Assembly: GCA_017963805.1 (NCBI GenBank)
Contig: JAGCTE010000015.1
Coordinates: 1-64,000 of the forward strand
Direction of reading: 5' to 3'
Source: a bacterium
Lineage (GTDB): Bacteria > Auribacterota > UBA3054
DNA: 64,000 nucleotides
Under the pieces are notes generated by a model. That model ran no database searches. It had not been told where the DNA came from and worked only from the letters and a program-made list of their open reading frames with translations. Numbering within the stretch: position 1 is the stretch's first letter; each line of letters begins with the position of its first letter. The translations under genes were made by a program, and so were the position numbers. Positions 1 to 64,000 of the stretch are shown here, piece by piece.

Positions 1-1029
1 CACGCCCTTAAAGACGTTTACGGCTTCCCGGGCATCGTTTCGGAAGCGCCTAGTCTGACGAGCTACGAGATCAAGGACGGAGCGTTTGTTCTGACTTTCC
101 AGGAGACCAACAACTGGTACTACTACAACGACGACCATTCCAAGCCCAAAGGCTTTGAAGTGGCCGGAGACGACGGGCGGTATTTCCCGGCGGAAATTAA
201 GAACGAAGAAGACCGTCACCACGGACGTCTGAAAGGGGAGAAGCTCATAGTCGCTTCCGCTGACGTACCGAAACCCAGGAGCATAAGGTATCTGGCGACC
301 GCGCCGTTCTTCGGCTCGCTTTACAGCGGCGTCTCCGGACTGCCGGTCCCACCATTCGAAGTAGACAACGGCGTGGTCTTGAAAGACGAGGCAAAACTGG
401 GCGACGCTCTCAAGATCCCGGAGCTGGCGGGCTTCAAAGTCGTTTTGCAGTCCGATCTGCCGGCCAAGGGAAAATTCACGGAAGAGAATTACTCTGTTAA
501 TGAACTTAGGTCGCTGACGTCCGCTCCCAAGAAGGCGGCCTACGTTATGGAACTGGTGAACAAGAGGGACCAGGTGATGTGGGGCGTTGCCATTATGGAT
601 ACGCCGGTCATCGATCTCACTTTGTTGGGCGTTCCTATTTACACCAATGTAGTAGTGCAGCAGAAGGTGGGGAACCTGACGGTGCGTTCCAACGTTCCGG
701 GTGTTGAGGAAGTGACTGATTCCGAAGGCGGCGTCATCGAGTTCTGGGAAGGCAACTACAACTCGGCTGCGAAACTTCCCGACATAGGCGGCTCGGCCGA
801 TGACTACGATTTCAACGACACGCCGCTGCCGAATGACGGCCACTACGGATCGATGCAGATCCATGACTTTATGAACAAATCGACAGTCATGGCCTACAAC
901 AATTTCAATACTCCGGGAGTGACCTGCGACATCGGCATCGGCAACAACTCCGGCAAGAATCCGGACTACACCTTCCAGGCCAACGCTGCCAAATTCAAAG
1001 TGCGCCGCCTTACGATCCTCGTGAAGTAA
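1..1029 (+). CDS. Sialate O-acetylesterase, C-terminal part (5' end outside window)
   Basis: The reading frame is open from base 1, so the gene starts upstream of the window; the GTG at 160 is internal and not a start. The visible 342 residues begin in the last part of the SGNH-type esterase unit (KGFEVAGDDGRYFPAEI, then IRYLATAPFFGSLYSGVSGL and PVPPF), the usual end of sialate O-acetylesterases, which remove 9-O-acetyl groups from sialic acids. About 220 more residues follow as a separate beta-rich domain (QQKVGNLTVRSNVPGV, IEFWEGNYN, YGSMQIHDF, LGIGN-like DIGIGNNSG, KVRRLTILV). I recognise this tail from PVC-group esterases. The catalytic Ser and Asp/His are upstream and cannot be checked. 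A strong terminator lies 22 bases after the stop. The location is probably periplasmic or extracellular, but the signal peptide is not visible. Confidence 0.8.
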   Translation, partial: HALKDVYGFPGIVSEAPSLTSYEIKDGAFVLTFQETNNWYYYNDDHSKPKGFEVAGDDGRYFPAEIKNEEDRHHGRLKGEKLIVASADVPKPRSIRYLATAPFFGSLYSGVSGLPVPPFEVDNGVVLKDEAKLGDALKIPELAGFKVVLQSDLPAKGKFTEENYSVNELRSLTSAPKKAAYVMELVNKRDQVMWGVAIMDTPVIDLTLLGVPIYTNVVVQQKVGNLTVRSNVPGVEEVTDSEGGVIEFWEGNYNSAAKLPDIGGSADDYDFNDTPLPNDGHYGSMQIHDFMNKSTVMAYNNFNTPGVTCDIGIGNNSGKNPDYTFQANAAKFKVRRLTILVK

Positions 1030-1051
1030 GTTTTGCTTGCGCTTATTTAAG

Positions 1052-1075
1052 AAGCCCCGGCTTACGCCGGGGCTT
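1052..1075 (+). terminator. Rho-independent terminator of the esterase gene
   Basis: A perfect 10-bp stem (1052-1061 with 1066-1075) closes a TTAC loop, and the T-run continues to 1080. It sits 22 bases after the esterase stop codon. Confidence 0.93.
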
Positions 1076-1083
1076 TTTTTGGG

Positions 1084-1135
1084 TTTTATAGTGACATAAT
1101 TAGGGAATAATGTCACTATAAAATGTCGCTATAAA
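1084..1135. repeat. Palindrome plus third half-site upstream of the ATP-binding/wHTH gene
   Basis: A perfect 14-bp inverted repeat, TTTTATAGTGACAT at 1084-1097 and its complement at 1110-1123, has a 12-base spacer. A third near-copy, TGTCGCTATAAA, follows at 1124-1135 with one change from TGTCACTATAAA. There is no T-run to make it a terminator, and one already exists at 1052. It lies 30-80 bases upstream of the next gene's likely promoter, and that protein ends in a winged-helix-like domain. An operator for autoregulation is a reasonable inference. Confidence 0.6.
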
Positions 1136-1167
1136 TATGCTATTAAATTTAATAGCGTTCTACTCTT

Positions 1168-1196
1168 TTGCTTTTCATGATGAAATCTAGTAATAT
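1168..1196 (+). promoter_or_regulatory. Putative promoter of the ATP-binding/wHTH gene
   Basis: TTGCTT at 1168-1173 and TAATAT at 1191-1196 are separated by 17 bases. Transcription would begin near 1203. That leaves no leader for the ATG at 1206 but about 20 bases for the in-frame ATG at 1224. Confidence 0.5.
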
Positions 1197-1223
1197 CAAC
1201 CAAACATGTTTTTGCGTGAGAAT

Positions 1224-2162
1224 ATGAATGACAATTGGGAAAATACTCTAACAGAATATGGCATTGAGGCGATTGACGGCAATGCTCTAAAAGCTTTCTA
1301 TTTTAGGGCGGTATCTTGTGGCCGCATGAATCAAATGTCTGTGTATGACGAAGAGTTATTGTTGGAAGATCTTGGGTTATACAGGGAAAAGAAATTAACC
1401 AAAGCTGGATACTATCTTTTTTCCAATAGGAAGCCAATAGCTTTAAACGTTGCTGTATATGTTACAGATCTAAGAGTAATTTTCTCAAACAAGGAGCGGC
1501 TGGAGGATAATATTTACAACCTTATGGAAAAGGGTTTTTCCTACATCAAGGAACACATCAATTGGAGCGTGCGCATGGGGAAGGACACCTCCAGGGTCGA
1601 AGTGCCGGAGATACCTGTGGAGGCCGTGAGGGAAATAATCGTGAATTCCTTCGCTCACGCCGATTACCGGGGTGAAAGCGAAAACGAGATAGTCATTACG
1701 CCCACCAGGGTAGAAATATACAACCCTGGCGAATTCCCGGAAAAATACACGCCGGAAATGTTCGCCAAAAAGCAGCTGAAGTCGATGCCCAGGAACAGGG
1801 TGATATTACAAACGCTTTACAAGAGTAAGGATGTGGAGGCCTTTGGAAGCGGCTTCAGGAAGGTTTACGCGATCTGTGAGAAGGAAGGTAAAAGAACAGA
1901 CTTCTCCTCAAAATACGGAGGCTTTTCTTTCCTGTTTTACAGGGACGTTTTGACAAGCGTCAAGGTTAAGAAACCGTCCACGGAAGCCGAGGTCTATAAG
2001 CTTTTAAGAGACGATCCAAAGCAAACCAGGATGCAGTTGTCATTGAAAATTAAGAAGACGGTCAGGACTGTGCAGAGAGCTCTTAATAAGCTTTCCTTGG
2101 AGGCGAAGATCAAGCGCATAGGCTCCAACAAAACAGGCTACTGGGAAATATTGAAAGCCTGA
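1224..2162 (+). CDS. ATP-binding (RecG-C-like HATPase_c_4) and winged-helix protein, N-terminal domain missing
   Basis: Family members usually have an N-terminal AlbA_2/Schlafen-like domain, then a linker, a GHKL-type ATP-binding region and a C-terminal winged helix, and are mostly treated as transcriptional regulators. Here the protein begins almost exactly at the linker (WENTLTEYGIEAIDGNALKAF). The ATP-binding part is clear: VPEIPVEAVREIIVNSFAHA with Asn and His, VEIYNPGEFP, then SMPRNRVI and VEAFGSGFRK. The wHTH follows (TRMQLSLKIKKTVRTVQRAL). The AlbA_2 part, roughly 150 residues or more, has no room upstream. ATG 1224 has a GTGAG just before it and fits the promoter; ATG 1206 would add six residues. 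The first third, to about 1555, is AT-rich and the rest is GC-rich like the host, so the gene may be mosaic. It may be a working short regulator or a decayed remnant. Confidence 0.65.
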   Translation: MNDNWENTLTEYGIEAIDGNALKAFYFRAVSCGRMNQMSVYDEELLLEDLGLYREKKLTKAGYYLFSNRKPIALNVAVYVTDLRVIFSNKERLEDNIYNLMEKGFSYIKEHINWSVRMGKDTSRVEVPEIPVEAVREIIVNSFAHADYRGESENEIVITPTRVEIYNPGEFPEKYTPEMFAKKQLKSMPRNRVILQTLYKSKDVEAFGSGFRKVYAICEKEGKRTDFSSKYGGFSFLFYRDVLTSVKVKKPSTEAEVYKLLRDDPKQTRMQLSLKIKKTVRTVQRALNKLSLEAKIKRIGSNKTGYWEILKA

Positions 2163-2170
2163 CAAAAATA

Positions 2171-2200
2171 AAAAAGCGGCCCCGTTTGGGGCCGCTTTTT
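2171..2200. terminator. Bidirectional terminator between convergent genes
   Basis: A 13-bp perfect stem (2171-2183 with 2188-2200) closes a GTTT loop. Its A-run and T-run ends let it work for the plus-strand gene ending at 2162 and the minus-strand gene ending at 2221. Confidence 0.92.
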
Positions 2201-2220
2201 TTGTTGTTCGCTTTTTTCGC

Positions 2221-5200
2221 TTACTTGCGTCTGAGGAAGAGGGCTCCCAGAGCGAGCAGGAAGAGAGCTGTTGCCGGTTCGGGCAGGGAGGGATCGCGGA
2301 TGATTAGCCTGGCTACGTGCAATCCGGTCTGGGCCCCGTCGGCGGCGACGGCCTGGGATAAGGAGCTGTCGTTGTCAAAGGTGTAGGCGGCGAAGGAGAA
2401 CTGGTCGATGGCCGTCCAGTCGTATTCGGGATCGAGCGGAATTTCGACTTCCTTTGTCTCATCGCCTAGCGAGGCTTCGGTTATCATTGCGACGTTAACG
2501 TCGGTGTTCATGGTGAAACTAAAGTCGACCCAGTCTTCGGAGAGGGGCTTCTGAACCATGGGCTGCAGCTCGTTTTCGTCGTTCACGTAGCAGATGTTGA
2601 TGGTCGAGGTGTTGTTGTCCTTGACCAGGTAAATGGGACGGTATCCCCAGCTGTCGATCGTGCCGATCCTTATGTAAGCGCTCTCTTCGGTGGTTTCCGT
2701 AAGGACGCGGCCCTGCAGGGTGAAGGAGGCCTGGTTCGGGACGGAGGCGGCAAGGAAAGCGGTGGATTTGTCCGTGAAGGTAAGGCAGGATTCGCCGTTG
2801 ATCTTTTCTATAACGATATCCTCGCTGCTGCTCCAGCCGGACTGCCCGTTCAGGGAGCCTTCACGGAAGTAGGGGGGCTGGAAGTCGGTGCCGTAGTACC
2901 AGCCGCCGACCGCGAACGAGACAAGCCCTGTCACGGCGCCGGTGATCTCACTATCGATGCCTTCGTAGGCGTAGCGGTAGCGGGCGTAGAAGAAGCCGTC
3001 TTGGAGGCCTTCCCTTGAGACGTTGAAGGTCAGTTTCTCGGTGGTGACGAGATCGCCGGCGGGCTTGGTGACGGTCACGAAGTCGGTGTAGTCGAGGACC
3101 GTGACGGTCGTCTTGGCGGAGCCGCCGCCGTTGTTGATGACCGTTGCCTCATAGGAGTCGCGGTAAGAGACCGGGACGCAGGAGGGCAAAACGGGATCGG
3201 GGTAGGCGGAGCGGTCGACAAGGGTGATCTCCATGTCGTCGATGCAGAAATCGGGTAAGCCCCAGCCGTAGATGTTGAAGTCGCCTAGCTTCATGCCGTC
3301 CTGGTTCTGGGCGGCCTGGTCGAAGTCGTTGGTCACGCCGTTGATCCAGATGGACTTCATGGCGACGACGCCGGTCCTGAGGTCGAGAAGGAAGCCGTAG
3401 TCGCACCATTCGCCCTGGGGGAAGCTGCCGCTGGTCAGCTGCATGAAGGAGCCGTTCATACGGTTGAGGTCAACGACGTAATGGCCGTCGCCGAATTTGT
3501 CGATGGCGTCGATCATGAAGCCGTTCTTGAAGCCGTGGCAGATCTGGGCGTCGAAGCTGTTGGCTTTGGCGCGGCAGTTGAAGCGGAGCAGGTATTTGTT
3601 GGCGTAGGGAGTGGTGTCGGGGACCGACATGTTGAGGGTGTATTCCGTCAGGCGGAGGTACTGGGAAGCGTCCGTTTCGATAAGGTTCGCTTCGTTGCCC
3701 GTCCAGGCGCCGTCCTGGGCGACTATCGGCAAGCCGACGGTGTACATTTCAAAGTCGTTGCCGTAGAGGACGTGCCCGCTGGCCACGCCGAAATTGATGT
3801 CCTCGCTTCCGGCTTCGCCGCCGTCAACATGGATGGTGCCGCGGTAGTATTCCTCGCCCATTTCCTCGCGGTTTAGGACGAGCTTGACTTCAGCGGTGCC
3901 CTGGCAGGAGCCTTCCGCGCCTTCCAAACTGGCCCAGGCGTAGTCGTCGCCCAAGGTCACGTTGTAGTTGAGCGTGCCGCCGCCGCGGTTAATGATGGTG
4001 ATGATGGCTTCGTTCTCCTCGAGACCGATGTTGCCGTTGAATTCAACGTCCAGTTCCGGCTTGGCTTCTTTCTCGACCAGCTCGATCTGGATGTCGTCGA
4101 TGTAGATGTCGGGGGCGCCCCAGCCGCCGAAGTAGACGGCGTTGCCGATGGAGCCCTGGCCGGATTCCTCACCCTTGGGGAGGTTGAAGTCGTCGGTCAC
4201 GCCGTTGATGGTCATGGATCTCAGGCGGTAGGAGCCCGGGGTGACGTCCATAACGAAGCTGTAGTCGGTCCATTTGCCGTTCGGGAAGTAGCCCGTGGTC
4301 AGTTTCATCTCGGTGACGTAGAAGCGGTGGCAGTCCACTACGTAGGCGTTGCCGAGCTTGTTGATGGCGTCGAACATGAAGTAGTTCCTGATGCCGTGCA
4401 TGACCTGGGATTCCTCTATGACTTTCATGCGGCAGGAGAACTTCACGTAGTAGTTTGTCGTATACGGCGTGGTGTCCGGGATGGAGTTGTAGGTGATGTT
4501 GTAGAGGGACTGTCCTTCCTCGGCGTAGAAGCGCATGCACTTGCTGCCTTCGTCGGTCATGACATAGTGCGGGCCGTTGCTCTGCCAGAGGGTGTCCTGG
4601 TCGGGGAGTCGCAATCCTTCCTCGTAGCATTCGAAGTCGCAGTTCATAAGGACAAGGCCGCTGGCCACGCCGACGTAGACCGTGACGGAGCCGGCTTCGC
4701 CGCCGTTAACGGTGACGGGGACGTGGTAGTACTGGCTGGCCATGGCGTCGCGGTCGACTTTGAATTTGACGGTGGCGGAGCCTTCGCAGGTGCCTTCCGC
4801 GTTTTCAAGGGAAGCGAAGCCGTAGCCCTCGGCGATGGTGGCCTTGTAGTTGAAGGAGCCGCCGCCCTTGTTGACGACGGTGATGGTGGTCTCGTCGGTG
4901 TCGAGGTCCAGGTTGCCGTTGACCACGGCCGAAGTGACGGGTTCGCCTTCCTTTAAGACTTTGGTCAGCTTGAAGTCGTCGAGATAGAAATCGGGGTTGC
5001 CCCAGCCGCCGAAGAAGAGCCGGCTGCCGATTGAGCCGCTGCCGCTGGTCTTAACGGCGATGTCGAAGTCGTTGGTGACGCCGTTCACCACCATGTTTTT
5101 AAGACGGTAAGAACTCGGGGTGATCTCCATAAGGAAGCTGTACTCGGCCCATTCGTCGTGCGGGAAGCGGCCGTCGGTGAAGAGCAGAGACCCGTAGGAA

Positions 5201-5610
5201 CGGTCGCAGTCGACGCCGTAGCCGTCGCCGTGCTTGTTGATCATGTCGAACATGAAGTAATCCTCAGGAGTGCGGAAGCCGTGCATGACCTGGGATTCTT
5301 TGAAAAGTTTCAGCTTGCAGGAGAAGCGGATGTAGTAGCGCCCGCAGTAGGGGGTGGTGTCGGGGACCTTGATGAAGCTCAGGCCCTTTAAGCTTTCGCC
5401 GTCGGGGGCGTAGAACCTGACGCATTTGTTGCCGTTGTCGTCGACGATGTAATGGGGACCCGTGGTGGCCCATTCGTTGCTGTGGGCGGACATAAGGTCG
5501 CCGGCGGCAAAAGTGCTGAAATCCTCGGACCAGATGACTTCCTCATCGGCCGTGACGCTCACGGCGGCAAGGGAAGCGGCTGCCGCAAGGAGAAGGAATA
5601 GACGTTTCAT
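2221..5610 (-). CDS. Large exported modular PEP-CTERM protein (1129 aa)
   Basis: Residues 1-21 are a signal peptide (MKRLFLLLAAAASLAAVSVTA). The C-terminus has the PEP-CTERM pattern: PEP motif, hydrophobic stretch, basic end (LPEPATALFLLALGALFLRRK). That pattern is known to be processed by an exosortase. Between them, four units of about 180-200 residues that resemble concanavalin-type beta-sandwiches (each starting near a DF-x-YxxG motif and ending with W-x-x-PD-x-x-(I/L)DD) alternate with BACON-like Ig units of about 90 residues (NxGGG..., SLExAEGxCxG..., then GGEAGS and GVASG). The first three large units are clearly related and the fourth is more distant. No catalytic motif was recognised; carbohydrate binding or an adhesive surface role is inference. 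GGAG-type ribosome site at 5617-5620. It is a relative of the proteins at 21240, 25007 and 31110 but lacks their C-terminal NANDW module. Confidence 0.85.
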   Translation of the reverse strand: MKRLFLLLAAAASLAAVSVTADEEVIWSEDFSTFAAGDLMSAHSNEWATTGPHYIVDDNGNKCVRFYAPDGESLKGLSFIKVPDTTPYCGRYYIRFSCKLKLFKESQVMHGFRTPEDYFMFDMINKHGDGYGVDCDRSYGSLLFTDGRFPHDEWAEYSFLMEITPSSYRLKNMVVNGVTNDFDIAVKTSGSGSIGSRLFFGGWGNPDFYLDDFKLTKVLKEGEPVTSAVVNGNLDLDTDETTITVVNKGGGSFNYKATIAEGYGFASLENAEGTCEGSATVKFKVDRDAMASQYYHVPVTVNGGEAGSVTVYVGVASGLVLMNCDFECYEEGLRLPDQDTLWQSNGPHYVMTDEGSKCMRFYAEEGQSLYNITYNSIPDTTPYTTNYYVKFSCRMKVIEESQVMHGIRNYFMFDAINKLGNAYVVDCHRFYVTEMKLTTGYFPNGKWTDYSFVMDVTPGSYRLRSMTINGVTDDFNLPKGEESGQGSIGNAVYFGGWGAPDIYIDDIQIELVEKEAKPELDVEFNGNIGLEENEAIITIINRGGGTLNYNVTLGDDYAWASLEGAEGSCQGTAEVKLVLNREEMGEEYYRGTIHVDGGEAGSEDINFGVASGHVLYGNDFEMYTVGLPIVAQDGAWTGNEANLIETDASQYLRLTEYTLNMSVPDTTPYANKYLLRFNCRAKANSFDAQICHGFKNGFMIDAIDKFGDGHYVVDLNRMNGSFMQLTSGSFPQGEWCDYGFLLDLRTGVVAMKSIWINGVTNDFDQAAQNQDGMKLGDFNIYGWGLPDFCIDDMEITLVDRSAYPDPVLPSCVPVSYRDSYEATVINNGGGSAKTTVTVLDYTDFVTVTKPAGDLVTTEKLTFNVSREGLQDGFFYARYRYAYEGIDSEITGAVTGLVSFAVGGWYYGTDFQPPYFREGSLNGQSGWSSSEDIVIEKINGESCLTFTDKSTAFLAASVPNQASFTLQGRVLTETTEESAYIRIGTIDSWGYRPIYLVKDNNTSTINICYVNDENELQPMVQKPLSEDWVDFSFTMNTDVNVAMITEASLGDETKEVEIPLDPEYDWTAIDQFSFAAYTFDNDSSLSQAVAADGAQTGLHVARLIIRDPSLPEPATALFLLALGALFLRRK

Positions 5611-5732
5611 GTGTTTCTCCGGTTGGTTATTATTCGGTTTTATATCATTATATTAAATCCGCATGTTTTTTTTTGGCATTTTTTAAAGTGTTTTCCGCTG
5701 TGGGGTTTAGGACGGGCCCAAAAACTCCTTCC

Positions 5733-5746
5733 TTTTTTGGTAAAAT
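5733..5746 (+). promoter_or_regulatory. Putative extended -10 promoter of the envelope operon
   Basis: A T-run leads into TGGTAAAAT (5738-5746), an extended -10 element (TGn plus TAAAAT). It is 36 bases upstream of the lipoprotein start. No good -35 was seen. The same 13-base string, TTTTTGGTAAAAT, occurs at 53697-53709 before the GH2 genes. Confidence 0.5.
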
Positions 5747-5781
5747 TAATAGATAACTTAAACTTAAACCAAGGAAACATT

Positions 5782-6387
5782 ATGAAAAACCTCGCCATCT
5801 TCGTTTGCGCCGCCATTAGCTTAGCGGTCCTTTTGGCCTGCACCCCGGAAGTCAAGATCACCGGTGATGCGGAGAAACCCATCGCCATCAACGCCGAGAT
5901 CAACATCCACATCTATCAGCACGCCGAGGAAGTGGTGGACGATTTGTACGCCGGCCTCGACGACGAGCCGGAACCGGAGCCGGATTCCGCTTTCGTGAGA
6001 GTTATGGAACGCTTCGTGGCCGCCCTCTCCATATCAAGCTGCGAAGCCGCCGAGCAGAAGTCCCAGGCTTACCAGGAAATGAAGAAGCTTTTCGCCGACA
6101 CCATGGTCAAATACATGCGCACCGGTTACGTGGGCGAGAACAAGGACGGATACGTCACTTATATCGGCAAGCCCGATAAATGCGATCCTAAGGTCGCCGC
6201 CGCCGCCCAGGAAGCCGTCAAGAAGCTGAACGCCGCCAGGAAGGCCTTCTACGAAGAGGAAGCCAAGAGCCAGAACACGACCGTGGCCGAGATCCAGAAG
6301 ACTTACGCCGCTGTCTACGCCGCCAAGGCCAAAGGCATCTGGGTGGAAGTCAGCAACGGCAAAACTTACGAATGGAAAAAATTCTAA
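5782..6387 (+). CDS. YnbE-YdbL-like fusion lipoprotein
   Basis: A 201-residue lipoprotein. The start ATG at 5782 is preceded by AAGGAAACATT; the longer open frame to 5611 runs through the promoter and is not used. The signal ends in lipobox LLAC with Cys20. Residues 20-45 (CTPEVKI, EKPIAINAEINIHI) resemble YnbE, the small lipoprotein that partners the AsmA-like protein YdbH in E. coli. After an acidic, proline-rich linker (DDEPEPEPD), residues about 110-200 resemble YdbL (DUF1318): VGENKDGYV, LNAARKAFYEEEAKSQNTTV, AAKAKGIWVEVSNGK. In E. coli these are separate genes in ydbH-ynbE-ydbL, linked to phospholipid transport between membranes. Here they are one chain, without a ydbH neighbour. It is 9 bases ahead of ackA and is the first gene of the operon. 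I rely on remembered family sequences, so the identification is likely but not proven. Confidence 0.7.
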   Translation: MKNLAIFVCAAISLAVLLACTPEVKITGDAEKPIAINAEINIHIYQHAEEVVDDLYAGLDDEPEPEPDSAFVRVMERFVAALSISSCEAAEQKSQAYQEMKKLFADTMVKYMRTGYVGENKDGYVTYIGKPDKCDPKVAAAAQEAVKKLNAARKAFYEEEAKSQNTTVAEIQKTYAAVYAAKAKGIWVEVSNGKTYEWKKF

Positions 6388-6396
6388 GGAGCGAAA

Positions 6397-7584
6397 ATGT
6401 TTATTCTTGTCATCAACTGCGGCAGTTCCAGTCTTAAATTCCAGCTTATCTCCCTTCCCGAACGCACCGTGGCCGCCAAAGGCCTTGTGGAGCGTATCGG
6501 ATTAGGCGGCGACGCCATGTTCAAGATGTCGTATGGCGAAACGAAGCTTCCCAGTTCGCCGATCAAAGCCTCTAACCACACGGAGGCTGTCAGCTACGTT
6601 ATCGAGGCCCTGAAGAAAGACGTCCTTAAAGAGGGGCAGAAGATCGACGCCTTCGGCCACAGAGTGGTGCACGGCGGCGAAAAATTCTTCTCCTCCGCGG
6701 TCATCGACGACGATGTTCTGAAGTGCATCGAGGAATGCGGCAAACTCGCTCCCTTGCACAACCCCGCCAACATGGCCGGCATCGTGGCTTGCCAGAAAGC
6801 CGCCCCGGGCGTGCCCAACGTCGCGGTCTTCGACACGGCTTTCCATCAGACCATGCCGCCCAAGGCCTTCCAGTACGCCCTGCCTTACAAGTTCTACAAG
6901 GAAAACGGCATCAGGCGCTACGGCTTCCACGGCACGAGCCACAAGTTCGTGACCAGAGCCTACGCTGAGATGAGCGGCAAACCGCTGGACGAGGTGAACA
7001 TCGTCGTCTGCCACCTTGGCAACGGCTCCTCCATCACCTGCGTCAAAGGCGGCAAGTGCGTCGACACCTCCATGGGCCTTACGCCCCTGGCCGGCGTCGT
7101 TATGGGCACCAGAAGCGGCGACATCGACCCCGCCATCGTCCTCTACATGATCGAGAACCTCGGCATCGCCCCGGCGGAAGTCAACAAGATATTGAACAAG
7201 CAAAGCGGATTCTTGGGCGTTTCCGAAGTCAGTAGCGACATGCGCGACGTGGAAGGCGCCGCCGAAGGAGGCAACGCGCAGGCCAAGCTCGTTCTGGAGA
7301 TGACGGCTTACTCCATCGCCAAGTACGTGGGCTCCTACGTTTCGCTGCTTCCCAAGACCGACGCCATCGTCTTCACGGCCGGCATCGGCGAGAATTCCGC
7401 GGAGATGAGGGAATGGGTCTGCGGCAACCTCGCCGGGCTCGGGCTCGAACTGGGTGAGAAGAACAGGGAAAGAGGCTTTGCGGGATGCGTGTCCGCGCCT
7501 TCTTCCAAGATCCCCGTCTGGGTCATCCCGACCAACGAAGAGCTCATGATCGCTTTGGAAACCTACGAACTCGTCAGTAAATAA
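6397..7584 (+). CDS. ackA: Acetate kinase
   Basis: Acetate kinase converts acetyl phosphate and ADP to acetate and ATP, the last energy-yielding step of mixed-acid fermentation. The 395-residue length is typical. Family signatures are present: N-terminal LVINCGSSSLKFQL, GHRVVHGGE, the active-site region FDTAFHQTMP, RRYGFHGTSH, CHLGNGSS, DTSMGLTPL, GVVMGTRSGDIDP, TAGIGENS and the C-terminal TNEELMIA. A ribosome site (GGAGCGAAA) fills the 9-base gap after the lipoprotein gene. The partner phosphotransacetylase is not in the window; ackA instead sits among envelope genes. The stop TAATG overlaps the start of sppA by one base, so they are probably co-translated. Confidence 0.98.
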   Translation: MFILVINCGSSSLKFQLISLPERTVAAKGLVERIGLGGDAMFKMSYGETKLPSSPIKASNHTEAVSYVIEALKKDVLKEGQKIDAFGHRVVHGGEKFFSSAVIDDDVLKCIEECGKLAPLHNPANMAGIVACQKAAPGVPNVAVFDTAFHQTMPPKAFQYALPYKFYKENGIRRYGFHGTSHKFVTRAYAEMSGKPLDEVNIVVCHLGNGSSITCVKGGKCVDTSMGLTPLAGVVMGTRSGDIDPAIVLYMIENLGIAPAEVNKILNKQSGFLGVSEVSSDMRDVEGAAEGGNAQAKLVLEMTAYSIAKYVGSYVSLLPKTDAIVFTAGIGENSAEMREWVCGNLAGLGLELGEKNRERGFAGCVSAPSSKIPVWVIPTNEELMIALETYELVSK

Positions 7585-8633
7585 TGGATCAGTACAACAT
7601 TCCCGACGCTCCTTCGAGCCCCAGCCCTCGCGGCCGCTTCAGCAGCGGCTGCGGCTGCTCGGGGCTGCTGGGAGCCTTCATAATCTGCGTTGGACTTGTT
7701 GTCCTCGCGCTCTCGTTCCTGGCCCTCTCGTCCACCATAGACAGGTTCTTGGGCCGCTTTGAGGTAACCTGCGGGGAAGAGGAGATCGTAAGTTCCGACA
7801 CTTCCAAGAACAAGGTCGTCAAGATCGAAGTCAAAGGCGCCATTTCTTTCAGCGAGAACAAAAGCTCCTTCTGGGGCAAGAACGAAGGCATGGCCGAAGT
7901 CATCATAGACGACATCAGGCACGCCAGGGAAGACAAGGACGTCAAGGGCTTGCTTTTGGTGGTGGACAGCCCGGGCGGCGAAATTACCGCCTGCGACTTC
8001 ATCGACCAGGAAGTGAAAAAGTTCCGTTCCTCTTCCACCAACCGCTGCGTCGTCTCCTATATGCGGGGCGTGGCCGCCTCCGGCGGCTACTACGTCTCCG
8101 CGCACGCCGACAAGATCGTCATCACCCCAACGACGATAACCGGCTCCATCGGCGTCATGATGCAGGGCATAAATTTCCAGGAAGCCGCGGAAAAGCTCGG
8201 CGTGAAGAGCGTGAGCTTCACCTCCGGGCCCATGAAAGACATGCTCAATCCCATGAAGGGCGTCTCGGAATCCGTCTCCAACGTCGTGCAGGCGACCATA
8301 AACGAACTGTACGACCAGTTTGTCAACGTTATCGCCGAGGGGCGCCGCATGCCCGTGGAAAAGGTTAGGGAGCTTGCCGACGGCAGGATCTACACCGCCA
8401 AGCAGTCGCTGGAAAACGGCCTGACCGACAAAATAGGCTACATGGACGAAGTGAAGGAGACCTTCAGGGAGCTCGGCCTTGCCGAATACGAACTCGTCGA
8501 GTACGAGGAAGACGAGGGAGTGGTCGACATGCTGAAGAAAGCCTTTTCAACTTTCGGCGGATTGAAGCCTGAAATAAAGCTGCCGGAAACCTCCTGGCGC
8601 TTAAGGTACGCTTCGCCCTTTATGGAAGAATGA
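7584..8633 (+). CDS. sppA: Signal peptide peptidase SppA, short membrane-bound form
   Basis: SppA is a membrane serine protease of the Clp/crotonase fold that degrades cleaved signal peptides using a Ser-Lys pair. This 349-residue protein has a Gly/Cys/Ser-rich N-terminal tail, one membrane helix at about residues 28-50, and a single protease domain, like Bacillus SppA and unlike the double-domain E. coli enzyme. The nucleophile is Ser166 in GVAASGGYYVSA, and the likely general base is Lys218 in SGPMKDMLNPMKG. Supporting blocks are LLLVVDSPGGE and TGSIGVMMQGIN. The C-terminal 50 residues are acidic, then variable. It overlaps ackA by one base and the next gene by four (ATGA). Its position in an operon with exported and lipid-modifying proteins fits an envelope role. 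Confidence 0.93.
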   Translation: MDQYNIPDAPSSPSPRGRFSSGCGCSGLLGAFIICVGLVVLALSFLALSSTIDRFLGRFEVTCGEEEIVSSDTSKNKVVKIEVKGAISFSENKSSFWGKNEGMAEVIIDDIRHAREDKDVKGLLLVVDSPGGEITACDFIDQEVKKFRSSSTNRCVVSYMRGVAASGGYYVSAHADKIVITPTTITGSIGVMMQGINFQEAAEKLGVKSVSFTSGPMKDMLNPMKGVSESVSNVVQATINELYDQFVNVIAEGRRMPVEKVRELADGRIYTAKQSLENGLTDKIGYMDEVKETFRELGLAEYELVEYEEDEGVVDMLKKAFSTFGGLKPEIKLPETSWRLRYASPFMEE

Positions 8634-9904
8634 GCATGAGAATATTTTTGTTTGTTTTGATATGCGCCTCCGCGCTGTTAGCCGCCCAGAACGGGAGCGC
8701 CAACATGTTCGGGGAAAAGGAGCCGGTGGCGAAAGCTTTCTACGAGATCAGCGAAAGACTGTCTTCGCTCGAGTGCCTTGACCTTACATACACGTCGATG
8801 GTCCACTCCATGCAGGGCGACGTAAACCAATCCGGCAGCATCATCCAGGAACCGCCGTACCGCTTCAGAAGCGAAGTGTGGACGCACGCCATGGACGGCA
8901 TAACCCGCTCGCACGAACTGACGGTCTCGAACGGCACCAACGGCTGGGAGGTTTCCATCTCCCCGAACGGAAAGACCGTCGCGGTCTCTTTCTGGACGCT
9001 GGCATCTATGGGCGACATCTTTTTGTCCTTCATGGACCGCGCGACGCCGTTCCTGATCACCCCGGCGAAGACCAATTCCTACGAGGGGCTGCGCTACAAC
9101 TACATCTTCACGAAGGTCAATAAAGGATCCGACGGCTGGGAGTTCGAGGGAAATATCAGGCACGACTCCGACATGCTGAAAGGCATAGCGAAACAGGCTT
9201 CAGCCATGGGCCCCCAGGGCTTTTCCAATTTTGTCCCCGACAGAGTCTGCATGAAGGTAAGCAACGACGGCATAATAAAAGAGTTCAAGCGCTACAACCT
9301 TTACGGGAACCTCCTTTCAATGATGACGTTGAAGCGCGCGCTCGTCAACACCTACGTCGACAACAAGCTCTTTTATTACACGCCGCCTCAGGGAGTGTTT
9401 TTGTCCAACCTTGACATCCTTCAGGAGCTGCCTTCGATGTACGTCAGGCACGCGCTGCTTGGCAAACCCGCCCCCGACATCAAGGTCAATTATCTTTCCG
9501 GGAAGGACAAGATCATAAAGCCCGGCGCCAAGGGCGTCATAGTCCTCACCTTCTTCGCGAGCTGGAGCCAGCTCTGCCGCGAATACATGGTCGTAATCGA
9601 CAAGCTTCATTCAAAGTACGCCGGGACGGGCGTGCAGTTCGTCAACGTCTCCGACCAGCAGGACATGAAGACGCTACTGGCTTTCCAAAGGGGGCTTGAC
9701 ACGATCATCTATTCCGACCCCGACCGCTCGCTGGTCAAGACGTACGACATCGACAACATCCCCAAGACCTTCTTCATAGACAAAGCGGGCGTAGTCCGCT
9801 ACGTTATGGAAGGCTTCAACACCGCTTCCGAAGTCGAAATAGGAAAACGCATCGACGAATTGAAGGAAGAGAAAGTGGAGAAGGAAACGGAAGCTAAGAA
9901 GTGA
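8630..9904 (+). CDS. Exported LolA-like plus TlpA/redoxin-fold protein lacking one redox cysteine
   Basis: An N-terminal hydrophobic signal (RIFLFVLICASALLAAQ) predicts export. Residues about 30-270 look like the LolA/DUF2092 beta-fold (LECLDLTYTSMV, YRFRSEVWTHA, LYGNLLSMMTL), and residues about 285-415 are a thioredoxin-fold redoxin (LGKPAPDIKVNYLSG, VLTFFASWSQLCREYM, NIPKTFFIDKAGVVRY with the cis-Pro). In TlpA-type reductases the WCxxC motif carries the attacking cysteine; here the first Cys is Ser313 (WSQLC) and only Cys316 is left, so ordinary disulfide exchange is unlikely. It may be a structural or one-Cys peroxidase-like form. The end is a charged KEEKVEKETEAKK tail. ATGA overlap with sppA; a second in-frame ATG lies at 8636. 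Tight coupling to the next gene suggests a shared envelope function. Confidence 0.75.
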   Translation: MSMRIFLFVLICASALLAAQNGSANMFGEKEPVAKAFYEISERLSSLECLDLTYTSMVHSMQGDVNQSGSIIQEPPYRFRSEVWTHAMDGITRSHELTVSNGTNGWEVSISPNGKTVAVSFWTLASMGDIFLSFMDRATPFLITPAKTNSYEGLRYNYIFTKVNKGSDGWEFEGNIRHDSDMLKGIAKQASAMGPQGFSNFVPDRVCMKVSNDGIIKEFKRYNLYGNLLSMMTLKRALVNTYVDNKLFYYTPPQGVFLSNLDILQELPSMYVRHALLGKPAPDIKVNYLSGKDKIIKPGAKGVIVLTFFASWSQLCREYMVVIDKLHSKYAGTGVQFVNVSDQQDMKTLLAFQRGLDTIIYSDPDRSLVKTYDIDNIPKTFFIDKAGVVRYVMEGFNTASEVEIGKRIDELKEEKVEKETEAKK

Positions 9905-11694
9905 TGGCTGAGAAAAAAATCAACATAAAACTGGCCGCGCTTCTGGCGATTTTGGGCCTTCTTATCGCGATGATAGCGGCGCCCTGGGTCTTCAGGGTGA
10001 CCAGCCAGCTGGACCTGACGAAGGCTTTCATTTTCCGCAAGGTCTTCAACCGGGTCTTCCTTGTTTCCGAAGTTCTCGTTTTCCTTGCCTTCTGGAAGAA
10101 GCTGGGAATAGAGCTGCCGTACAAGGTCTATTACAAGCGCCAGCATATAAAGAACGAGTTCGGGAGCTGGTTTGTCGTCGCCATCATAACGATCGCGCTG
10201 ATGACCGTCATCCAGTATTTCGCGGGCTTCAGGCATTATCAGCCGAGGTCGTGGGACTATATTCTATCCAAGGGCGCCGTCGCGCTGCTTTCCTCCTTTA
10301 TCGTGGCCATAATGGAGGAGACGATCTTCCGCGGGCTTTTGTTCTCGTCTTTCAAGACGCGCTTCAGGAGCATGTACTCCGCCATCTTCACATCCCTGAT
10401 CTTCGCGTCGCTTCACATCTTCAGCCTCGATCATTTCTTGAAGAGCATCAAAGCCGCCCAGGTGAATTTCGCCGGCACCGACCCCCTGGCGGGTTTCTAC
10501 CACATGGCGCTCTTCATGAAGCCCATCTGCGACTGGCAGGTGATCGTTCCCGGCTTCATAGGGCTTTTCATCTGCTCTCTCATGCTCTGCGGGCTCACCA
10601 TGAAGACAGGGTCCCTGTGGCCGGCCATCGCCACGCACTGCGGCTGGGTCTTCACCATCAAGGTGACTGGACGCATTTGGCCCTACGATAAGGAGGCCGC
10701 CGCGGCAACGGGCCTGCAGTGGCTCCTTGGCGAGAAATTCGTGGCCACCGGCGCCCTCGGCTGGATCATCGTCCTTATTGAGACGGCTTACGTCGTCGGG
10801 CTGGTCGGATACTCGGTCTACCTTTCCCTTAAATATGTCTGCTCGAAAATAAGCATCGACTCCTGCTACAGGATGGCGGACTTTTTCGGAAACGTCAGCT
10901 ATTATCTCGGACTTAAAAAATGCGCCATAGCGATAGACAACATAAGGCGCGCCTTCCCGGGAGTGAGCGGCAAAGAGGTGAGACGCATCGCCAAGGCCAG
11001 CTTCAGGAACCTCGCGCGCACGGCCGTCGGCGTCCTTATCATGCCGCGATTGCTTAAGAGAGTGCCCAGCGGGTTCGAGTGCATGCACGTCGACCGCATC
11101 GCCAAGGCGCACGCCATGGGAAGCGGCGGAATAGTTTATTTCACGGCTCACTACGGCAACTGGGAAACGCAGAGCTGGACCAGCACGCTTTTGGGCGGAG
11201 ATTTCACCGCGGTGGGCAGGCCTTTCAGGAACAAGCTTGTCTACAGGGACATCGCCAGGAAAAGGGAGGCGGTGGGCTTGAAGCTCGTCAACAAGAAAGA
11301 AGCCATCCGCCCCCTGATCAAAACCCTGAGGAGGGGAGGCGAAGTGGGCCTTGTGGCCGACCAGTACGCCGGCAAAGGCGGCGTGCCGACTCTTTTCATG
11401 GGAAGAGTGTGCTCGACTACGGGCGCCGCAGCGGCTTTGGCCAGGATGACGCACTGCCCGATCGTTCCGGCCTTCTGCCGGGAACTGCCCAATCACCATT
11501 TCCAGGCTTACATTTACGAACCCTTCTTCGTAGCGGAAACGGACGACGCCGAAAAAGACATCAGGGAAGCGACGCAGAGAGCGATGTCCTGCCTTGAGCG
11601 GGAAGTAAGAAGAGCGCCGGAATACTACCTCTGGGCCCACCGCAAGTGGCGCAGAAGCTACACTAAGCTCCATCCTGAGATCAAGGAGAAATGA
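9904..11694 (+). CDS. Fusion of CPBP-family membrane protease and LpxL/HtrB-like lipid acyltransferase
   Basis: One 596-residue chain holds two enzymes. Residues 1-310 are a multi-pass CPBP (Abi) intramembrane metalloprotease. All three motifs are present: EETIFR at 138-143, FASLH ending at His171, and His245 in ATHCGW. Residues about 320-596 are a lysophospholipid acyltransferase of the LpxL/HtrB group, which adds secondary acyl chains to lipid A: IDNIRRAFP, HYGNWE with the HX4E pair His416/Glu421, VGRPFRN, GLVADQ, and YYLWAHRKWR near the end. The frame is unbroken, so this is a real fusion and not an annotation slip. ATG 9904 overlaps the previous stop by one base and is preferred over GTG 9901; the end overlaps waaF by ATGA. 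With waaF next door, LPS or lipid assembly is the likely pathway. The protease substrate is unknown. Confidence 0.85.
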   Translation: MAEKKINIKLAALLAILGLLIAMIAAPWVFRVTSQLDLTKAFIFRKVFNRVFLVSEVLVFLAFWKKLGIELPYKVYYKRQHIKNEFGSWFVVAIITIALMTVIQYFAGFRHYQPRSWDYILSKGAVALLSSFIVAIMEETIFRGLLFSSFKTRFRSMYSAIFTSLIFASLHIFSLDHFLKSIKAAQVNFAGTDPLAGFYHMALFMKPICDWQVIVPGFIGLFICSLMLCGLTMKTGSLWPAIATHCGWVFTIKVTGRIWPYDKEAAAATGLQWLLGEKFVATGALGWIIVLIETAYVVGLVGYSVYLSLKYVCSKISIDSCYRMADFFGNVSYYLGLKKCAIAIDNIRRAFPGVSGKEVRRIAKASFRNLARTAVGVLIMPRLLKRVPSGFECMHVDRIAKAHAMGSGGIVYFTAHYGNWETQSWTSTLLGGDFTAVGRPFRNKLVYRDIARKREAVGLKLVNKKEAIRPLIKTLRRGGEVGLVADQYAGKGGVPTLFMGRVCSTTGAAAALARMTHCPIVPAFCRELPNHHFQAYIYEPFFVAETDDAEKDIREATQRAMSCLEREVRRAPEYYLWAHRKWRRSYTKLHPEIKEK

Positions 11695-12734
11695 TGGCGG
11701 ATTTCTCTCCCTATAAGCTCCTCGTTAGGTCTCCGAACTGGCTGGGCGACTGCGTGCTCGCGATGCCGGCCATGAGGGAGCTTAGAAGGTTCCGCCCCAA
11801 CGCCCATATTTCCGTTTTGGCCAAGAAGTCGGTCGCCGATCTCTGGAGAATGTGCCCGTACGTCGACGAAGTCATTCCCTTTGAGATAAGGAAAGGGATC
11901 ATGGGCTTGGACGACCGCTGGGACCTGGGGAAAGAGCTTAAGAAAATGAACTTCGACCTTGCTCTCATCCTGCCGAATTCCTTCGACGCTGCCTTGGTTC
12001 CGTTCCTCGCCAGGATAAGGCGCCGCATGGGCTGGGCGACTTATCACAGGGGAATGCTTTTGAACCGCAAGGTCCCTTTCCCGCATCACCTGGACGGCGA
12101 GCAGCAGCCGCACTGCCAGCTCTACCTTGTCGAGAAGCTGGTGCGCCATCCCGTTGACCACACCCTGGACGCCGAGATAAGGATCCCGGAAGACGCGAGG
12201 GAATACGCCGCGAAATTAAGGGGCGATTATTTCGTCGTCTGCCCGGGCGCCAATTACGGCACGGCCAAATGCTGGCTTCCCGAAAGCTACGTCGAAGCCA
12301 TAAAGAAACTTCACAAAGAGACCGGCCTCAACTGTTATTTGGTCGGCGGCAAAGGGGATTCTCCCGTCTGCTCGGAGATAGCCAAGGAAGTGCAGGGCGA
12401 GGAAGGGGAGGCCTCCTTCTGCCGGGACCTCTCAGGTAAGACCAATCTCTTCGAGCTGGCGGCTGTGCTCGAAAAAGCGAAGGTCCTTCTGACCAACGAC
12501 ACCGGAACGATGCACCTCGGCGCCGTCGTGAAAACTCCCGTCGTCGCCATCTTCGGCCCCACCAACTGGCTTAGGACCGCGCCGCTCGGGGAAAACAACA
12601 TTTTGCTGAGGGGTGAGCACGACTGCCGGAAGCGCTGCCGCCGCGTTTGCGAAAGCGACCACCGCTGCATGAAGGCCGTTACCGTCGACATGGTCATGAA
12701 CGCCGCCAAAGAAAAATTGCAAGCAACAAAATAA
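11691..12734 (+). CDS. waaF: ADP-heptose:LPS heptosyltransferase II
   Basis: This GT9 enzyme transfers heptose from ADP-heptose to the LPS inner core at the cytoplasmic face. The 347-residue length and blocks fit WaaF: N-terminal LLVRSPNWLGDCVLAMPAM, then LILPNSFDAALVPFLA, RRRMGWATY, the nucleotide-site region VCPGANYGTAKCWLPESY, and LLTNDTGTMHLGA followed by PVVAIFGPTNWLRTAP. A Cys-rich tail (DCRKRCRRVCESDHRC) resembles the four-Cys tail often seen in WaaF homologues. It starts inside the last codons of the fusion gene (ATGA), and the next gene begins 13 bases after its stop. WaaF or another GT9 heptosyltransferase are the only realistic options. Confidence 0.9.
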   Translation: MMADFSPYKLLVRSPNWLGDCVLAMPAMRELRRFRPNAHISVLAKKSVADLWRMCPYVDEVIPFEIRKGIMGLDDRWDLGKELKKMNFDLALILPNSFDAALVPFLARIRRRMGWATYHRGMLLNRKVPFPHHLDGEQQPHCQLYLVEKLVRHPVDHTLDAEIRIPEDAREYAAKLRGDYFVVCPGANYGTAKCWLPESYVEAIKKLHKETGLNCYLVGGKGDSPVCSEIAKEVQGEEGEASFCRDLSGKTNLFELAAVLEKAKVLLTNDTGTMHLGAVVKTPVVAIFGPTNWLRTAPLGENNILLRGEHDCRKRCRRVCESDHRCMKAVTVDMVMNAAKEKLQATK

Positions 12735-12747
12735 ACCTTAAGGACTC

Positions 12748-15700
12748 ATGAAAAAACATCCGCTCGTTTTAGCGCTCCTGCTTGTTTCCGTTCCGGCTCT
12801 GGCCGTCCCCGTTTTCCCCATGGCGTCGCCCGAAATAGACGAGGCCAAGCCTTTCTGCTACTACAGCCGCCCGACAGACCAGCTGGGCGTCTGGGACGCG
12901 CCGTACGCCTTCATGGTGACCGCGGAGGGATATCTCTACAACAGGTCTTCGGAACTGATGTTCATGTACGGCCCGGATTTTGAGCCGACGCACAACCGCA
13001 ACAGAGTGTTCGAGGACGACAAGTATCCCATCATGAGCTATGATCTGACGAAGCTCGGCGTGAAATACACTTTCAAGATGTTCGCTTTCACGAAAGAGCG
13101 CGGCGTTCCCAGAAGCCCGCTCTACTGCTTCGTCAAGGTGACGATGGAGAACGTGAGCGGCAGCGACAACACGGCCTATTTCGGCGTCGGCACGCGTTAC
13201 AAAGGCGTGACCAGACGCATAGACATTAACTCCGCTTATCCTTTCAGCAGAGGCTCCCTCTACGAGTTCAGGGGCAACGTCGCGCTTCGCGACGACGAGG
13301 TGATAGCGCTCTACCAGGATGTTCCCGAAAGACACGTCACCGCCACCATCGACACTATCTACAAAGGCGCTTTCCGCGGCTACGAGGAGGCGGTCCTGGA
13401 GACCACCCCTTGGTGTCCCGCCCGCTATGAGATCAGCCTTGCTCCCAAAGAGAGCAAGAGCGTGGTCATACTCTATCCCAATATGCCGACTTCCCCTGAC
13501 GAGATCAGCGAACTGGAAGCCTACCTCGATCCCGCGGTCTTCGACAAAAAGCTCGCGGATGCCAAGGAAGACTGGGACAAGCTGCTGAATAAGGCCGTTG
13601 AACTGAGGCTACCGGAGAAGAAAGTGGAGAACGCTTTCTACACCAGCCTCATGAACATGGCCATTTCAAGGGACGACCAGGGCGACGGCACCTATTACCA
13701 GGGCGTCAACGAAATGCAGTACTACATGTTCGTGCCCCGCGACATGATGTACTTCACCTGGGCCTGGTACTACGCCGGCATGCCGGACGAGGGAAGAAAA
13801 GTCGTGGACCAGTACAAGCGTTATCTGCAGGAGAACGGCAGCTTCTACATCGACCAGGAGAACATCTGCTCTTACGCCATCCTTATGTGGTACCAGAAGA
13901 CCAAGGATATGGAATATCTCAAGGAGATGTGGCCTGTTCTGATGAAGAACTATACCTACACGACCAACATCATCGCCAATGATCCCTTGAAGCTCATGCC
14001 GAAGATGGGCCCCTACGACAACGAGGGCATCACCGGCCACTACACCGCCCACAATTTTTACAACGCCAAAGCCTTCAGGTACCTTTCTTCCGCCGCGAAA
14101 GACCTCGGCTTGGAAGAGGACGCGAAAAATTACCTCGCTTACTACGAGAACTTCTACTCCAACCTCGTCGGCCGACTCAACGGCTTGGTCGACAAATACG
14201 GCTACATCACGCCCGGCATCGACACCGGGACGAACGGCGCACACTGGGGCAACATGGAGACGAGTTATCCGACCTTCATTTTCGGATCGAAAGACGAGCG
14301 CGTCAGAAAGACCATCGACCACATAAGGAAGAACGACTGGAGCGACGAAGGGCTCATCATGTTCCGCGCCCTTGGCTGGGACTGCCTGCACCACTACAAC
14401 ACCATGAAGGCTTCTATGGCGGACCTTTACATGGGCCGCGATGAGAACGTCGTCAAAGACCTTTACGGAGTTCTCCTGCACACTTCCTCGACACACGCGC
14501 TCTTTGAGTTCTGCCTGAATCCCTGGCAGAACCGCGACTTCCTGCACAACGTCACGCCCCACGGCTGGGGCGCCGTGAAGTATCTTTCTTTAGTGAGAAG
14601 CATGATGGTCAGGGAAGACGAAGTGAGCAACCTCTACCTCTTGTCCGCCACGGCGCCCACCTGGACGCTGCCCGGGAAAGAGATCACGGCTAAGCGCTTC
14701 AATTCGCTCTTCGGCAACGTTGACCTCTTCGTCAAGGGAACAGAGGAAGGCATGAAGATAAGTGTCGCCATCTCTCAGGACGGCGGCGTTTGGGGCAAGC
14801 CCAATAAAGTTTTTGTGAAAGTGCCTTACTACGCCCTGAACGCGAAAGCGACGGTGGATGGCAGACCCGCCGAGATCGCCGACGGACAGGTGGAAGTGCC
14901 CCTCGACGTCAAGGAAGTGGAGTTGACCTTCGACCGTCCCGAAGGGCCGTACCAGGATTACGAGAGCACCGTCGACTGGTACATAAAGGAATACGCCAGG
15001 CGCTTCGCCGAATGGAAGAAAGAGCACCTGACGGAAGCGAATTGGGAATGCTTCCCGGAAAAGGAATTGGAGAAGCTGCCGAAACGCCAGCAGAAGAACA
15101 TTTCCATGAAAGAAAAGGAAGGGGTAATGACCTTCCAGCCCGTCACCGCCTCCTCTTCCGCCAACGGAACCGAAGTCAAGACCGTAAACGACGGCATCAC
15201 CGACGCCAACCAGGCAAGGGCCTGGCGTCCGGCGTCCGACGAGGAAACTTCAACGATCGAGTGCGAGCTGAAAGCGGCGGCTCTGGCCGGCTGCGTGAGA
15301 ATTTACGGCCGCGGCCTTGACAAGCCCGCCGTGAAGGTTTTCGTCGTGAACGAGGACGACGAGGAAGTTTTGATCGGATCCACCGAAAAGACCGCCATCC
15401 CCGTGAGGAGCGACCTCTACGTCTGCCTCTTCCCGGACACCATGGTGAAGAAGGTCAAGGTCGTTTTTGAAGGCGGCGGCTTCACCGTCTCGGAATGCCA
15501 GCTGCTTCCCGCTTCCGACGTCTTTAAGCGCGGCGGCCTGAGAGGGGACAAGAAGGGCGGGAATTTGGCCTACGGGCGCCCGGTATTCACCTCGCCGCAC
15601 GAAAAAGGCTACGTCGGCACCTTCCTGGTGGACGGCGAGACAACGAGCGAACCCAACTATTGGAGCGGCGCTCCGCCTCATCCCCAGTGGGCTATAATCG

Positions 15701-15963
15701 ATCTCGGTAAGGCTGAGGAGATCTCCAAGATCAAGACCTACCTCTACTCCCACGACCATCGCCACTACGGCTACTCCTGCTGGATCTCGAAAGATCTCAC
15801 AGATTGGAAGGAAGTCGGGAGAATGGACGACCTCTGCAGCAACTACTGCAAGGAAGGCGGCGATACCAATTTCGCCAAGGAACCGGCCCGCTACGTCATG
15901 CTCGTCATCGAGAAGAACACGGTCAACGAAGGCGGCCACGCCGCCGAGATCGAAGTGTACTGA
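12748..15963 (+). CDS. Exported six-hairpin glycosidase-like protein with discoidin domain, copy 1
   Basis: The signal peptide is MKKHPLVLALLLVSVPALA. An N-terminal beta-sandwich-like part (to about residue 270: FCYYSRPTDQLGVWDAP, MVTAEGYLYN) is followed by an (alpha/alpha)6-barrel-like region at about 285-640. Conserved acidic or aromatic blocks there include YQGVNEMQYYMFVPRD, MGPYDNEGITGHYTAHNFYN, GAHWGNMETSYPTF, LHHYNTMKASMADLY and VTPHGWGAVKYLSLVR. The last 150 residues are an F5/8 type C (discoidin) sugar-binding domain (NLAYGRPVFTS, FLVDGE, PPHPQWAIIDLGKAEEI). The closest known group seems to be six-hairpin glycosidases (rhamnosidase-like), but I cannot assign a GH family or substrate. 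SD AAGGA precedes ATG 12748. It follows waaF by 13 bases and ends in a strong terminator. A close paralogue lies directly downstream. Confidence 0.7.
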   Translation: MKKHPLVLALLLVSVPALAVPVFPMASPEIDEAKPFCYYSRPTDQLGVWDAPYAFMVTAEGYLYNRSSELMFMYGPDFEPTHNRNRVFEDDKYPIMSYDLTKLGVKYTFKMFAFTKERGVPRSPLYCFVKVTMENVSGSDNTAYFGVGTRYKGVTRRIDINSAYPFSRGSLYEFRGNVALRDDEVIALYQDVPERHVTATIDTIYKGAFRGYEEAVLETTPWCPARYEISLAPKESKSVVILYPNMPTSPDEISELEAYLDPAVFDKKLADAKEDWDKLLNKAVELRLPEKKVENAFYTSLMNMAISRDDQGDGTYYQGVNEMQYYMFVPRDMMYFTWAWYYAGMPDEGRKVVDQYKRYLQENGSFYIDQENICSYAILMWYQKTKDMEYLKEMWPVLMKNYTYTTNIIANDPLKLMPKMGPYDNEGITGHYTAHNFYNAKAFRYLSSAAKDLGLEEDAKNYLAYYENFYSNLVGRLNGLVDKYGYITPGIDTGTNGAHWGNMETSYPTFIFGSKDERVRKTIDHIRKNDWSDEGLIMFRALGWDCLHHYNTMKASMADLYMGRDENVVKDLYGVLLHTSSTHALFEFCLNPWQNRDFLHNVTPHGWGAVKYLSLVRSMMVREDEVSNLYLLSATAPTWTLPGKEITAKRFNSLFGNVDLFVKGTEEGMKISVAISQDGGVWGKPNKVFVKVPYYALNAKATVDGRPAEIADGQVEVPLDVKEVELTFDRPEGPYQDYESTVDWYIKEYARRFAEWKKEHLTEANWECFPEKELEKLPKRQQKNISMKEKEGVMTFQPVTASSSANGTEVKTVNDGITDANQARAWRPASDEETSTIECELKAAALAGCVRIYGRGLDKPAVKVFVVNEDDEEVLIGSTEKTAIPVRSDLYVCLFPDTMVKKVKVVFEGGGFTVSECQLLPASDVFKRGGLRGDKKGGNLAYGRPVFTSPHEKGYVGTFLVDGETTSEPNYWSGAPPHPQWAIIDLGKAEEISKIKTYLYSHDHRHYGYSCWISKDLTDWKEVGRMDDLCSNYCKEGGDTNFAKEPARYVMLVIEKNTVNEGGHAAEIEVY

Positions 15964-15975
15964 TAAGCCTTTTTG

Positions 15976-15999
15976 AAGGCCCTCCTTAGGGAGGGCCTT
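15976..15999 (+). terminator. Terminator closing the envelope operon
   Basis: A perfect 10-bp stem (15976-15985 with 15990-15999) closes a TTAG loop and runs into seven T residues. It begins 12 bases after the stop at 15963. Confidence 0.94.
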
Positions 16000-16027
16000 T
16001 TTTTATTTAAAGATGCTGCAAAATTCC

Positions 16028-16056
16028 TTGAACTGAATATCACTTTTTGATATAAT
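16028..16056 (+). promoter_or_regulatory. Promoter of glycosidase-like copy 2
   Basis: TTGAAC (16028-16033), a 17-base spacer and a perfect TATAAT (16051-16056), also with the extended -10 TGa. It gives a leader of about 40 bases before ATG 16104. The duplicate gene is therefore controlled separately from copy 1. Confidence 0.8.
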
Positions 16057-16103
16057 AACCACTAATTTTATTTTAATGTAACATTTTCGTTAACGGAAAC
16101 AAA

Positions 16104-19100
16104 ATGAGATCAGCATCAGTACTAGCCGCCTTGTCATTGCTTGCGGCCTCCTTCGCGACGGCCCAGCAGCACCCCATGGTCTCCCCTGAGATCGATACCG
16201 AAAAACCCTTCTGCTATTACAGCAGGCCCACGGATCAACTCGGCGCCATGGACTCCCCCAAGGGATTCATGGTCACGGCGGAAGGGTACCTTTACAACAG
16301 GGCGGCGGAAATGATGTTCATGTACGGCCCAAAGCTCGATCTTGTCCAGAACCGCAACCGCTATCTGGAAGACAACATCTACCCGATCATAAACTACTCA
16401 ATGGAGAAGATGGGGATAAAGTACTCCTTCAAGATGTTCGCCTTCAACCTTGAGCGCGGAGTCCCGAGAAGCCCCCTGTACGCCTTCACGAAAGTGACGA
16501 TGGAGAACGTCTCCACGAGCGACGGCGTCGCGTATATCGCAACCGGCTTGCGCCACAAAGGCGTGACGCCGCGCATAGAAGCCAGCAGGAACTACGCTTT
16601 CCAACGCGAGTCGACTTACGAACTGAGGGGCGACGCCGTTCTGCGCAACGACGAGATCCTGGCCGTTTATCCTCAGGACCCCTCCAGGAAGATCTCCGCC
16701 ACGATAGACCATCCCTACGAGGGAACGTTCAAAGGCTCCCAGTACGCCGTGACCGAGACCACCCCCGTCTGCATCGCCGACTATTCCGTAGACCTCAAGC
16801 CGGGCGAGAGCAAGAGCCTCGTCTTCCTCATGCCCAACGCTCCCACGAACTGGGCGGCGGTCGGCACCATGCTGAACCTTATGAAGGATCCCTTCGCTTT
16901 CGATCGGAAACTAAGGGAAGTCAAGGAAGACTGGGACGAACTGCTTCTCAGGGCCGTCGACCTCAAGATCCCCGAGGAAAAAGTCCAGGCCACCTTCTGG
17001 ACCAGCCTTATCAACATGGCCATAGCCCGTGACGACGAGGGCAACGGCTACTATTCCCAGGGCGTCAACGAAATGCAGTACACCGGCTTCTTCCCCAGGG
17101 ACTCCATGTATTTCAGCTGGTCCTGGCTCTTCGCGGGCTTCCCCGAGGAAGGCAAAAAGGTCGCCACCTATTACGAGAAGACGCAGCACGACGACGGCCG
17201 CTTCTTCAACGACCAGGAGAACATCGGCCCCTACGCCATTCTCATGTGGTACTACAAGACGAAGGACAGGGATTACCTCGACAGGATGTGGCCGCGCCTC
17301 GTCAAGAACTTCAACTACGTCACGAACGTCATCGCCAACGATCCCCTTAAGCTGATGCCGGCCATGGGCCCCTACGACAACGAGGGCATCACCGGGCATT
17401 ACACCGCGCACAATTTCTACAACGCCAAAGCCTTTGAGATGATGGCAAGCTGCGCCAAGGAATTAGGGCAGGATGAGGAATCGAAAAAGTACCGCGCCTA
17501 CGCCGACAGCTTCATCTCCAACATGATGTACCATGTCAACGTCGCCTTCGCGACCAACGGCTTCATTCCTCCCGGCATCGACACCGGAAAGAGCGGCGCG
17601 CACTGGGGCAACATGGAGGCGAGCTACCCGACGTTCGTCATGGGAAGCCATGACGAGCGCGTCAAGAAAACTATCGACTACATCAGGGAAGTCGACTGGA
17701 GCGACGAAGGGCTCATCATGTTCAACGCGCTTGGCTGCAACTGCCTTCATCACTACAACACGATGAAAGCCTCCATGGCCGACCTTTACCTCGGCCGCGA
17801 CGAGAACGTGATCAAGGATCTCTACGGCGTCCTTTTGCACACCTCCTCGACTCACGCCTTCTTTGAATTCTGCCTTGACCCCTGGAGCAACCGCGACTTC
17901 GGCGGGAACTTCACGCCTCACGGCTGGGGACACGTGAAGTACGTTTCGCTTATCCGCAACATGCTGGTCAGGGAAGACGAAGTCAGCAACCTTTACCTGT
18001 TGTCCGCCGTGGCGCCCGCCTGGACGCTGCCGGGAAAAGAGATCGTGGCCAGGCGCTTCAACACGCAGTTCGGCAACGTCGACCTTGTCGCCAAGGGAAC
18101 CCCCGAAGGACTGAAGGTCGACCTCAAGATCGACCAGGAGGGCGGCGTCTGGGGCAAGCCGAGGAAAGTTTTCATCAAGGTCCCGTACTTCGCCCTGAGG
18201 GCCAGCGTTTCCGTTGACGGGAAGCCCGCCGCCATAGGGTCTGACAACTATGTCGAGATCCCGCTTTCCGCCCGCGAGGTAGTGATGGATTTCAAGCGTT
18301 CTCCCAAGCCGGTCGAGACCTACAACACGACCGTCAGGAGCTTCATAAGGGAATACGCCAAACACTTCGACAGCTGGAGAAAGGAAAACGCCTTCACGCC
18401 GCTATGGGAATGCTTCCCGGAAAAGAGCCTGCAGACTTTCGACGAGCGCCAATTGAGAGACCAGCAGCTGAAGAGCCAGGAAGGCTTGATGACTTTCCTG
18501 CCGATACTCGCTTCCTCTACGGACGAGAAATGCGACTACAGGGCCATCAACGACGGCATAGCCAACGACAACACGCCGAAGTTCTGGCGCCCCGCGGCGG
18601 ACGATTCTGAACCCTGGTTCGAATGCAACCTCGACGAGCCGACGCAGGCCTACTGCGTGAAGCTCTTCGGCAACAACATCGCCGAAGCGAAGGCCAAGAT
18701 CTTCGTTACAAAAGCGGACGGCGAGGAAATTTTGGTGGGCGATTCCGCCGCGCCCGAACTTCCCATCCACGGAAAGCTTTTCGTCTGCACTTTCAAGCAG
18801 ACGCAGATAAAGAAAGTCAGGGTGGCTTTCGAGGGCAAAGTCAACCGCATCTACGAGTGCACGCTGCTAGGTGAGAGGGACTGCTGGCACCAGGGCATCC
18901 CGAGGATGCCCGGCAAAGTCGGCAACCTCGCTTACAACTGCCCGGTCTTCACCTCGCCTTCGGAGACCCCGACGGAATTTCAGCTGGTGGACGGCGACAC
19001 GGACTGCGCCACCTCTATGTGGAGCGGCGGAGCGCCTCATCCGCAGTGGGCGATAATAGACCTCGGCGAGGAGACGGAATTCTCCAGACTGCACGCCTAT

Positions 19101-19322
19101 TTCTTCCATGACGGACGGCGCTGCTACAGCTACCGCTACCTCGTCTCGCCGGATCTGCACTCCTGGAAAGAAGTAGGCGGCAAGGACGACTGCCTGGCCG
19201 TAAAGGACGGCGACGAGATAACAATTGAGCCGGTCAAAGCCCGCTACGTCATGATAAGGATCGACAAGAATACCGACAACCCGGCCGGCCACGTGGCGGA
19301 AGTCGAGATCTTCGCCAAATAG
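16104..19322 (+). CDS. Exported six-hairpin glycosidase-like protein with discoidin domain, copy 2
   Basis: 1072 residues, almost the same length and architecture as copy 1: signal peptide (to about residue 20, ASFATAQ), beta-rich N-domain, helical barrel and C-terminal discoidin domain (NLAYNCPVFTSPSE, PHPQWAIIDLGEE). Blocks shared with copy 1 include MGPYDNEGITGHYTAHNFYN, GAHWGNMEASYPTF, NTMKASMADLY, HTSSTHAFFEFCL and MLVREDEVSNLYLLS. This is close tandem duplication followed by divergence, seen most in the linker and discoidin parts. The conserved Asp/Glu/His in these blocks suggest both copies are active enzymes or both keep a sugar-binding cleft. It is separated from copy 1 by a terminator and its own promoter. 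The substrate is unknown; glycans with similar but not identical linkages would explain keeping both. Confidence 0.7.
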   Translation: MRSASVLAALSLLAASFATAQQHPMVSPEIDTEKPFCYYSRPTDQLGAMDSPKGFMVTAEGYLYNRAAEMMFMYGPKLDLVQNRNRYLEDNIYPIINYSMEKMGIKYSFKMFAFNLERGVPRSPLYAFTKVTMENVSTSDGVAYIATGLRHKGVTPRIEASRNYAFQRESTYELRGDAVLRNDEILAVYPQDPSRKISATIDHPYEGTFKGSQYAVTETTPVCIADYSVDLKPGESKSLVFLMPNAPTNWAAVGTMLNLMKDPFAFDRKLREVKEDWDELLLRAVDLKIPEEKVQATFWTSLINMAIARDDEGNGYYSQGVNEMQYTGFFPRDSMYFSWSWLFAGFPEEGKKVATYYEKTQHDDGRFFNDQENIGPYAILMWYYKTKDRDYLDRMWPRLVKNFNYVTNVIANDPLKLMPAMGPYDNEGITGHYTAHNFYNAKAFEMMASCAKELGQDEESKKYRAYADSFISNMMYHVNVAFATNGFIPPGIDTGKSGAHWGNMEASYPTFVMGSHDERVKKTIDYIREVDWSDEGLIMFNALGCNCLHHYNTMKASMADLYLGRDENVIKDLYGVLLHTSSTHAFFEFCLDPWSNRDFGGNFTPHGWGHVKYVSLIRNMLVREDEVSNLYLLSAVAPAWTLPGKEIVARRFNTQFGNVDLVAKGTPEGLKVDLKIDQEGGVWGKPRKVFIKVPYFALRASVSVDGKPAAIGSDNYVEIPLSAREVVMDFKRSPKPVETYNTTVRSFIREYAKHFDSWRKENAFTPLWECFPEKSLQTFDERQLRDQQLKSQEGLMTFLPILASSTDEKCDYRAINDGIANDNTPKFWRPAADDSEPWFECNLDEPTQAYCVKLFGNNIAEAKAKIFVTKADGEEILVGDSAAPELPIHGKLFVCTFKQTQIKKVRVAFEGKVNRIYECTLLGERDCWHQGIPRMPGKVGNLAYNCPVFTSPSETPTEFQLVDGDTDCATSMWSGGAPHPQWAIIDLGEETEFSRLHAYFFHDGRRCYSYRYLVSPDLHSWKEVGGKDDCLAVKDGDEITIEPVKARYVMIRIDKNTDNPAGHVAEVEIFAK

Positions 19323-19333
19323 GGGAGAAAGCC

Positions 19334-19362
19334 TTGACTTTATTCCTGCCATTGCCTATAAT
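19334..19362 (+). promoter_or_regulatory. Promoter of the PerR-like/rubrerythrin operon
   Basis: TTGACT (19334-19339), a 17-base spacer and a perfect TATAAT (19357-19362). Transcription should start near 19369, giving a leader of only about 20 bases with no clear Shine-Dalgarno sequence. Confidence 0.88.
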
Positions 19363-19381
19363 GAAAGTGATAATCATTCCT
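19363..19381. promoter_or_regulatory. Fur/PerR-type operator
   Basis: The 19 bases directly after the -10 match the E. coli Fur box at 14 of 19 positions, with the core TGATAATCATT intact. It covers the likely transcription start, the usual place for repression. The first gene downstream encodes a Fur-family protein, so autorepression released by peroxide or metal change is the simplest reading. Confidence 0.72.
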
Positions 19382-19389
19382 ATTTTATT

Positions 19390-19755
19390 ATGAGCAGGCA
19401 GAAAGAAGTCATACTTGGAGTTTTGCGCGCCCAGAGGTTCCATCCGACCGCTGACGAGATACTCTTGAGAGCCAGGCAGAGAATGCCCGCCTTGGCCCTG
19501 GGGACGGTTTACCGCAACCTCAAGGCGCTCTGCGAAGAGAAAAAGGTCCGCAGGATCCCCATGGAGGACGCTCCCGACCGCTACGACGGCTTTGTGGAGC
19601 CCCACGACCACCTTGTCTGCACCGTTTGCGGCAAGGTCTATGACGTACCGCCCCTTCAGAGCAAAGAGGCCTTGGAGGCGAAATTAGCCACGCGCGTGGA
19701 CGGTTACGAACTGAAAGTCTATTTCACCTGCCCGAAGTGCCAGGCTAAAAATTGA
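19390..19755 (+). CDS. Fur-family transcriptional repressor, PerR-like
   Basis: A 121-residue Fur-family protein with an N-terminal winged helix (FHPTADEILLRARQRMP, LGTVYRNLKALCEE) and a C-terminal metal-binding dimer domain. The histidine-rich metal site (PHDHLVCTVCG) and two CxxC pairs (CTVC and CPKC) for the structural zinc are visible. It is shorter than typical PerR (about 140) because the N-terminal arm is short. Neighbours argue for peroxide response and not iron uptake: the flavoprotein-rubredoxin starts 8 bases after this stop and rubrerythrin follows, as in other anaerobes where PerR controls these genes. A Fur-type box covers its promoter start region. The ATG at 19390 has no good ribosome site. 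A Fur or Zur role cannot be ruled out from sequence. Confidence 0.85.
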   Translation: MSRQKEVILGVLRAQRFHPTADEILLRARQRMPALALGTVYRNLKALCEEKKVRRIPMEDAPDRYDGFVEPHDHLVCTVCGKVYDVPPLQSKEALEAKLATRVDGYELKVYFTCPKCQAKN

Positions 19756-19762
19756 GGTGCTT

Positions 19763-20377
19763 ATGCCGTTAGACCCCCTTGCCAAGATAACCTACGGACT
19801 CTTCGTGGCCGCGACGAAAGACGGATCCGGCCGCGACGTCGGCTGTATTGTCAACACCGCCTGCCAAGTGACCGTCACGCCCCTTATGGTCTCGCTCACG
19901 GTCAACAAACTGAACTACACCGCCGGCTCAATAGAGACTAGCGGCGTCTTTTCCATAAGCATGCTCGACACGACGGCCGATTTCGGCCTGATCAAGAATT
20001 TCGGCTTCCAGAGCGGAAAAGACGCCGACAAGTTCGCAGGCATAGAAACCGGAAGGGCGAAAAACGGCGTCGTCTATTTGAAAAGGAACGCTTGCGCCTA
20101 CGTCAGCTGCAGCGTAAAGCAAGTGATCGACTTGGGAACGCACCTTCTTTTCATAGGATTGGTCGAAGAGAGCGGAAATTTGTCCGACGCCGAGCCTATG
20201 AGCTACGCCTATTATCACGCGAACGTCAAGCCGAAACCGGAGCAGCCGAAGGGCTCGAAAAAAGTCTGGCGCTGCAAGATCTGCGGCTACGTTTACGAGG
20301 GCGAAGATCTGCCTAGCGACTTCATCTGCCCGCTGTGCAAGCACGGCGCGGCGGATTTCGAGCTTGTGGAAGCCTAA
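19763..20377 (+). CDS. Flavin reductase-rubredoxin fusion (high-molecular-weight rubredoxin type)
   Basis: Residues 1-155 are a flavin reductase-like FMN-binding split-barrel (DPLAKITYGLFVAATKDG, GCIVNTACQVTVTPLMVSLTVNK, GVFSISMLDT). Residues about 168-204 are a rubredoxin with both iron-binding pairs: CKICGYVYEG and CPLCKHGAADFELVE. The same order is found in Hrb of acetogens, which passes electrons to diiron or flavodiiron oxygen and peroxide reductases. ATG 19763 is chosen because GAGGTG at 19754-19759 sits 3 bases before it; the GTG at 19757 is part of that ribosome site. It lies between the Fur-family repressor and rubrerythrin, its probable electron acceptor. Function in vivo is inferred from this context. 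Confidence 0.9.
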   Translation: MPLDPLAKITYGLFVAATKDGSGRDVGCIVNTACQVTVTPLMVSLTVNKLNYTAGSIETSGVFSISMLDTTADFGLIKNFGFQSGKDADKFAGIETGRAKNGVVYLKRNACAYVSCSVKQVIDLGTHLLFIGLVEESGNLSDAEPMSYAYYHANVKPKPEQPKGSKKVWRCKICGYVYEGEDLPSDFICPLCKHGAADFELVEA

Positions 20378-20418
20378 GATATTTTTACCTACTACCTAAA
20401 ACTTAAAAAGGAGAAATT

Positions 20419-20955
20419 ATGAACCTCAAAGGCACCAAAACTGAAGCCAATCTTCAGACCGCTTTCGCGGGCGAATCCCAGGCCCGCAACAAGTACACCT
20501 ACTTCGCCTCCAAAGCGAAAAAGGACGGCTATGAACAGATCGCCAAGATCTTCCTTGAAACCGCCGAGAACGAAAAAGAGCACGCCAAGCTCTGGTTTAA
20601 GCTCCTGAACGGCGGCATCGGCTCCACGGCCGAGAACCTTGAAGCCGCCGCGGACGGCGAAAACTTCGAATGGACCGACATGTACGCCACTTTCGCCAAG
20701 GAAGCGAGGGAAGAGGGCTTCGAAGCCATCGCCAAGCTCTTCGACGGCGTCGCGGCCGTTGAGAAAGCCCACGAGGAACGCTATCGCAAGCTCTTGACCA
20801 ACGTTAAAGACGGCTTGGTCTTCTCCAAGGACGGCGACATGGTCTGGGAATGCGCCAACTGCGGTCATCTGCATTTCGGCAAGAAGGCTCCGGAAGTCTG
20901 CCCGGTCTGCGCGCATCCGCAGTCTTACTTCAAGCTCAGAGCGGAAAACTATTAA
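20419..20955 (+). CDS. rbr: Rubrerythrin
   Basis: Rubrerythrin reduces hydrogen peroxide to water in anaerobes using a diiron site fed by a rubredoxin centre. The 178-residue length is normal. The diiron ligands are in the two helix pairs: [15 protein letters not shown] with its Glu, [12 protein letters not shown] (ExxH), [14 protein letters not shown] and [13 protein letters not shown] (ExxH). The C-terminal rubredoxin domain has CANCG and CPVCAHPQ. A strong Shine-Dalgarno (AAGGAG) precedes the ATG. The 41-base gap after the flavoprotein gene has no promoter or terminator, so it is read from the PerR-like operon promoter. Confidence 0.97.
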
Positions 20956-20975
20956 GCTTCCGGCTTAAAAAAAGA

Positions 20976-20999
20976 GACAGGAGGCTTTCGCCTCCTGTC
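20976..20999. terminator. Hairpin after rubrerythrin without a plus-strand T-run
   Basis: A perfect 10-bp stem (20976-20985 with 20990-20999) and TTTC loop begin 20 bases after the rbr stop. On the plus strand it is followed by six G, not T. An A-run at 20967-20973 gives a T-run only on the minus strand. It is either an mRNA 3' stabiliser for rbr or a minus-strand terminator. Confidence 0.55.
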
Positions 21000-21186
21000 G
21001 GGGGGATTTGTCCCGGTTTAAGGATGCACTGAGATAAGTAGAGAAAGTCCAACCGAGACATGGGGGGGGAATATATTTGATGCCAAACTTGAAAAAAGTG
21101 ACGGCCTCCAAAATCAAATATACATTTTAATTTTGAATCAGTAACATTCTATCAGAACAATTATACAAAATCAAGGGGCACCCCCC
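21000..21186 (+). other. Non-coding gap, possible structured RNA
   Basis: No open frame of useful size. The gap starts with six G (21000-21005) and ends with six C (21181-21186), which could pair and close a region of about 187 bases. Inside are a CGGTT/AACCG pair (21014-21018, 21051-21055), a run of eight G (21062-21069) and a 10-bp inverted repeat (21072-21081 with 21113-21122). A real terminator follows at 21188. It may be a small RNA or a long 3' UTR of rbr; no known RNA family was recognised. Confidence 0.3.
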
Positions 21187-21187
21187 A

Positions 21188-21221
21188 AAAAAAAGACTTC
21201 CCGTGAGGGAAGTCTTTTTTT
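21188..21221. terminator. Bidirectional terminator
   Basis: A 15-bp perfect stem (21188-21202 with 21207-21221) closes a GTGA tetraloop between A- and T-runs. It serves the minus-strand PEP-CTERM gene ending at 21240 and any transcript coming from rbr. The stem core AAGACTTCCC is the same as in the terminator at 35612. Confidence 0.95.
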
Positions 21222-21239
21222 GCCAAGTTAAGGGCGGGC

Positions 21240-24200
21240 TTATCTCTGCTTTCTCGCGAAAGCAAGAGCAAGCAGCGCGATCAGGCCAAGCAAAGCGGGC
21301 TCGGGGATCGCGTTGTGCGGAACGAGAGCCACGTTGATGTCCTTTATGAGGATGTTGGCGTTGTCGCGGTAGGACCAGAACTTGATGGTCGGCATAGCTT
21401 CGTTGGAGAGAGCTTTTTCGCTGATGCCGTTGGGATAATCGAGGACCTGGTCGGACCCTTCCATCTTGTACTCGTTGTCACCGAAGGTGAAAGCGAAGAA
21501 GCGCTTGTACTCGTAATCGATGAGCTTGGTGCTGAAGCGAGTGTAGTAGGTGAACCACTGGTTGTTGGGGACCGGAGCGGAGCTTTCCACATTCTCGATC
21601 CACCAGTTGGTGTTACTTATATCCGGCAGTTCGGGGAAGACGTTCAGCGTTCCGCCTTCCTGGTCAAGATAGAAGTAGATCTCGTTCTGACGGTGGTCAT
21701 TGTCCTGGCTGACGAAGAAGGCGGCGTAGGGGTGCTCGTATTCTTCCTCGGGCAGGTCGACGTAAGTGTCGGGGATGAGCATCTGCATGCCGACCACGAT
21801 GTCGTATTCCTCGGCGGCCTCGGCCGGAGCGTTGACGTTCAGGATGTAGCCGCAGTACTTGCTCCAGTCGTTGGCGTTGATTATCTGCGCGCACTTGCGG
21901 TTCTCGTCGAAGGGATCGGGCACGATAGCGGCGCAGTTGTGCATGGTCACGCGGTCGAAGCAGGAATCCTGTTCACTGAGTTCATTGGTCACTTCCGTCT
22001 CGGTGACTTCGGAATATTTGAGGCTGTTGAAGTCGGAGGAGTAGAGGACGTAGCCCTCTTCAGCGCTGCCGGCCTGAACGCCGACGGTCAGATCTATGAC
22101 CTGGCCTTCGTTGGAGGTGAATTTCACCTTGGCGCGGTGGAAGCCGTAGCCCAGTTTGCCTCTGTTGACGTTGACGTCGAGGGTGAGCGAGCTTTCGACC
22201 GTGCCGCCGTAGGAGCTCAAGGTCAGCCAGCTGGCGCCCTGGGTGACTTCCGCGGTGAAGTCGAAGGCGCGGCCGCCGGCGTTGAGGATCGTCAGCTTGG
22301 TGCCTTCCTCATTGTAGGGAATGGGGTTGGCGGTCATCCTGAGTTCCATGACGCCGGGTTTGGAGGTGTCCTTGGGATCCATGCTGACTCTGAAGTCGTC
22401 GACGTAGATGGGCTGATGGTCGCCGTTGCCGAAGATATAGAAGCGGAACTCATTGAAGAAGTCGTAGTCGCCCCTGGCGCCCGTTATGGGCTCGCTGCAT
22501 TCCACCGTGGTGTCGCCGAGCGTCATGGACAGGAGGCGGCAATTGAGAGGATCGGCGTTGTAGGTGTAGGCGAAATCGACCCATTCGCCCAAGGAGGCGG
22601 TGATGCCCTGCAAGGGGTTGTTGTCGCAGTTGGAAGTGCCGACCTTGATCTTGCGGTCGTCGGTCACGGAGACGCCGTATTCGCCGATGTAGTGGCCGAG
22701 GTCGTTGCCGGTCACGAAGTAGGGGCCCGTCGCGCCTTCGGGAAGCTTAAGCTTCATGGAGCAGGTGTAATTGTACTTCTTGGAGGAGCCTTCCGGAGCT
22801 TTGCAGATGGCGTGCAGGTTCTGGTTGTCGCCCACTATCTCCATGCAGGAGCCGCCGGTTATGGGGTCGACGACCACATTGGCAGAGGCGCCGCCGATCC
22901 AGGCCGGGTCGGTGTTCTTGATGTTGCCGAGCTCCATGCTGTCGAAGTCGTTGAAGTAGAGCGTCGCGCCCGTGTCGTCCTGGGACTGCACGAAGAAGTT
23001 GACGACCTTGGTGTCGCCGGCGCCGGTCACGGTAACCTGGCCGAAGCCGTAGGTGTTGCCGAGGTCTTCGCGGGAAATGTCCATGGTGTACTTCTTGCTT
23101 CCGCTGCCCTCGATGGAGTCTTCCAGTATGCCGGTCTCTTCGTCGGCTTCCCTAATCGAGAGCCAGCCGCCGCCCTGCGTCACTTCAGCCTCGAAGTCAA
23201 GGGTGCCGGTGCCGGCGTTCAGGACCGTCAGCGAGGAAGTCTCTTCGCTAAGGAAGACCTGGCCGCCTTTGCCGACTTCCAAAACGGGGCCTACGTCGGG
23301 GCGCGCCACGGAGTCGATGACGAAGTCCTTGATATACAAGGGGGAGCTGTTTTCGTTGCACCAGCCGAACAAACGCATGTAGTTGAAGAAATCTTTGTCG
23401 TGGTTGGTGTTTCCGATCAAAAGATTCAGATTCGAGGTGACGTCGCCGAAGGTGATGGAGATCAGCCTGGAGTTATCCGGCGTGAAGTTGAAGACGTAGG
23501 ATACGTCGAACCATTCGTCGATAGGGCAGGTGTTGCCCATGTTGGCGAAGATGACGCCGCCGGCTTCTTCCGAATAGCGCATGGTCAGCTCATGGTTGAC
23601 GCCGCCTTCGGTGGTGGAGCCGAGGTTGTACTGGCTGTAGGAATCATAGCCGGAGGGGAATTTGCCCTTGAAGGAGACTCTGTAGTTGTAATTTTCGCTG
23701 CTGCCTTCGGGCACGTCGCACTGGATATGGAAAGCGGCGTAGCCTTTGTAGTTTATCTGAAGGACTTTCTCGCCGTCCATTTCAACGATGGGGGACTCGG
23801 AGGGGGCGCCGTAGCCGTTTTTCCAGGCGGGATCCACAGCCTTGATGTCTTTGCCCATTTCCAGCTGCGAGAAGTGATCCCTGTAGTAAGTGTAGCCTTC
23901 TCCTTCCACGCCGGACTGGATGAAGACGGGATATTTGGCGCTCTCGGCTCCGCAGACCGCGCTGATCGTGGCGCAGTAATAGTCGTTGCCGAGGAGGGAG
24001 CGGTCGATGGTGACGACAAGGTCTTCGTAAGAGCCGCCGGGCATGGTCTTGACGTAGCTGGATTCGCCGTTCAGCTTCATGAAGCCGGAGTCGGAGGAAA
24101 TGACCACTTCGCCTTCCTGGGTGCCTTCGTTGAAGAGGCGGCAGGTGACCGTATCGGCGTTGAAATCGAGCCTGTTGGCGCCGGTGATGGCAAGCTGAAC

Positions 24201-24875
24201 GTCGCCGACGTTGCGGGGGACCAATTCAATTTTCAGATCGTCAAGGTAAACGTTCACGTTGCCCCAGGGGAAGAAACGGAAGTTGGGGAAGATGTCTTTT
24301 TCCTGGCTGGAGCTGATAAGGATGTCAAGATCCTCGTACACGGCCTCGCCGAACTGCACGGAGATAAGCTTCCTGTTGCCGGGGGTCCCGTTAATAACGT
24401 AGCTGACGGGGACCCATTCGTCTATGGGACAGCTGTTGGTGCTTGAGAAGCCGACGGTCCCGGTAGAGTTGATCTTGAAGGCGTAATCCCCGGATTTGCC
24501 GAAGGCCATTTCGCCCATGCCGTCGTTAGAGTTGAAGTTGATGGCGTTGACTTTGGCGAAATTGACCTTGAAGGAGACCTTGAAGTCGTTGGTCAGGGAG
24601 TGGTTCTCGCTGTTGGGGATCTTGGTGTGGGTAGCCACGTATCTGTCCGTCAGGTTGTAGTAGAGGCAGCGGCCATCGCCGCCAACGCCGCCTTCCACCA
24701 CCTCGACGGTGTTCTCTTCGTTGGGCTGCGCATAGCAGTAAGACCAGACGGAGGGATAGTTCGCGACGATCGGGCCTAATTCCAGATCGTCGAAGTTGGT
24801 TTCAAAAAGCACGGAGTCCGCGAGGGCATAAGAGCCGAACGCAAGGATCGCCGCAAGGATAAGGAGTTTTTTCAT
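21240..24875 (-). CDS. Large exported modular PEP-CTERM protein (1211 aa)
   Basis: The signal peptide (MKKLLILAAILAFGSYALA) and the C-terminal PEP-CTERM tail (IPEPALLGLIALLALAFARKQR region) are both clear. Between them, four beta-sandwich-like units of about 200 residues alternate with BACON-like Ig units (GGGWLSIREADEETG, GASWLTLSSYGGTVESS). Typical unit marks are a YYRDHF/YFNDF start, DEWFDVSY or EWVDFAYT in the middle, and a closing FGWCN/YIKDF or YVDDFRV strand. The last unit (ELSEQDSCFDRVTMHNC, INANDW, IPDTYVD) is shared with the proteins at 25007 and 31110, and the first two units match units 2 and 3 of 31110. A GAGGAT ribosome site lies just before the start on the minus strand. No enzyme motif was seen; glycan binding or cell-surface structure is inference. 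A 1043-residue open frame on the plus strand opposite it is a shadow. Confidence 0.85.
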   Translation of the reverse strand: MKKLLILAAILAFGSYALADSVLFETNFDDLELGPIVANYPSVWSYCYAQPNEENTVEVVEGGVGGDGRCLYYNLTDRYVATHTKIPNSENHSLTNDFKVSFKVNFAKVNAINFNSNDGMGEMAFGKSGDYAFKINSTGTVGFSSTNSCPIDEWVPVSYVINGTPGNRKLISVQFGEAVYEDLDILISSSQEKDIFPNFRFFPWGNVNVYLDDLKIELVPRNVGDVQLAITGANRLDFNADTVTCRLFNEGTQEGEVVISSDSGFMKLNGESSYVKTMPGGSYEDLVVTIDRSLLGNDYYCATISAVCGAESAKYPVFIQSGVEGEGYTYYRDHFSQLEMGKDIKAVDPAWKNGYGAPSESPIVEMDGEKVLQINYKGYAAFHIQCDVPEGSSENYNYRVSFKGKFPSGYDSYSQYNLGSTTEGGVNHELTMRYSEEAGGVIFANMGNTCPIDEWFDVSYVFNFTPDNSRLISITFGDVTSNLNLLIGNTNHDKDFFNYMRLFGWCNENSSPLYIKDFVIDSVARPDVGPVLEVGKGGQVFLSEETSSLTVLNAGTGTLDFEAEVTQGGGWLSIREADEETGILEDSIEGSGSKKYTMDISREDLGNTYGFGQVTVTGAGDTKVVNFFVQSQDDTGATLYFNDFDSMELGNIKNTDPAWIGGASANVVVDPITGGSCMEIVGDNQNLHAICKAPEGSSKKYNYTCSMKLKLPEGATGPYFVTGNDLGHYIGEYGVSVTDDRKIKVGTSNCDNNPLQGITASLGEWVDFAYTYNADPLNCRLLSMTLGDTTVECSEPITGARGDYDFFNEFRFYIFGNGDHQPIYVDDFRVSMDPKDTSKPGVMELRMTANPIPYNEEGTKLTILNAGGRAFDFTAEVTQGASWLTLSSYGGTVESSLTLDVNVNRGKLGYGFHRAKVKFTSNEGQVIDLTVGVQAGSAEEGYVLYSSDFNSLKYSEVTETEVTNELSEQDSCFDRVTMHNCAAIVPDPFDENRKCAQIINANDWSKYCGYILNVNAPAEAAEEYDIVVGMQMLIPDTYVDLPEEEYEHPYAAFFVSQDNDHRQNEIYFYLDQEGGTLNVFPELPDISNTNWWIENVESSAPVPNNQWFTYYTRFSTKLIDYEYKRFFAFTFGDNEYKMEGSDQVLDYPNGISEKALSNEAMPTIKFWSYRDNANILIKDINVALVPHNAIPEPALLGLIALLALAFARKQR

Positions 24876-24942
24876 AAGTATCCTCTATTATTGGTTATTG
24901 TATATATAAAATATACCAAAAATAGGAAAAAGATACAATTAT

Positions 24943-24978
24943 AAAAAAGGCTTCCCGCCGAAGCGGGAAGCCTTTTTT
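24943..24978 (-). terminator. Terminator of the 25007-28606 gene
   Basis: A 16-bp perfect stem (24943-24958 with 24963-24978) closes a CGAA loop and has A/T-runs at both ends. It lies 29 bases beyond the minus-strand stop. The bases between (24980-24993) carry a 14-base string repeated downstream of the paralogue at 31110. Confidence 0.95.
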
Positions 24979-25006
24979 TGTCAAGCGTCAGCGTTTGCGC
25001 TGAAGC

Positions 25007-28000
25007 TTATCTCTGCTTTCTGGCGAAAGCCAGGGCAACGAGGGCCAGGAGGCCGAAGAGAGCCGGTTCAGGCAGTCCCTTGGGCACCAGGAGGATCCTG
25101 ACGTTGTCCAGGCAGATCTCGGCGTCGTCGCAATAGCTCCACAGTTTCAGTCTGTTGATAGCTTCATTGTTGAAGACCGCCTCACTAACGCCGCCCGGAT
25201 AGGTCAGCAGGGAGTCGTCGCCTTCCATCTGGTATTCGTTCTCGCCGAAGTTGACGGCGTAGAGCGTCTTGTGGTCGTAGTCGACGACATGCGTGTTGAA
25301 CCTCATATAGAACGGGAACCAGGTGTTGGGCAGCACGGGGATGCCTTCCGCGGAAGTCTTTTCGTACCATTCGTCTCTGGTCTGGATGTCTTCGAGACGC
25401 ATTTCGACAGGGCTGTCGCTCTTATCGGTGTTGAGGAAAAACTGAGCTTCGCACTGACGGTTGTTGTCTTTCTGGGAGACGAAGAAGTTCGCGTTGGGAT
25501 GTTCTTCGCCTTCGCGGTCGACGTAGGTGTCAGGGATGTACATATCCATGGCGAAGATGACGTCGAAGTTCTCGGCGGCGTTTTCCGGAATGTTCAGGCC
25601 CAGCTGATAGCCGGTGTAGGCGGACCAGTCGTTGGCGTTGACGATGCAGGCGACGTTCTTTTCGCTGCCGGCCGGGTCTGCCACGATGATGGCGCTGTTG
25701 TGCGCGGTGCACTTATCCCAGCAGGTATCCTGCTCGCTGAGTTCGCCGATGACGGTTTCCTCGGTGACCACGGTGGGGACGAGGCTCGCGAAATCGGACT
25801 GATAGATGACGTATCCTTTCTCAGGGCTGCCGCTCTGGATGGCCAGATTAACGTCGATGGGAGCCTGGCCGGCGATGTCGCTCGTGATGCGGATGACCGG
25901 GCGATAGAAGCCGAAGTCCATCTTGGAGCGGTCGATCGTCACGTTCAGGGTGAAGGTGCCCTTCACTTCGTTGGTGGCGGAGGGAACGCTGATATATTCG
26001 GCGCCTTCCACGACTTCGGCGAAGAACTTGAAGCTGTTGCCGCCGTCGTTGCGGACCAGGATCTTGGCGGCGTCTTCAGCGTAGGAGATGGGGTTGTCGG
26101 GAACGGCGACGCTCATCTTGGGATCCTCGTTGGGCTTCCTGATGGCTTCGATGCGGAAGTCGTCGATCAGGTAAGGATCGTTGTCGCTCCAAATGTAGAA
26201 GCGGAATTCGTTGAAGTAGCCGTAGTCGCCGGAAACGGTGTCGATCAACATGTCGTCGAACTCGTATTCGCAGCCGTCGAAGGTGACGGCAAGCAGCTTA
26301 CGGTTGAGCGGATCGGCGTTGTAGGTGTAGGAGAGGTCGAACCAGGCGTTCATCGGAGCCCTGTTGGTGATGCAGTCGGGATCTTCGATGTCGCGGGGGC
26401 TGAAGACCGCTCCTTCCTCGCCGACGTTCAGGGTGTATTCGCCCTGACGCTTGCCGAGCTCAGTGCCGAAGGTCAGCTGCGGGAAGGCGGAGCCCACGCA
26501 TTTGACGCGGCAGCTGGTGCGGAAGTTGAAGTCGTCGTAGAGGCCGTCGGGGATGTTCACTTTGCAGTGGAGCTGACCGGCGCCCTGGACGCTCATGCAG
26601 CGGTTGTCGTCATCGATGATGACTTTGGCGTTGGGGTTGAGCCAGGCCGGATCGACAATGTTGATGGTGCCGAGGTCGGTGGATTCGAAGTCGCTGGCGT
26701 AGAAGACAAAGCCGTCTTCAGTGGCGCCCTGGGCGGTGACTCTGGCGTACTTGGTGCTGCCGTCGCTGCCTACAACTTTCACTTTGGCCCTGCCGTATTC
26801 CAAACCGAGGGCTTCCCTGTCGACGTCCAGGTTCACGGTGACGGAACCGACGTCGGTGATGGTGCCGGAGTAAGCTTCGGCGCCTTCAGCTTCCCTGATC
26901 GAGAGCCAGCCGGAGCCTTCTTCCACGGTCGCTTCGAAGGAGAGGTCGCCATCGCCGAGGTTGAAGATGGACATCTGGACGGAGTTGGTGCCAGTGGCGT
27001 AGACAACGCCGCCGCCCGTCACTTCCAGTTCAGGACCGCCGACCTCGCGGGGAACGGCTTCGCAGCTGACGTTATCGACGTACATGCTCTGGCCGCCCCA
27101 GCAGAAGAGGCGCAGTCTGGGATAAGTGCCGTCTTCCCTGCTGGGAACGGCGAGGTTTGTCACCACGACTTCGTCGCCAAGCTGCATTTCCAGGAGCTGG
27201 TAGTTGTTGGCCAGGGTGTTCATGGTGTAGCTGACATGGACCCACTTGCCCTCGTAGTCAGGGAAATCGACGGGGAAGTCGAAGTTGGCGCCGTTGGAGT
27301 GGAAGTGCATGGCGCCGTCCCTGTCGGTGAAGGTGAATTCGCCGCCCGCGCCGTCGTTGCTGCCGGTGTAGGAAGTGGAGTAGCTGCTGTCATTCTTGAT
27401 GTCGTAGGAGATCTTCAGGTTGTACCTGGCGCCCAAGCCGGCCGTGAAGTCGAAGGTGGTGTGGGTTCCGCCGTAGTCGCCGCTTTGATCGATCTTCAGG
27501 CACTTCTGGTTTTCGCCGGCGCCGCCTTCCACGATGTTGTACTGCTCAGCTTCGGCACCGCGGCCGTATATGGACTGCCAGCGGGAATCCTGGGGAAGGA
27601 TGTCGCCCAGTTCCATATCGTCGAAGTGGGACTGATAGATGAAGCCGTTCTGCCAGATCAGCTTCATAGTCTTGCTGCCGTAGGAGCCGCCGTCAAAGAC
27701 GACGTTCGCTTCGTAGCAGCCGCGGGCGTACTCGGGATCGGCCTGGAAGAAAACTTCCTTGCTGTCAACAAGAGTGCCGCTCGTCGGGTTGATGGTCAGC
27801 CAAGGGGCGGTGCTGCTGATGGTGTAGTCGATCTCAGCGTCGGGGCCGCCGTTGAAGATGGTCGTCTGCAGTTCGGTCTCGCCCAGCTTGATGAAATCCA
27901 TGTCGGGGGCGAAGATGCCCGGCTCATCATAGCGGCTGATGGTCTCGACCTGGATGGAGTCGTAGTAGGCGGCGCCGGAGGCGAGCATGCTGTTGTACTG

Positions 28001-28606
28001 GGTGGAGAGGCGGATGAGCACCTCGTCGGCGTAGTCGGTGCCGCAGGAGATGCTGCAGGCGTTGGTGACGCCGTTGACGCAGGCGGCGACGACTTTCTTG
28101 TTGAAAGCGTCGACGACGAAGAAGACGTCGTTGTAGCCGTTGGTGACGTTGTCGAAGTTCAGGCCGCCGGGGCTGGAGGCGCAGGCCTTGGTCGAGCCGT
28201 TGAAGTTAAGATAGAAGAAACGGACGGCGGAGGTGCCGTTGACGCCGTAAAGGGCGAACAGGTCCGTGTTGGAGCCCGGTTTGAACCTGAAGGAGATCTT
28301 GGTCAGCTCGCGGCCTTTGTTAGCCGTGCCGATGGTGATCTTCGGGGTAAGGATCATGTCATAGGCGTCGGCGGCCTGGCCTTCTTTCTTGGCCAGTTTC
28401 AGAGCTTTCGCGCCTTCGTCCTCGACGATGGTGGACGTGCCGGAATATTCTTCGCTGAAGAATCTCCAGCCTTCCACGGTGCCGACCAGTTCGGTGCCGG
28501 CTTCGTAGCTCTCGAAGTCCTCAGAGTAGAGAACTTCCGCGCTAACGGAAGCGGCCATGACGCTAACGGCCACGAGAACCGCCAGCATTAATTTGAAAAG
28601 TTTCAT
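25007..28606 (-). CDS. Large exported modular PEP-CTERM protein (1199 aa)
   Basis: Signal peptide at residues 1-23 (KLMLAVLVAVSVMAASVSA) and PEP-CTERM end (LPEPALFGLLALVALAFARKQR region). The N-terminal unit (LYSEDFESYEAGTELVGT, then VEGWRFF, SKEVFF) is shared with 31110 but not with 21240. Further units are FIYQSHFDDMELGDI, FYASDFESTDLGTINIVDPAW and the C-terminal NANDW unit (GELSEQDTCWDKCTAHN). BACON-like linkers read APWLTINPTSGTL and GSGWLSIREAEGAE. The last unit also carries EHPNANFFVSQKDNNRQCEA, close to 31110. No catalytic motif was recognised. It lies directly upstream of, and in the same direction as, the 21240 gene, but its terminator means the two are probably separate transcripts. 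The opposite-strand open frame of 1106 residues is a shadow. Confidence 0.85.
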   Translation of the reverse strand: MKLFKLMLAVLVAVSVMAASVSAEVLYSEDFESYEAGTELVGTVEGWRFFSEEYSGTSTIVEDEGAKALKLAKKEGQAADAYDMILTPKITIGTANKGRELTKISFRFKPGSNTDLFALYGVNGTSAVRFFYLNFNGSTKACASSPGGLNFDNVTNGYNDVFFVVDAFNKKVVAACVNGVTNACSISCGTDYADEVLIRLSTQYNSMLASGAAYYDSIQVETISRYDEPGIFAPDMDFIKLGETELQTTIFNGGPDAEIDYTISSTAPWLTINPTSGTLVDSKEVFFQADPEYARGCYEANVVFDGGSYGSKTMKLIWQNGFIYQSHFDDMELGDILPQDSRWQSIYGRGAEAEQYNIVEGGAGENQKCLKIDQSGDYGGTHTTFDFTAGLGARYNLKISYDIKNDSSYSTSYTGSNDGAGGEFTFTDRDGAMHFHSNGANFDFPVDFPDYEGKWVHVSYTMNTLANNYQLLEMQLGDEVVVTNLAVPSREDGTYPRLRLFCWGGQSMYVDNVSCEAVPREVGGPELEVTGGGVVYATGTNSVQMSIFNLGDGDLSFEATVEEGSGWLSIREAEGAEAYSGTITDVGSVTVNLDVDREALGLEYGRAKVKVVGSDGSTKYARVTAQGATEDGFVFYASDFESTDLGTINIVDPAWLNPNAKVIIDDDNRCMSVQGAGQLHCKVNIPDGLYDDFNFRTSCRVKCVGSAFPQLTFGTELGKRQGEYTLNVGEEGAVFSPRDIEDPDCITNRAPMNAWFDLSYTYNADPLNRKLLAVTFDGCEYEFDDMLIDTVSGDYGYFNEFRFYIWSDNDPYLIDDFRIEAIRKPNEDPKMSVAVPDNPISYAEDAAKILVRNDGGNSFKFFAEVVEGAEYISVPSATNEVKGTFTLNVTIDRSKMDFGFYRPVIRITSDIAGQAPIDVNLAIQSGSPEKGYVIYQSDFASLVPTVVTEETVIGELSEQDTCWDKCTAHNSAIIVADPAGSEKNVACIVNANDWSAYTGYQLGLNIPENAAENFDVIFAMDMYIPDTYVDREGEEHPNANFFVSQKDNNRQCEAQFFLNTDKSDSPVEMRLEDIQTRDEWYEKTSAEGIPVLPNTWFPFYMRFNTHVVDYDHKTLYAVNFGENEYQMEGDDSLLTYPGGVSEAVFNNEAINRLKLWSYCDDAEICLDNVRILLVPKGLPEPALFGLLALVALAFARKQR

Positions 28607-28767
28607 AGGGAACCTTTTGGTGATTGGTTAAAGTAGAATTCAAAACTCACTAGAGCATGGTATCAGTATTCTATCAAATGATGATTTTATTTTCAATGCG
28701 GAAGCATCGTTAGAGCATTTACCGCAGGCGCTCCGGACTTGGCAAAAAAACTGACATTTTGGGCGGG

Positions 28768-28795
28768 TTGACTATTGGGGGCGGTGTGGTATAAT
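28768..28795 (+). promoter_or_regulatory. lexA promoter
   Basis: TTGACT (28768-28773), a 16-base spacer and TATAAT (28790-28795) with the extended -10 TGg. The start point should lie near 28802, directly before the SOS-type box. Confidence 0.85.
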
Positions 28796-28806
28796 GGGTC
28801 TAAACG

Positions 28807-28818
28807 GAACGATTGTTT
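28807..28818. promoter_or_regulatory. Putative SOS box (Bacillus-type GAAC-N4-GTTC)
   Basis: GAACGATTGTTT at 28807-28818 matches the Gram-positive LexA/DinR box GAAC-N4-GTTC with one change. The flanks (CG before, CGG after) extend the dyad. It sits just after the start point of lexA transcription, where autorepression is expected. Confidence 0.68.
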
Positions 28819-28833
28819 CGGATAGGAGTTTTT

Positions 28834-29427
28834 ATGAGAAGCAAGGACAAAAACGTTTTGCGGGCCGTGGAAAGGCTCGTTTGGGAATTCACGGAGCGGC
28901 GCGGATATTCCCCTTCGCTGCAGGAGATCGCTGACGGCGCGGGGATATCCAAGACTACCGCGCACCGCTACGTGGCGAAGCTCAGATCGGACGGCATCGT
29001 TGGGTATTCCGGATACAGGAGCCTCGTTCCCGCCGGGGTTAAGGGCGGCTCCGTTATGGTGCCAATTCTGGGCAGGGTAGCCTGCGGGCTGCCGCGCTAC
29101 GCGGAGGAGAATATCGAAAATTACGTGAGATTGCCTTTGTCTTTGTGCGGGCAGGGGGAGTTCTTCCTTTTGCGGGCGGTTGGCGATTCCATGACGGGGG
29201 CCGGGATAGAGGAGGGCGACCTCGTTCTGGTGAAGCGTCAGAATACCGCCGAGAAAGGCCAGATCGTGGTGGCGTTGACAGGGGAGGAGGCGACCTTGAA
29301 GCGCTTTTATCCCGAACCTGGGAAGAAGAGGTTCAGGCTGCATCCGGAGAATCCCGCCATGGCGGACATCATCGTTTCCAGCTGCGAAATTCAGGGCGTG
29401 GCGGTGAAAGTAATAAAAAATCTGTAA
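28834..29427 (+). CDS. lexA: LexA repressor (SOS master regulator)
   Basis: A 197-residue LexA: winged helix (GYSPSLQEIADGAGISKTTAHRYVAKL) followed by an S24 self-cleavage domain. RecA-stimulated cleavage would fall in VACGLP between Cys84 and Gly85, where E. coli LexA has Ala84-Gly85. The catalytic residues are Ser119 (AVGDSMTGAGI) and Lys156 (EEATLKRF), at exactly the E. coli numbers. ATG 28834 follows TAGGAG and is preferred to the upstream TTG. The next gene, a Y-family polymerase, starts 3 bases after the stop, so damage should induce both together. The putative SOS box at 28807 supports autoregulation. Another S24 repressor of mobile-element origin is possible, but the promoter and partners favour true SOS control. 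Confidence 0.87.
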   Translation: MRSKDKNVLRAVERLVWEFTERRGYSPSLQEIADGAGISKTTAHRYVAKLRSDGIVGYSGYRSLVPAGVKGGSVMVPILGRVACGLPRYAEENIENYVRLPLSLCGQGEFFLLRAVGDSMTGAGIEEGDLVLVKRQNTAEKGQIVVALTGEEATLKRFYPEPGKKRFRLHPENPAMADIIVSSCEIQGVAVKVIKNL

Positions 29428-29430
29428 TTT

Positions 29431-30711
29431 ATGCCGCGCACATACTATTGCATAGACATGAAGTCTTTCTACGCCTCGGTGGAATGCGCGGAAAGAGGGC
29501 TTAACCCCTTCGAGACGAACCTTGTGGTGGCGGACGTGACAAGGGGGAGGAACGCCCTGTGCCTGGCCGTCTCGCCGAAACTGAAGACGCTGGGCGTCAG
29601 GAACCGCTGCCGGCTGAGCGACATTCCCAGCGGGATAGCCTACGAGATCGCGCCGCCGAGGATGGCTCTATATATAGAGTACGCGGCGGACATCTATTCC
29701 CTTTACCTCGACTATTTCGACCCCGGGGACATACACGTTTACTCCATCGACGAATCTTTCATCGACGCCACGGGGTATTTGGCGCTCATGAAAATGGATG
29801 CCGTTGCGCTTGCGAAGTTTCTGATGAACGAGATCGCCACTCGCTATCGCATACCCTCCACGGCGGGGGTGGGGACGAACCTTTACCTCGCCAAGATCGC
29901 CCTGGACATCACGGCCAAGCACGCCAGAGACCACATCGGATTTTTGGACGATGAGACTTACAGAAAGACCCTGTGGGACCACCGGCCAATCACGGACTTC
30001 TGGATGGTGGCGGCAGGCACGGCCAGGCGGCTGGAAAAGTACGGCGTCTACGACATGCGGGGCGTGGCGAATTTGCCCTGCGACGTGATGTACAAGCTTT
30101 TCGGGAAGGATGCGGAGATCCTAATAGACCATGCCTGGGGCCGGGAGCCCTGCCTTATTTCCGACATCAAGAACTACAAGTCTAAAAGCAAATCGGTCTC
30201 TTTTTCCCAGATCCTGCCGAGGGATTACAGTTACGCGGAAGCCCGGACGGTCATCCGTGAGATGGCCATAAACGGCGCGGGCGAACTTATGAAAAGGAAA
30301 TTGATCACCGCTAAAGTCGGTATTTTCGTGGGCTACACCAGGGAGGCTATAGCTCCCACCAAGGGAAGCCTGAGGCTTGGCGTTTCCACGGCCTTGGCCT
30401 CCTTCATAGTGGAGGCGGCCTTGAAGATCTACGACGAGACGACCGTAAGAAGCGTGCCCATAAGGCGGCTGGGCCTTTTTTTCGAATCTGTCTGCGACGA
30501 GGGCTGCGAGGGCTACGACCTTTTCACCAACTTCGAGGCGGTGGAAAAAGAGAAGAAGGTGCAGCAGACGGTATTGGAGATCCAGAATCGCTTCGGCAAG
30601 AACGCGGTCCTGCCGGCCGTTAACTACCTGCCGGAGGGAACGCAAAGGGAAAGGAACGGTTTCATCGGCGGACACAGGGCGGGCTATGCTGACAAGAGAA
30701 GAAAGGGCTAA
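29431..30711 (+). CDS. Y-family DNA polymerase, UvrX/YqjW-like (error-prone lesion bypass)
   Basis: Y-family polymerases copy damaged templates with low fidelity. The catalytic palm shows the metal-binding Asp of CIDMKSFYASVECAERG and the acidic pair of VYSIDESFIDATGYL, plus the family's AGVGTNLYLAKIALDITAKH block and a helix-hairpin region (AGTARRLEKYGVYDMRGVANLP). The little-finger part (SKSVSFSQILPRDYSYAEA, MKRKLITAKVGIFVGYTRE) resembles the Gram-positive UvrX/YqjW branch more than DinB or UmuC. The C-terminal beta-clamp motif is not obvious. It is 3 bases after lexA and overlaps the YolD-like gene by 26 bases, a gene order I know mainly from Firmicutes. The last 60 residues (EKKVQQTVLEIQNRFG) include the usual NRFGKNAV-type motif. 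Confidence 0.92.
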   Translation: MPRTYYCIDMKSFYASVECAERGLNPFETNLVVADVTRGRNALCLAVSPKLKTLGVRNRCRLSDIPSGIAYEIAPPRMALYIEYAADIYSLYLDYFDPGDIHVYSIDESFIDATGYLALMKMDAVALAKFLMNEIATRYRIPSTAGVGTNLYLAKIALDITAKHARDHIGFLDDETYRKTLWDHRPITDFWMVAAGTARRLEKYGVYDMRGVANLPCDVMYKLFGKDAEILIDHAWGREPCLISDIKNYKSKSKSVSFSQILPRDYSYAEARTVIREMAINGAGELMKRKLITAKVGIFVGYTREAIAPTKGSLRLGVSTALASFIVEAALKIYDETTVRSVPIRRLGLFFESVCDEGCEGYDLFTNFEAVEKEKKVQQTVLEIQNRFGKNAVLPAVNYLPEGTQRERNGFIGGHRAGYADKRRKG

Positions 30712-31003
30712 GCTCTTCGCGCCCTTCGACGCCATGAAAGGCCTTAAGGAAGCCTTGCGGGACAGGGAAGAGAGGCATTCGAGAGTCGCGCGCCACGAGA
30801 TCTCCGAGGAGCAGGCGGAGGAGAATTCCCGCGTCATTTTGAAACTCGAGCGGGGGATGACGGTTGAGGTCTACTGCCACCACGCCTTCCACGACGTCAT
30901 CATAAGAGGCCGGGTGACGGGCCTCGACCTGGCTCGAAAAATGTTATCCCTGGATGGCGAAAATATCCTTTTTGACGATATTTATGCTGTAAGCATAAAA
31001 TAA
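30686..31003 (+). CDS. YolD-like protein
   Basis: A 105-residue protein matching the YolD-like family: the N-terminal block around KLFAPFDAMKGLKEALRDRE, ISEEQAEENSRVI, and a beta-rich C-terminal half (VIIRGRVTGLDLARKMLSL, LFDDIYAVSI). YolD-like proteins are encoded next to UvrX/YqjW polymerases and have been proposed to act like UmuD; that role is not proven. The gene starts 26 bases inside the polymerase gene in another frame, so translation is coupled. No terminator was seen between its stop and the promoter at 31050. Confidence 0.85.
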   Translation: MLTREERAKLFAPFDAMKGLKEALRDREERHSRVARHEISEEQAEENSRVILKLERGMTVEVYCHHAFHDVIIRGRVTGLDLARKMLSLDGENILFDDIYAVSIK

Positions 31004-31049
31004 CTTATATTGTAGGTCGGGACGAAATTTTTAATTTGTCACGGTAATT

Positions 31050-31058
31050 TGCTATAAT
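31050..31058 (+). promoter_or_regulatory. Extended -10 promoter of the 1490-residue PEP-CTERM gene
   Basis: TGCTATAAT is a perfect extended -10. TTGTCA at 31036 is too close (11 bases) to serve as its -35. It leaves a leader of about 45 bases before ATG 31110. Confidence 0.7.
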
Positions 31059-31109
31059 TAGTGTAAACCGACACCAATATATCTTTTAACCAAAAACAAG
31101 GGTTTTATT

Positions 31110-34100
31110 ATGAAATTACTCAAACTTATGACGGCGGCCCTTCTCGCTCTTTGCCTGACGGCCGTTTCAGTCTACGCCGAGACCATCTGGTCCGAAGACT
31201 TCGAATCTTACGATGTCGACACCGAGATGGTTGGCACGGTGGAAGGCTGGCGTTATTTCAACGATTACGAAGGCACGTCCACGGTCGTTTTGGACGGCTC
31301 CAGCAAGGTCATCAAACTGTCCAAAGTTGAAGGCCAGGCCGACGATTCTTACGACATGATCCTGACTCCGACCGTCAAGTTGGGAGACCCCGGACGCACC
31401 TTGCAGAAGATCTCCTTCTCCGTGAAGAACGGCTCCAAGACCGACCTCTTCGCCCTCTACGGCGTGAACGGTTCCTCCATCGCCCGTTACTTCTACCTCG
31501 CCTTCAACGGCGAAGAGAAGAAAGTTTCCTCTTCTCCCTCCGGCGTGGAATTCACCAACCTCACGGACGGCTACAACGATTGCTTCGTCGTTTTGGACGT
31601 TCTGAACAAGAAGGTCGTCAAGGTCGGCGTGAACGGCGAAGAGAAAGACTGCGACATCTCCTGCGGCGATGACGTTACGGAAGACGTGGTCATACGTCTC
31701 TCCACGCAGTACGAGAGCTTTACGACCGCCGACAAGGCTGCCTATTTCGACAACCTCAAGGTCGAAGCGGATCCCCGCACCGAGAATCCGTCGATCTACG
31801 CTCCCGACACCGTCTACACGGGCGCCAAGGGCAAATTCACCATGTACAACGCCGGCCCTGACGGCACGATCAACTTCACTATCGCAAGCGACGCCGATTG
31901 GCTGACCGTGACGCCCGCCGAAGGCGAACTGACGACCAAGAAGGACATCACGCTGCGCTGCACCCAGCCCAGCGGCTTCTTCAAGGCCAATCTGACCATC
32001 GACGGCGGCGAATACGGCAGCAAGACCGTGAAAGTCGTCTGCCAGAACGGCGTCGTTTACTCGACGACCTTCGAGGAATTCGAGCTTGGCAACATCTTCC
32101 CGCAGTCTGACGAATGGGTCTGCGCTTACGGAACTGACGGCACCGACGGCTCCGCCACGGTCGTCTCCGGCGGCTTCGACGCCAGCGAAAAATGCGTCAG
32201 GATCATCGGCACCGGCTATTTCGCCCCGCACATCAACTTCGCCAACACGGAAAATCACTCCTCCACCAACAACTTCAGAGTCTCCTTCATGGTCAAGGTG
32301 GAAAATCTGGCCGGCTGGGGCGTCTACTTCAACAGCACCGACGGCTTGGGCGAGATTCACCTGAAGTCCGCGGACGGCGGCTTCACGATCGCCTGCCAAA
32401 ACGCCGACTTTGCCTGCACCAACGTCTGCGCGCTTGGCGAGTGGGTCCCCATCAGCTATCTTATTAACACCACCATCAACAACAAGAAGATCCTGGAGTT
32501 CCAGTTCGGCGAATGCGTTTACAGCGATCTGGACGTCACCATTACGAGCGAAACGGACTACGACCGCTTCAGGTATTTCCGCTTCTTCATCTGGGGCGAC
32601 AGCACGACCTGCCTGATGGACAACTTCAGCCTCTCTTATGAGCCGCGCCAGAGCGTTGACAACAAGATCAGCGTTACCGGCACCAAGACTTACGACATCT
32701 TCGCCACCAACGGGACCATGAGAGTCTTCAACGAAGGTTCCGTCGACACCGAAGTGACCGTCGAGTCCCCCTATGACTTCCTGACCTTCGGCGGACAGCA
32801 GAAGTACACCTTCACCATTCCGGCCAACAGCAGCGCCGATCTGACGATAGATCTTGATCGCTCCAGCATGGGCAACGACTACTACGTCAATCAGATCAAA
32901 GTCTCTAACGATACCATGACGCTCTATCAGCCCGTGATGATCCAGTCCGGCGTGGAAGGCGAAGGGTACACCTTCTACAAGAGCTATTTTGACACCTTGG
33001 AAGAGGGCGTCGACATCCGCGAACAGGATTCGGCCTGGGTGAACGGCTACGGCAATCCTCCGCTCTGCCCGATCACCGAAAAATCCGGTCAGAAGTGCCT
33101 GGCTCTCAATTACGACACCCTGAACGCCCTGCATTGCACCTTAAAGACTCCCACGGGTCTTTCCGACAAGTACAACTACCGCGTCTCCTTCATGGCCTTC
33201 GTTCCCTCGGGATGGGACGGCGACTACTCCGACTTCTGGGTGGGCTTCCAGACTGACGGCGGTACTTACTTCGAGCAGTCCCTGCAGGGGCACGAGGAAG
33301 GATACGTTTCTTTCGCCCAAATGGGCAACACCGCTCCGCTTGGCGAGTGGTTCGACGTTTCCTATACTTTCAACATTTTGCCGTCCAATGAAAAACATTT
33401 GGAGACGACCTTCGACGGCGTCACCTCGAACCTGAACTACAACATCAGTTTCGGCGACAAGGACCATCTTACGTATTGGCGTTTCTTCGGCTGGTGCAAC
33501 GACAGCTCCGCCCCCACCTATATCAAGGACGTCGTCATTGAGGCGGTCGCCCGTCCGGATTCCGGCCCGCAGCTGGAAGTCGGCAGGATCGGCCAGGTCT
33601 TCTACCAGGATAGGGACAAAGACACCGAACTGACGGTCATCAACAGCGGCACCGGCAACCTCAGCTTCAGCGCCGAAGTAACGGAAGGCGCCGGCTGGCT
33701 CTCCATCAGATCCGCCGACCCCGAGACCGGCATACTGGAAGACACCATCGAAGGCACCGGCTCCAAGAAATACATCCTGGATATCGACAGGGAAGCGCTT
33801 GGCAACACCTACGGGCTTGGCAAAGTGACCGTCACCGGCGCCGGCTCAACCGCCACTGCCAATCTCTATGTCCAGGGTTTCGACGAAACCGGCATTACCT
33901 TCTATTACAGCGACTTTGAAGAAACGTCCTTGGGCGTTATCGACAAGGTCGATCCCGCCTGGCTGCAGGATCGCGGCGAAGTCGTTGAAGAAGATGGCAC
34001 CAAGTGCTTGAAACTGACTACCGGCGGACAATTGCATGCCAAAGTCAACGTCCCCGACAAACTCTACGACGATTACAACTTCAGGGTGAGCTGCCGCGTG

Positions 34101-35582
34101 AAGGTGCCCGGCGACGGCGTCCCGCAGCTGACCTTCGGCGCCAACAGACGCCAGGGCGAATACACCCTGAACTGCGACCAGAACGAGGTCTACTTCACCA
34201 TCGTCGACAGCGCCAATCAGGATGCGGTCTCCAACACCATCCCGGCCGGCGATTGGTTCGACATGAGCTACACCTTCAACTCCGATCCTCTCAACAGAAG
34301 GACGGTCTCCGTGCAGTTCGGCGACGAATTCTATGAACTCAACGACCCGAACACGAACCCCGACTGCGTCGACAGCTACTTCGAGGAATTCCGCTTCTAT
34401 ATCTGGGACACCGCCGAGCCTTACTTCATCGACGACTTCCGCATCGAAGCCGTAGGCAGGCCGAACATCCCGCCCGAGATGGTCACCAGTTTGCCCAACG
34501 TGCCCGTTTCCTACGCCGCTGATGAATTCGAAGTCGTGGTCCGCAATGCCGGCGGCAACAGCTTCCACTTCACCGCCGCGCCCGGCCCCGGCGTCGATTA
34601 CCTGAACGTTCCGACGAACACCTTCGAAGTCAAAGGCGCCTACAGAATGACCGTCAAGATCGACCGCAGCAAGCTCGGCTACGGCTTCTACCGCCCGACC
34701 ATCCGCTTCACGACGGATATCGAAGGCCAGGAGACCGTGGACGTCGTCCTGCCCATCCAGAGCGGCACGCCTGAAGAAGGCTACGTCCTCTATGCTTCCG
34801 ACTTCAACTCCCTCCACACCACCAAGGAAGAGGGCGGCGAGGTCATCGGCGAACTCAGTGAGCAGGATTCCTGCTGGCTGAGAAGCACCTCCCACAACAG
34901 AGCCGACGTCGTCTACGACGAAGCCACCGGCAAGAAAGTCGTGAAGGTCATCAACGCCAACGACTGGGCCACCTACGCCGGCTATCAGCTGAACCTCGGC
35001 GTTCCCGCTGAAGCGGCTGAGAACTACGACGTCGTCTACTCCATGGATGTGAACATTCCGAAGTCCTATGTGACGCGTCCGGAATCCGAACATCCCGACG
35101 CCGGCTTCTACATCTCCCAGGTGAACGGCAACCGCCAGTGCGAAGCCTTCCTCTACCTGGATGAAGAACAGGCCACGCTGCCAGTGCAGATCGGCCTCTC
35201 CGACATCACCAACACGGAGTGGTGGGATGAGCACAAGGAAACGGCCGAGCCCGTCGAAAGCGAGTCCTGGTTCCGTTTCTACATGAGATTCTCTACGCAG
35301 CTCATTGACTTCGACCACAAGAATCTCTTCGCCGTCACCTTCGGCAGCAACGAATACCAGATGGAAGGCAACGACAGCGACCTGACCTATCCGGGCGGCA
35401 TCAGCGAAGAGCAGCTCGACAGGGAAGACCTGACCAAGCTGAAACTCTGGAGCTATTGCGACGACGCCGATATCCTTATCGACAACGTCAACATACTCCT
35501 GGTGCCCAAGGGACTGCCTGAACCGGCCATATTCGGCATCCTGGCTCTCCTTGCTCTGGCTTTCATGAGAAAGCGGAGATAA
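31110..35582 (+). CDS. Largest exported modular PEP-CTERM protein (1490 aa), apparent mosaic
   Basis: Signal peptide MKLLKLMTAALLALCLTAVS plus VYA, and the C-terminal LPEPAIFGILALLALAFMRKRR region. The unit order is informative. Unit 1 (TIWSEDFESYDVDTEMVGT, VEGWRYF) matches unit 1 of the 25007 protein. Units 2 and 3 (ENHSSTNNFRVSFMV; GVEGEGYTFYKSYFD and WFDVSYTFNILPSNEK) match units 1 and 2 of 21240. Unit 4 (FYYSDFEETSLGVIDKVDPAW, LYDDYNFRVSCRVKV) again matches 25007. The last unit (GELSEQDSCWLRSTSHN, INANDW) is common to all three. BACON-like linkers separate them (AGWLSIRSADPETG). This looks like in-frame recombination between neighbours. No catalytic motif was recognised; surface display or glycan binding is inference. 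Its 3' UTR and terminator resemble those of 25007 and 21240. Confidence 0.86.
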   Translation: MKLLKLMTAALLALCLTAVSVYAETIWSEDFESYDVDTEMVGTVEGWRYFNDYEGTSTVVLDGSSKVIKLSKVEGQADDSYDMILTPTVKLGDPGRTLQKISFSVKNGSKTDLFALYGVNGSSIARYFYLAFNGEEKKVSSSPSGVEFTNLTDGYNDCFVVLDVLNKKVVKVGVNGEEKDCDISCGDDVTEDVVIRLSTQYESFTTADKAAYFDNLKVEADPRTENPSIYAPDTVYTGAKGKFTMYNAGPDGTINFTIASDADWLTVTPAEGELTTKKDITLRCTQPSGFFKANLTIDGGEYGSKTVKVVCQNGVVYSTTFEEFELGNIFPQSDEWVCAYGTDGTDGSATVVSGGFDASEKCVRIIGTGYFAPHINFANTENHSSTNNFRVSFMVKVENLAGWGVYFNSTDGLGEIHLKSADGGFTIACQNADFACTNVCALGEWVPISYLINTTINNKKILEFQFGECVYSDLDVTITSETDYDRFRYFRFFIWGDSTTCLMDNFSLSYEPRQSVDNKISVTGTKTYDIFATNGTMRVFNEGSVDTEVTVESPYDFLTFGGQQKYTFTIPANSSADLTIDLDRSSMGNDYYVNQIKVSNDTMTLYQPVMIQSGVEGEGYTFYKSYFDTLEEGVDIREQDSAWVNGYGNPPLCPITEKSGQKCLALNYDTLNALHCTLKTPTGLSDKYNYRVSFMAFVPSGWDGDYSDFWVGFQTDGGTYFEQSLQGHEEGYVSFAQMGNTAPLGEWFDVSYTFNILPSNEKHLETTFDGVTSNLNYNISFGDKDHLTYWRFFGWCNDSSAPTYIKDVVIEAVARPDSGPQLEVGRIGQVFYQDRDKDTELTVINSGTGNLSFSAEVTEGAGWLSIRSADPETGILEDTIEGTGSKKYILDIDREALGNTYGLGKVTVTGAGSTATANLYVQGFDETGITFYYSDFEETSLGVIDKVDPAWLQDRGEVVEEDGTKCLKLTTGGQLHAKVNVPDKLYDDYNFRVSCRVKVPGDGVPQLTFGANRRQGEYTLNCDQNEVYFTIVDSANQDAVSNTIPAGDWFDMSYTFNSDPLNRRTVSVQFGDEFYELNDPNTNPDCVDSYFEEFRFYIWDTAEPYFIDDFRIEAVGRPNIPPEMVTSLPNVPVSYAADEFEVVVRNAGGNSFHFTAAPGPGVDYLNVPTNTFEVKGAYRMTVKIDRSKLGYGFYRPTIRFTTDIEGQETVDVVLPIQSGTPEEGYVLYASDFNSLHTTKEEGGEVIGELSEQDSCWLRSTSHNRADVVYDEATGKKVVKVINANDWATYAGYQLNLGVPAEAAENYDVVYSMDVNIPKSYVTRPESEHPDAGFYISQVNGNRQCEAFLYLDEEQATLPVQIGLSDITNTEWWDEHKETAEPVESESWFRFYMRFSTQLIDFDHKNLFAVTFGSNEYQMEGNDSDLTYPGGISEEQLDREDLTKLKLWSYCDDADILIDNVNILLVPKGLPEPAIFGILALLALAFMRKRR

Positions 35583-35611
35583 GCAGCCAAGCGCTGACGC
35601 TTGACGAAGCG

Positions 35612-35645
35612 AAAAAGACTTCCCGGGCAACCGGGAAGTCTTTTT
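35612..35645 (+). terminator. Terminator of the 1490-residue gene
   Basis: A 15-bp perfect stem (35612-35626 with 35631-35645) closes a GCAA loop and continues into more T. Upstream, CGCTGACGCTTGAC at 35592-35605 is identical to the complement of 24980-24993 after the 25007 gene. Confidence 0.95.
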
Positions 35646-35689
35646 TTTATTTGGTCCGCGCTCACGGCCGTTGTTCGGGTTTAGCCTTG

Positions 35690-35734
35690 ATTTTCACCAT
35701 TAAATATAGTATTATTATATCAAGAGGTGAAAAT
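35690..35734. promoter_or_regulatory. Inverted repeat flanking the AbiE promoter, likely AbiEi operator
   Basis: A perfect 9-bp inverted repeat, ATTTTCACC (35690-35698) and GGTGAAAAT (35726-35734), brackets an AT-rich stretch with TATA-like -10 options. The right arm covers the ribosome site GAGGTG (35724-35729) of the antitoxin gene. AbiEi antitoxins are known to repress their own promoter by binding inverted repeats. Confidence 0.65.
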
Positions 35735-35735
35735 A

Positions 35736-36323
35736 ATGCTTTTTACGGCCGCAATGTTAGTTGACCGCTACGGCGATTACAAGAATCCGCTCTGCAAGAT
35801 AAAGCGCATGGCGGACAAGGGAGAGATCTTCAAGCTGAAGCGCGGGCTGTACGAGACGGACGGTAATGTTCCCGGGCAGTGTCTCGCCGGCGCGCTGTAC
35901 GGGCCGTCGTATCTCTCCTTCGATTACGCGCTCGCGTATTACGGCCTTATTCCGGAAAGAGTGTACGAATACACTTGCGCGACCTTCGAGAAAAAGAAGG
36001 GAAAACTCTTCGAGAATCACTTCGGGCGTTTTTCCTATAGGGACATTCCGTCGGAAGCGTATCCTCACGAGGTCGTGCTGAAGGAGGAAGCGGGCTACCC
36101 TTACGCGATAGCGACGCCCGAGAAGGCGCTCTGCGACAGGCTGTACGCGAAGCCGCCGGTCTTAAGCCAAAGGGATATCCAGGACATGCTCTTCGAGGAC
36201 ATGCGCATCGACGAGGAGGATCTTTTCAAGCTGGACATCGGCAAGATCCTAATACTTGCCCCGAAATATCACGACAACAACCTGAAGCACCTCGCGAAGT
36301 TTCTCGCGAAGGAGGTGAAATGA
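35736..36323 (+). CDS. abiEi: AbiEi-type antitoxin/transcriptional repressor
   Basis: 195 residues. The N-terminal part (AAMLVDRYGDYKNPLCKIKRMADKGEIFKLKRGLYET) is the winged-helix domain of AbiEi antitoxins, and the following region (GALYGPSYLSFDYALAYYGLIPE, ATPEKALCDRLYAKP) is the typical C-terminal antitoxin half. In the AbiE system, a type IV toxin-antitoxin pair also known for phage abortive infection, AbiEi neutralises the toxin without binding it and represses the operon. ATG 35736 lies 6 bases after GAGGTG; the upstream GTG at 35727 is part of that site. The stop overlaps the toxin start by ATGA. The inverted repeat at 35690 is its probable binding site. Confidence 0.86.
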   Translation: MLFTAAMLVDRYGDYKNPLCKIKRMADKGEIFKLKRGLYETDGNVPGQCLAGALYGPSYLSFDYALAYYGLIPERVYEYTCATFEKKKGKLFENHFGRFSYRDIPSEAYPHEVVLKEEAGYPYAIATPEKALCDRLYAKPPVLSQRDIQDMLFEDMRIDEEDLFKLDIGKILILAPKYHDNNLKHLAKFLAKEVK

Positions 36324-37180
36324 ACAACGTTATAGGCGCGATGATGGCAAAATATCATCCTGCTGATCTTAAGGAAAGGGAATACGCTGTGAAGGAAGTG
36401 ATCCAGGAGATCGTCCTGTGCGGATTGTCGCGGGCAGGATTTTTCAAGCAGGCCGCTTTTTACGGCGGAACGGCTCTTAGAGTCTTTTACGGATTGGAGC
36501 GCTTTTCCGAAGATTTGGATTTCTCCCTTGCGGAGACGAATCTTGATTTTGATCTTTCGGAATATTTTCCCACGCTGAGGAAGGAGCTGGCAGCTTACGG
36601 CCTTAACATGGAAGTGTTCGAAAAAAAGAAGACCAAGGTCTCGGCGATACGCTCCGCCTTTTTGAAGGGCGGGACCAAGGAACACATGCTGATGTTTTAT
36701 TCGCCGGATCAGGAGCTGATGAGAATAGCATCCGGTGAGATGATCAAGATCAAGTTTGAGGTCGACGTCGATCCGCCGGCTGGCGCGAACTTCGAGCGTA
36801 AGTTTCGTCTGCTTCCCTCCGCGTACGATATTGTCTTGTACGACATGCCGTCGCTTTTCGCCGGCAAACTGCATGCCGTCGTTTGCCGCGCCTGGCAAAA
36901 CCGCGTGAAAGGGAGAGACCTGTACGATTATCTGTTTTATCTATCCCGGGGCGCTTCGGTGAACATGGAGCATCTGAAAGCCAGACTCGTGCAGTCCGGC
37001 TACTGGAAAGAAAAAGCCGCCTTGAAGATTGGCGACGTGAAAAAAATGCTGCGCGCCAAGTTCGATGACGTGGATTACGAAAAGGCCAAATTAGACGTTG
37101 AGCCTTTCGTCAGGGACAAGAGGGAACTTGACCTTTGGAACGCGGATTTCTTCAAGCAAATAACGGAAAATCTGAAGTGA
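36320..37180 (+). CDS. abiEii: AbiEii/AbiGii-family nucleotidyltransferase toxin
   Basis: 286 residues with the DNA-polymerase-beta-type nucleotidyltransferase motif of the family: GG49-50 followed by T51 (FYGGTALRVFYGL) and then Asp65-Leu-Asp67 (SEDLDFSL). Further family marks are IKIKFEVDVDPP (third acidic residue) and the helical region MPSLFAGKLHAVVCRAWQNRVKGRDLYD with the conserved Lys and Asp. AbiEii toxins transfer nucleotides, causing reversible growth arrest, and act with AbiEi against phages. A strong ribosome site (AAGGAGGTGA) sits inside the end of the antitoxin gene. After the stop, a loose hairpin (37181-37186 with 37205-37210) and a T-rich stretch may end transcription. All visible catalytic residues are intact, so the system looks functional. 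Confidence 0.88.
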   Translation: MNNVIGAMMAKYHPADLKEREYAVKEVIQEIVLCGLSRAGFFKQAAFYGGTALRVFYGLERFSEDLDFSLAETNLDFDLSEYFPTLRKELAAYGLNMEVFEKKKTKVSAIRSAFLKGGTKEHMLMFYSPDQELMRIASGEMIKIKFEVDVDPPAGANFERKFRLLPSAYDIVLYDMPSLFAGKLHAVVCRAWQNRVKGRDLYDYLFYLSRGASVNMEHLKARLVQSGYWKEKAALKIGDVKKMLRAKFDDVDYEKAKLDVEPFVRDKRELDLWNADFFKQITENLK

Positions 37181-37225
37181 CCGCCAAGATGGCATTACGC
37201 GGGCTGGCGGGGCATTCCTCTTTTT

Positions 37226-37234
37226 TGTTAAAAT
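37226..37234 (+). promoter_or_regulatory. Putative extended -10 promoter of the DUF4139 pair
   Basis: TGTTAAAAT preceded by a T-run, in the same style as the promoters at 5738 and 53701. An alternative is TTGTTA (37225-37230), a 16-base spacer and TATAAA (37247-37252). Both favour ATG 37274 over ATG 37253 as the start. Confidence 0.45.
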
Positions 37235-37273
37235 AGAACGTAAACTTATAAAATGTTAACGAGGGTGGAATTT

Positions 37274-39013
37274 ATGAAAAAACTTTCTCTCTTTCTGGCG
37301 CTTGCTTCATTTTCGGCGGGCGTTGTACTGGGCGAAGCCATCAACGCTTCGGAAATAACCAAGGCGCCCATCGCTGGTCTTTCAATTTTCAAGAACGGGA
37401 CCGTTCTGGTCGAAAGGAGCGTCGAGCCTCCCAGCGAGGGGCCGTGCTACCTTAGCGGCGACATCAAGCCCTATCACGGGACGTTCTGGGCGCTCAGCGA
37501 CAAATCTTTGAAGATGACGGCCTTTCAGGAGACGGTCATCTCTAACAGCGTCTCCTCGGTGGACACTCGCTCTTTTGCGGAAAGGCACGGAGGATACGAG
37601 GCGGTCGTTTGGTTCGTATCGGAGATTACCACTCTCAAAGAAGAATTGGATTTTATGCAAAAGGAGGGTGCTGCTGGAAGAGTGCTCACCATACAGCCGG
37701 TAACGGACGAAAAGACCTCAAAGACTTTTTACAAGGTGGAAGGCGTGGTAGAGAAGTTGCCGAAGGCAAGCCCTGCCGTTAGGAACGGCATTATGTTGCC
37801 CAATCCCGTTTTTGACGGAGTGGTAGTGAAGTTCCCGGCGGGCGGCGTCGTCAGGATCCCTAACGCCAATCTGAAGGCTGTTTCCGCCGCCGGCGAGAAC
37901 CAGATCGAAACTTCCGTCACCAGGAATCTCTGGAAAGTGGAAGGCGCCGAGAAGCCCTTCAAGATCGAATACGCCACCCAGGGCATGACCTGGGCGCCTT
38001 ACTACAGGATGGAGCTTAATGAGGGCAAGGCGAAGCTTACCATGGCCGCCGACATCAAGAACGAGATGGAAGACTTCAGTGAGGCGGAAGTGTCGCTCGT
38101 CTCCGGCTTCCCGAAGATCGACATGGAAGGCAAGGATTCGCTTCTTAATTTAAGGGTCTCCCTCAACGGCTTCCTTGACGTTTTGGACGGCGGGGCTGTT
38201 TACAACGCTCCTCGCAGGCGCAGCTACATTTCCAACAATTATATGGCTCAGGCTCCCATGATGGCCGCCAAGGCTTTGGGTGATATGGGTATGGCCGATG
38301 AGGAGAGCGCGACGCTCGGCGCCGTGGCCCAGGTCGAGGAGAAAGGCGCGGTCAACATGCATTTCCAGAAGATTGGAAAGCAGAGCCTGAAGAAAGGCGA
38401 GACGCTGAGAACCGACATCGCTTCCGCGGAACTGGAATACACAAGCAAGGTATCCTGGAACGTCACCGCGATGCGCGATATCGACCAGAACGGCTATATG
38501 CGGAACTTAACGACCAACGCGGCCCAGACGGTCTGGGACATCCTGGTCTTCAAGAACCCCTTCTCATTCCCCATGACCACCGCGCCCATGGAAGTTCTGC
38601 TGGACGGAACGTTCTATTGCCAGACGCCGCAAAGCTGGCTGAATCCCGGCCAGGAAGGCAAGACGACTCTGACCAAGGCTCTCAGTTTGGAACCGAAATT
38701 GGAGGAGAACGAAAGGGCGGAAGAAGCTGAACCCAAGACGCTGAAACTCGAGCACTCTACCTACCGTCAGGTGACGGTGGACGGCAAGGCCACGCTCAAA
38801 AATCACCGCAAGGAAAAAGTCACGGCGGAGATCATACTGAGAGTCAGCGGCGTCATAGAGAAAGTCGAACTGGGAGAAGGGCAGAAGGAGACGAGATCCG
38901 TCTCCATTCCCTACGGCGTGAACCCCGTCAGCTCCAAGACCGTGGAAACGGAGATAGAGCCGGGCGCCACGGTTGAGATCAACTATACCTACACCTCTTA
39001 CATCAGGTATTAA
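37274..39013 (+). CDS. Exported DUF4139-type protein, copy 1
   Basis: 579 residues from ATG 37274, which starts a clean signal peptide (MKKLSLFLALASFSAGVVLG) and has a GAGGGTGG ribosome site; the earlier ATG at 37253 would put seven residues before the signal. The N-terminal part (LSIFKNGTVLVERSVEPPSEG, YLSGDIKPYHGTFWA) and the beta-rich centre (WKVEGAEKPFKIEYATQGMTWAPYYRMEL, LTMAADIKNEMEDFSEAEVSLVSGFPKI) match DUF4139-type proteins. The C-terminal part ends in an immunoglobulin-like segment (VETEIEPGATVEINYTYT). The central region is Ala/Met-rich. Biochemical function of the family is not settled; export and pairing suggest an envelope role. The paralogue starts 24 bases after the stop, so they form one transcript. 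Confidence 0.78.
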   Translation: MKKLSLFLALASFSAGVVLGEAINASEITKAPIAGLSIFKNGTVLVERSVEPPSEGPCYLSGDIKPYHGTFWALSDKSLKMTAFQETVISNSVSSVDTRSFAERHGGYEAVVWFVSEITTLKEELDFMQKEGAAGRVLTIQPVTDEKTSKTFYKVEGVVEKLPKASPAVRNGIMLPNPVFDGVVVKFPAGGVVRIPNANLKAVSAAGENQIETSVTRNLWKVEGAEKPFKIEYATQGMTWAPYYRMELNEGKAKLTMAADIKNEMEDFSEAEVSLVSGFPKIDMEGKDSLLNLRVSLNGFLDVLDGGAVYNAPRRRSYISNNYMAQAPMMAAKALGDMGMADEESATLGAVAQVEEKGAVNMHFQKIGKQSLKKGETLRTDIASAELEYTSKVSWNVTAMRDIDQNGYMRNLTTNAAQTVWDILVFKNPFSFPMTTAPMEVLLDGTFYCQTPQSWLNPGQEGKTTLTKALSLEPKLEENERAEEAEPKTLKLEHSTYRQVTVDGKATLKNHRKEKVTAEIILRVSGVIEKVELGEGQKETRSVSIPYGVNPVSSKTVETEIEPGATVEINYTYTSYIRY

Positions 39014-39037
39014 CGAGCCACTTTTAGGAGAAACATC

Positions 39038-40798
39038 ATGCGAAGAAATCATCTGTTTGTTTTGCCCGTCCTGGCGCTGCTTTTAGGTTCCAATCTTTTC
39101 GCCGTCGAGCAGGAAGAGCTTGTCAAGGCGCCCATCGTTTCCCTTGAATTCTTCAAGAGCGGACTGACCATCGTGAGAAGGCAGGTGACGCCTCCGGAAG
39201 ACGGAAAGCCAGTCTATTTTTCAGGCGACATCAACCCGGCCTACGGCACCTTCTGGCTTTTGGGTGACGAAAAGATCTCCATCGCGGCCAAGCTGGAAAA
39301 CGTCAGGACCAACATTAACGAGTCGCTGGACTATCTGCCTTACGCGGAACGCTTCAAAGGCGAGAAGGGCAGAGTCTGGTTCACTTCCGACATGCCGGAT
39401 CTCGACAGCGCCTTAAAATGGATAGCCAGCGAGGAAGGAGCCGAGCAGTTCCTGTATCTGCCAGAGCAGAAGGAAGCGCGCGGCGCCAGAACTTACAGCG
39501 TTGTCGGAACGATCGAGGGCAACGTCGGAAACGACCTGCTTGTCAGGCTTCCCAACAAATCCGCCGTCAAGATCCCGACGGGTATGATCACTATGGTCTC
39601 CGGCAAGGAAAAGGAACGCCCGAAGTACCAGAAGATGAAACTCTGGCAGGTCACGGGCGCCACCAAGCCCTTCGAGTTCGAGTATCTCACGGACGGCATG
39701 GCCTGGGCGGCCTCCTACAGGCTGGAACTGGACAGGGAAGGCAAAGCCTATCTCTCCATGGCGGCCGACGTCAGAAACCATTTGGAAAAGATCGAGAATG
39801 CCGATATCACCCTAGTCGCCGGACAGCCCAACGTGGAGTTCATGGGCACGCCTTCGCTGCTTGACCTGAAGGTTTCCGTCCAGGGCTTCTTCCTCGGCCT
39901 CAACGGCGGAGGAGAAGTGGACTCGGCGAAGGATCTGAGGAAACAAGTGTGGGCGTCAGTCAGAAACAACACCTACGAACTGCCGAGATTTTTTGGAAGC
40001 CGCAAGGAAGCCGCTCCCGGAGCCGCCTTAGCTCGCGAAGCGGTGGTGGAAGCCGAAGATGACATGGAAGCCGCTGAGGACGCGCCTATGCAGGTGAGCG
40101 AAGGCTTCGCCTCCACCGACAAGGAGCAGGGCGCCGACGTCAGCTACGTCTCGGTGGGCAAACATACGATGGATAAAGACAGCGCCACGCACATCCCGGT
40201 GGGAACAGCGGAAGTCGAGATCGAGCGCAAGGCGGAATGGAAGATCGAAGCCAGACGCTACAACAACGGAAGGCTGAATCCCTCGCTGGAGGAGAGCGGC
40301 GTGCAGAATCTGTGGGACATTCTCAGCTTCAAGAACCCCTTCGCCTTCCCGATGACCGCCGGCGCCATGGAAGTGACGGAAGGCGGCCACATCTACAGCC
40401 AGAGCATGCGCAAATGGGTGAATCCCGGGCAGAAGGTCAACATGAACCTGACGAAGGCCCTTTCCCTTACGGCTAAGGTCGAGGAAGAAGTCGACAAGAA
40501 AGCCAAGGTCGTCAAGCGCCGCAAAAAAGTCAACGGCGAGAACGTGGAAGGCAACGAGAAGAAGATCAACGGCAAGCTGACGATCCACAACTACCGCGGC
40601 AGCGACGCCAAGGTCAAAGTCTTCCTGAACGTTTGCGGCGACTTCGAGAAATTCCCGATCCCCGAAGAAAAGCTCGTCAGCCAAAAGGACGTTGAGGGCG
40701 AAATGAACGCCCAAAGGGAAAGAGTCTGGGAGCTCGAGATCCCCGCCAAGGGCGAAGCCACCTTCGAGTATCACTACACCGTCTTCGAAGCGAAATAA
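39038..40798 (+). CDS. Exported DUF4139-type protein, copy 2
   Basis: 586 residues with signal peptide MRRNHLFVLPVLALLLGSNL plus FA and the same layout as copy 1: APIVSLEFFKSGLTIVRRQV, YFSGDINPAYGTFWLLG, WQVTGATKPFEFEYLTDGMAWAASYRLEL, YLSMAADVRNHLEKIENADITLVAGQP, and a closing ATFEYHYTVFEAK. The two share the blocks NLWDILSFKNPFAFPMT (here) and VWDILVFKNPFSFPMT (copy 1), and a WxNPGQ motif, so they come from one ancestor. Differences are a longer acidic central insert (EAEDDMEAAEDAP) and a Lys-rich patch (KKAKVVKRRKKV), which suggest different partners. AGGAG lies before the ATG. A Fic gene follows 12 bases after the stop. The pair may form a heteromer in the envelope; that is inference. Confidence 0.78.
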   Translation: MRRNHLFVLPVLALLLGSNLFAVEQEELVKAPIVSLEFFKSGLTIVRRQVTPPEDGKPVYFSGDINPAYGTFWLLGDEKISIAAKLENVRTNINESLDYLPYAERFKGEKGRVWFTSDMPDLDSALKWIASEEGAEQFLYLPEQKEARGARTYSVVGTIEGNVGNDLLVRLPNKSAVKIPTGMITMVSGKEKERPKYQKMKLWQVTGATKPFEFEYLTDGMAWAASYRLELDREGKAYLSMAADVRNHLEKIENADITLVAGQPNVEFMGTPSLLDLKVSVQGFFLGLNGGGEVDSAKDLRKQVWASVRNNTYELPRFFGSRKEAAPGAALAREAVVEAEDDMEAAEDAPMQVSEGFASTDKEQGADVSYVSVGKHTMDKDSATHIPVGTAEVEIERKAEWKIEARRYNNGRLNPSLEESGVQNLWDILSFKNPFAFPMTAGAMEVTEGGHIYSQSMRKWVNPGQKVNMNLTKALSLTAKVEEEVDKKAKVVKRRKKVNGENVEGNEKKINGKLTIHNYRGSDAKVKVFLNVCGDFEKFPIPEEKLVSQKDVEGEMNAQRERVWELEIPAKGEATFEYHYTVFEAK

Positions 40799-40810
40799 TT
40801 TTAAGTTGAC

Positions 40811-41797
40811 ATGAGACGGAACGAATTTAGCAAATGCGATCAGTACGCTTGTAGGATAGCGGCCTTACGGTCGTTCCCGAAAGAAACGCTGAAATCACTG
40901 CGCGAGTATTATCGCGTAGGGTTGACTTATACCAGCAATGCTCTGGAGGGGAACTCTCTTACCGAAAGCGAAACAAAAATAGTCATTGAAGACGGACTGA
41001 CTATCAGCGGGAAGCCGCTTCGCGACGTGTATGAGGCGACCGGTCATGCCAAGGCTTATGACTTCATTTATGAGCTTTTGAAGAAACGTCATGTTTTGGA
41101 ATCTGACGTCCTTAAGATCCATAAGCTTTTCTATTCACAAATTGACAGATCCAATGCCGGAAGGTGGCGCTCTGTCAGAGTTTTCATTTCCGGTTCCCAC
41201 AGGACACTGCCGGATCCAGAAAAGATTCCCGGGCTCATGGCTGGATTTTTGAAGTGGATGGAGAGGAATGAAGGAAAACTTCATCCTATCGAGTTCGCCG
41301 CGCTTGCGCACCAAAAGTTCGTTTACATTCATCCTTTCGTGGATGGCAACGGCCGCGTGGCGCGTCTTCTGATGAATCTTATGCTGCTTAGGGCGGGCTG
41401 GACGCTTGCCATTATACCGCCCGTTTGCCGGCACAAATACATCACCGCTCTCGAAAAGGCCGAGACCGATCCTTCTCAGTTTGTGCTTTTCATTCGGGAC
41501 AGGGTCTGCGAGACTCAAAAAGAGCTTCTGCGTCTGATGGGGCAGTCCATAAACTTACAGGATGATAGAGTAAATCCCGGGGGATATGATAGAGTAAATG
41601 ATAGAGTAAATTTTAGCGTGGTCGCCAAGGAAATCCTTTCAGCAATTGAAAAAAATCCTGGCTCAAAGACCAGGGAATTGGCCGCGTTTGTGGGGAAGAG
41701 CATTCCAACCGTTTCCAGATATCTTAGAATCTTGAAAGACTCCGGAAAAATTGAATTTCGCGGCGCGCCTAAAAACGGCGGATATTTTGCCGTTTGA
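40811..41797 (+). CDS. Fic-domain protein with C-terminal winged helix (AMP-transferase, class II type)
   Basis: 328 residues. Fic enzymes attach AMP or other groups to target proteins. The catalytic motif is complete: HPFVDGNGRVAR, starting at His174. An N-terminal inhibitory helix with the (S/T)xxxE(G/N) motif, Ser42 to Glu46 in TSNALEGNSL, marks the self-inhibited class II type. The C-terminal winged helix (GSKTRELAAFVGKSIPTVSRYLRILKDSGKIEF) links it to DNA-binding Fic regulators. Between them a linker contains three DRVN motifs, encoded by a near-perfect DNA repeat. The start ATG 40811 has only a weak ribosome site. It lies 12 bases after the DUF4139 gene and 14 before the amidohydrolase, but differs in function, so the shared transcript may be incidental. 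Codon use is more AT-rich than its neighbours'. Confidence 0.9.
   Translation: MRRNEFSKCDQYACRIAALRSFPKETLKSLREYYRVGLTYTSNALEGNSLTESETKIVIEDGLTISGKPLRDVYEATGHAKAYDFIYELLKKRHVLESDVLKIHKLFYSQIDRSNAGRWRSVRVFISGSHRTLPDPEKIPGLMAGFLKWMERNEGKLHPIEFAALAHQKFVYIHPFVDGNGRVARLLMNLMLLRAGWTLAIIPPVCRHKYITALEKAETDPSQFVLFIRDRVCETQKELLRLMGQSINLQDDRVNPGGYDRVNDRVNFSVVAKEILSAIEKNPGSKTRELAAFVGKSIPTVSRYLRILKDSGKIEFRGAPKNGGYFAV
41562..41611 (+). repeat. Three direct copies of a 14-base repeat inside the Fic gene
   Basis: ATGATAGAGTAAAT occurs identically at 41562-41575, 41586-41599 and 41598-41611. It encodes DRVN motifs in the linker between catalytic domain and winged helix. The last two copies are 12 bases apart, so gain or loss of a copy keeps the frame. 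A length-variable linker or an internal binding site for the protein's own winged helix are possible readings. Confidence 0.75.
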
Positions 41798-41811
41798 ATG
41801 GCAAAAACGGG

Positions 41812-43389
41812 ATGAAAAAGCTCTACTATAACGGCGCTGTTTATGTTGGCGGCGGCGAATTGGCCGAGGCTTTCGTTGTTGAGAACGGAAGATTCGGCCC
41901 TGTAGGCGGCAATTCGCTGCTTGAGAGCTATCCTGCGTATGAAAAGACAGACCTCCAAGGTGCTTTCGTCTGCCCCGGCTTCAACGATTCGCACATGCAC
42001 CTTCTGGGCTACGGATTGATTTTGCGCCAGGCTCCGCTGCATGCGCATACTGAAAGCCTTGCCGACATGTTGGATTGTCTGCGGACTTTTCTCGCAAGGA
42101 ATCCCTTAAGCGCAGGACAATGGCTGATTGGACGCGGCTTCAACCAGGATTATTTCAAGGGCGCCGCGCGTCTGCCGTCAAGGAGCGACCTTGACGGTGT
42201 GTCAAGGGAGATTCCCATTCTCATAACGCGCGTTTGCGGCCATATGGGCGTCGTTAATTCCAAGGCCCTGGAAATATTGGATATCGCGGAAAATACCGCC
42301 GTTTCAGGCGGAGCGGTCGATCTTGAGGAAGGGCGTTTTTACGATAACGCTCTCGAGCTTGTCAAAGCCAAGCTGCCACAGCCTTCCAAAGGCGAAATAA
42401 AAGAAATGATCGTATCGGCCGTAAAAGAGCTCAACCGCCGCGGTGTCACCAGCGTGCAGACGGACGATTACTGTGTTTTCAAAAAGATCGCTCCAGCTGT
42501 CATAAATGAAGCCTACCGTGAATTGGAAAGGGAAGGAGCGCTCACGGTCAGAATCTGCGAGCAGTGCAATTTCACGACGCTTGAGGAATTGAAAAGCTTC
42601 GTTGATTCCGGAGAAGTGAGAAAAGGCTCGGAACTTTTCAGGATCGGTCCCGTCAAGCTGCTGGGCGACGGGTCCTTGGGAAGCCGGACGGCCCATCTTA
42701 CGAAGCCTTACAAAGGAAGCAGCGAATACGGATTTTCGCTCTTCGCGCCCGAGCGTCTTCAGGAGATGATCTCCTACGCCCACAGATCTGGCTTGCAGGT
42801 CATTGTGCACGCCATAGGGGACAAATGTCTGGACGAAGTTCTGGAAGCCTTTGAAAAAGCCCTGAAAGAGCTTCCAAGGCCCGATCACAGGTACGGCATA
42901 GTCCACTGCCAGGTTACTAGGGAAGACCAGCTGGATAGGATCGCCAGGCTTGGATTGCGCGTTTACGCCCAGAGCGTTTTCCTTGATTATGACAATCACA
43001 TCGCGGAAAAACTGTTGGATCCGGAGCTTTTGAAAACAAGTTACAGCTGGAAGACGCTCCTTGAAAAAGGCGTTTCCGTCTCCAACGGCTCCGACTGCCC
43101 GGTGGAGGAACCGGACTGCCTGAAAGGCATACAGCTGGCTGTCACAAGGACCTCTCTGGACGGTACCGGACCTTATCTGCCTAGCGAGGCTTTCACCGTC
43201 GCGGAAGCGTTGGACTCCTTCACTTTCCGCGGCGCGGAAGCGAGCTTTGAGGAAAAGGTGAAGGGCAGGATAAAGGAAGGCCAGCTGGCGGATTTCGTAA
43301 TACTCGACAAAGATCCCTTCAAGGCCGCTCCCGAAGATATCCGTAAGATAAAAGTCGTCGCCGCTTATTTAGGCGGCCGCAAGCTCTGA
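41812..43389 (+). CDS. Amidohydrolase family 3 protein (YtcJ-like)
   Basis: 525 residues. Family 3 amidohydrolases are metal-dependent hydrolases of amide or related bonds. The HxH metal motif is in CPGFNDSHMHLLGYGL; later metal or active-site regions include GDGSLGSRTAHL, VIVHAIGDKCLDEVLEAFE and SNGSDCPVEEPDCLKGIQLA, and the C-terminal beta-part is GRIKEGQLADFVILDKDPF. No signal peptide, so cytoplasmic. ATG 41812 is chosen; the frame upstream to TTG 41794 only overlaps the Fic stop. The substrate is not predictable. The gene ends 2 bases before the end of the convergent mntP gene, with no space for a terminator between them. Confidence 0.88.
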   Translation: MKKLYYNGAVYVGGGELAEAFVVENGRFGPVGGNSLLESYPAYEKTDLQGAFVCPGFNDSHMHLLGYGLILRQAPLHAHTESLADMLDCLRTFLARNPLSAGQWLIGRGFNQDYFKGAARLPSRSDLDGVSREIPILITRVCGHMGVVNSKALEILDIAENTAVSGGAVDLEEGRFYDNALELVKAKLPQPSKGEIKEMIVSAVKELNRRGVTSVQTDDYCVFKKIAPAVINEAYRELEREGALTVRICEQCNFTTLEELKSFVDSGEVRKGSELFRIGPVKLLGDGSLGSRTAHLTKPYKGSSEYGFSLFAPERLQEMISYAHRSGLQVIVHAIGDKCLDEVLEAFEKALKELPRPDHRYGIVHCQVTREDQLDRIARLGLRVYAQSVFLDYDNHIAEKLLDPELLKTSYSWKTLLEKGVSVSNGSDCPVEEPDCLKGIQLAVTRTSLDGTGPYLPSEAFTVAEALDSFTFRGAEASFEEKVKGRIKEGQLADFVILDKDPFKAAPEDIRKIKVVAAYLGGRKL

Positions 43390-43391
43390 CC

Positions 43392-43952
43392 TTATTTCAG
43401 AAGAGTGTGCTCAAGGAGGATCTTCACGCCGAGGATGATCAGGACGATGCCGCCGGCGATCTCAGCCTTGGAGCTGAATTTTACGCCGATATATTTGCCG
43501 AAGGAGACGCCGATAGCCGAGATCGTGAAAGTGGTAAGCCCTATCAGCAAGGCCGGAAGCACGATCGTATCCTGAAGCAGGGAGAGCGAGACGCCGACGG
43601 CCAGGGCGTCGATGGAAGTGGCGATGGCAAGCTTAAGCATCGTGAGGAAGGCCAGAGACGAGGTGAGGCTCTCCTCTTCATTGGAAAGCGCTTCCCTGAT
43701 CATGTTGACGCCGATGAGGAAGAGAAGGCCGAAGGCGATCCAGTGGTCAAAGCTTTCGATCATTCCGGCGCAGCGGGCGGAGAGGAAGAAGCCTATCACC
43801 GGCATCAAAAACTGAAATCCGCCGTACCACAAACCTATCACGAGAACGTGCTTGAGGCTGAAGCTTTTTAAGGTCAGACCCTGGCAGATGGAGACGGCGA
43901 AGGCGTCCATGGAAAGGCTGACGCCCAGAAGTAAGATCTCAAAGAGGGACAT
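43392..43952 (-). CDS. mntP: Manganese efflux pump MntP
   Basis: MntP exports Mn2+ through a six-helix membrane domain made of two related halves. Both Asp-containing signature helices are visible: LLLGVSLSMDAFAVSICQG in the first half and LAIATSIDALAVGVSLSLL in the second. Six hydrophobic stretches fit the family, and the 186-residue length from Met at 43952 is normal; the longer open frame adds 18 residues from within the rlmD-like gene. Its start overlaps the stop of that gene by one base (TAATG). It is the last gene of the minus-strand operon. No manganese riboswitch can be placed in front of it, so expression follows the operon. Confidence 0.93.
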   Translation of the reverse strand: MSLFEILLLGVSLSMDAFAVSICQGLTLKSFSLKHVLVIGLWYGGFQFLMPVIGFFLSARCAGMIESFDHWIAFGLLFLIGVNMIREALSNEEESLTSSLAFLTMLKLAIATSIDALAVGVSLSLLQDTIVLPALLIGLTTFTISAIGVSFGKYIGVKFSSKAEIAGGIVLIILGVKILLEHTLLK

Positions 43953-45223
43953 TATTCCTCGCTTTCCGCGCTTTTGGTGGGAGAGCCCAGACCTTTCCCT
44001 TTCCACTCGAAGAGCGAAATGAGCTCGAAGTGCTTGGTGTGCGGGAAGAGGTCAAGCGGCTGGATCTTGCTGAGCTGGTAGCCGGCGTTCGCGAATTTGG
44101 CGGCGTCCCTGGCAAAGGTCGGCGGACCGCAGGAAATGTAGATGAGCCGCTTGGGCTCAAGGTGCTTGACGGCGGAGACGGCCTTGTTGGTCAGCCCGGT
44201 CCTGGGAGGGTCAAGTATGCAGATGTCGGGCTTGACGCCTGTTTCCAGAAGGCCTTTCAGGAAGTTTTCCGCGAAGTCCGCGGTGTATTCGCAGTTCGTA
44301 AAGCCGGCGGCTTCGGCGTTCTTTTTGGCGTAGGCGATGGAAGAAGGGTCGATCTCGACGCCCAGAACTTTCTTTACTTCCTTTGCCAATGTGAGTCCGA
44401 AGAAGCCCGCGCCGCAATAGACGTCCAGCAGAAGGTCGTCTGATTTGGGCTGGGCGAAATCTCTGACGACTTTGGCGAAGGTCTCCAAAAGCGAGGGGTT
44501 GACCTGGAAGAAACCACTGTAGGAATTGAAGAACCTCAGCCCGCAGAAGTCGTAGAAGACGTCCTCGTCGCCTAAGCTTTCCTTCGTTTTGTAGTCGTAC
44601 GGCTTCGAGGAGACGACGTTGTGGTTGTCCTTGAAATAATAGTAGGGCTCCCCGCTGTGCGTCCTCAGGACCAGAAGCTTGTCCTCCATGCGCATGGGGA
44701 TCTTCGAGAAATCGTCCTCTAAGGCGAAAATAGGGCACTCTGTCAAGGGGAATATGGTCTTGGGCGCGTTCCTCAGGCAAAAGCCGTAATACGGCTCTCC
44801 TGCTTCGCCTACGGCCGGGTGCAGGTCTATTCTGTTGCGGTAATGGGTGGTCTTCGGAGAGGGGAGAGCCGGAAGGATCTCGGGGAGCTCGAGGAAGCCG
44901 CCCGTCCTGATGAGAAGGTCTTTCAGCTGCTTGACGAAGATCTCAAGCTGGTACGGGTATTTTATGTGCTGGTACTGGCAGCCGCCGCAGCGTCCGAAGT
45001 TCTTGCAGAAGGGCTCCTGGCGCTCGGGGGAAGGCTCTATAACTTCAAGAAGGTCGGCGAAAAGCATCCTGCGCTTTTTACTGATGATCTTGACGCGCAC
45101 CTTTTCGCCTTTGATGGCGAAGGGCACGAAAATGACAAGATTGTTGATCCTTCCGACCGCTTCGCCGCCGAAGGCGTTGTCGACGAGGTCCAGGACTATT
45201 TCATCTCCAATTCTGACAGCCAC
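43952..45223 (-). CDS. rlmD: 23S rRNA (uracil-5-)-methyltransferase RlmD-like (RumA/TrmA family)
   Basis: 423 residues: N-terminal TRAM RNA-binding domain (DNAFGGEAVGRINNLVIFVPFAIKGEKV), the [4Fe-4S] cysteines (PFCKNFGRCGGCQYQ and a later Cys in LTECPIF), and a SAM-dependent methyltransferase domain (LLLDVYCGAGFFGLTLA, ILDPPRTGL). The catalytic cysteine is in YISCGPPTFARDA, with Gly where most have Asn. The iron-sulfur cluster favours RlmC/RlmD over TrmA; the target uridine cannot be read from sequence. The start is GTG at 45223, directly before AVRIGDEI; no in-frame ATG fits. Three bases separate it from the capD-like stop, so it is cotranscribed with the polysaccharide genes. Confidence 0.88.
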   Translation of the reverse strand: MAVRIGDEIVLDLVDNAFGGEAVGRINNLVIFVPFAIKGEKVRVKIISKKRRMLFADLLEVIEPSPERQEPFCKNFGRCGGCQYQHIKYPYQLEIFVKQLKDLLIRTGGFLELPEILPALPSPKTTHYRNRIDLHPAVGEAGEPYYGFCLRNAPKTIFPLTECPIFALEDDFSKIPMRMEDKLLVLRTHSGEPYYYFKDNHNVVSSKPYDYKTKESLGDEDVFYDFCGLRFFNSYSGFFQVNPSLLETFAKVVRDFAQPKSDDLLLDVYCGAGFFGLTLAKEVKKVLGVEIDPSSIAYAKKNAEAAGFTNCEYTADFAENFLKGLLETGVKPDICILDPPRTGLTNKAVSAVKHLEPKRLIYISCGPPTFARDAAKFANAGYQLSKIQPLDLFPHTKHFELISLFEWKGKGLGSPTKSAESEE

Positions 45224-45226
45224 AAT

Positions 45227-47104
45227 CTATTCGCTTACGTAGCTGGTGTCGGGGGTGTATTCCGGAACGATCTTGCAGAGCTCTTCTCTGGTCTCCTTTT
45301 CGTTCCCGAAGGCCGCCACGTCGATGAGCTCGAGGATCTTTTCTTTAAGCTCTTCGTAATTTTCCGGATTGGTCCTGGTGACCATGATCTTCTTCATCCT
45401 GGTCGGCTGTTCGCTGCCGTCGTAGACTAGCTGCTCGTGCATTTTTTCGCCGGGCCTTAGACCGGTAAAGACGATCTGCACGTCGCTGCCCGGGCGTTTG
45501 CCCATCAGCCTTATCAGCTGGTTGGCAAGGTCGACGATCTTGACAGGTTCGCCCATGTTCAATATGAAGATCTCGCCGCCCTCTCCTATGGTCGCGGCTT
45601 CCAGAACGAGCTGGGCCGCTTCGGGAATAAGCATGAAGTAGCGCGTCATGTCAGGGTGCGTGACGGTGACGGGCCCGCCCTTTATGATCTGCTCCCTGAA
45701 GAGGGGAAGGACGCTGCCCGAGGAACCCAAGACGTTGCCGAACCTGACGGAGATGAATCTTGTCGAACTGATGGTGTTGAGGCTCTGGACGAATTTCTCG
45801 GCCACTCTTTTGGTGGCGCCCATGATCGAGCTCGGCTTGACAGCCTTGTCGGTCGAGATCTGGATGAACTCCTCGCAGCCGTGCTTGTCGGCGGCGCAGG
45901 CGATCTGGTAGGTGCCCTTGACGTTGTTAAGGACGGCTTCCAGAGGGTTGAGCTCCATGATCGGCACATGCTTGTAAGCCGCGGCGTGGAAGACGATCTG
46001 GGGCTTGTGCTCGGCGAAGATATGGTCGAGCCTGGCTTCGTTCTTGATGTCCGCGATGTAGGGGCAAATCTTAAGATCGGGGAACTTGGCCTTGAGTTCG
46101 CGGTCTATCTGGTAAAGGTTGAATTCGCAGAGTTCCAGAAGGATCAGCTCCTCGGGCTTGAAGAGCGCGATCTGGCGGCACATCTCGGAACCGATGGAAC
46201 CGCCGGCGCCAGTGACGAGGACGCGCTTGCCCCTGATCTTGTTCTTTATGGCGGGCAGATCCAGTTCCACGGGATCGCGGCGCAGAACGTCTAGGATGTC
46301 GACTTCCCTAAGGTCGGAGACCGTCACTTTGCCGTCCACGATGTCGTTGACGGAGGGGAGGGTTTTATACCTGATCTTAAGGGCGTTGCAAGTCTCGGCC
46401 ACTTCCTTGATGGCATGGCCTGAGGCGGAGGGGATGGCGATGAAGACTTCCTCAGTGAAAGTCGTGTGGACGATGGTCTCCATTTGAGATCTGTTGCCGA
46501 GGACGGGAACGCCCTGGATCAGCATACCAAGTTTTTTGGGATCGTCGTCGATGAAGCCGACGACCGCGTATTTCGGCAGATTGGCGTTGATCTCCCTCAA
46601 AAGCATAACGCCCGCGTCGCCCGCGCCGACGATCAGAACGTTCTTCCTGCCGGTGCGGCGCCAGGCGAGGAATTCCTTTTTCAGCCTCATGGAGAAACGC
46701 ATGGTCGTGATGAGGACGGTTGCGATCACCATGTCGCCCAGGAAAATGTAGACGGAATAGTTGAAGGGTTTCTCGGGGATCTTGCTGACAAGGATCGTCA
46801 CTATGCAAGCGACGAGCGTGCTGACCGAGACGGCCTTGGCGATGTTGACGGCGTCGTGCAGTCCGGCGTAGCGCCAGCCGCTGCGGTAGAGGGAGAAGCA
46901 GGCGAAGACAACGAGCCTTACGACCACTATTATCGGCAGGCAGTAGGCCAGCATCTCATAGTAATTCGAGAAAGGCTTTTCGGCGCAGCTCGCGTGCACG
47001 AAAGTCATGATCAGAAAACTCACGGCGCAAAGCAGGGCGTCGCAGACGACCATCAGCCAGACAAGCGGTCCGCGGTCGGGATTTTTCAGAAAGTTCAGCT
47101 TCAT
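45227..47104 (-). CDS. CapD/WbpM-type membrane-bound nucleotide-sugar 4,6-dehydratase
   Basis: 625 residues. Four N-terminal membrane helices (about 15-130) lead to a Rossmann-like domain (GAGDAGVMLLREIN) and a C-terminal extended-SDR domain with VLVTGAGGSIGSEMC for NAD(P), FHAAAYKHVPIME and the ISTDKAVKPSSIMGATKR active region, where the usual Tyr of YxxxK is Met as in WbpM/PglF. Such enzymes turn UDP-GlcNAc into a 4-keto-6-deoxy sugar, the first step to amino-deoxy sugars of O-antigen, capsule or N-glycans. The neighbouring DegT aminotransferase is the expected next enzyme, and the GT39-like protein may use a lipid-linked sugar. Four bases separate it from the glycosyltransferase gene. Confidence 0.92.
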   Translation of the reverse strand: MKLNFLKNPDRGPLVWLMVVCDALLCAVSFLIMTFVHASCAEKPFSNYYEMLAYCLPIIVVVRLVVFACFSLYRSGWRYAGLHDAVNIAKAVSVSTLVACIVTILVSKIPEKPFNYSVYIFLGDMVIATVLITTMRFSMRLKKEFLAWRRTGRKNVLIVGAGDAGVMLLREINANLPKYAVVGFIDDDPKKLGMLIQGVPVLGNRSQMETIVHTTFTEEVFIAIPSASGHAIKEVAETCNALKIRYKTLPSVNDIVDGKVTVSDLREVDILDVLRRDPVELDLPAIKNKIRGKRVLVTGAGGSIGSEMCRQIALFKPEELILLELCEFNLYQIDRELKAKFPDLKICPYIADIKNEARLDHIFAEHKPQIVFHAAAYKHVPIMELNPLEAVLNNVKGTYQIACAADKHGCEEFIQISTDKAVKPSSIMGATKRVAEKFVQSLNTISSTRFISVRFGNVLGSSGSVLPLFREQIIKGGPVTVTHPDMTRYFMLIPEAAQLVLEAATIGEGGEIFILNMGEPVKIVDLANQLIRLMGKRPGSDVQIVFTGLRPGEKMHEQLVYDGSEQPTRMKKIMVTRTNPENYEELKEKILELIDVAAFGNEKETREELCKIVPEYTPDTSYVSE

Positions 47105-47108
47105 GATC

Positions 47109-48710
47109 TTATTTTTTCAGGCGGTAAAGTTTCAGTTCGAATTTTTTATCAATGGGTTCCAGGGAACCGATCTCTATAAGTTTGTCTTTTATGGGAAGGA
47201 AAGCCGCGGTGTGGTTGCCGTCCCGGAAATTGACGAGCAGAAAGGCGTTCTCTTTTTTCGCCAGCTGCTCCAAAAGTTGTTCGGAAGTCTGCGAGGCCCA
47301 CATCTTGTGCTTTGCGCCCGCGTAGTAGGAAAGCTGCTTCAAGCCGTCGGGCTCGATCAAAAGGGACTTTTCGGGAAGGAGTTTCTTTTCGGCCAGCTGT
47401 TTCCCGTAAAGCTTTAAGGGAAGACGGTGGCTCTCAAGGGGACGGAAGGCTTTGTAGGTCAGCATTAGGAAAGCCGCCGCGAGACAGAAGGCCAAAAGCA
47501 GTTTCTGGTAGCCTTTCTCGACTCTCAGATAAGAGGTGAATAGCCCCATGTAGACTGAGAGCACGAAGACCGGCAGGACGATGTGCCTGTTGCTGACCGC
47601 GAACTTCGTGGAGACGTAGCGGTAGAAGACGGCGCCCATTATCACGATCAGCGCGGCCGAGAAAACGTTTATGGGAGCGCACAGCTTCAGGGGCCTCTTC
47701 GTTATCAGGTAGTAGAACGCGATGAGAAGCAGCGCCAATCCCACCGGATGCAGCGTCTTCCAGGTCTTGTAGAGGATCTCGTAGCCGAACAAAGCCCTCT
47801 GGTGGTCCCAGGCCAAATGAGCGAAGGCGTACTTCGTCCTCGCCATCGGGATAGGCTTGCCCTGGGCGTCGTAGATTTCCGCGGAGGGTTTCAAAGGATC
47901 GGCCACGTCGTATTTTTCCTCGCCCATTCCCTGGGCGGAGAAGATCTTGTCGAGCCTGGCGAAATCCCACTGTCCTTTCACTACTCTGACGGCGCCGAAG
48001 ACGGCAGCGGCCGAGACTAGAAGAATGGCCGCGCAGACGAAGAAGATCTTGAACCTGGCTTTGAAATGATTGTCGCGGTCCCTTTCATAGTGCGCCAAGA
48101 AGAGCGTAATGAAGGCGACGAAAAGAAGCGAGAGCATCTCGAGCCTTATTAAGAGCGCGAGGAAAATGAAGACGAGGCTAAGAGCCAGCTTCTTGTAGTC
48201 CCAGTTCTCGGGATCTTCCTTTTCCAGTCCGGTCAGAAGGAAATAGACCGCCCAGAGGCCGAAGCAGATGGCGGGGGCTTCCCTTAGGACCTGGCAGGAC
48301 ACTTCCGTGAAGATCGGGTGCCAGGCGATGTAGAAGCCCGTGACAAGCGCTGGCAGTTTCCCGAAGATCCTCTTCGCCAGAAGATAGACGGGAACGAGCG
48401 CCAGAAGCCCGAAGAAGAAGTTCAGGATGAGGACTGATGTCTCGGCGGAAAGCGAACCAAAGGAGATCTTCTGCAGGCAGGCCGCGAAAAGCGGGAAGAG
48501 GTTGAAGGGATAAGCGTTCGTAAAGGCGCCCTTAAATCCAAGCTCCTGGATCTTTTCTATCCACTGAACATAGAGGAGTCCGTCGTTTACGATGACGTAC
48601 TCCCTGATCAGGAGGAGATAGATCCTGACGACCGCCGCGAGACCAATGGTCACGGCGAGCCCGTGCTCCGCCAGGAATCTTAAAAATTTGACGCCTTTAC
48701 TTTCGCTCAT
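47109..48710 (-). CDS. Multi-pass membrane glycosyltransferase (GT39/ArnT-like, PMT_2 type)
   Basis: 533 residues with about ten or more hydrophobic stretches, beginning around LAVTIGLAAVVRIYLLLI. The first loop carries the acidic motif region VIVNDGLLYVQW, and the next segments (PFNLFPLFAACL, ALVTGFYIAWHPIFTEVS) fit the C-type glycosyltransferase fold of PMT_2/GT39. These enzymes move a sugar from a polyprenyl-phosphate donor to a lipid or protein acceptor at the outer face of the inner membrane. The soluble C-terminal 90 residues are charged. The start overlaps the DegT stop by one base. Donor and acceptor are unknown, though the neighbouring sugar genes suggest a modified sugar. Confidence 0.8.
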   Translation of the reverse strand: MSESKGVKFLRFLAEHGLAVTIGLAAVVRIYLLLIREYVIVNDGLLYVQWIEKIQELGFKGAFTNAYPFNLFPLFAACLQKISFGSLSAETSVLILNFFFGLLALVPVYLLAKRIFGKLPALVTGFYIAWHPIFTEVSCQVLREAPAICFGLWAVYFLLTGLEKEDPENWDYKKLALSLVFIFLALLIRLEMLSLLFVAFITLFLAHYERDRDNHFKARFKIFFVCAAILLVSAAAVFGAVRVVKGQWDFARLDKIFSAQGMGEEKYDVADPLKPSAEIYDAQGKPIPMARTKYAFAHLAWDHQRALFGYEILYKTWKTLHPVGLALLLIAFYYLITKRPLKLCAPINVFSAALIVIMGAVFYRYVSTKFAVSNRHIVLPVFVLSVYMGLFTSYLRVEKGYQKLLLAFCLAAAFLMLTYKAFRPLESHRLPLKLYGKQLAEKKLLPEKSLLIEPDGLKQLSYYAGAKHKMWASQTSEQLLEQLAKKENAFLLVNFRDGNHTAAFLPIKDKLIEIGSLEPIDKKFELKLYRLKK

Positions 48711-49867
48711 CAGGCCGGATTTTCCTTAAGCCATTTCTTAATTTCACTGACCACGATCTTCTGGTCCTCAAGCGAGAGCTTGTTGAAGAAGGGGATGGAC
48801 ATAGAATGATCGCCCATGTATTCGGTCACGGGGAGGTCTCCGCGCTTCCAGCCGTATTCTCTGACGTAGAAAGGCTGCAGGTGGATGGGGGAGAAGTACT
48901 GGTTGCAGCCGATGCCGATCCCGCGCAGGTGCGTTATGAGCGCGTTCCTCTGGTCGCCGCTGTACTGCTTGGGAAGCTGGATGACATAGACGAACCAGCT
49001 GCGCTTCAAGTTTTCGGGATCGGGGCAGGGGAGGACCACTTCGGGAAGTTCTTCTTCGAAGAGCTTCGTGTAGCGGGCGGCCACTTCCGCTCTTTTCGGC
49101 AGTATCTCGCCAAGGCGGGAGACCTGGACGGTGCCAAGGGCGCAGCTCATGTCGCTGAGGCGGTAGTTGTATCCTAGCCTCGCGTGCGCGAGCCAGCCCA
49201 TGCCGGCGTCTCTGCCCTGGTTGCGCATGGAGACGCAAAGGCGGGCGATCTCGTCGTTGTCGGTTATTATGATGCCGCCTTCGCCTGTCGTTATCTGCTT
49301 GTTGGGATAGAAGGCGTACAGGGCGCAGTCGCCGAAGGTGCCGGCCATTTTCCATTCATTCCCGTCTTTTATCATGGCGCCGATGGCTTCGCAGGCGTCC
49401 TCGATGACGGCGAGATTGTGCTTTCTGGCCACTTCCATGACTCTAACCATGTCGACGGGCATGCCGAAGGCGTGCACCGCCACGATGGCTTTGGTCTTCT
49501 CTGTTATGGCGCCCTCGATCTGGTCGATATTGAAGTTCATGTCGACGGGATCGATGTCGATGAAGACTGGCTTGGCGCCCTCAAAGATCACGCAGTTCGC
49601 TGAGGCGATGAAGGAGAAGGAAGTCGTGATGACTTCGTCGCCGGGTTTAAGCCCAAGCGCCCTGACGCAGAGGTGCAATCCGGAAGTGCCGGAGTTGACG
49701 GCCACGGCGTGCTTAATTCCGGCGTAATCGGCTATGGCTTTCTCGAACTCCGGAAGCTTCGGGCCCAGGCTCAAAGTCCCGCTCTTCATCACTTCGACCA
49801 CGGCTTCTATTTCTCTTTCCGTAATGTCGGGGGAGGAGAGGGGAATGTGATATTTCGTTTCGCTCAT
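48710..49867 (-). CDS. DegT/DnrJ/EryC1/StrS-family sugar aminotransferase
   Basis: 385 residues of the PLP-dependent family that aminates keto-sugar nucleotides. Visible motifs: GTLSLGPKLPEFEKA, VNSGTSGLHLCVRAL, GDEVITTSFSFIASAN, VIEDACEAIGA with the PLP Asp, and the internal-aldimine Lys in YPNKQITTGEGG. The end has RGIGIGCNQYFSPIHLQPFY. The CapD/WbpM-like dehydratase two genes down would supply a 4-keto-6-deoxy sugar, making an amino sugar the likely product. It follows the M42 gene by 5 bases and overlaps the glycosyltransferase gene by one. Confidence 0.92.
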   Translation of the reverse strand: MSETKYHIPLSSPDITEREIEAVVEVMKSGTLSLGPKLPEFEKAIADYAGIKHAVAVNSGTSGLHLCVRALGLKPGDEVITTSFSFIASANCVIFEGAKPVFIDIDPVDMNFNIDQIEGAITEKTKAIVAVHAFGMPVDMVRVMEVARKHNLAVIEDACEAIGAMIKDGNEWKMAGTFGDCALYAFYPNKQITTGEGGIIITDNDEIARLCVSMRNQGRDAGMGWLAHARLGYNYRLSDMSCALGTVQVSRLGEILPKRAEVAARYTKLFEEELPEVVLPCPDPENLKRSWFVYVIQLPKQYSGDQRNALITHLRGIGIGCNQYFSPIHLQPFYVREYGWKRGDLPVTEYMGDHSMSIPFFNKLSLEDQKIVVSEIKKWLKENPA

Positions 49868-49872
49868 TGTTT

Positions 49873-50928
49873 TTAGATCACAAAGGAGGTTTTCTTATCG
49901 ACGGCCAGGATCGTTTCGGTCATGAGGGCGATGGCGGATTCCACGTCCTTCATGTCGAACAGTTCGACCGGGGTGTGCATATAGCGGTTGGGGATAGAGA
50001 TCAGCTGGCAGGCTACGCCGCCGCTTGACAATTGCATGGCGTTGGCGTCGGTTCCGGTGCCGCGGCAGGCCGCGTCGCGCTGGAAAGCGATATTCTTTTT
50101 GCCGGCGGTCTTGACGACTAGGTCGAAGAGCTTCGGATTGATGTTCGGGCCTCTCGTCACGACGGCGCCAGATCCCATCGTCACGTCGCCGACCACGTCT
50201 TTGCCAACGCCCGGCATCAGACAGTGGCAGACGTCCACCGCGAAGCCGAATTCCGGCTTGATGCTGCCGGCGGCCGTCACGGCGCCGCGCAAGCCGATCT
50301 CTTCCTGGACGGTCGCGACCGCGTAGACGGCCAGATCGCCGAGGTTCTTGCCTTTGAGGTTTCTCAAAACTTCACCGATGATGAAGGCGCCGATCCTGTC
50401 GTCCACGCCGCGGCCGACGTAAACGTCGTGGGCCAGATGTTCAAGCGTGTAGCCGTAGGTGATGGGGTCGCCGATCTCGACGGTCTTCTTCAGTTCTTCC
50501 TCGTCGTAGATGCCGGTGTCGATCCACATGTCGCGGAACTCGGTCGTTTTCTTCCTTTCGTCGGCGGACATGAGGTGGATGGCCTTTTTCCCGATGACGC
50601 CGGGGACGTCGCCCTTGGCGGTGTGGATGATGACGCGGCGGCCGGGGATGATGTTCGTGTCGAAGCCGCCCAGAGGCTGGAACTTGATGACGCCGTCGCA
50701 AATGCTTTGCACCTGGAAGCCGATCTCGTCGATATGGCCGGCCAGCATGACTTTCCTCTTGCCTTTCTCGTTAAGGACGGCGAAGCTGTTGCCGTGCGTG
50801 TCGCCGTAGACTTTGTCGGCGAAGGACTTCATTTCAGCGCGCCAAATGTTTCTGGCGCCGTCTTCGTAACCGGTCGGGCTGGGAGCGTTCAGGAGTTTTT
50901 CCAGATAGGTCATGCTTGATTTTTTCAT
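49873..50928 (-). CDS. M42-family metallopeptidase (aminopeptidase)
   Basis: 351 residues of the M42 group, cytoplasmic oligomeric aminopeptidases (also annotated as endoglucanase or FrvX). Metal ligands and catalytic acids are all present: His/Asp in LAGHIDEIGFQV, Asp in GRGVDDRIGAF, the Glu pair in VQEEIGLRGAV, Asp in FAVDVCH and the last His in RYMHTPVE. No signal peptide. It starts within the last bases of the HIT gene (ATGA overlap of four). A second Met five residues in is also possible. It probably does general peptide turnover; its place with polysaccharide genes may only reflect operon growth. Confidence 0.92.
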   Translation of the reverse strand: MKKSSMTYLEKLLNAPSPTGYEDGARNIWRAEMKSFADKVYGDTHGNSFAVLNEKGKRKVMLAGHIDEIGFQVQSICDGVIKFQPLGGFDTNIIPGRRVIIHTAKGDVPGVIGKKAIHLMSADERKKTTEFRDMWIDTGIYDEEELKKTVEIGDPITYGYTLEHLAHDVYVGRGVDDRIGAFIIGEVLRNLKGKNLGDLAVYAVATVQEEIGLRGAVTAAGSIKPEFGFAVDVCHCLMPGVGKDVVGDVTMGSGAVVTRGPNINPKLFDLVVKTAGKKNIAFQRDAACRGTGTDANAMQLSSGGVACQLISIPNRYMHTPVELFDMKDVESAIALMTETILAVDKKTSFVI

Positions 50929-51476
50929 TTTTCTTCCTTAGAGTTTATGTTTGAAAGATAAAGATCGTAGATGTCGAATAAAGATTTGGAAACGACGCGA
51001 GTGTCCGCGCAGGTCGTAATGAAGTTCGTGTCGCCGAAGTAGCGGGGGACGATGTGCATGTGCAGATGCTCCGCGATGCCGGCCCCGGCGATCTTGCCCA
51101 TGTTGATGCCGATATTGAGCCCGCCGGCGCCCACGCTCTTTTTGACTATTGCCTGCCACTTTTTGAGCAGCGTGAAGAATTCAGCGTAAGTCTCCTCGTC
51201 CAGCTCGTCCAGCGTCTCGACATGGGAAAAAGGGAGTATCAGCACGTGTCCCGGGGTGTAGGGATAGGTGTTCATGCAGACGAAGCACTTTTTGCCCCTC
51301 TCCAGGAGGAGGTTTTCGCGGTCTGAGGCCAAGGGCGCCTTCACTTTCGCGCAAAACACGCATTCCCCGTCCTTTTTCGGCCCGGAGATGTAGGCGCTCC
51401 GCCAGGGGGCCCAGACTTCTCCCACCTTGCGCAGGGATTTCGCCAGTTCCTCGTTGAGTTCTTTTTCAATATCCAT
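50925..51476 (-). CDS. HIT-domain nucleotide hydrolase/phosphorylase, Ap4A-type
   Basis: 183 residues of the HIT superfamily. The histidine triad is EHLHMHIVPRYFGDTNF, and the preceding GINMGKIAGAGI resembles the Ap4A phosphorylase-like HIT group. The N-terminal CVFCAKVKA could be one half of a zinc site. It is longer than the HinT-type protein at 57824 and differs in the triad context, so the two are not recent copies. First gene of a seven-gene minus-strand operon. No clear promoter could be fixed in the AT-rich region upstream (51477-51520). Confidence 0.87.
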   Translation of the reverse strand: MDIEKELNEELAKSLRKVGEVWAPWRSAYISGPKKDGECVFCAKVKAPLASDRENLLLERGKKCFVCMNTYPYTPGHVLILPFSHVETLDELDEETYAEFFTLLKKWQAIVKKSVGAGGLNIGINMGKIAGAGIAEHLHMHIVPRYFGDTNFITTCADTRVVSKSLFDIYDLYLSNINSKEEK

Positions 51477-51579
51477 AATTAATTCTATATTTTAGCATAT
51501 TTCGCTTTATATAAAGTGTTGACAGGGATGATAAGATGGAAGTGATAGGTTTTTGCCTATAAAATTTGGAGTGTGTGAT

Positions 51580-52275
51580 ATGTCAGAAACAGTATTGAAC
51601 GTGAACGCGCCGCCCAAGGATCACGTCATGGTCCTGGACGGTCAGGGCTGGGTAGGCCTTGTCAGTATGATGGGAAGCGAGACGACGATCGTCAACGCCG
51701 CCAGGGTCTCTTTCGGGAAATTCGTTTCCGAAATTTCGGAGCGCGACATCATTTTGATGAAGTACCTTCTCGAAAACCGCCACACGAGCCCCCTGGAGCA
51801 CGTGGTCTTCTCCTTCATCGTCCACTGCCCGCTCTTCGTCAGGAGCCAGTGGCACCGCCACCGCACCTGGTCCTACAACGAGATCAGCCGCCGCTACACC
51901 GAGACGGACATCGAGTTCTATGTTCCGCCCATGGTCAGGTCGCAGAGCGAGAACAACCGCCAGGCTTCGGAAGACACCATGTCAAAAGAAGCTCAAAACG
52001 AAGCGAGGGAAATGATCAGGAAGGCCAACGAGCAGAGCTTAAAGGAATACGAAGCGCTGCTGACTAAAGGCGTCTGCCGCGAACAGGCCAGGGGCGTCCT
52101 TACCCAGAACGTCATGACGACCTTCTGGGCGACCGTCGATCTGCACAACCTGGCGCACTTCTTGGAAATAAGGGACCACGCCGGCGCGCAGTGGGAGATG
52201 GTCCAGTACGCCCGGGCCATAAAACAGCTTATAAAACCGAAACTGCCGCACGTGGCGGAAATAATGCACTGGTGA
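51580..52275 (+). CDS. thyX: Flavin-dependent thymidylate synthase ThyX
   Basis: ThyX makes dTMP from dUMP with methylenetetrahydrofolate and FAD, an alternative to ThyA common in anaerobes. The signature RHRxxSxNExSxR is present as RHRTWSYNEISRRY, and further marks are ENRHTSPLEHVVFSF and the C-terminal QNVMTTFWATVDLHNLAHFLEIR. The 231-residue size is normal. ATG 51580 has GGAG at 51568-51571; the in-frame TTG at 51553 lies in the probable -10 region and is rejected. TTGACA occurs at 51519-51524, but a matching -10 is weak, so the promoter is uncertain. The gene is monocistronic. Confidence 0.97.
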   Translation: MSETVLNVNAPPKDHVMVLDGQGWVGLVSMMGSETTIVNAARVSFGKFVSEISERDIILMKYLLENRHTSPLEHVVFSFIVHCPLFVRSQWHRHRTWSYNEISRRYTETDIEFYVPPMVRSQSENNRQASEDTMSKEAQNEAREMIRKANEQSLKEYEALLTKGVCREQARGVLTQNVMTTFWATVDLHNLAHFLEIRDHAGAQWEMVQYARAIKQLIKPKLPHVAEIMHW

Positions 52276-52291
52276 AACAAAGCCGGAAAAT

Positions 52292-52314
52292 AAAAAACCA
52301 TCCACGAGGGATGG
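52292..52314 (-). terminator. Terminator of tRNA-Ala
   Basis: Read on the minus strand, a 6-bp stem (52309-52314 with 52298-52303) and 5-base loop are followed by six T (52292-52297). It begins 4 bases after the tRNA 3' end. Confidence 0.8.
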
Positions 52315-52318
52315 AATT

Positions 52319-52394
<76 letters not shown>

Positions 52395-52439
52395 ACGGAA
52401 AACGACGACAATAATACTACAAAGAGGAGTAAAAGTCAA

Positions 52440-53480
52440 ATGCCAATTTTCTATCCTATGAAGTTCTCGCCCGTTTACAGGGCCAAGACCTGGGGCGGCC
52501 GCTGCCTCACCCGCTTTTTCAACCGCCCGACGCCTGCCGTTTCCCCGGTCGGCGAATCCGCTGAGATAATCGACATGCCCGGCATGTCCAGTTCGGTCGC
52601 GGAAGGCCCGATGGCCGGCATGACGCTTACCGAGCTCTGCAAGGAATATCCCCAGGAGATCTACGGCCGCCAGGCCAGCCAGTACCAGTACACCGGCTTC
52701 CCGGTCGTCTTCAAGTACATCAACGCCGAGGAGGCCCTTTCCATCCAGGTCCACCCCGACGACCGCTACGCGATGAAGTATGAGAACGCCAACGGCAAGT
52801 TCGAGGCCTGGTACATCGTGGACGCCAAGCCGAACGCGAGGATCTCAAGAAGCTTCAAGCCCGGCGTCACCGCCGAAAAGGCCAAGAAAGCCATCAGGGA
52901 AGGCCGCGCCGAGGAAGTCATCCACTCCTACCCCGTCGAGAAAGGACAATCCATCATCGTTCCTCCCGGAACCATCCACGGCATCGGAAGAGGCCTTATC
53001 GTCGCCGAGGTCGCCCAGAACTCCGACATCACCTACCGCGCTTACGACTACAACAGAACTCCCGCCAAGGGCGAAAAGCGCCCCCTGCAGATCGAAAAAG
53101 TCCTTGACGTTCTGAAATTTCAGGACCAGAACGATTTCGTAAAGGAAGTGAAATTAAACAGCCTCTGCTCGAAGATCTGCCTTAACGACTGCTTCTCCCT
53201 TTACAAGTATTCCTTCAGGGAACCCATCCACGACTACACCTACAACCAGTTCAGGCTGCTCTGCAACGTGGAAGGACATGGCACGATCATTTCCCCGGAC
53301 AGCCTTTTCGAGGACATCGAGTTCCATCCCGGCGACACAATTCTGATCCCCGCCTGCCTCTACGACTTCAGCCTGGTCCCCGCGACGCACTGCGTCATGC
53401 TGGAAGTCTTCGGCGGCAAGTTCGACAAGAACGAGGACCGCAAGCAGGCGATGATTCCCCATCCCCAGGGCCAGTTCTAA
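52440..53480 (+). CDS. manA: Mannose-6-phosphate isomerase, class I
   Basis: PMI interconverts mannose-6-phosphate and fructose-6-phosphate, linking glycolysis to GDP-mannose and fucose-type sugars. This is the zinc cupin form: LSIQVHPDDRYAMKYEN (zinc site), GKFEAWYIVDAKPNARI, VPPGTIHGIGRGLIVAEVAQNSDITYRAYDYNR. 346 residues, near the usual 310-390. The N-terminal MPIFYPMKFSPVYRAKTWGG matches Bacillus-type ManA. AGAGGAG lies about ten bases before the ATG. It is divergent from tRNA-Ala and followed by a terminator, so transcribed alone. It could supply sugars to the minus-strand polysaccharide operon. Confidence 0.95.
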   Translation: MPIFYPMKFSPVYRAKTWGGRCLTRFFNRPTPAVSPVGESAEIIDMPGMSSSVAEGPMAGMTLTELCKEYPQEIYGRQASQYQYTGFPVVFKYINAEEALSIQVHPDDRYAMKYENANGKFEAWYIVDAKPNARISRSFKPGVTAEKAKKAIREGRAEEVIHSYPVEKGQSIIVPPGTIHGIGRGLIVAEVAQNSDITYRAYDYNRTPAKGEKRPLQIEKVLDVLKFQDQNDFVKEVKLNSLCSKICLNDCFSLYKYSFREPIHDYTYNQFRLLCNVEGHGTIISPDSLFEDIEFHPGDTILIPACLYDFSLVPATHCVMLEVFGGKFDKNEDRKQAMIPHPQGQF

Positions 53481-53504
53481 GATCAGCGAAATCGCAAAAA
53501 AAGA

Positions 53505-53532
53505 AAGGACCTGCTCACGAGAGCAGGTCCTT
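53505..53532. terminator. Terminator between manA and tRNA-Gln
   Basis: A 12-bp perfect stem (53505-53516 with 53521-53532) closes an ACGA loop. T-rich tails on both sides let it end manA on the plus strand and tRNA-Gln on the minus strand. Confidence 0.9.
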
Positions 53533-53541
53533 ATTTATTAT

Positions 53542-53615
53542 TGGCAGGCGTGCCAGGACTCGAACCTAGAATGGCGGAACCAGAATCCGAAGTGTTACCA
53601 TTACACCACACGCCT
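53542..53615 (-). tRNA. tRNA-Gln (anticodon CTG)
   Basis: The 74-base cloverleaf on the minus strand starts AGGCGTG and ends CACGCCT, then discriminator G and encoded CCA (53542-53544). The D-stem pairs GTGT with ACAC. The anticodon loop TTCTGGT reads CTG. The first anticodon-stem pair is a T/C mismatch. The T-arm contains GGTTCGAGTCC. Confidence 0.93.
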
Positions 53616-53696
53616 AGAATGTCAAAATGGTGAGAAGAATTTTATTATAAAGGGGGTTTAAAGTCAAGTGGCGTCTTTGCTGGATTTGACTCCCTA

Positions 53697-53709
53697 TTTT
53701 TGGTAAAAT
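53697..53709 (+). promoter_or_regulatory. Putative extended -10 promoter of the GH2 operon
   Basis: TTTTTGGTAAAAT contains an extended -10 (TGGTAAAAT, 53701-53709) and is identical to the string before the lipoprotein operon. TTGACT at 53686 is only 12 bases away and probably is not the -35. The start ATG is 52 bases downstream. Confidence 0.45.
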
Positions 53710-53761
53710 CCTATTAAGTTGAAGTACTTTATTTTCTTTTAATATCAGCTTAAGGATTCTT

Positions 53762-55540
53762 ATGATACCGAGACCGGAACACCCCAGGCCGCAGTTTGAG
53801 CGGACTAGCTGGATCAATCTGAACGGGCAGTGGACTTTTACCTTTGATTTCGGGCGTTCCGGCGCCGACAAAGGCAGGGAGCTGTTTTTGAGCAAGGGCT
53901 TTGATAGGGAGATCACGGTGCCTTTCTGCCCCGAGAGCCCGCTGTCGGGCGTCGGCTACTACGATTTCATCGAGGGGATGTGGTACCATCGGAAACTGCT
54001 TCTGCCTTCTGATTGGGAAGGAAAGAGGATAATTCTGCATTTCGGCGGCGTGGATTACGAGTCCGAGGCTTACCTGAACGGGGAATCCGTCGGGAAACAC
54101 CTTGGCGGCGCCTGCTCTTTTGCTTACGATATCACCGAAAAAGCCAAATTCGGTGAGGAAATGGATCTCGTTCTGCGCGTGGAAGACGTCATGCGGGTGG
54201 GCTTGAAGGGCTCGGATTTCGGCAACGTGGGCTGCACACATCCTTACGGCAAGCAGTGCTTCGTCTACCAGTCGCACGGCTGCTCGTATACGAGGACCAC
54301 CGGCATCTGGCAGACGGTCTGGGTCGAGGCGGTAGGCAAGGCCGGATTGGCGGACTGCTTCATGCGCCCGGACATCGACGAAAAGAAACTTTATCTCACG
54401 CCCTATTTCTACGAAGTTCCGGAAGGCTTGAAGTTCCGCTGCCGCGTTTTGAGCGAAGGCAAGGTAGTCACGGAAGGGGAGTGGGACGCCAAGGAAGGCA
54501 AACAGTACGAAGTGTCTTTTGACGAGATGAGATTGTGGTCTCCCAGCGATCCCTATCTTTACGACGTGGAATTCGAGACTGTGCTGGACGGCACCGTCGT
54601 TGATTCCGTCAAATCTTACACCGGTCTGAGAAAATATCATTGCGCCAACGGCAAGATCTACCTGAACAACGAGCCCATCTTCATGCGCATGGTGCTGGAC
54701 CAGGGCTTCTATCCCGACGGCATCTGGACGGCGCCCAGCGACGCGGCCTTAAAGCAGGACATCGTGATGTCGATGGCGGCCGGTTTCAACGGCGCCAGAC
54801 TGCATCAGAAAGTCTTCGAGGAAAGGTTCCATTATTGGGCTGACAAGCTGGGGTATCTGACCTGGGGCGAATTCCCGAGCTGGGGCTGCGATCCCAACAT
54901 GGCGGAAGCCTGCGAGAACCACAAGCGCGAATGGAAGGAAGTTTTGCTTAGAGACCGCAACCATCCCTCCATCGTGGCCTGGACGCCCTGGAACGAGACT
55001 TGGGGAATCCAGAACAGACTGCAGCATGAGAACAGCCATATGGAAAGTTATAGGCTCTGCACGCAGCTCGATCCCTCGCGCCCCGTCAACACCGCTTCCG
55101 GCGGCGTGCATTACGCGACCGACATCTGGACGGTGCACATGTACCACAAGCCGGACAAGCTTCCCTCCCTTTTGGTCCCGGACGAGAACGGGCGCTACTT
55201 CGAGAACTTCCCGGAGCAGCAGGAGACCAAGCATCACGGTCAGCCCTACGTCGTCGACGAGATCGGCGGCATCGGCTTCATTCCTCCCGACAGGAAAGCT
55301 TTCGCGAGCAACACCTGGGGATACGGCGGCATGCCGCAGACCGCGGAGGAATTTTTGGAAAGGCTCAGGGCGACGGTCAAGTGCTTCGTGGACGCGCCGC
55401 ACGTCCAGGGCTTCTGCTACACCCAGCTGACGGACGTCGAGCAGGAGCAGAACGGCGTCTACAATTACGACAGGACCGACAAAGTTCCCGTTGAGAAGCT
55501 GCGCGAGATCTTCACGCAGGAAAGGCCCGAATTTAAGTAA
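53762..55540 (+). CDS. Glycoside hydrolase family 2 enzyme, cytoplasmic
   Basis: 592 residues with GH2 order: jelly-roll sugar-binding domain (SWINLNGQWTFTFDF, FGGVDYESEAYLNGESVG), Ig-like domain (LWSPSDPYLYDVEFET), then TIM barrel. The acid/base is Glu412 in WTPWNETWG and the nucleophile Glu500 in YVVDEIGGIGF, both in the right places. There is no signal peptide, so the enzyme works on imported oligosaccharides. Activity could be beta-galactosidase, glucuronidase or mannosidase; the sequence does not decide. The downstream GH2 gene is related but exported. SD AAGGA lies before the ATG. Confidence 0.92.
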   Translation: MIPRPEHPRPQFERTSWINLNGQWTFTFDFGRSGADKGRELFLSKGFDREITVPFCPESPLSGVGYYDFIEGMWYHRKLLLPSDWEGKRIILHFGGVDYESEAYLNGESVGKHLGGACSFAYDITEKAKFGEEMDLVLRVEDVMRVGLKGSDFGNVGCTHPYGKQCFVYQSHGCSYTRTTGIWQTVWVEAVGKAGLADCFMRPDIDEKKLYLTPYFYEVPEGLKFRCRVLSEGKVVTEGEWDAKEGKQYEVSFDEMRLWSPSDPYLYDVEFETVLDGTVVDSVKSYTGLRKYHCANGKIYLNNEPIFMRMVLDQGFYPDGIWTAPSDAALKQDIVMSMAAGFNGARLHQKVFEERFHYWADKLGYLTWGEFPSWGCDPNMAEACENHKREWKEVLLRDRNHPSIVAWTPWNETWGIQNRLQHENSHMESYRLCTQLDPSRPVNTASGGVHYATDIWTVHMYHKPDKLPSLLVPDENGRYFENFPEQQETKHHGQPYVVDEIGGIGFIPPDRKAFASNTWGYGGMPQTAEEFLERLRATVKCFVDAPHVQGFCYTQLTDVEQEQNGVYNYDRTDKVPVEKLREIFTQERPEFK

Positions 55541-55563
55541 ACAATAAACAATTAAGGATAAAT

Positions 55564-57822
55564 ATGAAAAAAAGCTTGTTCCTCTTAGTGGCTCTGATCG
55601 CTGTCAGCGCCTGTGCTTACACCCCCGTCAAGGGCCGCATCATGACCCCTTGGGGCGAAAACATGACGCCGGAAACCGCCTGGCAGAATTACCCGAGGCC
55701 CAACCTTGTGCGTCCCGACTGGCAGAACCTGAACGGCCTTTGGAAGTTTGCCGTGACGAAGATCAACGAGGAGATGCCGAAAGACGAGAATTGGCAGCAG
55801 GACATCCTCGTGCCCTTCGCCCCGGAATCCGCTTTGAGCGGCATAGGCCGCCTTACGGAGCCGAACGAGACCTTGTGGTACAAGAGAACTTTTGATCTTT
55901 CGGAAGTGAAGGAAGGGCTCCGTTATTTCCTGAACTTTGAGGCGGTGGACTGGAGATGCCAGGTCTTCGTGAACGGTCTTGAAGCCACCGACGCCCCGCA
56001 CGTCGGCGGCAACGTGCCCTTCTCGGTTGAAGTGACGGGCCTTGTCAAAGAGGGCGAGAACACGCTGGTCGTGACCGCCTGGGACCCCAGCAATTCCTAC
56101 GGCCAGCCTACCGGCAAGCAGAGCCTTAATCCCGGCGGCTGCTTCTACACCAGAGTCTCCGGCATCTACGGCAGCGTCTGGATGGAAACGACGCCCAAGG
56201 GCTACATCACGGGCTACAACGTGGAATCTGACATCGACAAAGGCGAAGCGAAAGTGACCGTGAACTGCGCCGGCGATCTGGCGGGCGCCAAGGTGACCGC
56301 GGAAGTTTCTTTCGGCGGCGAAAAAGTCGCGGAAGGCGAAATTGCCGACTGGTCCAAGGGCCTTACCTTAGCTATCCCCGAGCCGAAGCTCTGGGACGTC
56401 AACGAAGGCAATCTATACGATCTGAAACTCACTCTGGAAACCACCTTCGGAAAGGACGAGGTCCAGGGCTACTTCGGCATGCGCAAGATCGAGTTCAAGA
56501 AGGACGAGCTGGGCGTTCAGAGAATTTATCTGAACAACAAGAAGATCTTCATGCAGGGCACGCTCGACCAGGGCTGGTGGCCCGATGGTCTGCTGACTCC
56601 TCCCTCTGACGAGGCCATGCAGTACGACATCGACCTCTTGAAGGAGCACGGCTACAACTTCATGCGCAAGCACATCAAGATCGAGCCGAGACGCTACTAC
56701 TACCTCTGCGACAAGGCCGGCTTCCCGGTCTGGCAGGACATGGTCTCCGGCGGCCAGAAGCCCGAGGAGAAATACCACATCTACCGCGCTGAGCTGGTCG
56801 AGATGATCAAAGATCTTAGAAACTTCCCCAGTATCGTCGTCTGGATCGCTTACAACGAAGGCTGGGGCCAGCCCGACAAAGAGAAATCCACCGAGACGAC
56901 CAAGTGGCTCAAGCAGATCGACAAGACGCGCCTCATCAGCGAGACCTCCGGCTGGACGGATCACAACTGCGGCGACATGAAAGACCATCACCAGTATCCC
57001 TCCCCGCTGCCGACGCCCAAGAACGACGACAGGCTGACGATCGTGGGCGAATTCGGCGGCCTTGGCCTTTTTGTGGAAGGCCACCTCTGGGATCCCGAGA
57101 AGAAGTGGGGCTACCGCTCCGATGCCAACGTTGAGGACAGTTTGAAGCGCTACGCCGAGATCATGGACAATCTGGCCCGCACCTCGCATGAGAGCTTCGC
57201 CGGCAGCGTCTACACGCAGACGACGGACGTGGAAACGGAAGCCAACGGACTGGTCACCTACGACAGGAAAGTGGTTAAGTATCCGACCGACAAGATGAGA
57301 GAAATGCACAAGCGCGTGGAAAGGATCGCCCTTTCCACCAAGCCCATGACGAGAAAGTGCTTCATGCCCAAGGGCGCGGAAGAAAAGGTCGTCTGTAAAT
57401 ACACCTTTGAAAAACCGCAGGGCGAATGGAACGCTCCTTCTTTCAATGACGCTTCCTGGAAGGAAGGATTGGGCGGCTTCGGCAACAAAGTGATCGTAAA
57501 CGACCTGGGCGCCAAGCCGAAAACGGAATGGGACACCAAGGAGATCTATCTGAGGCGCGCATTCATATTGAAGGAAGTCCCGGATGAGAACGTCGAGATG
57601 GACATCTTCTACGACGAGGATCCTGTTGTTTACGTCAACGGCGTGGAAGTCTTCAAGCAGGAAGGCTACAACCAGGGCTACACACCGGTGCTTTTGAAGA
57701 AGGAAGACGTCAAGAAAGTCTTTAAGAGGGGCGAGAACGTCATCGCCATCGGCTGCAAGAACAAAAACGGCGGCGCCATGATCGATTTGGGCTTCTACAG
57801 CGAACTGAAACTCGAGGACTAA
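55564..57822 (+). CDS. Exported glycoside hydrolase family 2 enzyme with extra C-terminal domain
   Basis: 752 residues. The signal peptide (MKKSLFLLVALIAVSACAYT) may be a lipobox at SAC, making it a possible lipoprotein. The GH2 core runs from PDWQNLNGLWKFAV to about residue 590, with acid/base Glu432 (IAYNEGWG) and nucleophile Glu496 (TIVGEFGGLGLF). The last about 150 residues (FEKPQGEWNAPSFNDASWKEG, YDEDPVVYVNGVEVFKQEGY, KRGENVIAIGCKNKNGG) form a galactose-binding-like beta-sandwich missing from the first GH2. It begins 23 bases after that gene. The two could split one substrate outside and inside the cell. The next gene starts 1 base after the stop. Confidence 0.9.
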   Translation: MKKSLFLLVALIAVSACAYTPVKGRIMTPWGENMTPETAWQNYPRPNLVRPDWQNLNGLWKFAVTKINEEMPKDENWQQDILVPFAPESALSGIGRLTEPNETLWYKRTFDLSEVKEGLRYFLNFEAVDWRCQVFVNGLEATDAPHVGGNVPFSVEVTGLVKEGENTLVVTAWDPSNSYGQPTGKQSLNPGGCFYTRVSGIYGSVWMETTPKGYITGYNVESDIDKGEAKVTVNCAGDLAGAKVTAEVSFGGEKVAEGEIADWSKGLTLAIPEPKLWDVNEGNLYDLKLTLETTFGKDEVQGYFGMRKIEFKKDELGVQRIYLNNKKIFMQGTLDQGWWPDGLLTPPSDEAMQYDIDLLKEHGYNFMRKHIKIEPRRYYYLCDKAGFPVWQDMVSGGQKPEEKYHIYRAELVEMIKDLRNFPSIVVWIAYNEGWGQPDKEKSTETTKWLKQIDKTRLISETSGWTDHNCGDMKDHHQYPSPLPTPKNDDRLTIVGEFGGLGLFVEGHLWDPEKKWGYRSDANVEDSLKRYAEIMDNLARTSHESFAGSVYTQTTDVETEANGLVTYDRKVVKYPTDKMREMHKRVERIALSTKPMTRKCFMPKGAEEKVVCKYTFEKPQGEWNAPSFNDASWKEGLGGFGNKVIVNDLGAKPKTEWDTKEIYLRRAFILKEVPDENVEMDIFYDEDPVVYVNGVEVFKQEGYNQGYTPVLLKKEDVKKVFKRGENVIAIGCKNKNGGAMIDLGFYSELKLED

Positions 57823-57823
57823 A

Positions 57824-58222
57824 ATGGAAGATTGCATTTTCTGCAAGATCATAAAAGGGGAGATCCCCTCCTACAAAGTCGCGGAGACCGGGGAGGCCTA
57901 TGCTTTTCTGGACATAGGCCCCCTTTCCGCGGGGCATACGCTCGTGCTGCCGAAAAAGCACATCAGAAACATTTTCGAGGCTGATCCCAAGGACCTTTAC
58001 CCGGTCCTTGACCTCGTGCAGAAGATCGCGGTCCTTATGAAGGAGAAGCTTCCCTGCGACGGCGTAAACATTCTCATCAACAACGGCGAAGCGGCCGGGC
58101 AGTCAGTTCATCACTGCCACTGGCACATCATTCCCAGGTTTAGCGGCGACGGATACAAGTTCCCGCCCGCCGGCTCGCTTTCCAAAGAACAGGCTGAAGA
58201 GATCCTTGGCAAATTGAAATGA
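57824..58222 (+). CDS. hinT: HIT-family protein, HinT type
   Basis: 132 residues with the HinT pattern: N-terminal CIFCKIIKGEIPSYKVAE, then ALDIGPLS-like FLDIGPLSAGHTLVLPKKH and the triad VHHCHWHIIPRF. HinT proteins hydrolyse purine phosphoramidates and Ap4A. No signal peptide. It starts 1 base after the GH2 stop and overlaps the M16 gene by four bases (ATGA). It is a second HIT protein besides the one at 50925, with a different triad context. Confidence 0.93.
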   Translation: MEDCIFCKIIKGEIPSYKVAETGEAYAFLDIGPLSAGHTLVLPKKHIRNIFEADPKDLYPVLDLVQKIAVLMKEKLPCDGVNILINNGEAAGQSVHHCHWHIIPRFSGDGYKFPPAGSLSKEQAEEILGKLK

Positions 58223-60831
58223 AGTTTTTTTGGGGACTTGTTTTTCTTCTTTTCGCGGCTCCGCTCCTTTTTGGCGCCGAGGCGCTCCTGCCGGTCTGCC
58301 CGATCAAGAGTTCCGTCAGCGACCTCGGCGCGACTATTATCAGCGCCGATCTGCCGGGTAATCCCGAGACCGCGGTGACGATCGCCTTCGGCGGCGGCGT
58401 CTCCGGAGAGGGGAACCTATTGGGCAGCGGCTTGGCTTTCACCATGACGGAATGGTTAAGGAGAAGGCTGGACCAGGAACGCTTGAAACCGGACTGCGCT
58501 TTTAGTGAAGCGGAGTGCGAAGTCATCTTAGAGCGCGACGCGGTCTTCGTCGTGGTGACGGGCTTGAAGGAGCAAGTCAAGGCGGCCGTGAAAACGCTCT
58601 TCGAGATAGTGAGAAAAAAGGACGTGGACGACGAGGAGTTCGCGAAGCTTAAGAAGGAAACGGTCGCTTATCTCAAAAATTCGGAGAGCGAGGAAAAGAA
58701 CGCCCTTGTGAACCTCTGGCGGCGCACGGCCTTCCCGGCCATGATGGAAGCCGTGCCCAAACGCGGATACTCCGCACAGGCGGAAAAACTGGAGAAAGAG
58801 GACCTCAAAAAATACATGGAGTCTCTTTTCGTCTCCGGCAACGTCTCCTTCGTCCTGGTCGGAAGCCTTTTCGGCAGCGGCTTGGAAGAGCTGGCCGGCG
58901 AATGCCTCGCAACTCTACCGGAAGGCATATTCATAAGGGACGACCGCGTGCTTGTTGGCGACGACGGATCGCCCCGCCTTTCCATGAAAACCGCGAACGG
59001 AGATCTGAGCCTTGTCTGCCTCGGCGTGACGATGCGGCCTTCCGCCAGGGACAAAGCCGCTTCCTATGTCTTGGCCAACCTCTTGGAAAAAGGCGTTGGA
59101 GACTTGGAGAAAAGGTTAGGAGAAGAATTCCAGCGCAGGGTGGCGGTTAGTGTTCTGCGCGAAAAGGAGCTGGGCGGACTCTCGCTCAACTTCATCTGCG
59201 AAACGCGGCCCGAGGAGCGCCAGAGAGTCCAGAACATCATGAGGGAATACCTGCGTTCTTTCGCTCTTAAAAAATATTCCGAGGAAGAGGTGAGGGGAGA
59301 AGCCGACCAGCTTCTGACCGAATTGGCAGCGCGCTGCGCTCGACCTACAGACCTTTCCAAGATGCTCTCGCGCTCCGCCCTTGAAAAGCGGGGGCCTTTC
59401 GCGCTTAACGAGGACGCCAAGGCCATAAACGAACTCAAAGCCGATCAGCTGAAAAGCTACGCCGAAAGAAGCCTCGCGCCTTCCTGCATTACGCTCTGCT
59501 GGAGCGATCCGGAGGAAAAGATCGAGCCGAGAGCGGCGGAGTTCCTGCGCCTTGAGCGCGAGATACTCGAGAACATAGGGCACCAGTCTTACAGAAGGCA
59601 GCTCCCTGGCCAGGCCGAGGTGCTCTTCCAAAGAAGGGAAGACGAGACGATAGTCCGCTGCGCCTTCGTATCCTTGGGCGGCAACTGGTATGAGGAATCT
59701 TTTAACAACGGGATCTTCGCGGTCATGTCGGAATTTTTGGCTTCGGGAGCCAGCGATCAGGAAGCGTTCTCAAAAGCCTTGAAAGAATGCGGCGCGAAGA
59801 TCGAGCCGATCAACGAGCCGCAGGTCACAGGCTTCGAAGCGGTCGTGCCGGCCAGGCATTTTTCCAAGCTTCTGCCTTATCTCTGCCGTTCCTGGGGAAG
59901 CCCGAAGTTTAATGAGAACGCGGTCGGCGAAGCCGTGAAGAAAACGCTGGCGCGCTCGAGCATAGAGAATACGAACAGCATCGAGAGCGCCGAGATGCTG
60001 ATGCGCACGTTCCTTTTCGGGGAACATCCCTTCGCTTACGACCGCTACGGCAATCCTTTCGTTTTGGAGAGGATCAAAGCCAAGGACGTCGCCTCCTTCT
60101 ACGGAGAGTACGTCACGCCCGACAACACCGAGATCATAATAAGCGGGCCGTGCGAGGAAAAAGCGGTGCTTATGACGATCCATTCCGAGATGAAGGATTT
60201 CTTACTGAAAGGCAACGCGAGAAGCAAGAATTTGAGAAGAGGAGAGCGCCCGAGGATCCTGCCCGACTGTGTCAACGAGATAGAGAGGAAAGATTCGGAA
60301 AAAACTTTCTACGCTCCCGAAGCGACGGGCATGGCGGTCATAGGAACCGTTCTGCCGGGCTTCGAAAAAGATCCTGTCATGCCGTATCTCATTTCCTACG
60401 CGCTGAGGCGCCCGCTCTCGTCCGTGCTGCCCAGACTGCGTGAGAAATACGGGAGCCAGGCCGTTTTGGGAAGCGGCTTCAAAGCGTACCAGGGTTACGC
60501 CCTGGGCTACGCTTTCGTCTATCTGAAAACGAAAGCCGACATAATAGACGAATGCTCGCGAACGCTCTTCGACGCCTGCGCCGAGAGCAGGTCAAATCTT
60601 CTAGACCCCGAAAAATTCGGAAGCTTTTTGAACGCGGCCGCCGATTCCTCCGCGCTCTACTCCAGGAGCTCCGAGGATTTCGTCAGAAGGGCGGCTGCCA
60701 TCGCTTTGTTTACGACCAACGATTTCGTAGATCTGGCGGAAGCGATAAGAGCGACGCAAATATCGAGCGTCAGCAACTGCCTCCTGCGCTCCGGGGAGCT
60801 TGGCAAAGTGATCGTAAAGCCTGCGGAATGA
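58219..60831 (+). CDS. Exported two-domain M16-like protein without the zinc motif (probable pseudo-peptidase)
   Basis: 870 residues, signal peptide about 1-20 (WGLVFLLFAAPLLFGAEA). Two M16B/insulinase-type halves are seen. The first has TAVTIAFGGGVSGEGNLLGSGLAFTM in place of the usual GxxHxxEH region: His, Glu and the second His are replaced (Phe74, Thr77, Glu78), so zinc cannot bind there. The second half (NNGIFAVMSEFLASGASDQEAF) also lacks it, as is normal for C-terminal M16 halves. In processing peptidases one inactive subunit often pairs with an active one; no active M16 gene is in the window. It may hold substrate or have a structural envelope role. It overlaps hinT by four bases and thiL by four. 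Confidence 0.75.
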   Translation: MKFFWGLVFLLFAAPLLFGAEALLPVCPIKSSVSDLGATIISADLPGNPETAVTIAFGGGVSGEGNLLGSGLAFTMTEWLRRRLDQERLKPDCAFSEAECEVILERDAVFVVVTGLKEQVKAAVKTLFEIVRKKDVDDEEFAKLKKETVAYLKNSESEEKNALVNLWRRTAFPAMMEAVPKRGYSAQAEKLEKEDLKKYMESLFVSGNVSFVLVGSLFGSGLEELAGECLATLPEGIFIRDDRVLVGDDGSPRLSMKTANGDLSLVCLGVTMRPSARDKAASYVLANLLEKGVGDLEKRLGEEFQRRVAVSVLREKELGGLSLNFICETRPEERQRVQNIMREYLRSFALKKYSEEEVRGEADQLLTELAARCARPTDLSKMLSRSALEKRGPFALNEDAKAINELKADQLKSYAERSLAPSCITLCWSDPEEKIEPRAAEFLRLEREILENIGHQSYRRQLPGQAEVLFQRREDETIVRCAFVSLGGNWYEESFNNGIFAVMSEFLASGASDQEAFSKALKECGAKIEPINEPQVTGFEAVVPARHFSKLLPYLCRSWGSPKFNENAVGEAVKKTLARSSIENTNSIESAEMLMRTFLFGEHPFAYDRYGNPFVLERIKAKDVASFYGEYVTPDNTEIIISGPCEEKAVLMTIHSEMKDFLLKGNARSKNLRRGERPRILPDCVNEIERKDSEKTFYAPEATGMAVIGTVLPGFEKDPVMPYLISYALRRPLSSVLPRLREKYGSQAVLGSGFKAYQGYALGYAFVYLKTKADIIDECSRTLFDACAESRSNLLDPEKFGSFLNAAADSSALYSRSSEDFVRRAAAIALFTTNDFVDLAEAIRATQISSVSNCLLRSGELGKVIVKPAE

Positions 60832-61733
60832 CCATCGCCATGCGGGAACAGGAGATCATCACTTTGGCCGGTTCTTTTTTTACCGGAAAACGCGCCGGCA
60901 AGGAGATCTTAAAGGGCATAGGCGACGACTGCGCCGTCCTTCGCTACAACGACAAATGGGATCTCTTGGCGACCTGCGACACGTTAACCGAGAACACGCA
61001 TTTCCTGAAGGGAACAAAGCCGGAGCTTCTGGCTCACAAGCTGCTGGCCGTAAATTTGAGCGACATCGCCTCTATGGCCGGCATCCCTCTCTGGGGCATA
61101 CTATCCTTAGGCGCGCCCAAAACGGCCTCTGCGGCCTTTCTCACGCGATTTATGGCCGCTCTGGCGAGGGAAGCGGACAAGTACAAGCTTTCCATAGTGG
61201 GCGGCGATACGGTGAGGTGCGACGCGCTGACGCTTACCCTGACGCTCATCGGGAAAGTCGAAAGAGGAAGGGCCGTTTTAAGGTCAGGCGCCAAGGCGGG
61301 AGATTTGGTTTTGGTGACAGGATCTTTGGGAAACACTTTCAAAAGCGGCAGACACCTCTCTTTCGAGCCGAGGATAAAAGAGGCGAGATGGCTTTCGGAA
61401 AAGCTCTTCCCCAGCGCCATGATGGATCTTTCCGACGGGCTTTGCGAGGACGGAAGGCGCTTGGCTTTGGCAAGCAAACTTACCATGGCGATAAACGGGG
61501 ACGCCGTTCCTTGCGCGAAAAACTGCGGCCTTCCTGAAGCCATAACCGGCGGCGAAGATTTCGAGCTGCTCCTTACCGTGCCTAAAAACAGATTCAGCGC
61601 GGAGATCAAGAAACGTTTCGAGAAGAAATTCTCGCTGAAGCTCACCGTGGTGGGCGAAATGAAAAAAGCCGGCAAACATCCTCTTTTGATAGACGGAAAA
61701 GAAAACGATTGGACGGGCTATGCGCATTTCTGA
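60828..61733 (+). CDS. thiL: Thiamine-monophosphate kinase
   Basis: ThiL phosphorylates thiamine monophosphate to the diphosphate cofactor. The 301-residue length is usual. AIRS/PurM-fold motifs are clear: GIGDDCAVLRY, LATCDTLTENTHF, LLAVNLSDIASMAGIPLW, VGGDTVRCDALTLTLTLIGK, SAMMDLSDGLCEDGRRLA and EAITGGEDFELLLTVP. ATG 60828 overlaps the M16 stop (ATGA); a second in-frame ATG at 60840 (MREQEIITLAG) is also plausible. The open frame further upstream to 60552 lies within the M16 gene and is not part of it. It ends 14 bases inside tsaE. Confidence 0.94.
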   Translation: MTIAMREQEIITLAGSFFTGKRAGKEILKGIGDDCAVLRYNDKWDLLATCDTLTENTHFLKGTKPELLAHKLLAVNLSDIASMAGIPLWGILSLGAPKTASAAFLTRFMAALAREADKYKLSIVGGDTVRCDALTLTLTLIGKVERGRAVLRSGAKAGDLVLVTGSLGNTFKSGRHLSFEPRIKEARWLSEKLFPSAMMDLSDGLCEDGRRLALASKLTMAINGDAVPCAKNCGLPEAITGGEDFELLLTVPKNRFSAEIKKRFEKKFSLKLTVVGEMKKAGKHPLLIDGKENDWTGYAHF

Positions 61734-62145
61734 ATTCAGTTTCAAAGCGAGGTCTGAAAAAGAGACCGTATCATTCGGCGAAAAGCTCGCGGCTTATCTC
61801 GAGCCCTCCGACGTGCTCTGTTTGAAAGGGGATCTGGGCGTCGGGAAGACGACTTTCGTAAAGGGCGTGATAAGAGCCCTGCAGGGTCCTGACACGCTCT
61901 TTTTAGGCAGCCCGACATACACGCTCATCCAGGAGTACCGCTTCAAAAAGCCTTACGTTTACCACTTCGACTTTTACCGCCTGAAAAGCTCCGACGAGAT
62001 CTGGGGCATCGGCTGGGAAGAGTACTGCTGCGGCGACGGTATCTGCGTAGTCGAGTGGGCCGACCTTTTTCCCGAGCTTATCCCCGAGAACGCCGTGTGG
62101 TTAGATTTTTCCGCGAGAGGGGAGGCGAAGCTGCGGAAGGGTTAG
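61720..62145 (+). CDS. tsaE: tRNA threonylcarbamoyladenosine biosynthesis ATPase TsaE
   Basis: TsaE is the ATPase that helps the TsaD-TsaB complex make t6A in ANN-decoding tRNAs. The 141-residue protein has the Walker A GDLGVGKTTFVKGV, LGSPTYTLIQEY, HFDFYRL and the C-terminal VVEWADLFPELIP, all typical. It starts inside thiL (14-base overlap), so translation is coupled. tsaD and tsaB are not in the window. About 85 bases follow before the ABC transporter gene. Confidence 0.96.
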   Translation: MRISEFSFKARSEKETVSFGEKLAAYLEPSDVLCLKGDLGVGKTTFVKGVIRALQGPDTLFLGSPTYTLIQEYRFKKPYVYHFDFYRLKSSDEIWGIGWEEYCCGDGICVVEWADLFPELIPENAVWLDFSARGEAKLRKG

Positions 62146-62187
62146 CGGCATGATTTTTGCTTGTATAACCTTTGTTGTGATTTCTTT

Positions 62188-62202
62188 TTGTCAAAATGAC
62201 AA
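62188..62202. promoter_or_regulatory. Small palindrome before the ABC exporter genes
   Basis: TTGTCA and TGACAA (62188-62193, 62197-62202) form a dyad with a 3-base centre, 28 bases before the ATP-binding gene. TTGTCA may also be a -35. Either a regulator site or chance; no -10 could be settled. Confidence 0.35.
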
Positions 62203-62229
62203 TACATTAAAACCAATCTAAAAACAGAC

Positions 62230-63162
62230 ATGATCCAAGTTCAACATCTTGTCAAGCTCTTCGGCAATTTCAGGGCGGTGGACGACATCACCTTTGAAGT
62301 ACAGAAAGGCGAAGTGCTTGGTTTCCTCGGTCCGAACGGCGCCGGCAAAAGCACGACGATGCGCATGCTGACGGGCTTTTTCCCGCCGAGTTCCGGCACG
62401 GCCGTCATCAACGGCTATGACATCCTGAAAGATTCCCTCAATGCCCGCCGCCAGATCGGCTACCTTCCCGAGAACGCTCCGGTCTACCCCGACATGACCG
62501 TGGAAGGGTATCTGAAGTTCATCGCGGAAGTGAGAGGCTTTACAGGTTCCGAATTGAAAAAGAAATTCGAGCGCGCGGTCGAGATCTGCAGCCTGGAAAA
62601 AGTTCTGCCGCAGACCGTCGACACGTTAAGCAAAGGCTACAAGCAGCGCGTCTGTTTCGCCCAGGCCATTTTGCCCGATCCTCCCGTTCTGATCCTCGAC
62701 GAACCGACGGACGGGCTTGACCCCAACCAGAAATTCGAAGTGAGGCGCATGATATCCGGCATGGCCGAGAACAAGTGCATCATTCTTTCCACGCACATCC
62801 TCGAGGAAGTGGACGCGGTCTGCACCAGGGCGATAATCATAGCAAACGGCAAGATCGTTGCGAACGGTTCGCCTAATGAACTGCGCAAGAAGTCCTCGCT
62901 TTACGAGGCGGTGACGCTCTCTCTGGACAACGTCGGCGCGGAGGAAGCCAAGAGCGCTTTCATGAGCCTGGCCAACGTCGCCAATACCGAAGTTTTGAAA
63001 GAAGAGAACGGCGCAATAGTCATAAGAGTCCTTCCTTCCGGCGGAAACGTCATCGCGCCCGCTGTCGCGGAGGAGATCAGACGCCGCAACTGGCGCAACA
63101 CGCAGTTCTCAGTAGAGGAAGGCAGACTCGACGAAGTCTTCCGCAACGTAACGAGGCAGTGA
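62230..63162 (+). CDS. ABC transporter ATP-binding protein, GldA-like
   Basis: 310 residues with Walker A (GPNGAGKSTTMRML), Q-loop (IGYLPENAPVY), signature motif LSKGYKQRV (a form of LSGGQ), Walker B (ILDEPTDGLDP) and switch His (LSTHILEEVDAV). The long C-terminal extension (about 90 residues) and partners match the GldA/GldF/GldG exporters found in gliding Bacteroidetes and many other bacteria. The downstream permease starts 1 base after its stop. Gliding cannot be concluded from these genes alone. No strong ribosome site; weak palindrome upstream at 62188. Confidence 0.9.
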   Translation: MIQVQHLVKLFGNFRAVDDITFEVQKGEVLGFLGPNGAGKSTTMRMLTGFFPPSSGTAVINGYDILKDSLNARRQIGYLPENAPVYPDMTVEGYLKFIAEVRGFTGSELKKKFERAVEICSLEKVLPQTVDTLSKGYKQRVCFAQAILPDPPVLILDEPTDGLDPNQKFEVRRMISGMAENKCIILSTHILEEVDAVCTRAIIIANGKIVANGSPNELRKKSSLYEAVTLSLDNVGAEEAKSAFMSLANVANTEVLKEENGAIVIRVLPSGGNVIAPAVAEEIRRRNWRNTQFSVEEGRLDEVFRNVTRQ

Positions 63163-63163
63163 T

Positions 63164-63898
63164 ATGAGAACGACATTAAGCATCATAAAAAGAGAGATGA
63201 GCGGCTACTTCGGTTCGCCGGTGGCGTACGTCTTCATCGTTATTTTCCTTATCCTCTGCGGTTTCTTCACCTTCCAGTTCGGCGACTTCTACAACAGCAA
63301 CGACGCGAGCTTGAGGGCGTTCTTCGTCTGGCATCCCTGGCTGTACCTTTTCCTCATCCCGGCTGTCGCCATGAGGATGTGGGCGGAGGAGCGCCGCACC
63401 AGGACCATAGAGCTTCTGCTTACCCTGCCGGTAACCCTGCCCCAGGCCATCCTTGGAAAATTCCTGGCCGGCTGGCTCTTCATCGGCATCGCGCTCGCCC
63501 TTACTTTCCCGATGGTCATTACGGTCTGCTATCTCGGCAATCCCGACATCGGGCAGATCATCGCGGGATATATCGGCAGCTTCCTTCTGGCCGGATGTTA
63601 TCTGGCGGTCGGGAGCTTTGCTTCCAGTCTTACGAGGAACCAGGTCGTGGCCTTCATCATCTGCCTGGTCATCTGCCTCTTTTTCGTGATCGCCGGCTGG
63701 GGGCCCGTCACGGAAGCCCTGGCCACCACCGTTCCTTTGAGCGTCGCCAACTTCATCGCCTCGCTCTCCTTTATGTACCACTTCGATTCCGTGCAGCGCG
63801 GAGTCATAGATTCCAGGGACCTTGTCTACTACGCTTCCCTGATCACCTTCATGCTATCCGCCACTTCCGTGGTCTTAACTTCGCGCAAAGCTTCCTGA
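63164..63898 (+). CDS. ABC-2-type permease, GldF-like
   Basis: 244 residues, about six membrane helices: first segment SPVAYVFIVIFLILCGFFTF, then WLYLFLIPAVAMRMWAEERRTRTIELLLTLPV (typical ABC-2 coupling region), IAGYIGSFLLAGCYLAVGSF and VVAFIICLVICLFFVIAG. The end YHFDSVQRGVIDSRDLVYYASL is typical of GldF-like permeases. It works with the GldA-like ATPase and, probably, the GldG-like protein that starts 10 bases later. Substrate unknown. Confidence 0.9.
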   Translation: MRTTLSIIKREMSGYFGSPVAYVFIVIFLILCGFFTFQFGDFYNSNDASLRAFFVWHPWLYLFLIPAVAMRMWAEERRTRTIELLLTLPVTLPQAILGKFLAGWLFIGIALALTFPMVITVCYLGNPDIGQIIAGYIGSFLLAGCYLAVGSFASSLTRNQVVAFIICLVICLFFVIAGWGPVTEALATTVPLSVANFIASLSFMYHFDSVQRGVIDSRDLVYYASLITFMLSATSVVLTSRKAS

Positions 63899-63908
63899 GG
63901 CAGAATAT

Positions 63909-64000
63909 ATGAACTTCTTTTCCCAGAAATTTCTGACTTCCGCGGTAGGGCTCATAGCTCTGCTCGCGGTCATCATCATCGTGAATTTCGTCGCCGCCAG
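63909..64000 (+). CDS. GldG-like ABC system component, N-terminal fragment (cut by window end)
   Basis: ATG 63909 opens a frame running off the window after 30 codons. The first residues (MNFFSQKFLTSAVGLIALLA followed by VIIIVNFVAA) form a membrane anchor. GldG-type proteins, which follow gldF in the same order elsewhere, begin this way with one anchor and a large periplasmic part. Identity rests mostly on gene order. Confidence 0.6.
   Translation, partial: MNFFSQKFLTSAVGLIALLAVIIIVNFVAA

Follow-up and report, generated by a model that had tools for sequence, protein, structure and literature searches.

A single gene on the forward strand of the window, the 64,000-nucleotide stretch of DNA from a bacterium of the Auribacterota (UBA3054) analyzed here, joins a CPBP/Rce1-like membrane domain to an LpxL-type acyltransferase in one intact frame of 596 amino acids (positions 9904 to 11694), and this cpbp-lpxL fusion is real. 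Its product may be an acyltransferase that acts late in lipid-A assembly and carries its own membrane partner, the CPBP half being dedicated to positioning the enzyme and its lipid substrate, a reading to which we give about an even chance. The ATG at 9904 overlaps the stop codon of the upstream gene (TGATG), and the stop codon of the fused gene overlaps the start of waaF at 11691. Both domains were recognized well above the Pfam cutoffs in the same protein, with 56.4 bits for the Rce1-like family PF02517 (cutoff of 22.4) and 129.7 to 131.7 bits for Lip_A_acyltrans, PF03279 (cutoff of 22.3). The two-domain protein in an unbroken frame between overlapping genes, as proposed in the initial annotation from the letters of the DNA, is thereby confirmed.

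The same annotation had named recurrence of the fusion in related PVC genomes as support. Of 15 genomes analyzed from the order, 12 carry the fused gene, a count that includes two (G007 and G012) in which it is cut by contig ends. These genomes belong to four families, and the identity of the fused proteins ranges from 84 to 92% within the genus to 34 to 40% in the other families of the order. The three genomes without the fusion (G001, G013, and G014) have completeness values of 83, 74, and 64%, respectively. Near relatives are metagenome-assembled genomes (MAGs) from rumen, intestine, Lac Pavin, and other projects. A search for 16S rRNA genes in G000 and 10 members of the class found none. 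A split of the two halves in close relatives had been named as the result that would speak against the fusion, but the close relatives are fused, and no stop codon lies between the halves in any fused member of the order. When a profile of the fused protein was searched against 384 genomes (ca. 340 of them from outside the phylum), 243 gave a match of some kind, in most cases over the LpxL portion, and among the matches listed, full-length ones came only from this order. Two irregular cases were seen among the fused genes. One genome (G004:C147, L035, positions 5843 to 6889) encodes a fused protein with an in-frame insertion or duplication of ca. 40 amino acids in the CPBP part, which could be an assembly effect, and another (G002) has two differing copies on two contigs (L036 on C133 and L038 on C126), perhaps due to a mixture of strains.

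Eight residues (E138, E139, R143, F167, H171, H245, H416, and E421) are invariant in nine fused proteins from the four families. We also calculated dN/dS by the Nei-Gojobori method, with our own script, for pairs within the genus, and obtained 0.10 to 0.17 for the CPBP half, 0.09 to 0.14 for the linker, and 0.10 to 0.15 for the LpxL half. These values show purifying selection on both halves and on the linker, all three parts being kept as protein. Chance, a missed stop codon, and a frame or assembly artifact could be excluded by the low dN/dS and by the recurrence of the fusion across several MAG projects (12 genomes in all).

The C-terminal half (positions 10834 to 11655) belongs to Lip_A_acyltrans rather than to a different acyltransferase family, the other result named at the outset as speaking against the proposal. 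Foldseek assigned it the PatA/LpxM fold (5kn7 and 5f2t) with a probability of 1.00, and the HX4E catalytic motif (positions 11149 to 11166) is preserved, with H416 and E421 present in 9/9 fused proteins. It therefore shares sequence family, fold, and motif with LpxL, LpxM, and PatA, but differs from them in having no stand-alone start, in the 303-residue polytopic domain that precedes it, and in scoring under every NCBIfam subtype cutoff (LpxL, LpxM, and LpxP; best value of 156.9 versus 248 bits). LpxL enzymes act at the inner leaflet of the membrane, on its cytoplasmic face, with acyl carrier protein as the donor. By analogy, this half is best read as catalyzing a late acylation of lipid A on that leaflet.

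The N-terminal half (residues 1 to 303, positions 9904 to 10812) contains eight predicted transmembrane (TM) helices and most of the residues expected of a CPBP glutamic protease. The motif EETIFR (E138, E139, and R143; positions 10315 to 10332), the histidine of the FxxxH motif (FASLH, His171; positions 10414 to 10416), and a second histidine, H245, are invariant across 16 fused and split members of the subfamily that have 20 to 41% identity to the window protein. The catalytic motifs listed in the initial annotation for the two halves (EETIFR, His171, His245, and His416/Glu421) are all present and invariant, but the asparagine (or aspartate) that should complete the motif HxxxN/D has been lost. 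By the family definition, the CPBP active site is therefore incomplete, and the statement in that annotation that this half keeps its motifs needs correction. The altered fourth motif reads H245-x-G-W-V249, with K253, near-invariant, eight residues past H245 (positions 10636 to 10662). Position 249 is valine in 15/16 members (HxGxV) and isoleucine in the other one, and asparagine in none, whereas nearly all the canonical CPBPs of the phylum have HxxxN. The spacing has changed as well. The second histidine lies 98 to 107 residues past the glutamate pair in the subfamily, against a spacing of 66 in almost all of the phylum's canonical CPBPs; fused and split members alike have 32 to 41 additional residues ahead of the fourth motif (residues 174 to 210 here, positions 10423 to 10533, between the two histidine motifs). 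The subfamily thus retains most of a catalytic pocket, though not the standard one. Sorting-type CPBPs of the Synerg-CTERM and myxosortase kinds were considered and rejected, as the scores against the NCBIfam models NF040589 and NF040914 fell under the cutoffs (MrtS, 34.3 versus 130 bits; Mrt_core, 20.6 versus 100 bits).

AlphaFold2 modeled the whole protein with a pLDDT of 77.7 and a pTM of 0.66, and the CPBP half with values of 79.0 and 0.73. The models have eight membrane helices, with TM8 leading across the junction (positions 10753 to 10842) straight into the helix at the N terminus of the LpxL domain, and the positively charged loops fit an N-in/C-in topology that would leave the LpxL domain in the cytoplasm. 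Searched alone with Foldseek, the CPBP half matched best SpdC (6u0o, probability of 1.00), followed by MmRce1 (4cad, probability of 0.98 to 0.99), with no others standing out, although with E values of 0.045 to 0.22. For the Rce1 fold, comparison with 4cad gave a TMt of ca. 0.55 and an E value of 0.16 to 0.22. The likeness to the CPBP/Rce1 proteases thus extends to fold, EExxxR, the FxxxH histidine, and the second histidine; the differences are the valine in place of the asparagine, the insert, and the fusion to, or position beside, LpxL.

Outside the order, but within the phylum, CPBP and LpxL are encoded by separate genes that are often neighbors in a lipid-A operon, indicating that the fusion is the derived state. 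In six genomes from three families (G018, G025, and G032 of f8; G020 and G028 of f10; G040 of f17), cpbp closely precedes lpxL in the same orientation, with a domain-to-domain gap of 38 to 215 bp, versus 4 to 10 bp inside the fusion. In two others, cpbp is either 1.35 kb from lpxL (G035) or near a contig end (G038). The general order in the split operons is (kdtA)-lpxK-(lpxA)-cpbp-lpxL-(waaF), with lpxK upstream of cpbp; in f10, where lpxA comes between them, it reads recombinase-kdtA-lpxK-lpxA-cpbp-lpxL-waaF. In one member of the order (G011), the fused gene is immediately preceded by lpxK. In the genus of the window, the fused gene has been parted from lpxK (G000:C22) and waaF was retained, and the G000 genome encodes LpxK. 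The completeness of the lipid-A pathway was judged here from LpxK, waaF, and the operon neighbors. In the trees, the fused CPBPs formed one clade (support of 100/100), as did the fused LpxLs (98/98). All CPBP-linked LpxLs, fused and split, grouped in one clade with moderate support (82/84), which also takes in two f10 LpxL orthologues not shown to be adjacent to cpbp. The second LpxL of the window's genome falls in a distant clade. The simplest reading of these trees and gene orders is a single fusion event from an ancestral pair of adjacent genes.

The association is not universal. Families f6, f11, and f14 carry lpxL but lack this CPBP, so the CPBP partner is lineage specific. Conversely, families f7, f9, and f12, as well as family f160 of another phylum, have members of the CPBP subfamily that are not adjacent to lpxL, those of f160 having no LpxL within 13 to 16 kb, and the CPBP may therefore have a wider role. 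The genes of f7, f9, and f160 are located at L122 (6789 to 7730), L126 (10042 to 10944), L229 (4118 to 5065), L227 (7523 to 8419), and L228 (4557 to 5450), and those of f7 and f9 neighbor ComF- and adenosylhomocysteinase-like genes.

Operon adjacency together with the fusion gives good support to a link between this CPBP and lipid A, and the protein very probably acts in the lipid-A acylation pathway. In the reading that we prefer, an ancestor had the operon lpxK-cpbp-lpxL, and in this order CPBP and LpxL were joined in one chain where TM8 meets the N-terminal LpxL helix. The LpxL domain, at the cytoplasmic face, would transfer an acyl group from its carrier to the Kdo-lipid-A precursor, as expected from established LpxL biology, while the CPBP module would mainly anchor LpxL at the membrane and present or gate the lipid substrate, its conserved Glu/His pocket binding a ligand. 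A noncanonical role of this kind is favored by the loss of the HxxxN asparagine and by SpdC being the closest fold. SpdC is a CPBP homologue that acts as a scaffold, positioning and orienting the envelope enzyme SagB (PMC10581084), although it is a separate protein from a Gram-positive organism and its partner is a glucosaminidase. Another parallel is LnsB, a CPBP-like membrane protein required alongside LnsA for the N-acylation of lipoproteins (PMC7387801); there, however, the acyl-transfer enzyme is an NlpC/P60 protein and the target is a lipoprotein. Several points weigh against the preferred reading: the invariance of the Glu, Arg, and His residues would exceed the needs of a pure scaffold; LnsB, unlike this CPBP, has lost the CPBP catalytic residues; and the orthologues away from lpxL suggest that the CPBP may do more than serve LpxL.

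The initial annotation had suggested a protease as well as an anchor that positions acylation, and the latter alternative fits better. An active intramembrane protease working on a membrane protein that takes part in assembling lipid A or lipoproteins, with the fusion coupling proteolysis to acylation, seems unlikely, though it is the strongest of the competitors. The three invariant motif elements (EExxxR and both histidines) and the Rce1 fold would suit it, as would the location of sppA, the second gene upstream within the genus, and the myxosortase MrtX offers a precedent for a bacterial CPBP that cleaves envelope proteins (PMC11980579). However, the HxxxN asparagine, part of the catalytic/oxyanion set and assigned to the oxyanion hole in MrtX and MmRce1 (PMC11980579), is missing throughout the subfamily, which makes protease activity doubtful; the insert alters this same region, the sortase-type models scored below cutoff, and no candidate substrate was seen in the operons. 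Loss of the asparagine is no proof of inactivity, since replacement of its equivalent in DidK (N278, printed as H278) lowered activity by over half but not to zero (PMC10811503).

More improbable still, in our estimate, is a lipid hydrolase activity of the CPBP half, which would cut an acyl ester or amide bond of a lipid-A precursor or of an acyl donor. The fusion would then be a two-site acyl-editing enzyme, in which one site takes off a fatty acid and the other puts one on. We know of no CPBP protein that acts on lipid A, and the models leave it uncertain where the insert sits with respect to the lipid. On the other hand, the invariant Glu/His site with its altered fourth motif, the near-invariant K253, and the lipid-A enzyme genes all around would be in keeping with such an activity, and the CPBP homologue DidK works as an esterase on a nonprotein, acylated substrate, although it belongs to secondary metabolism and retains N278 (PMC10811503). 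If true, acyl editing would represent a new CPBP chemistry and a new step of lipid-A assembly, divided in relatives as an lpxK-cpbp-lpxL operon. As for a CPBP fold that merely replaces the short N-terminal helix of LpxL as a membrane anchor with no role of its own, the continuity of TM8 with that helix would agree with it, but active-site residues would then not remain invariant, and the split CPBP is retained beside lpxL even where LpxL already begins with a hydrophobic stretch, making this highly improbable.

A literature search combining CPBP with LpxL or lpxK found no description of such a link, and within the literature searched this fusion of two known families was previously undescribed; a Riemerella CPBP paper reports LPS/O-antigen phenotypes for a different CPBP. 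Adjacency in some families and fusion across the order act as a natural "Rosetta stone" that ties a CPBP to lipid-A acylation, and they point to an unrecognized membrane partner in outer-membrane lipid assembly. To our knowledge, roles have been assigned to few CPBP proteins of bacteria. Here both the partner and the pathway are definite and the altered motif is distinctive, which makes the choice between protease, scaffold, and lipid hydrolase directly testable.

Regarding the neighborhood, waaF (heptosyltransferase II, positions 11691 to 12734, forward strand) directly follows the fused gene, as first annotated, with a 4-base overlap and 210 bits against TIGR02195 (cutoff of 134.6). Upstream, on the same strand, the gene overlapping the fusion start (8630 to 9904) has a thioredoxin-like (AhpC/TSA) C-terminal part by Pfam and no domain assigned to its N-terminal part, and throughout the genus it holds a fixed place between the fused gene and sppA, the S49 signal peptide peptidase (7584 to 8633, forward strand; TIGR00706 above cutoff). 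PADLOC gave no match to an anti-phage system. Beyond waaF, there are two tandem related proteins of ca. 1072 amino acids (12748 to 15963 and 16104 to 19322), both of which end in an F5/8 type C (carbohydrate-binding-like) domain and have no Pfam match outside it. Three very large open reading frames on the reverse strand (2221 to 5610, 21240 to 24875, and 25007 to 28606; 1130 to 1212 amino acids) form one BLAST cluster, and the first of them has a weak match to BACON_2.
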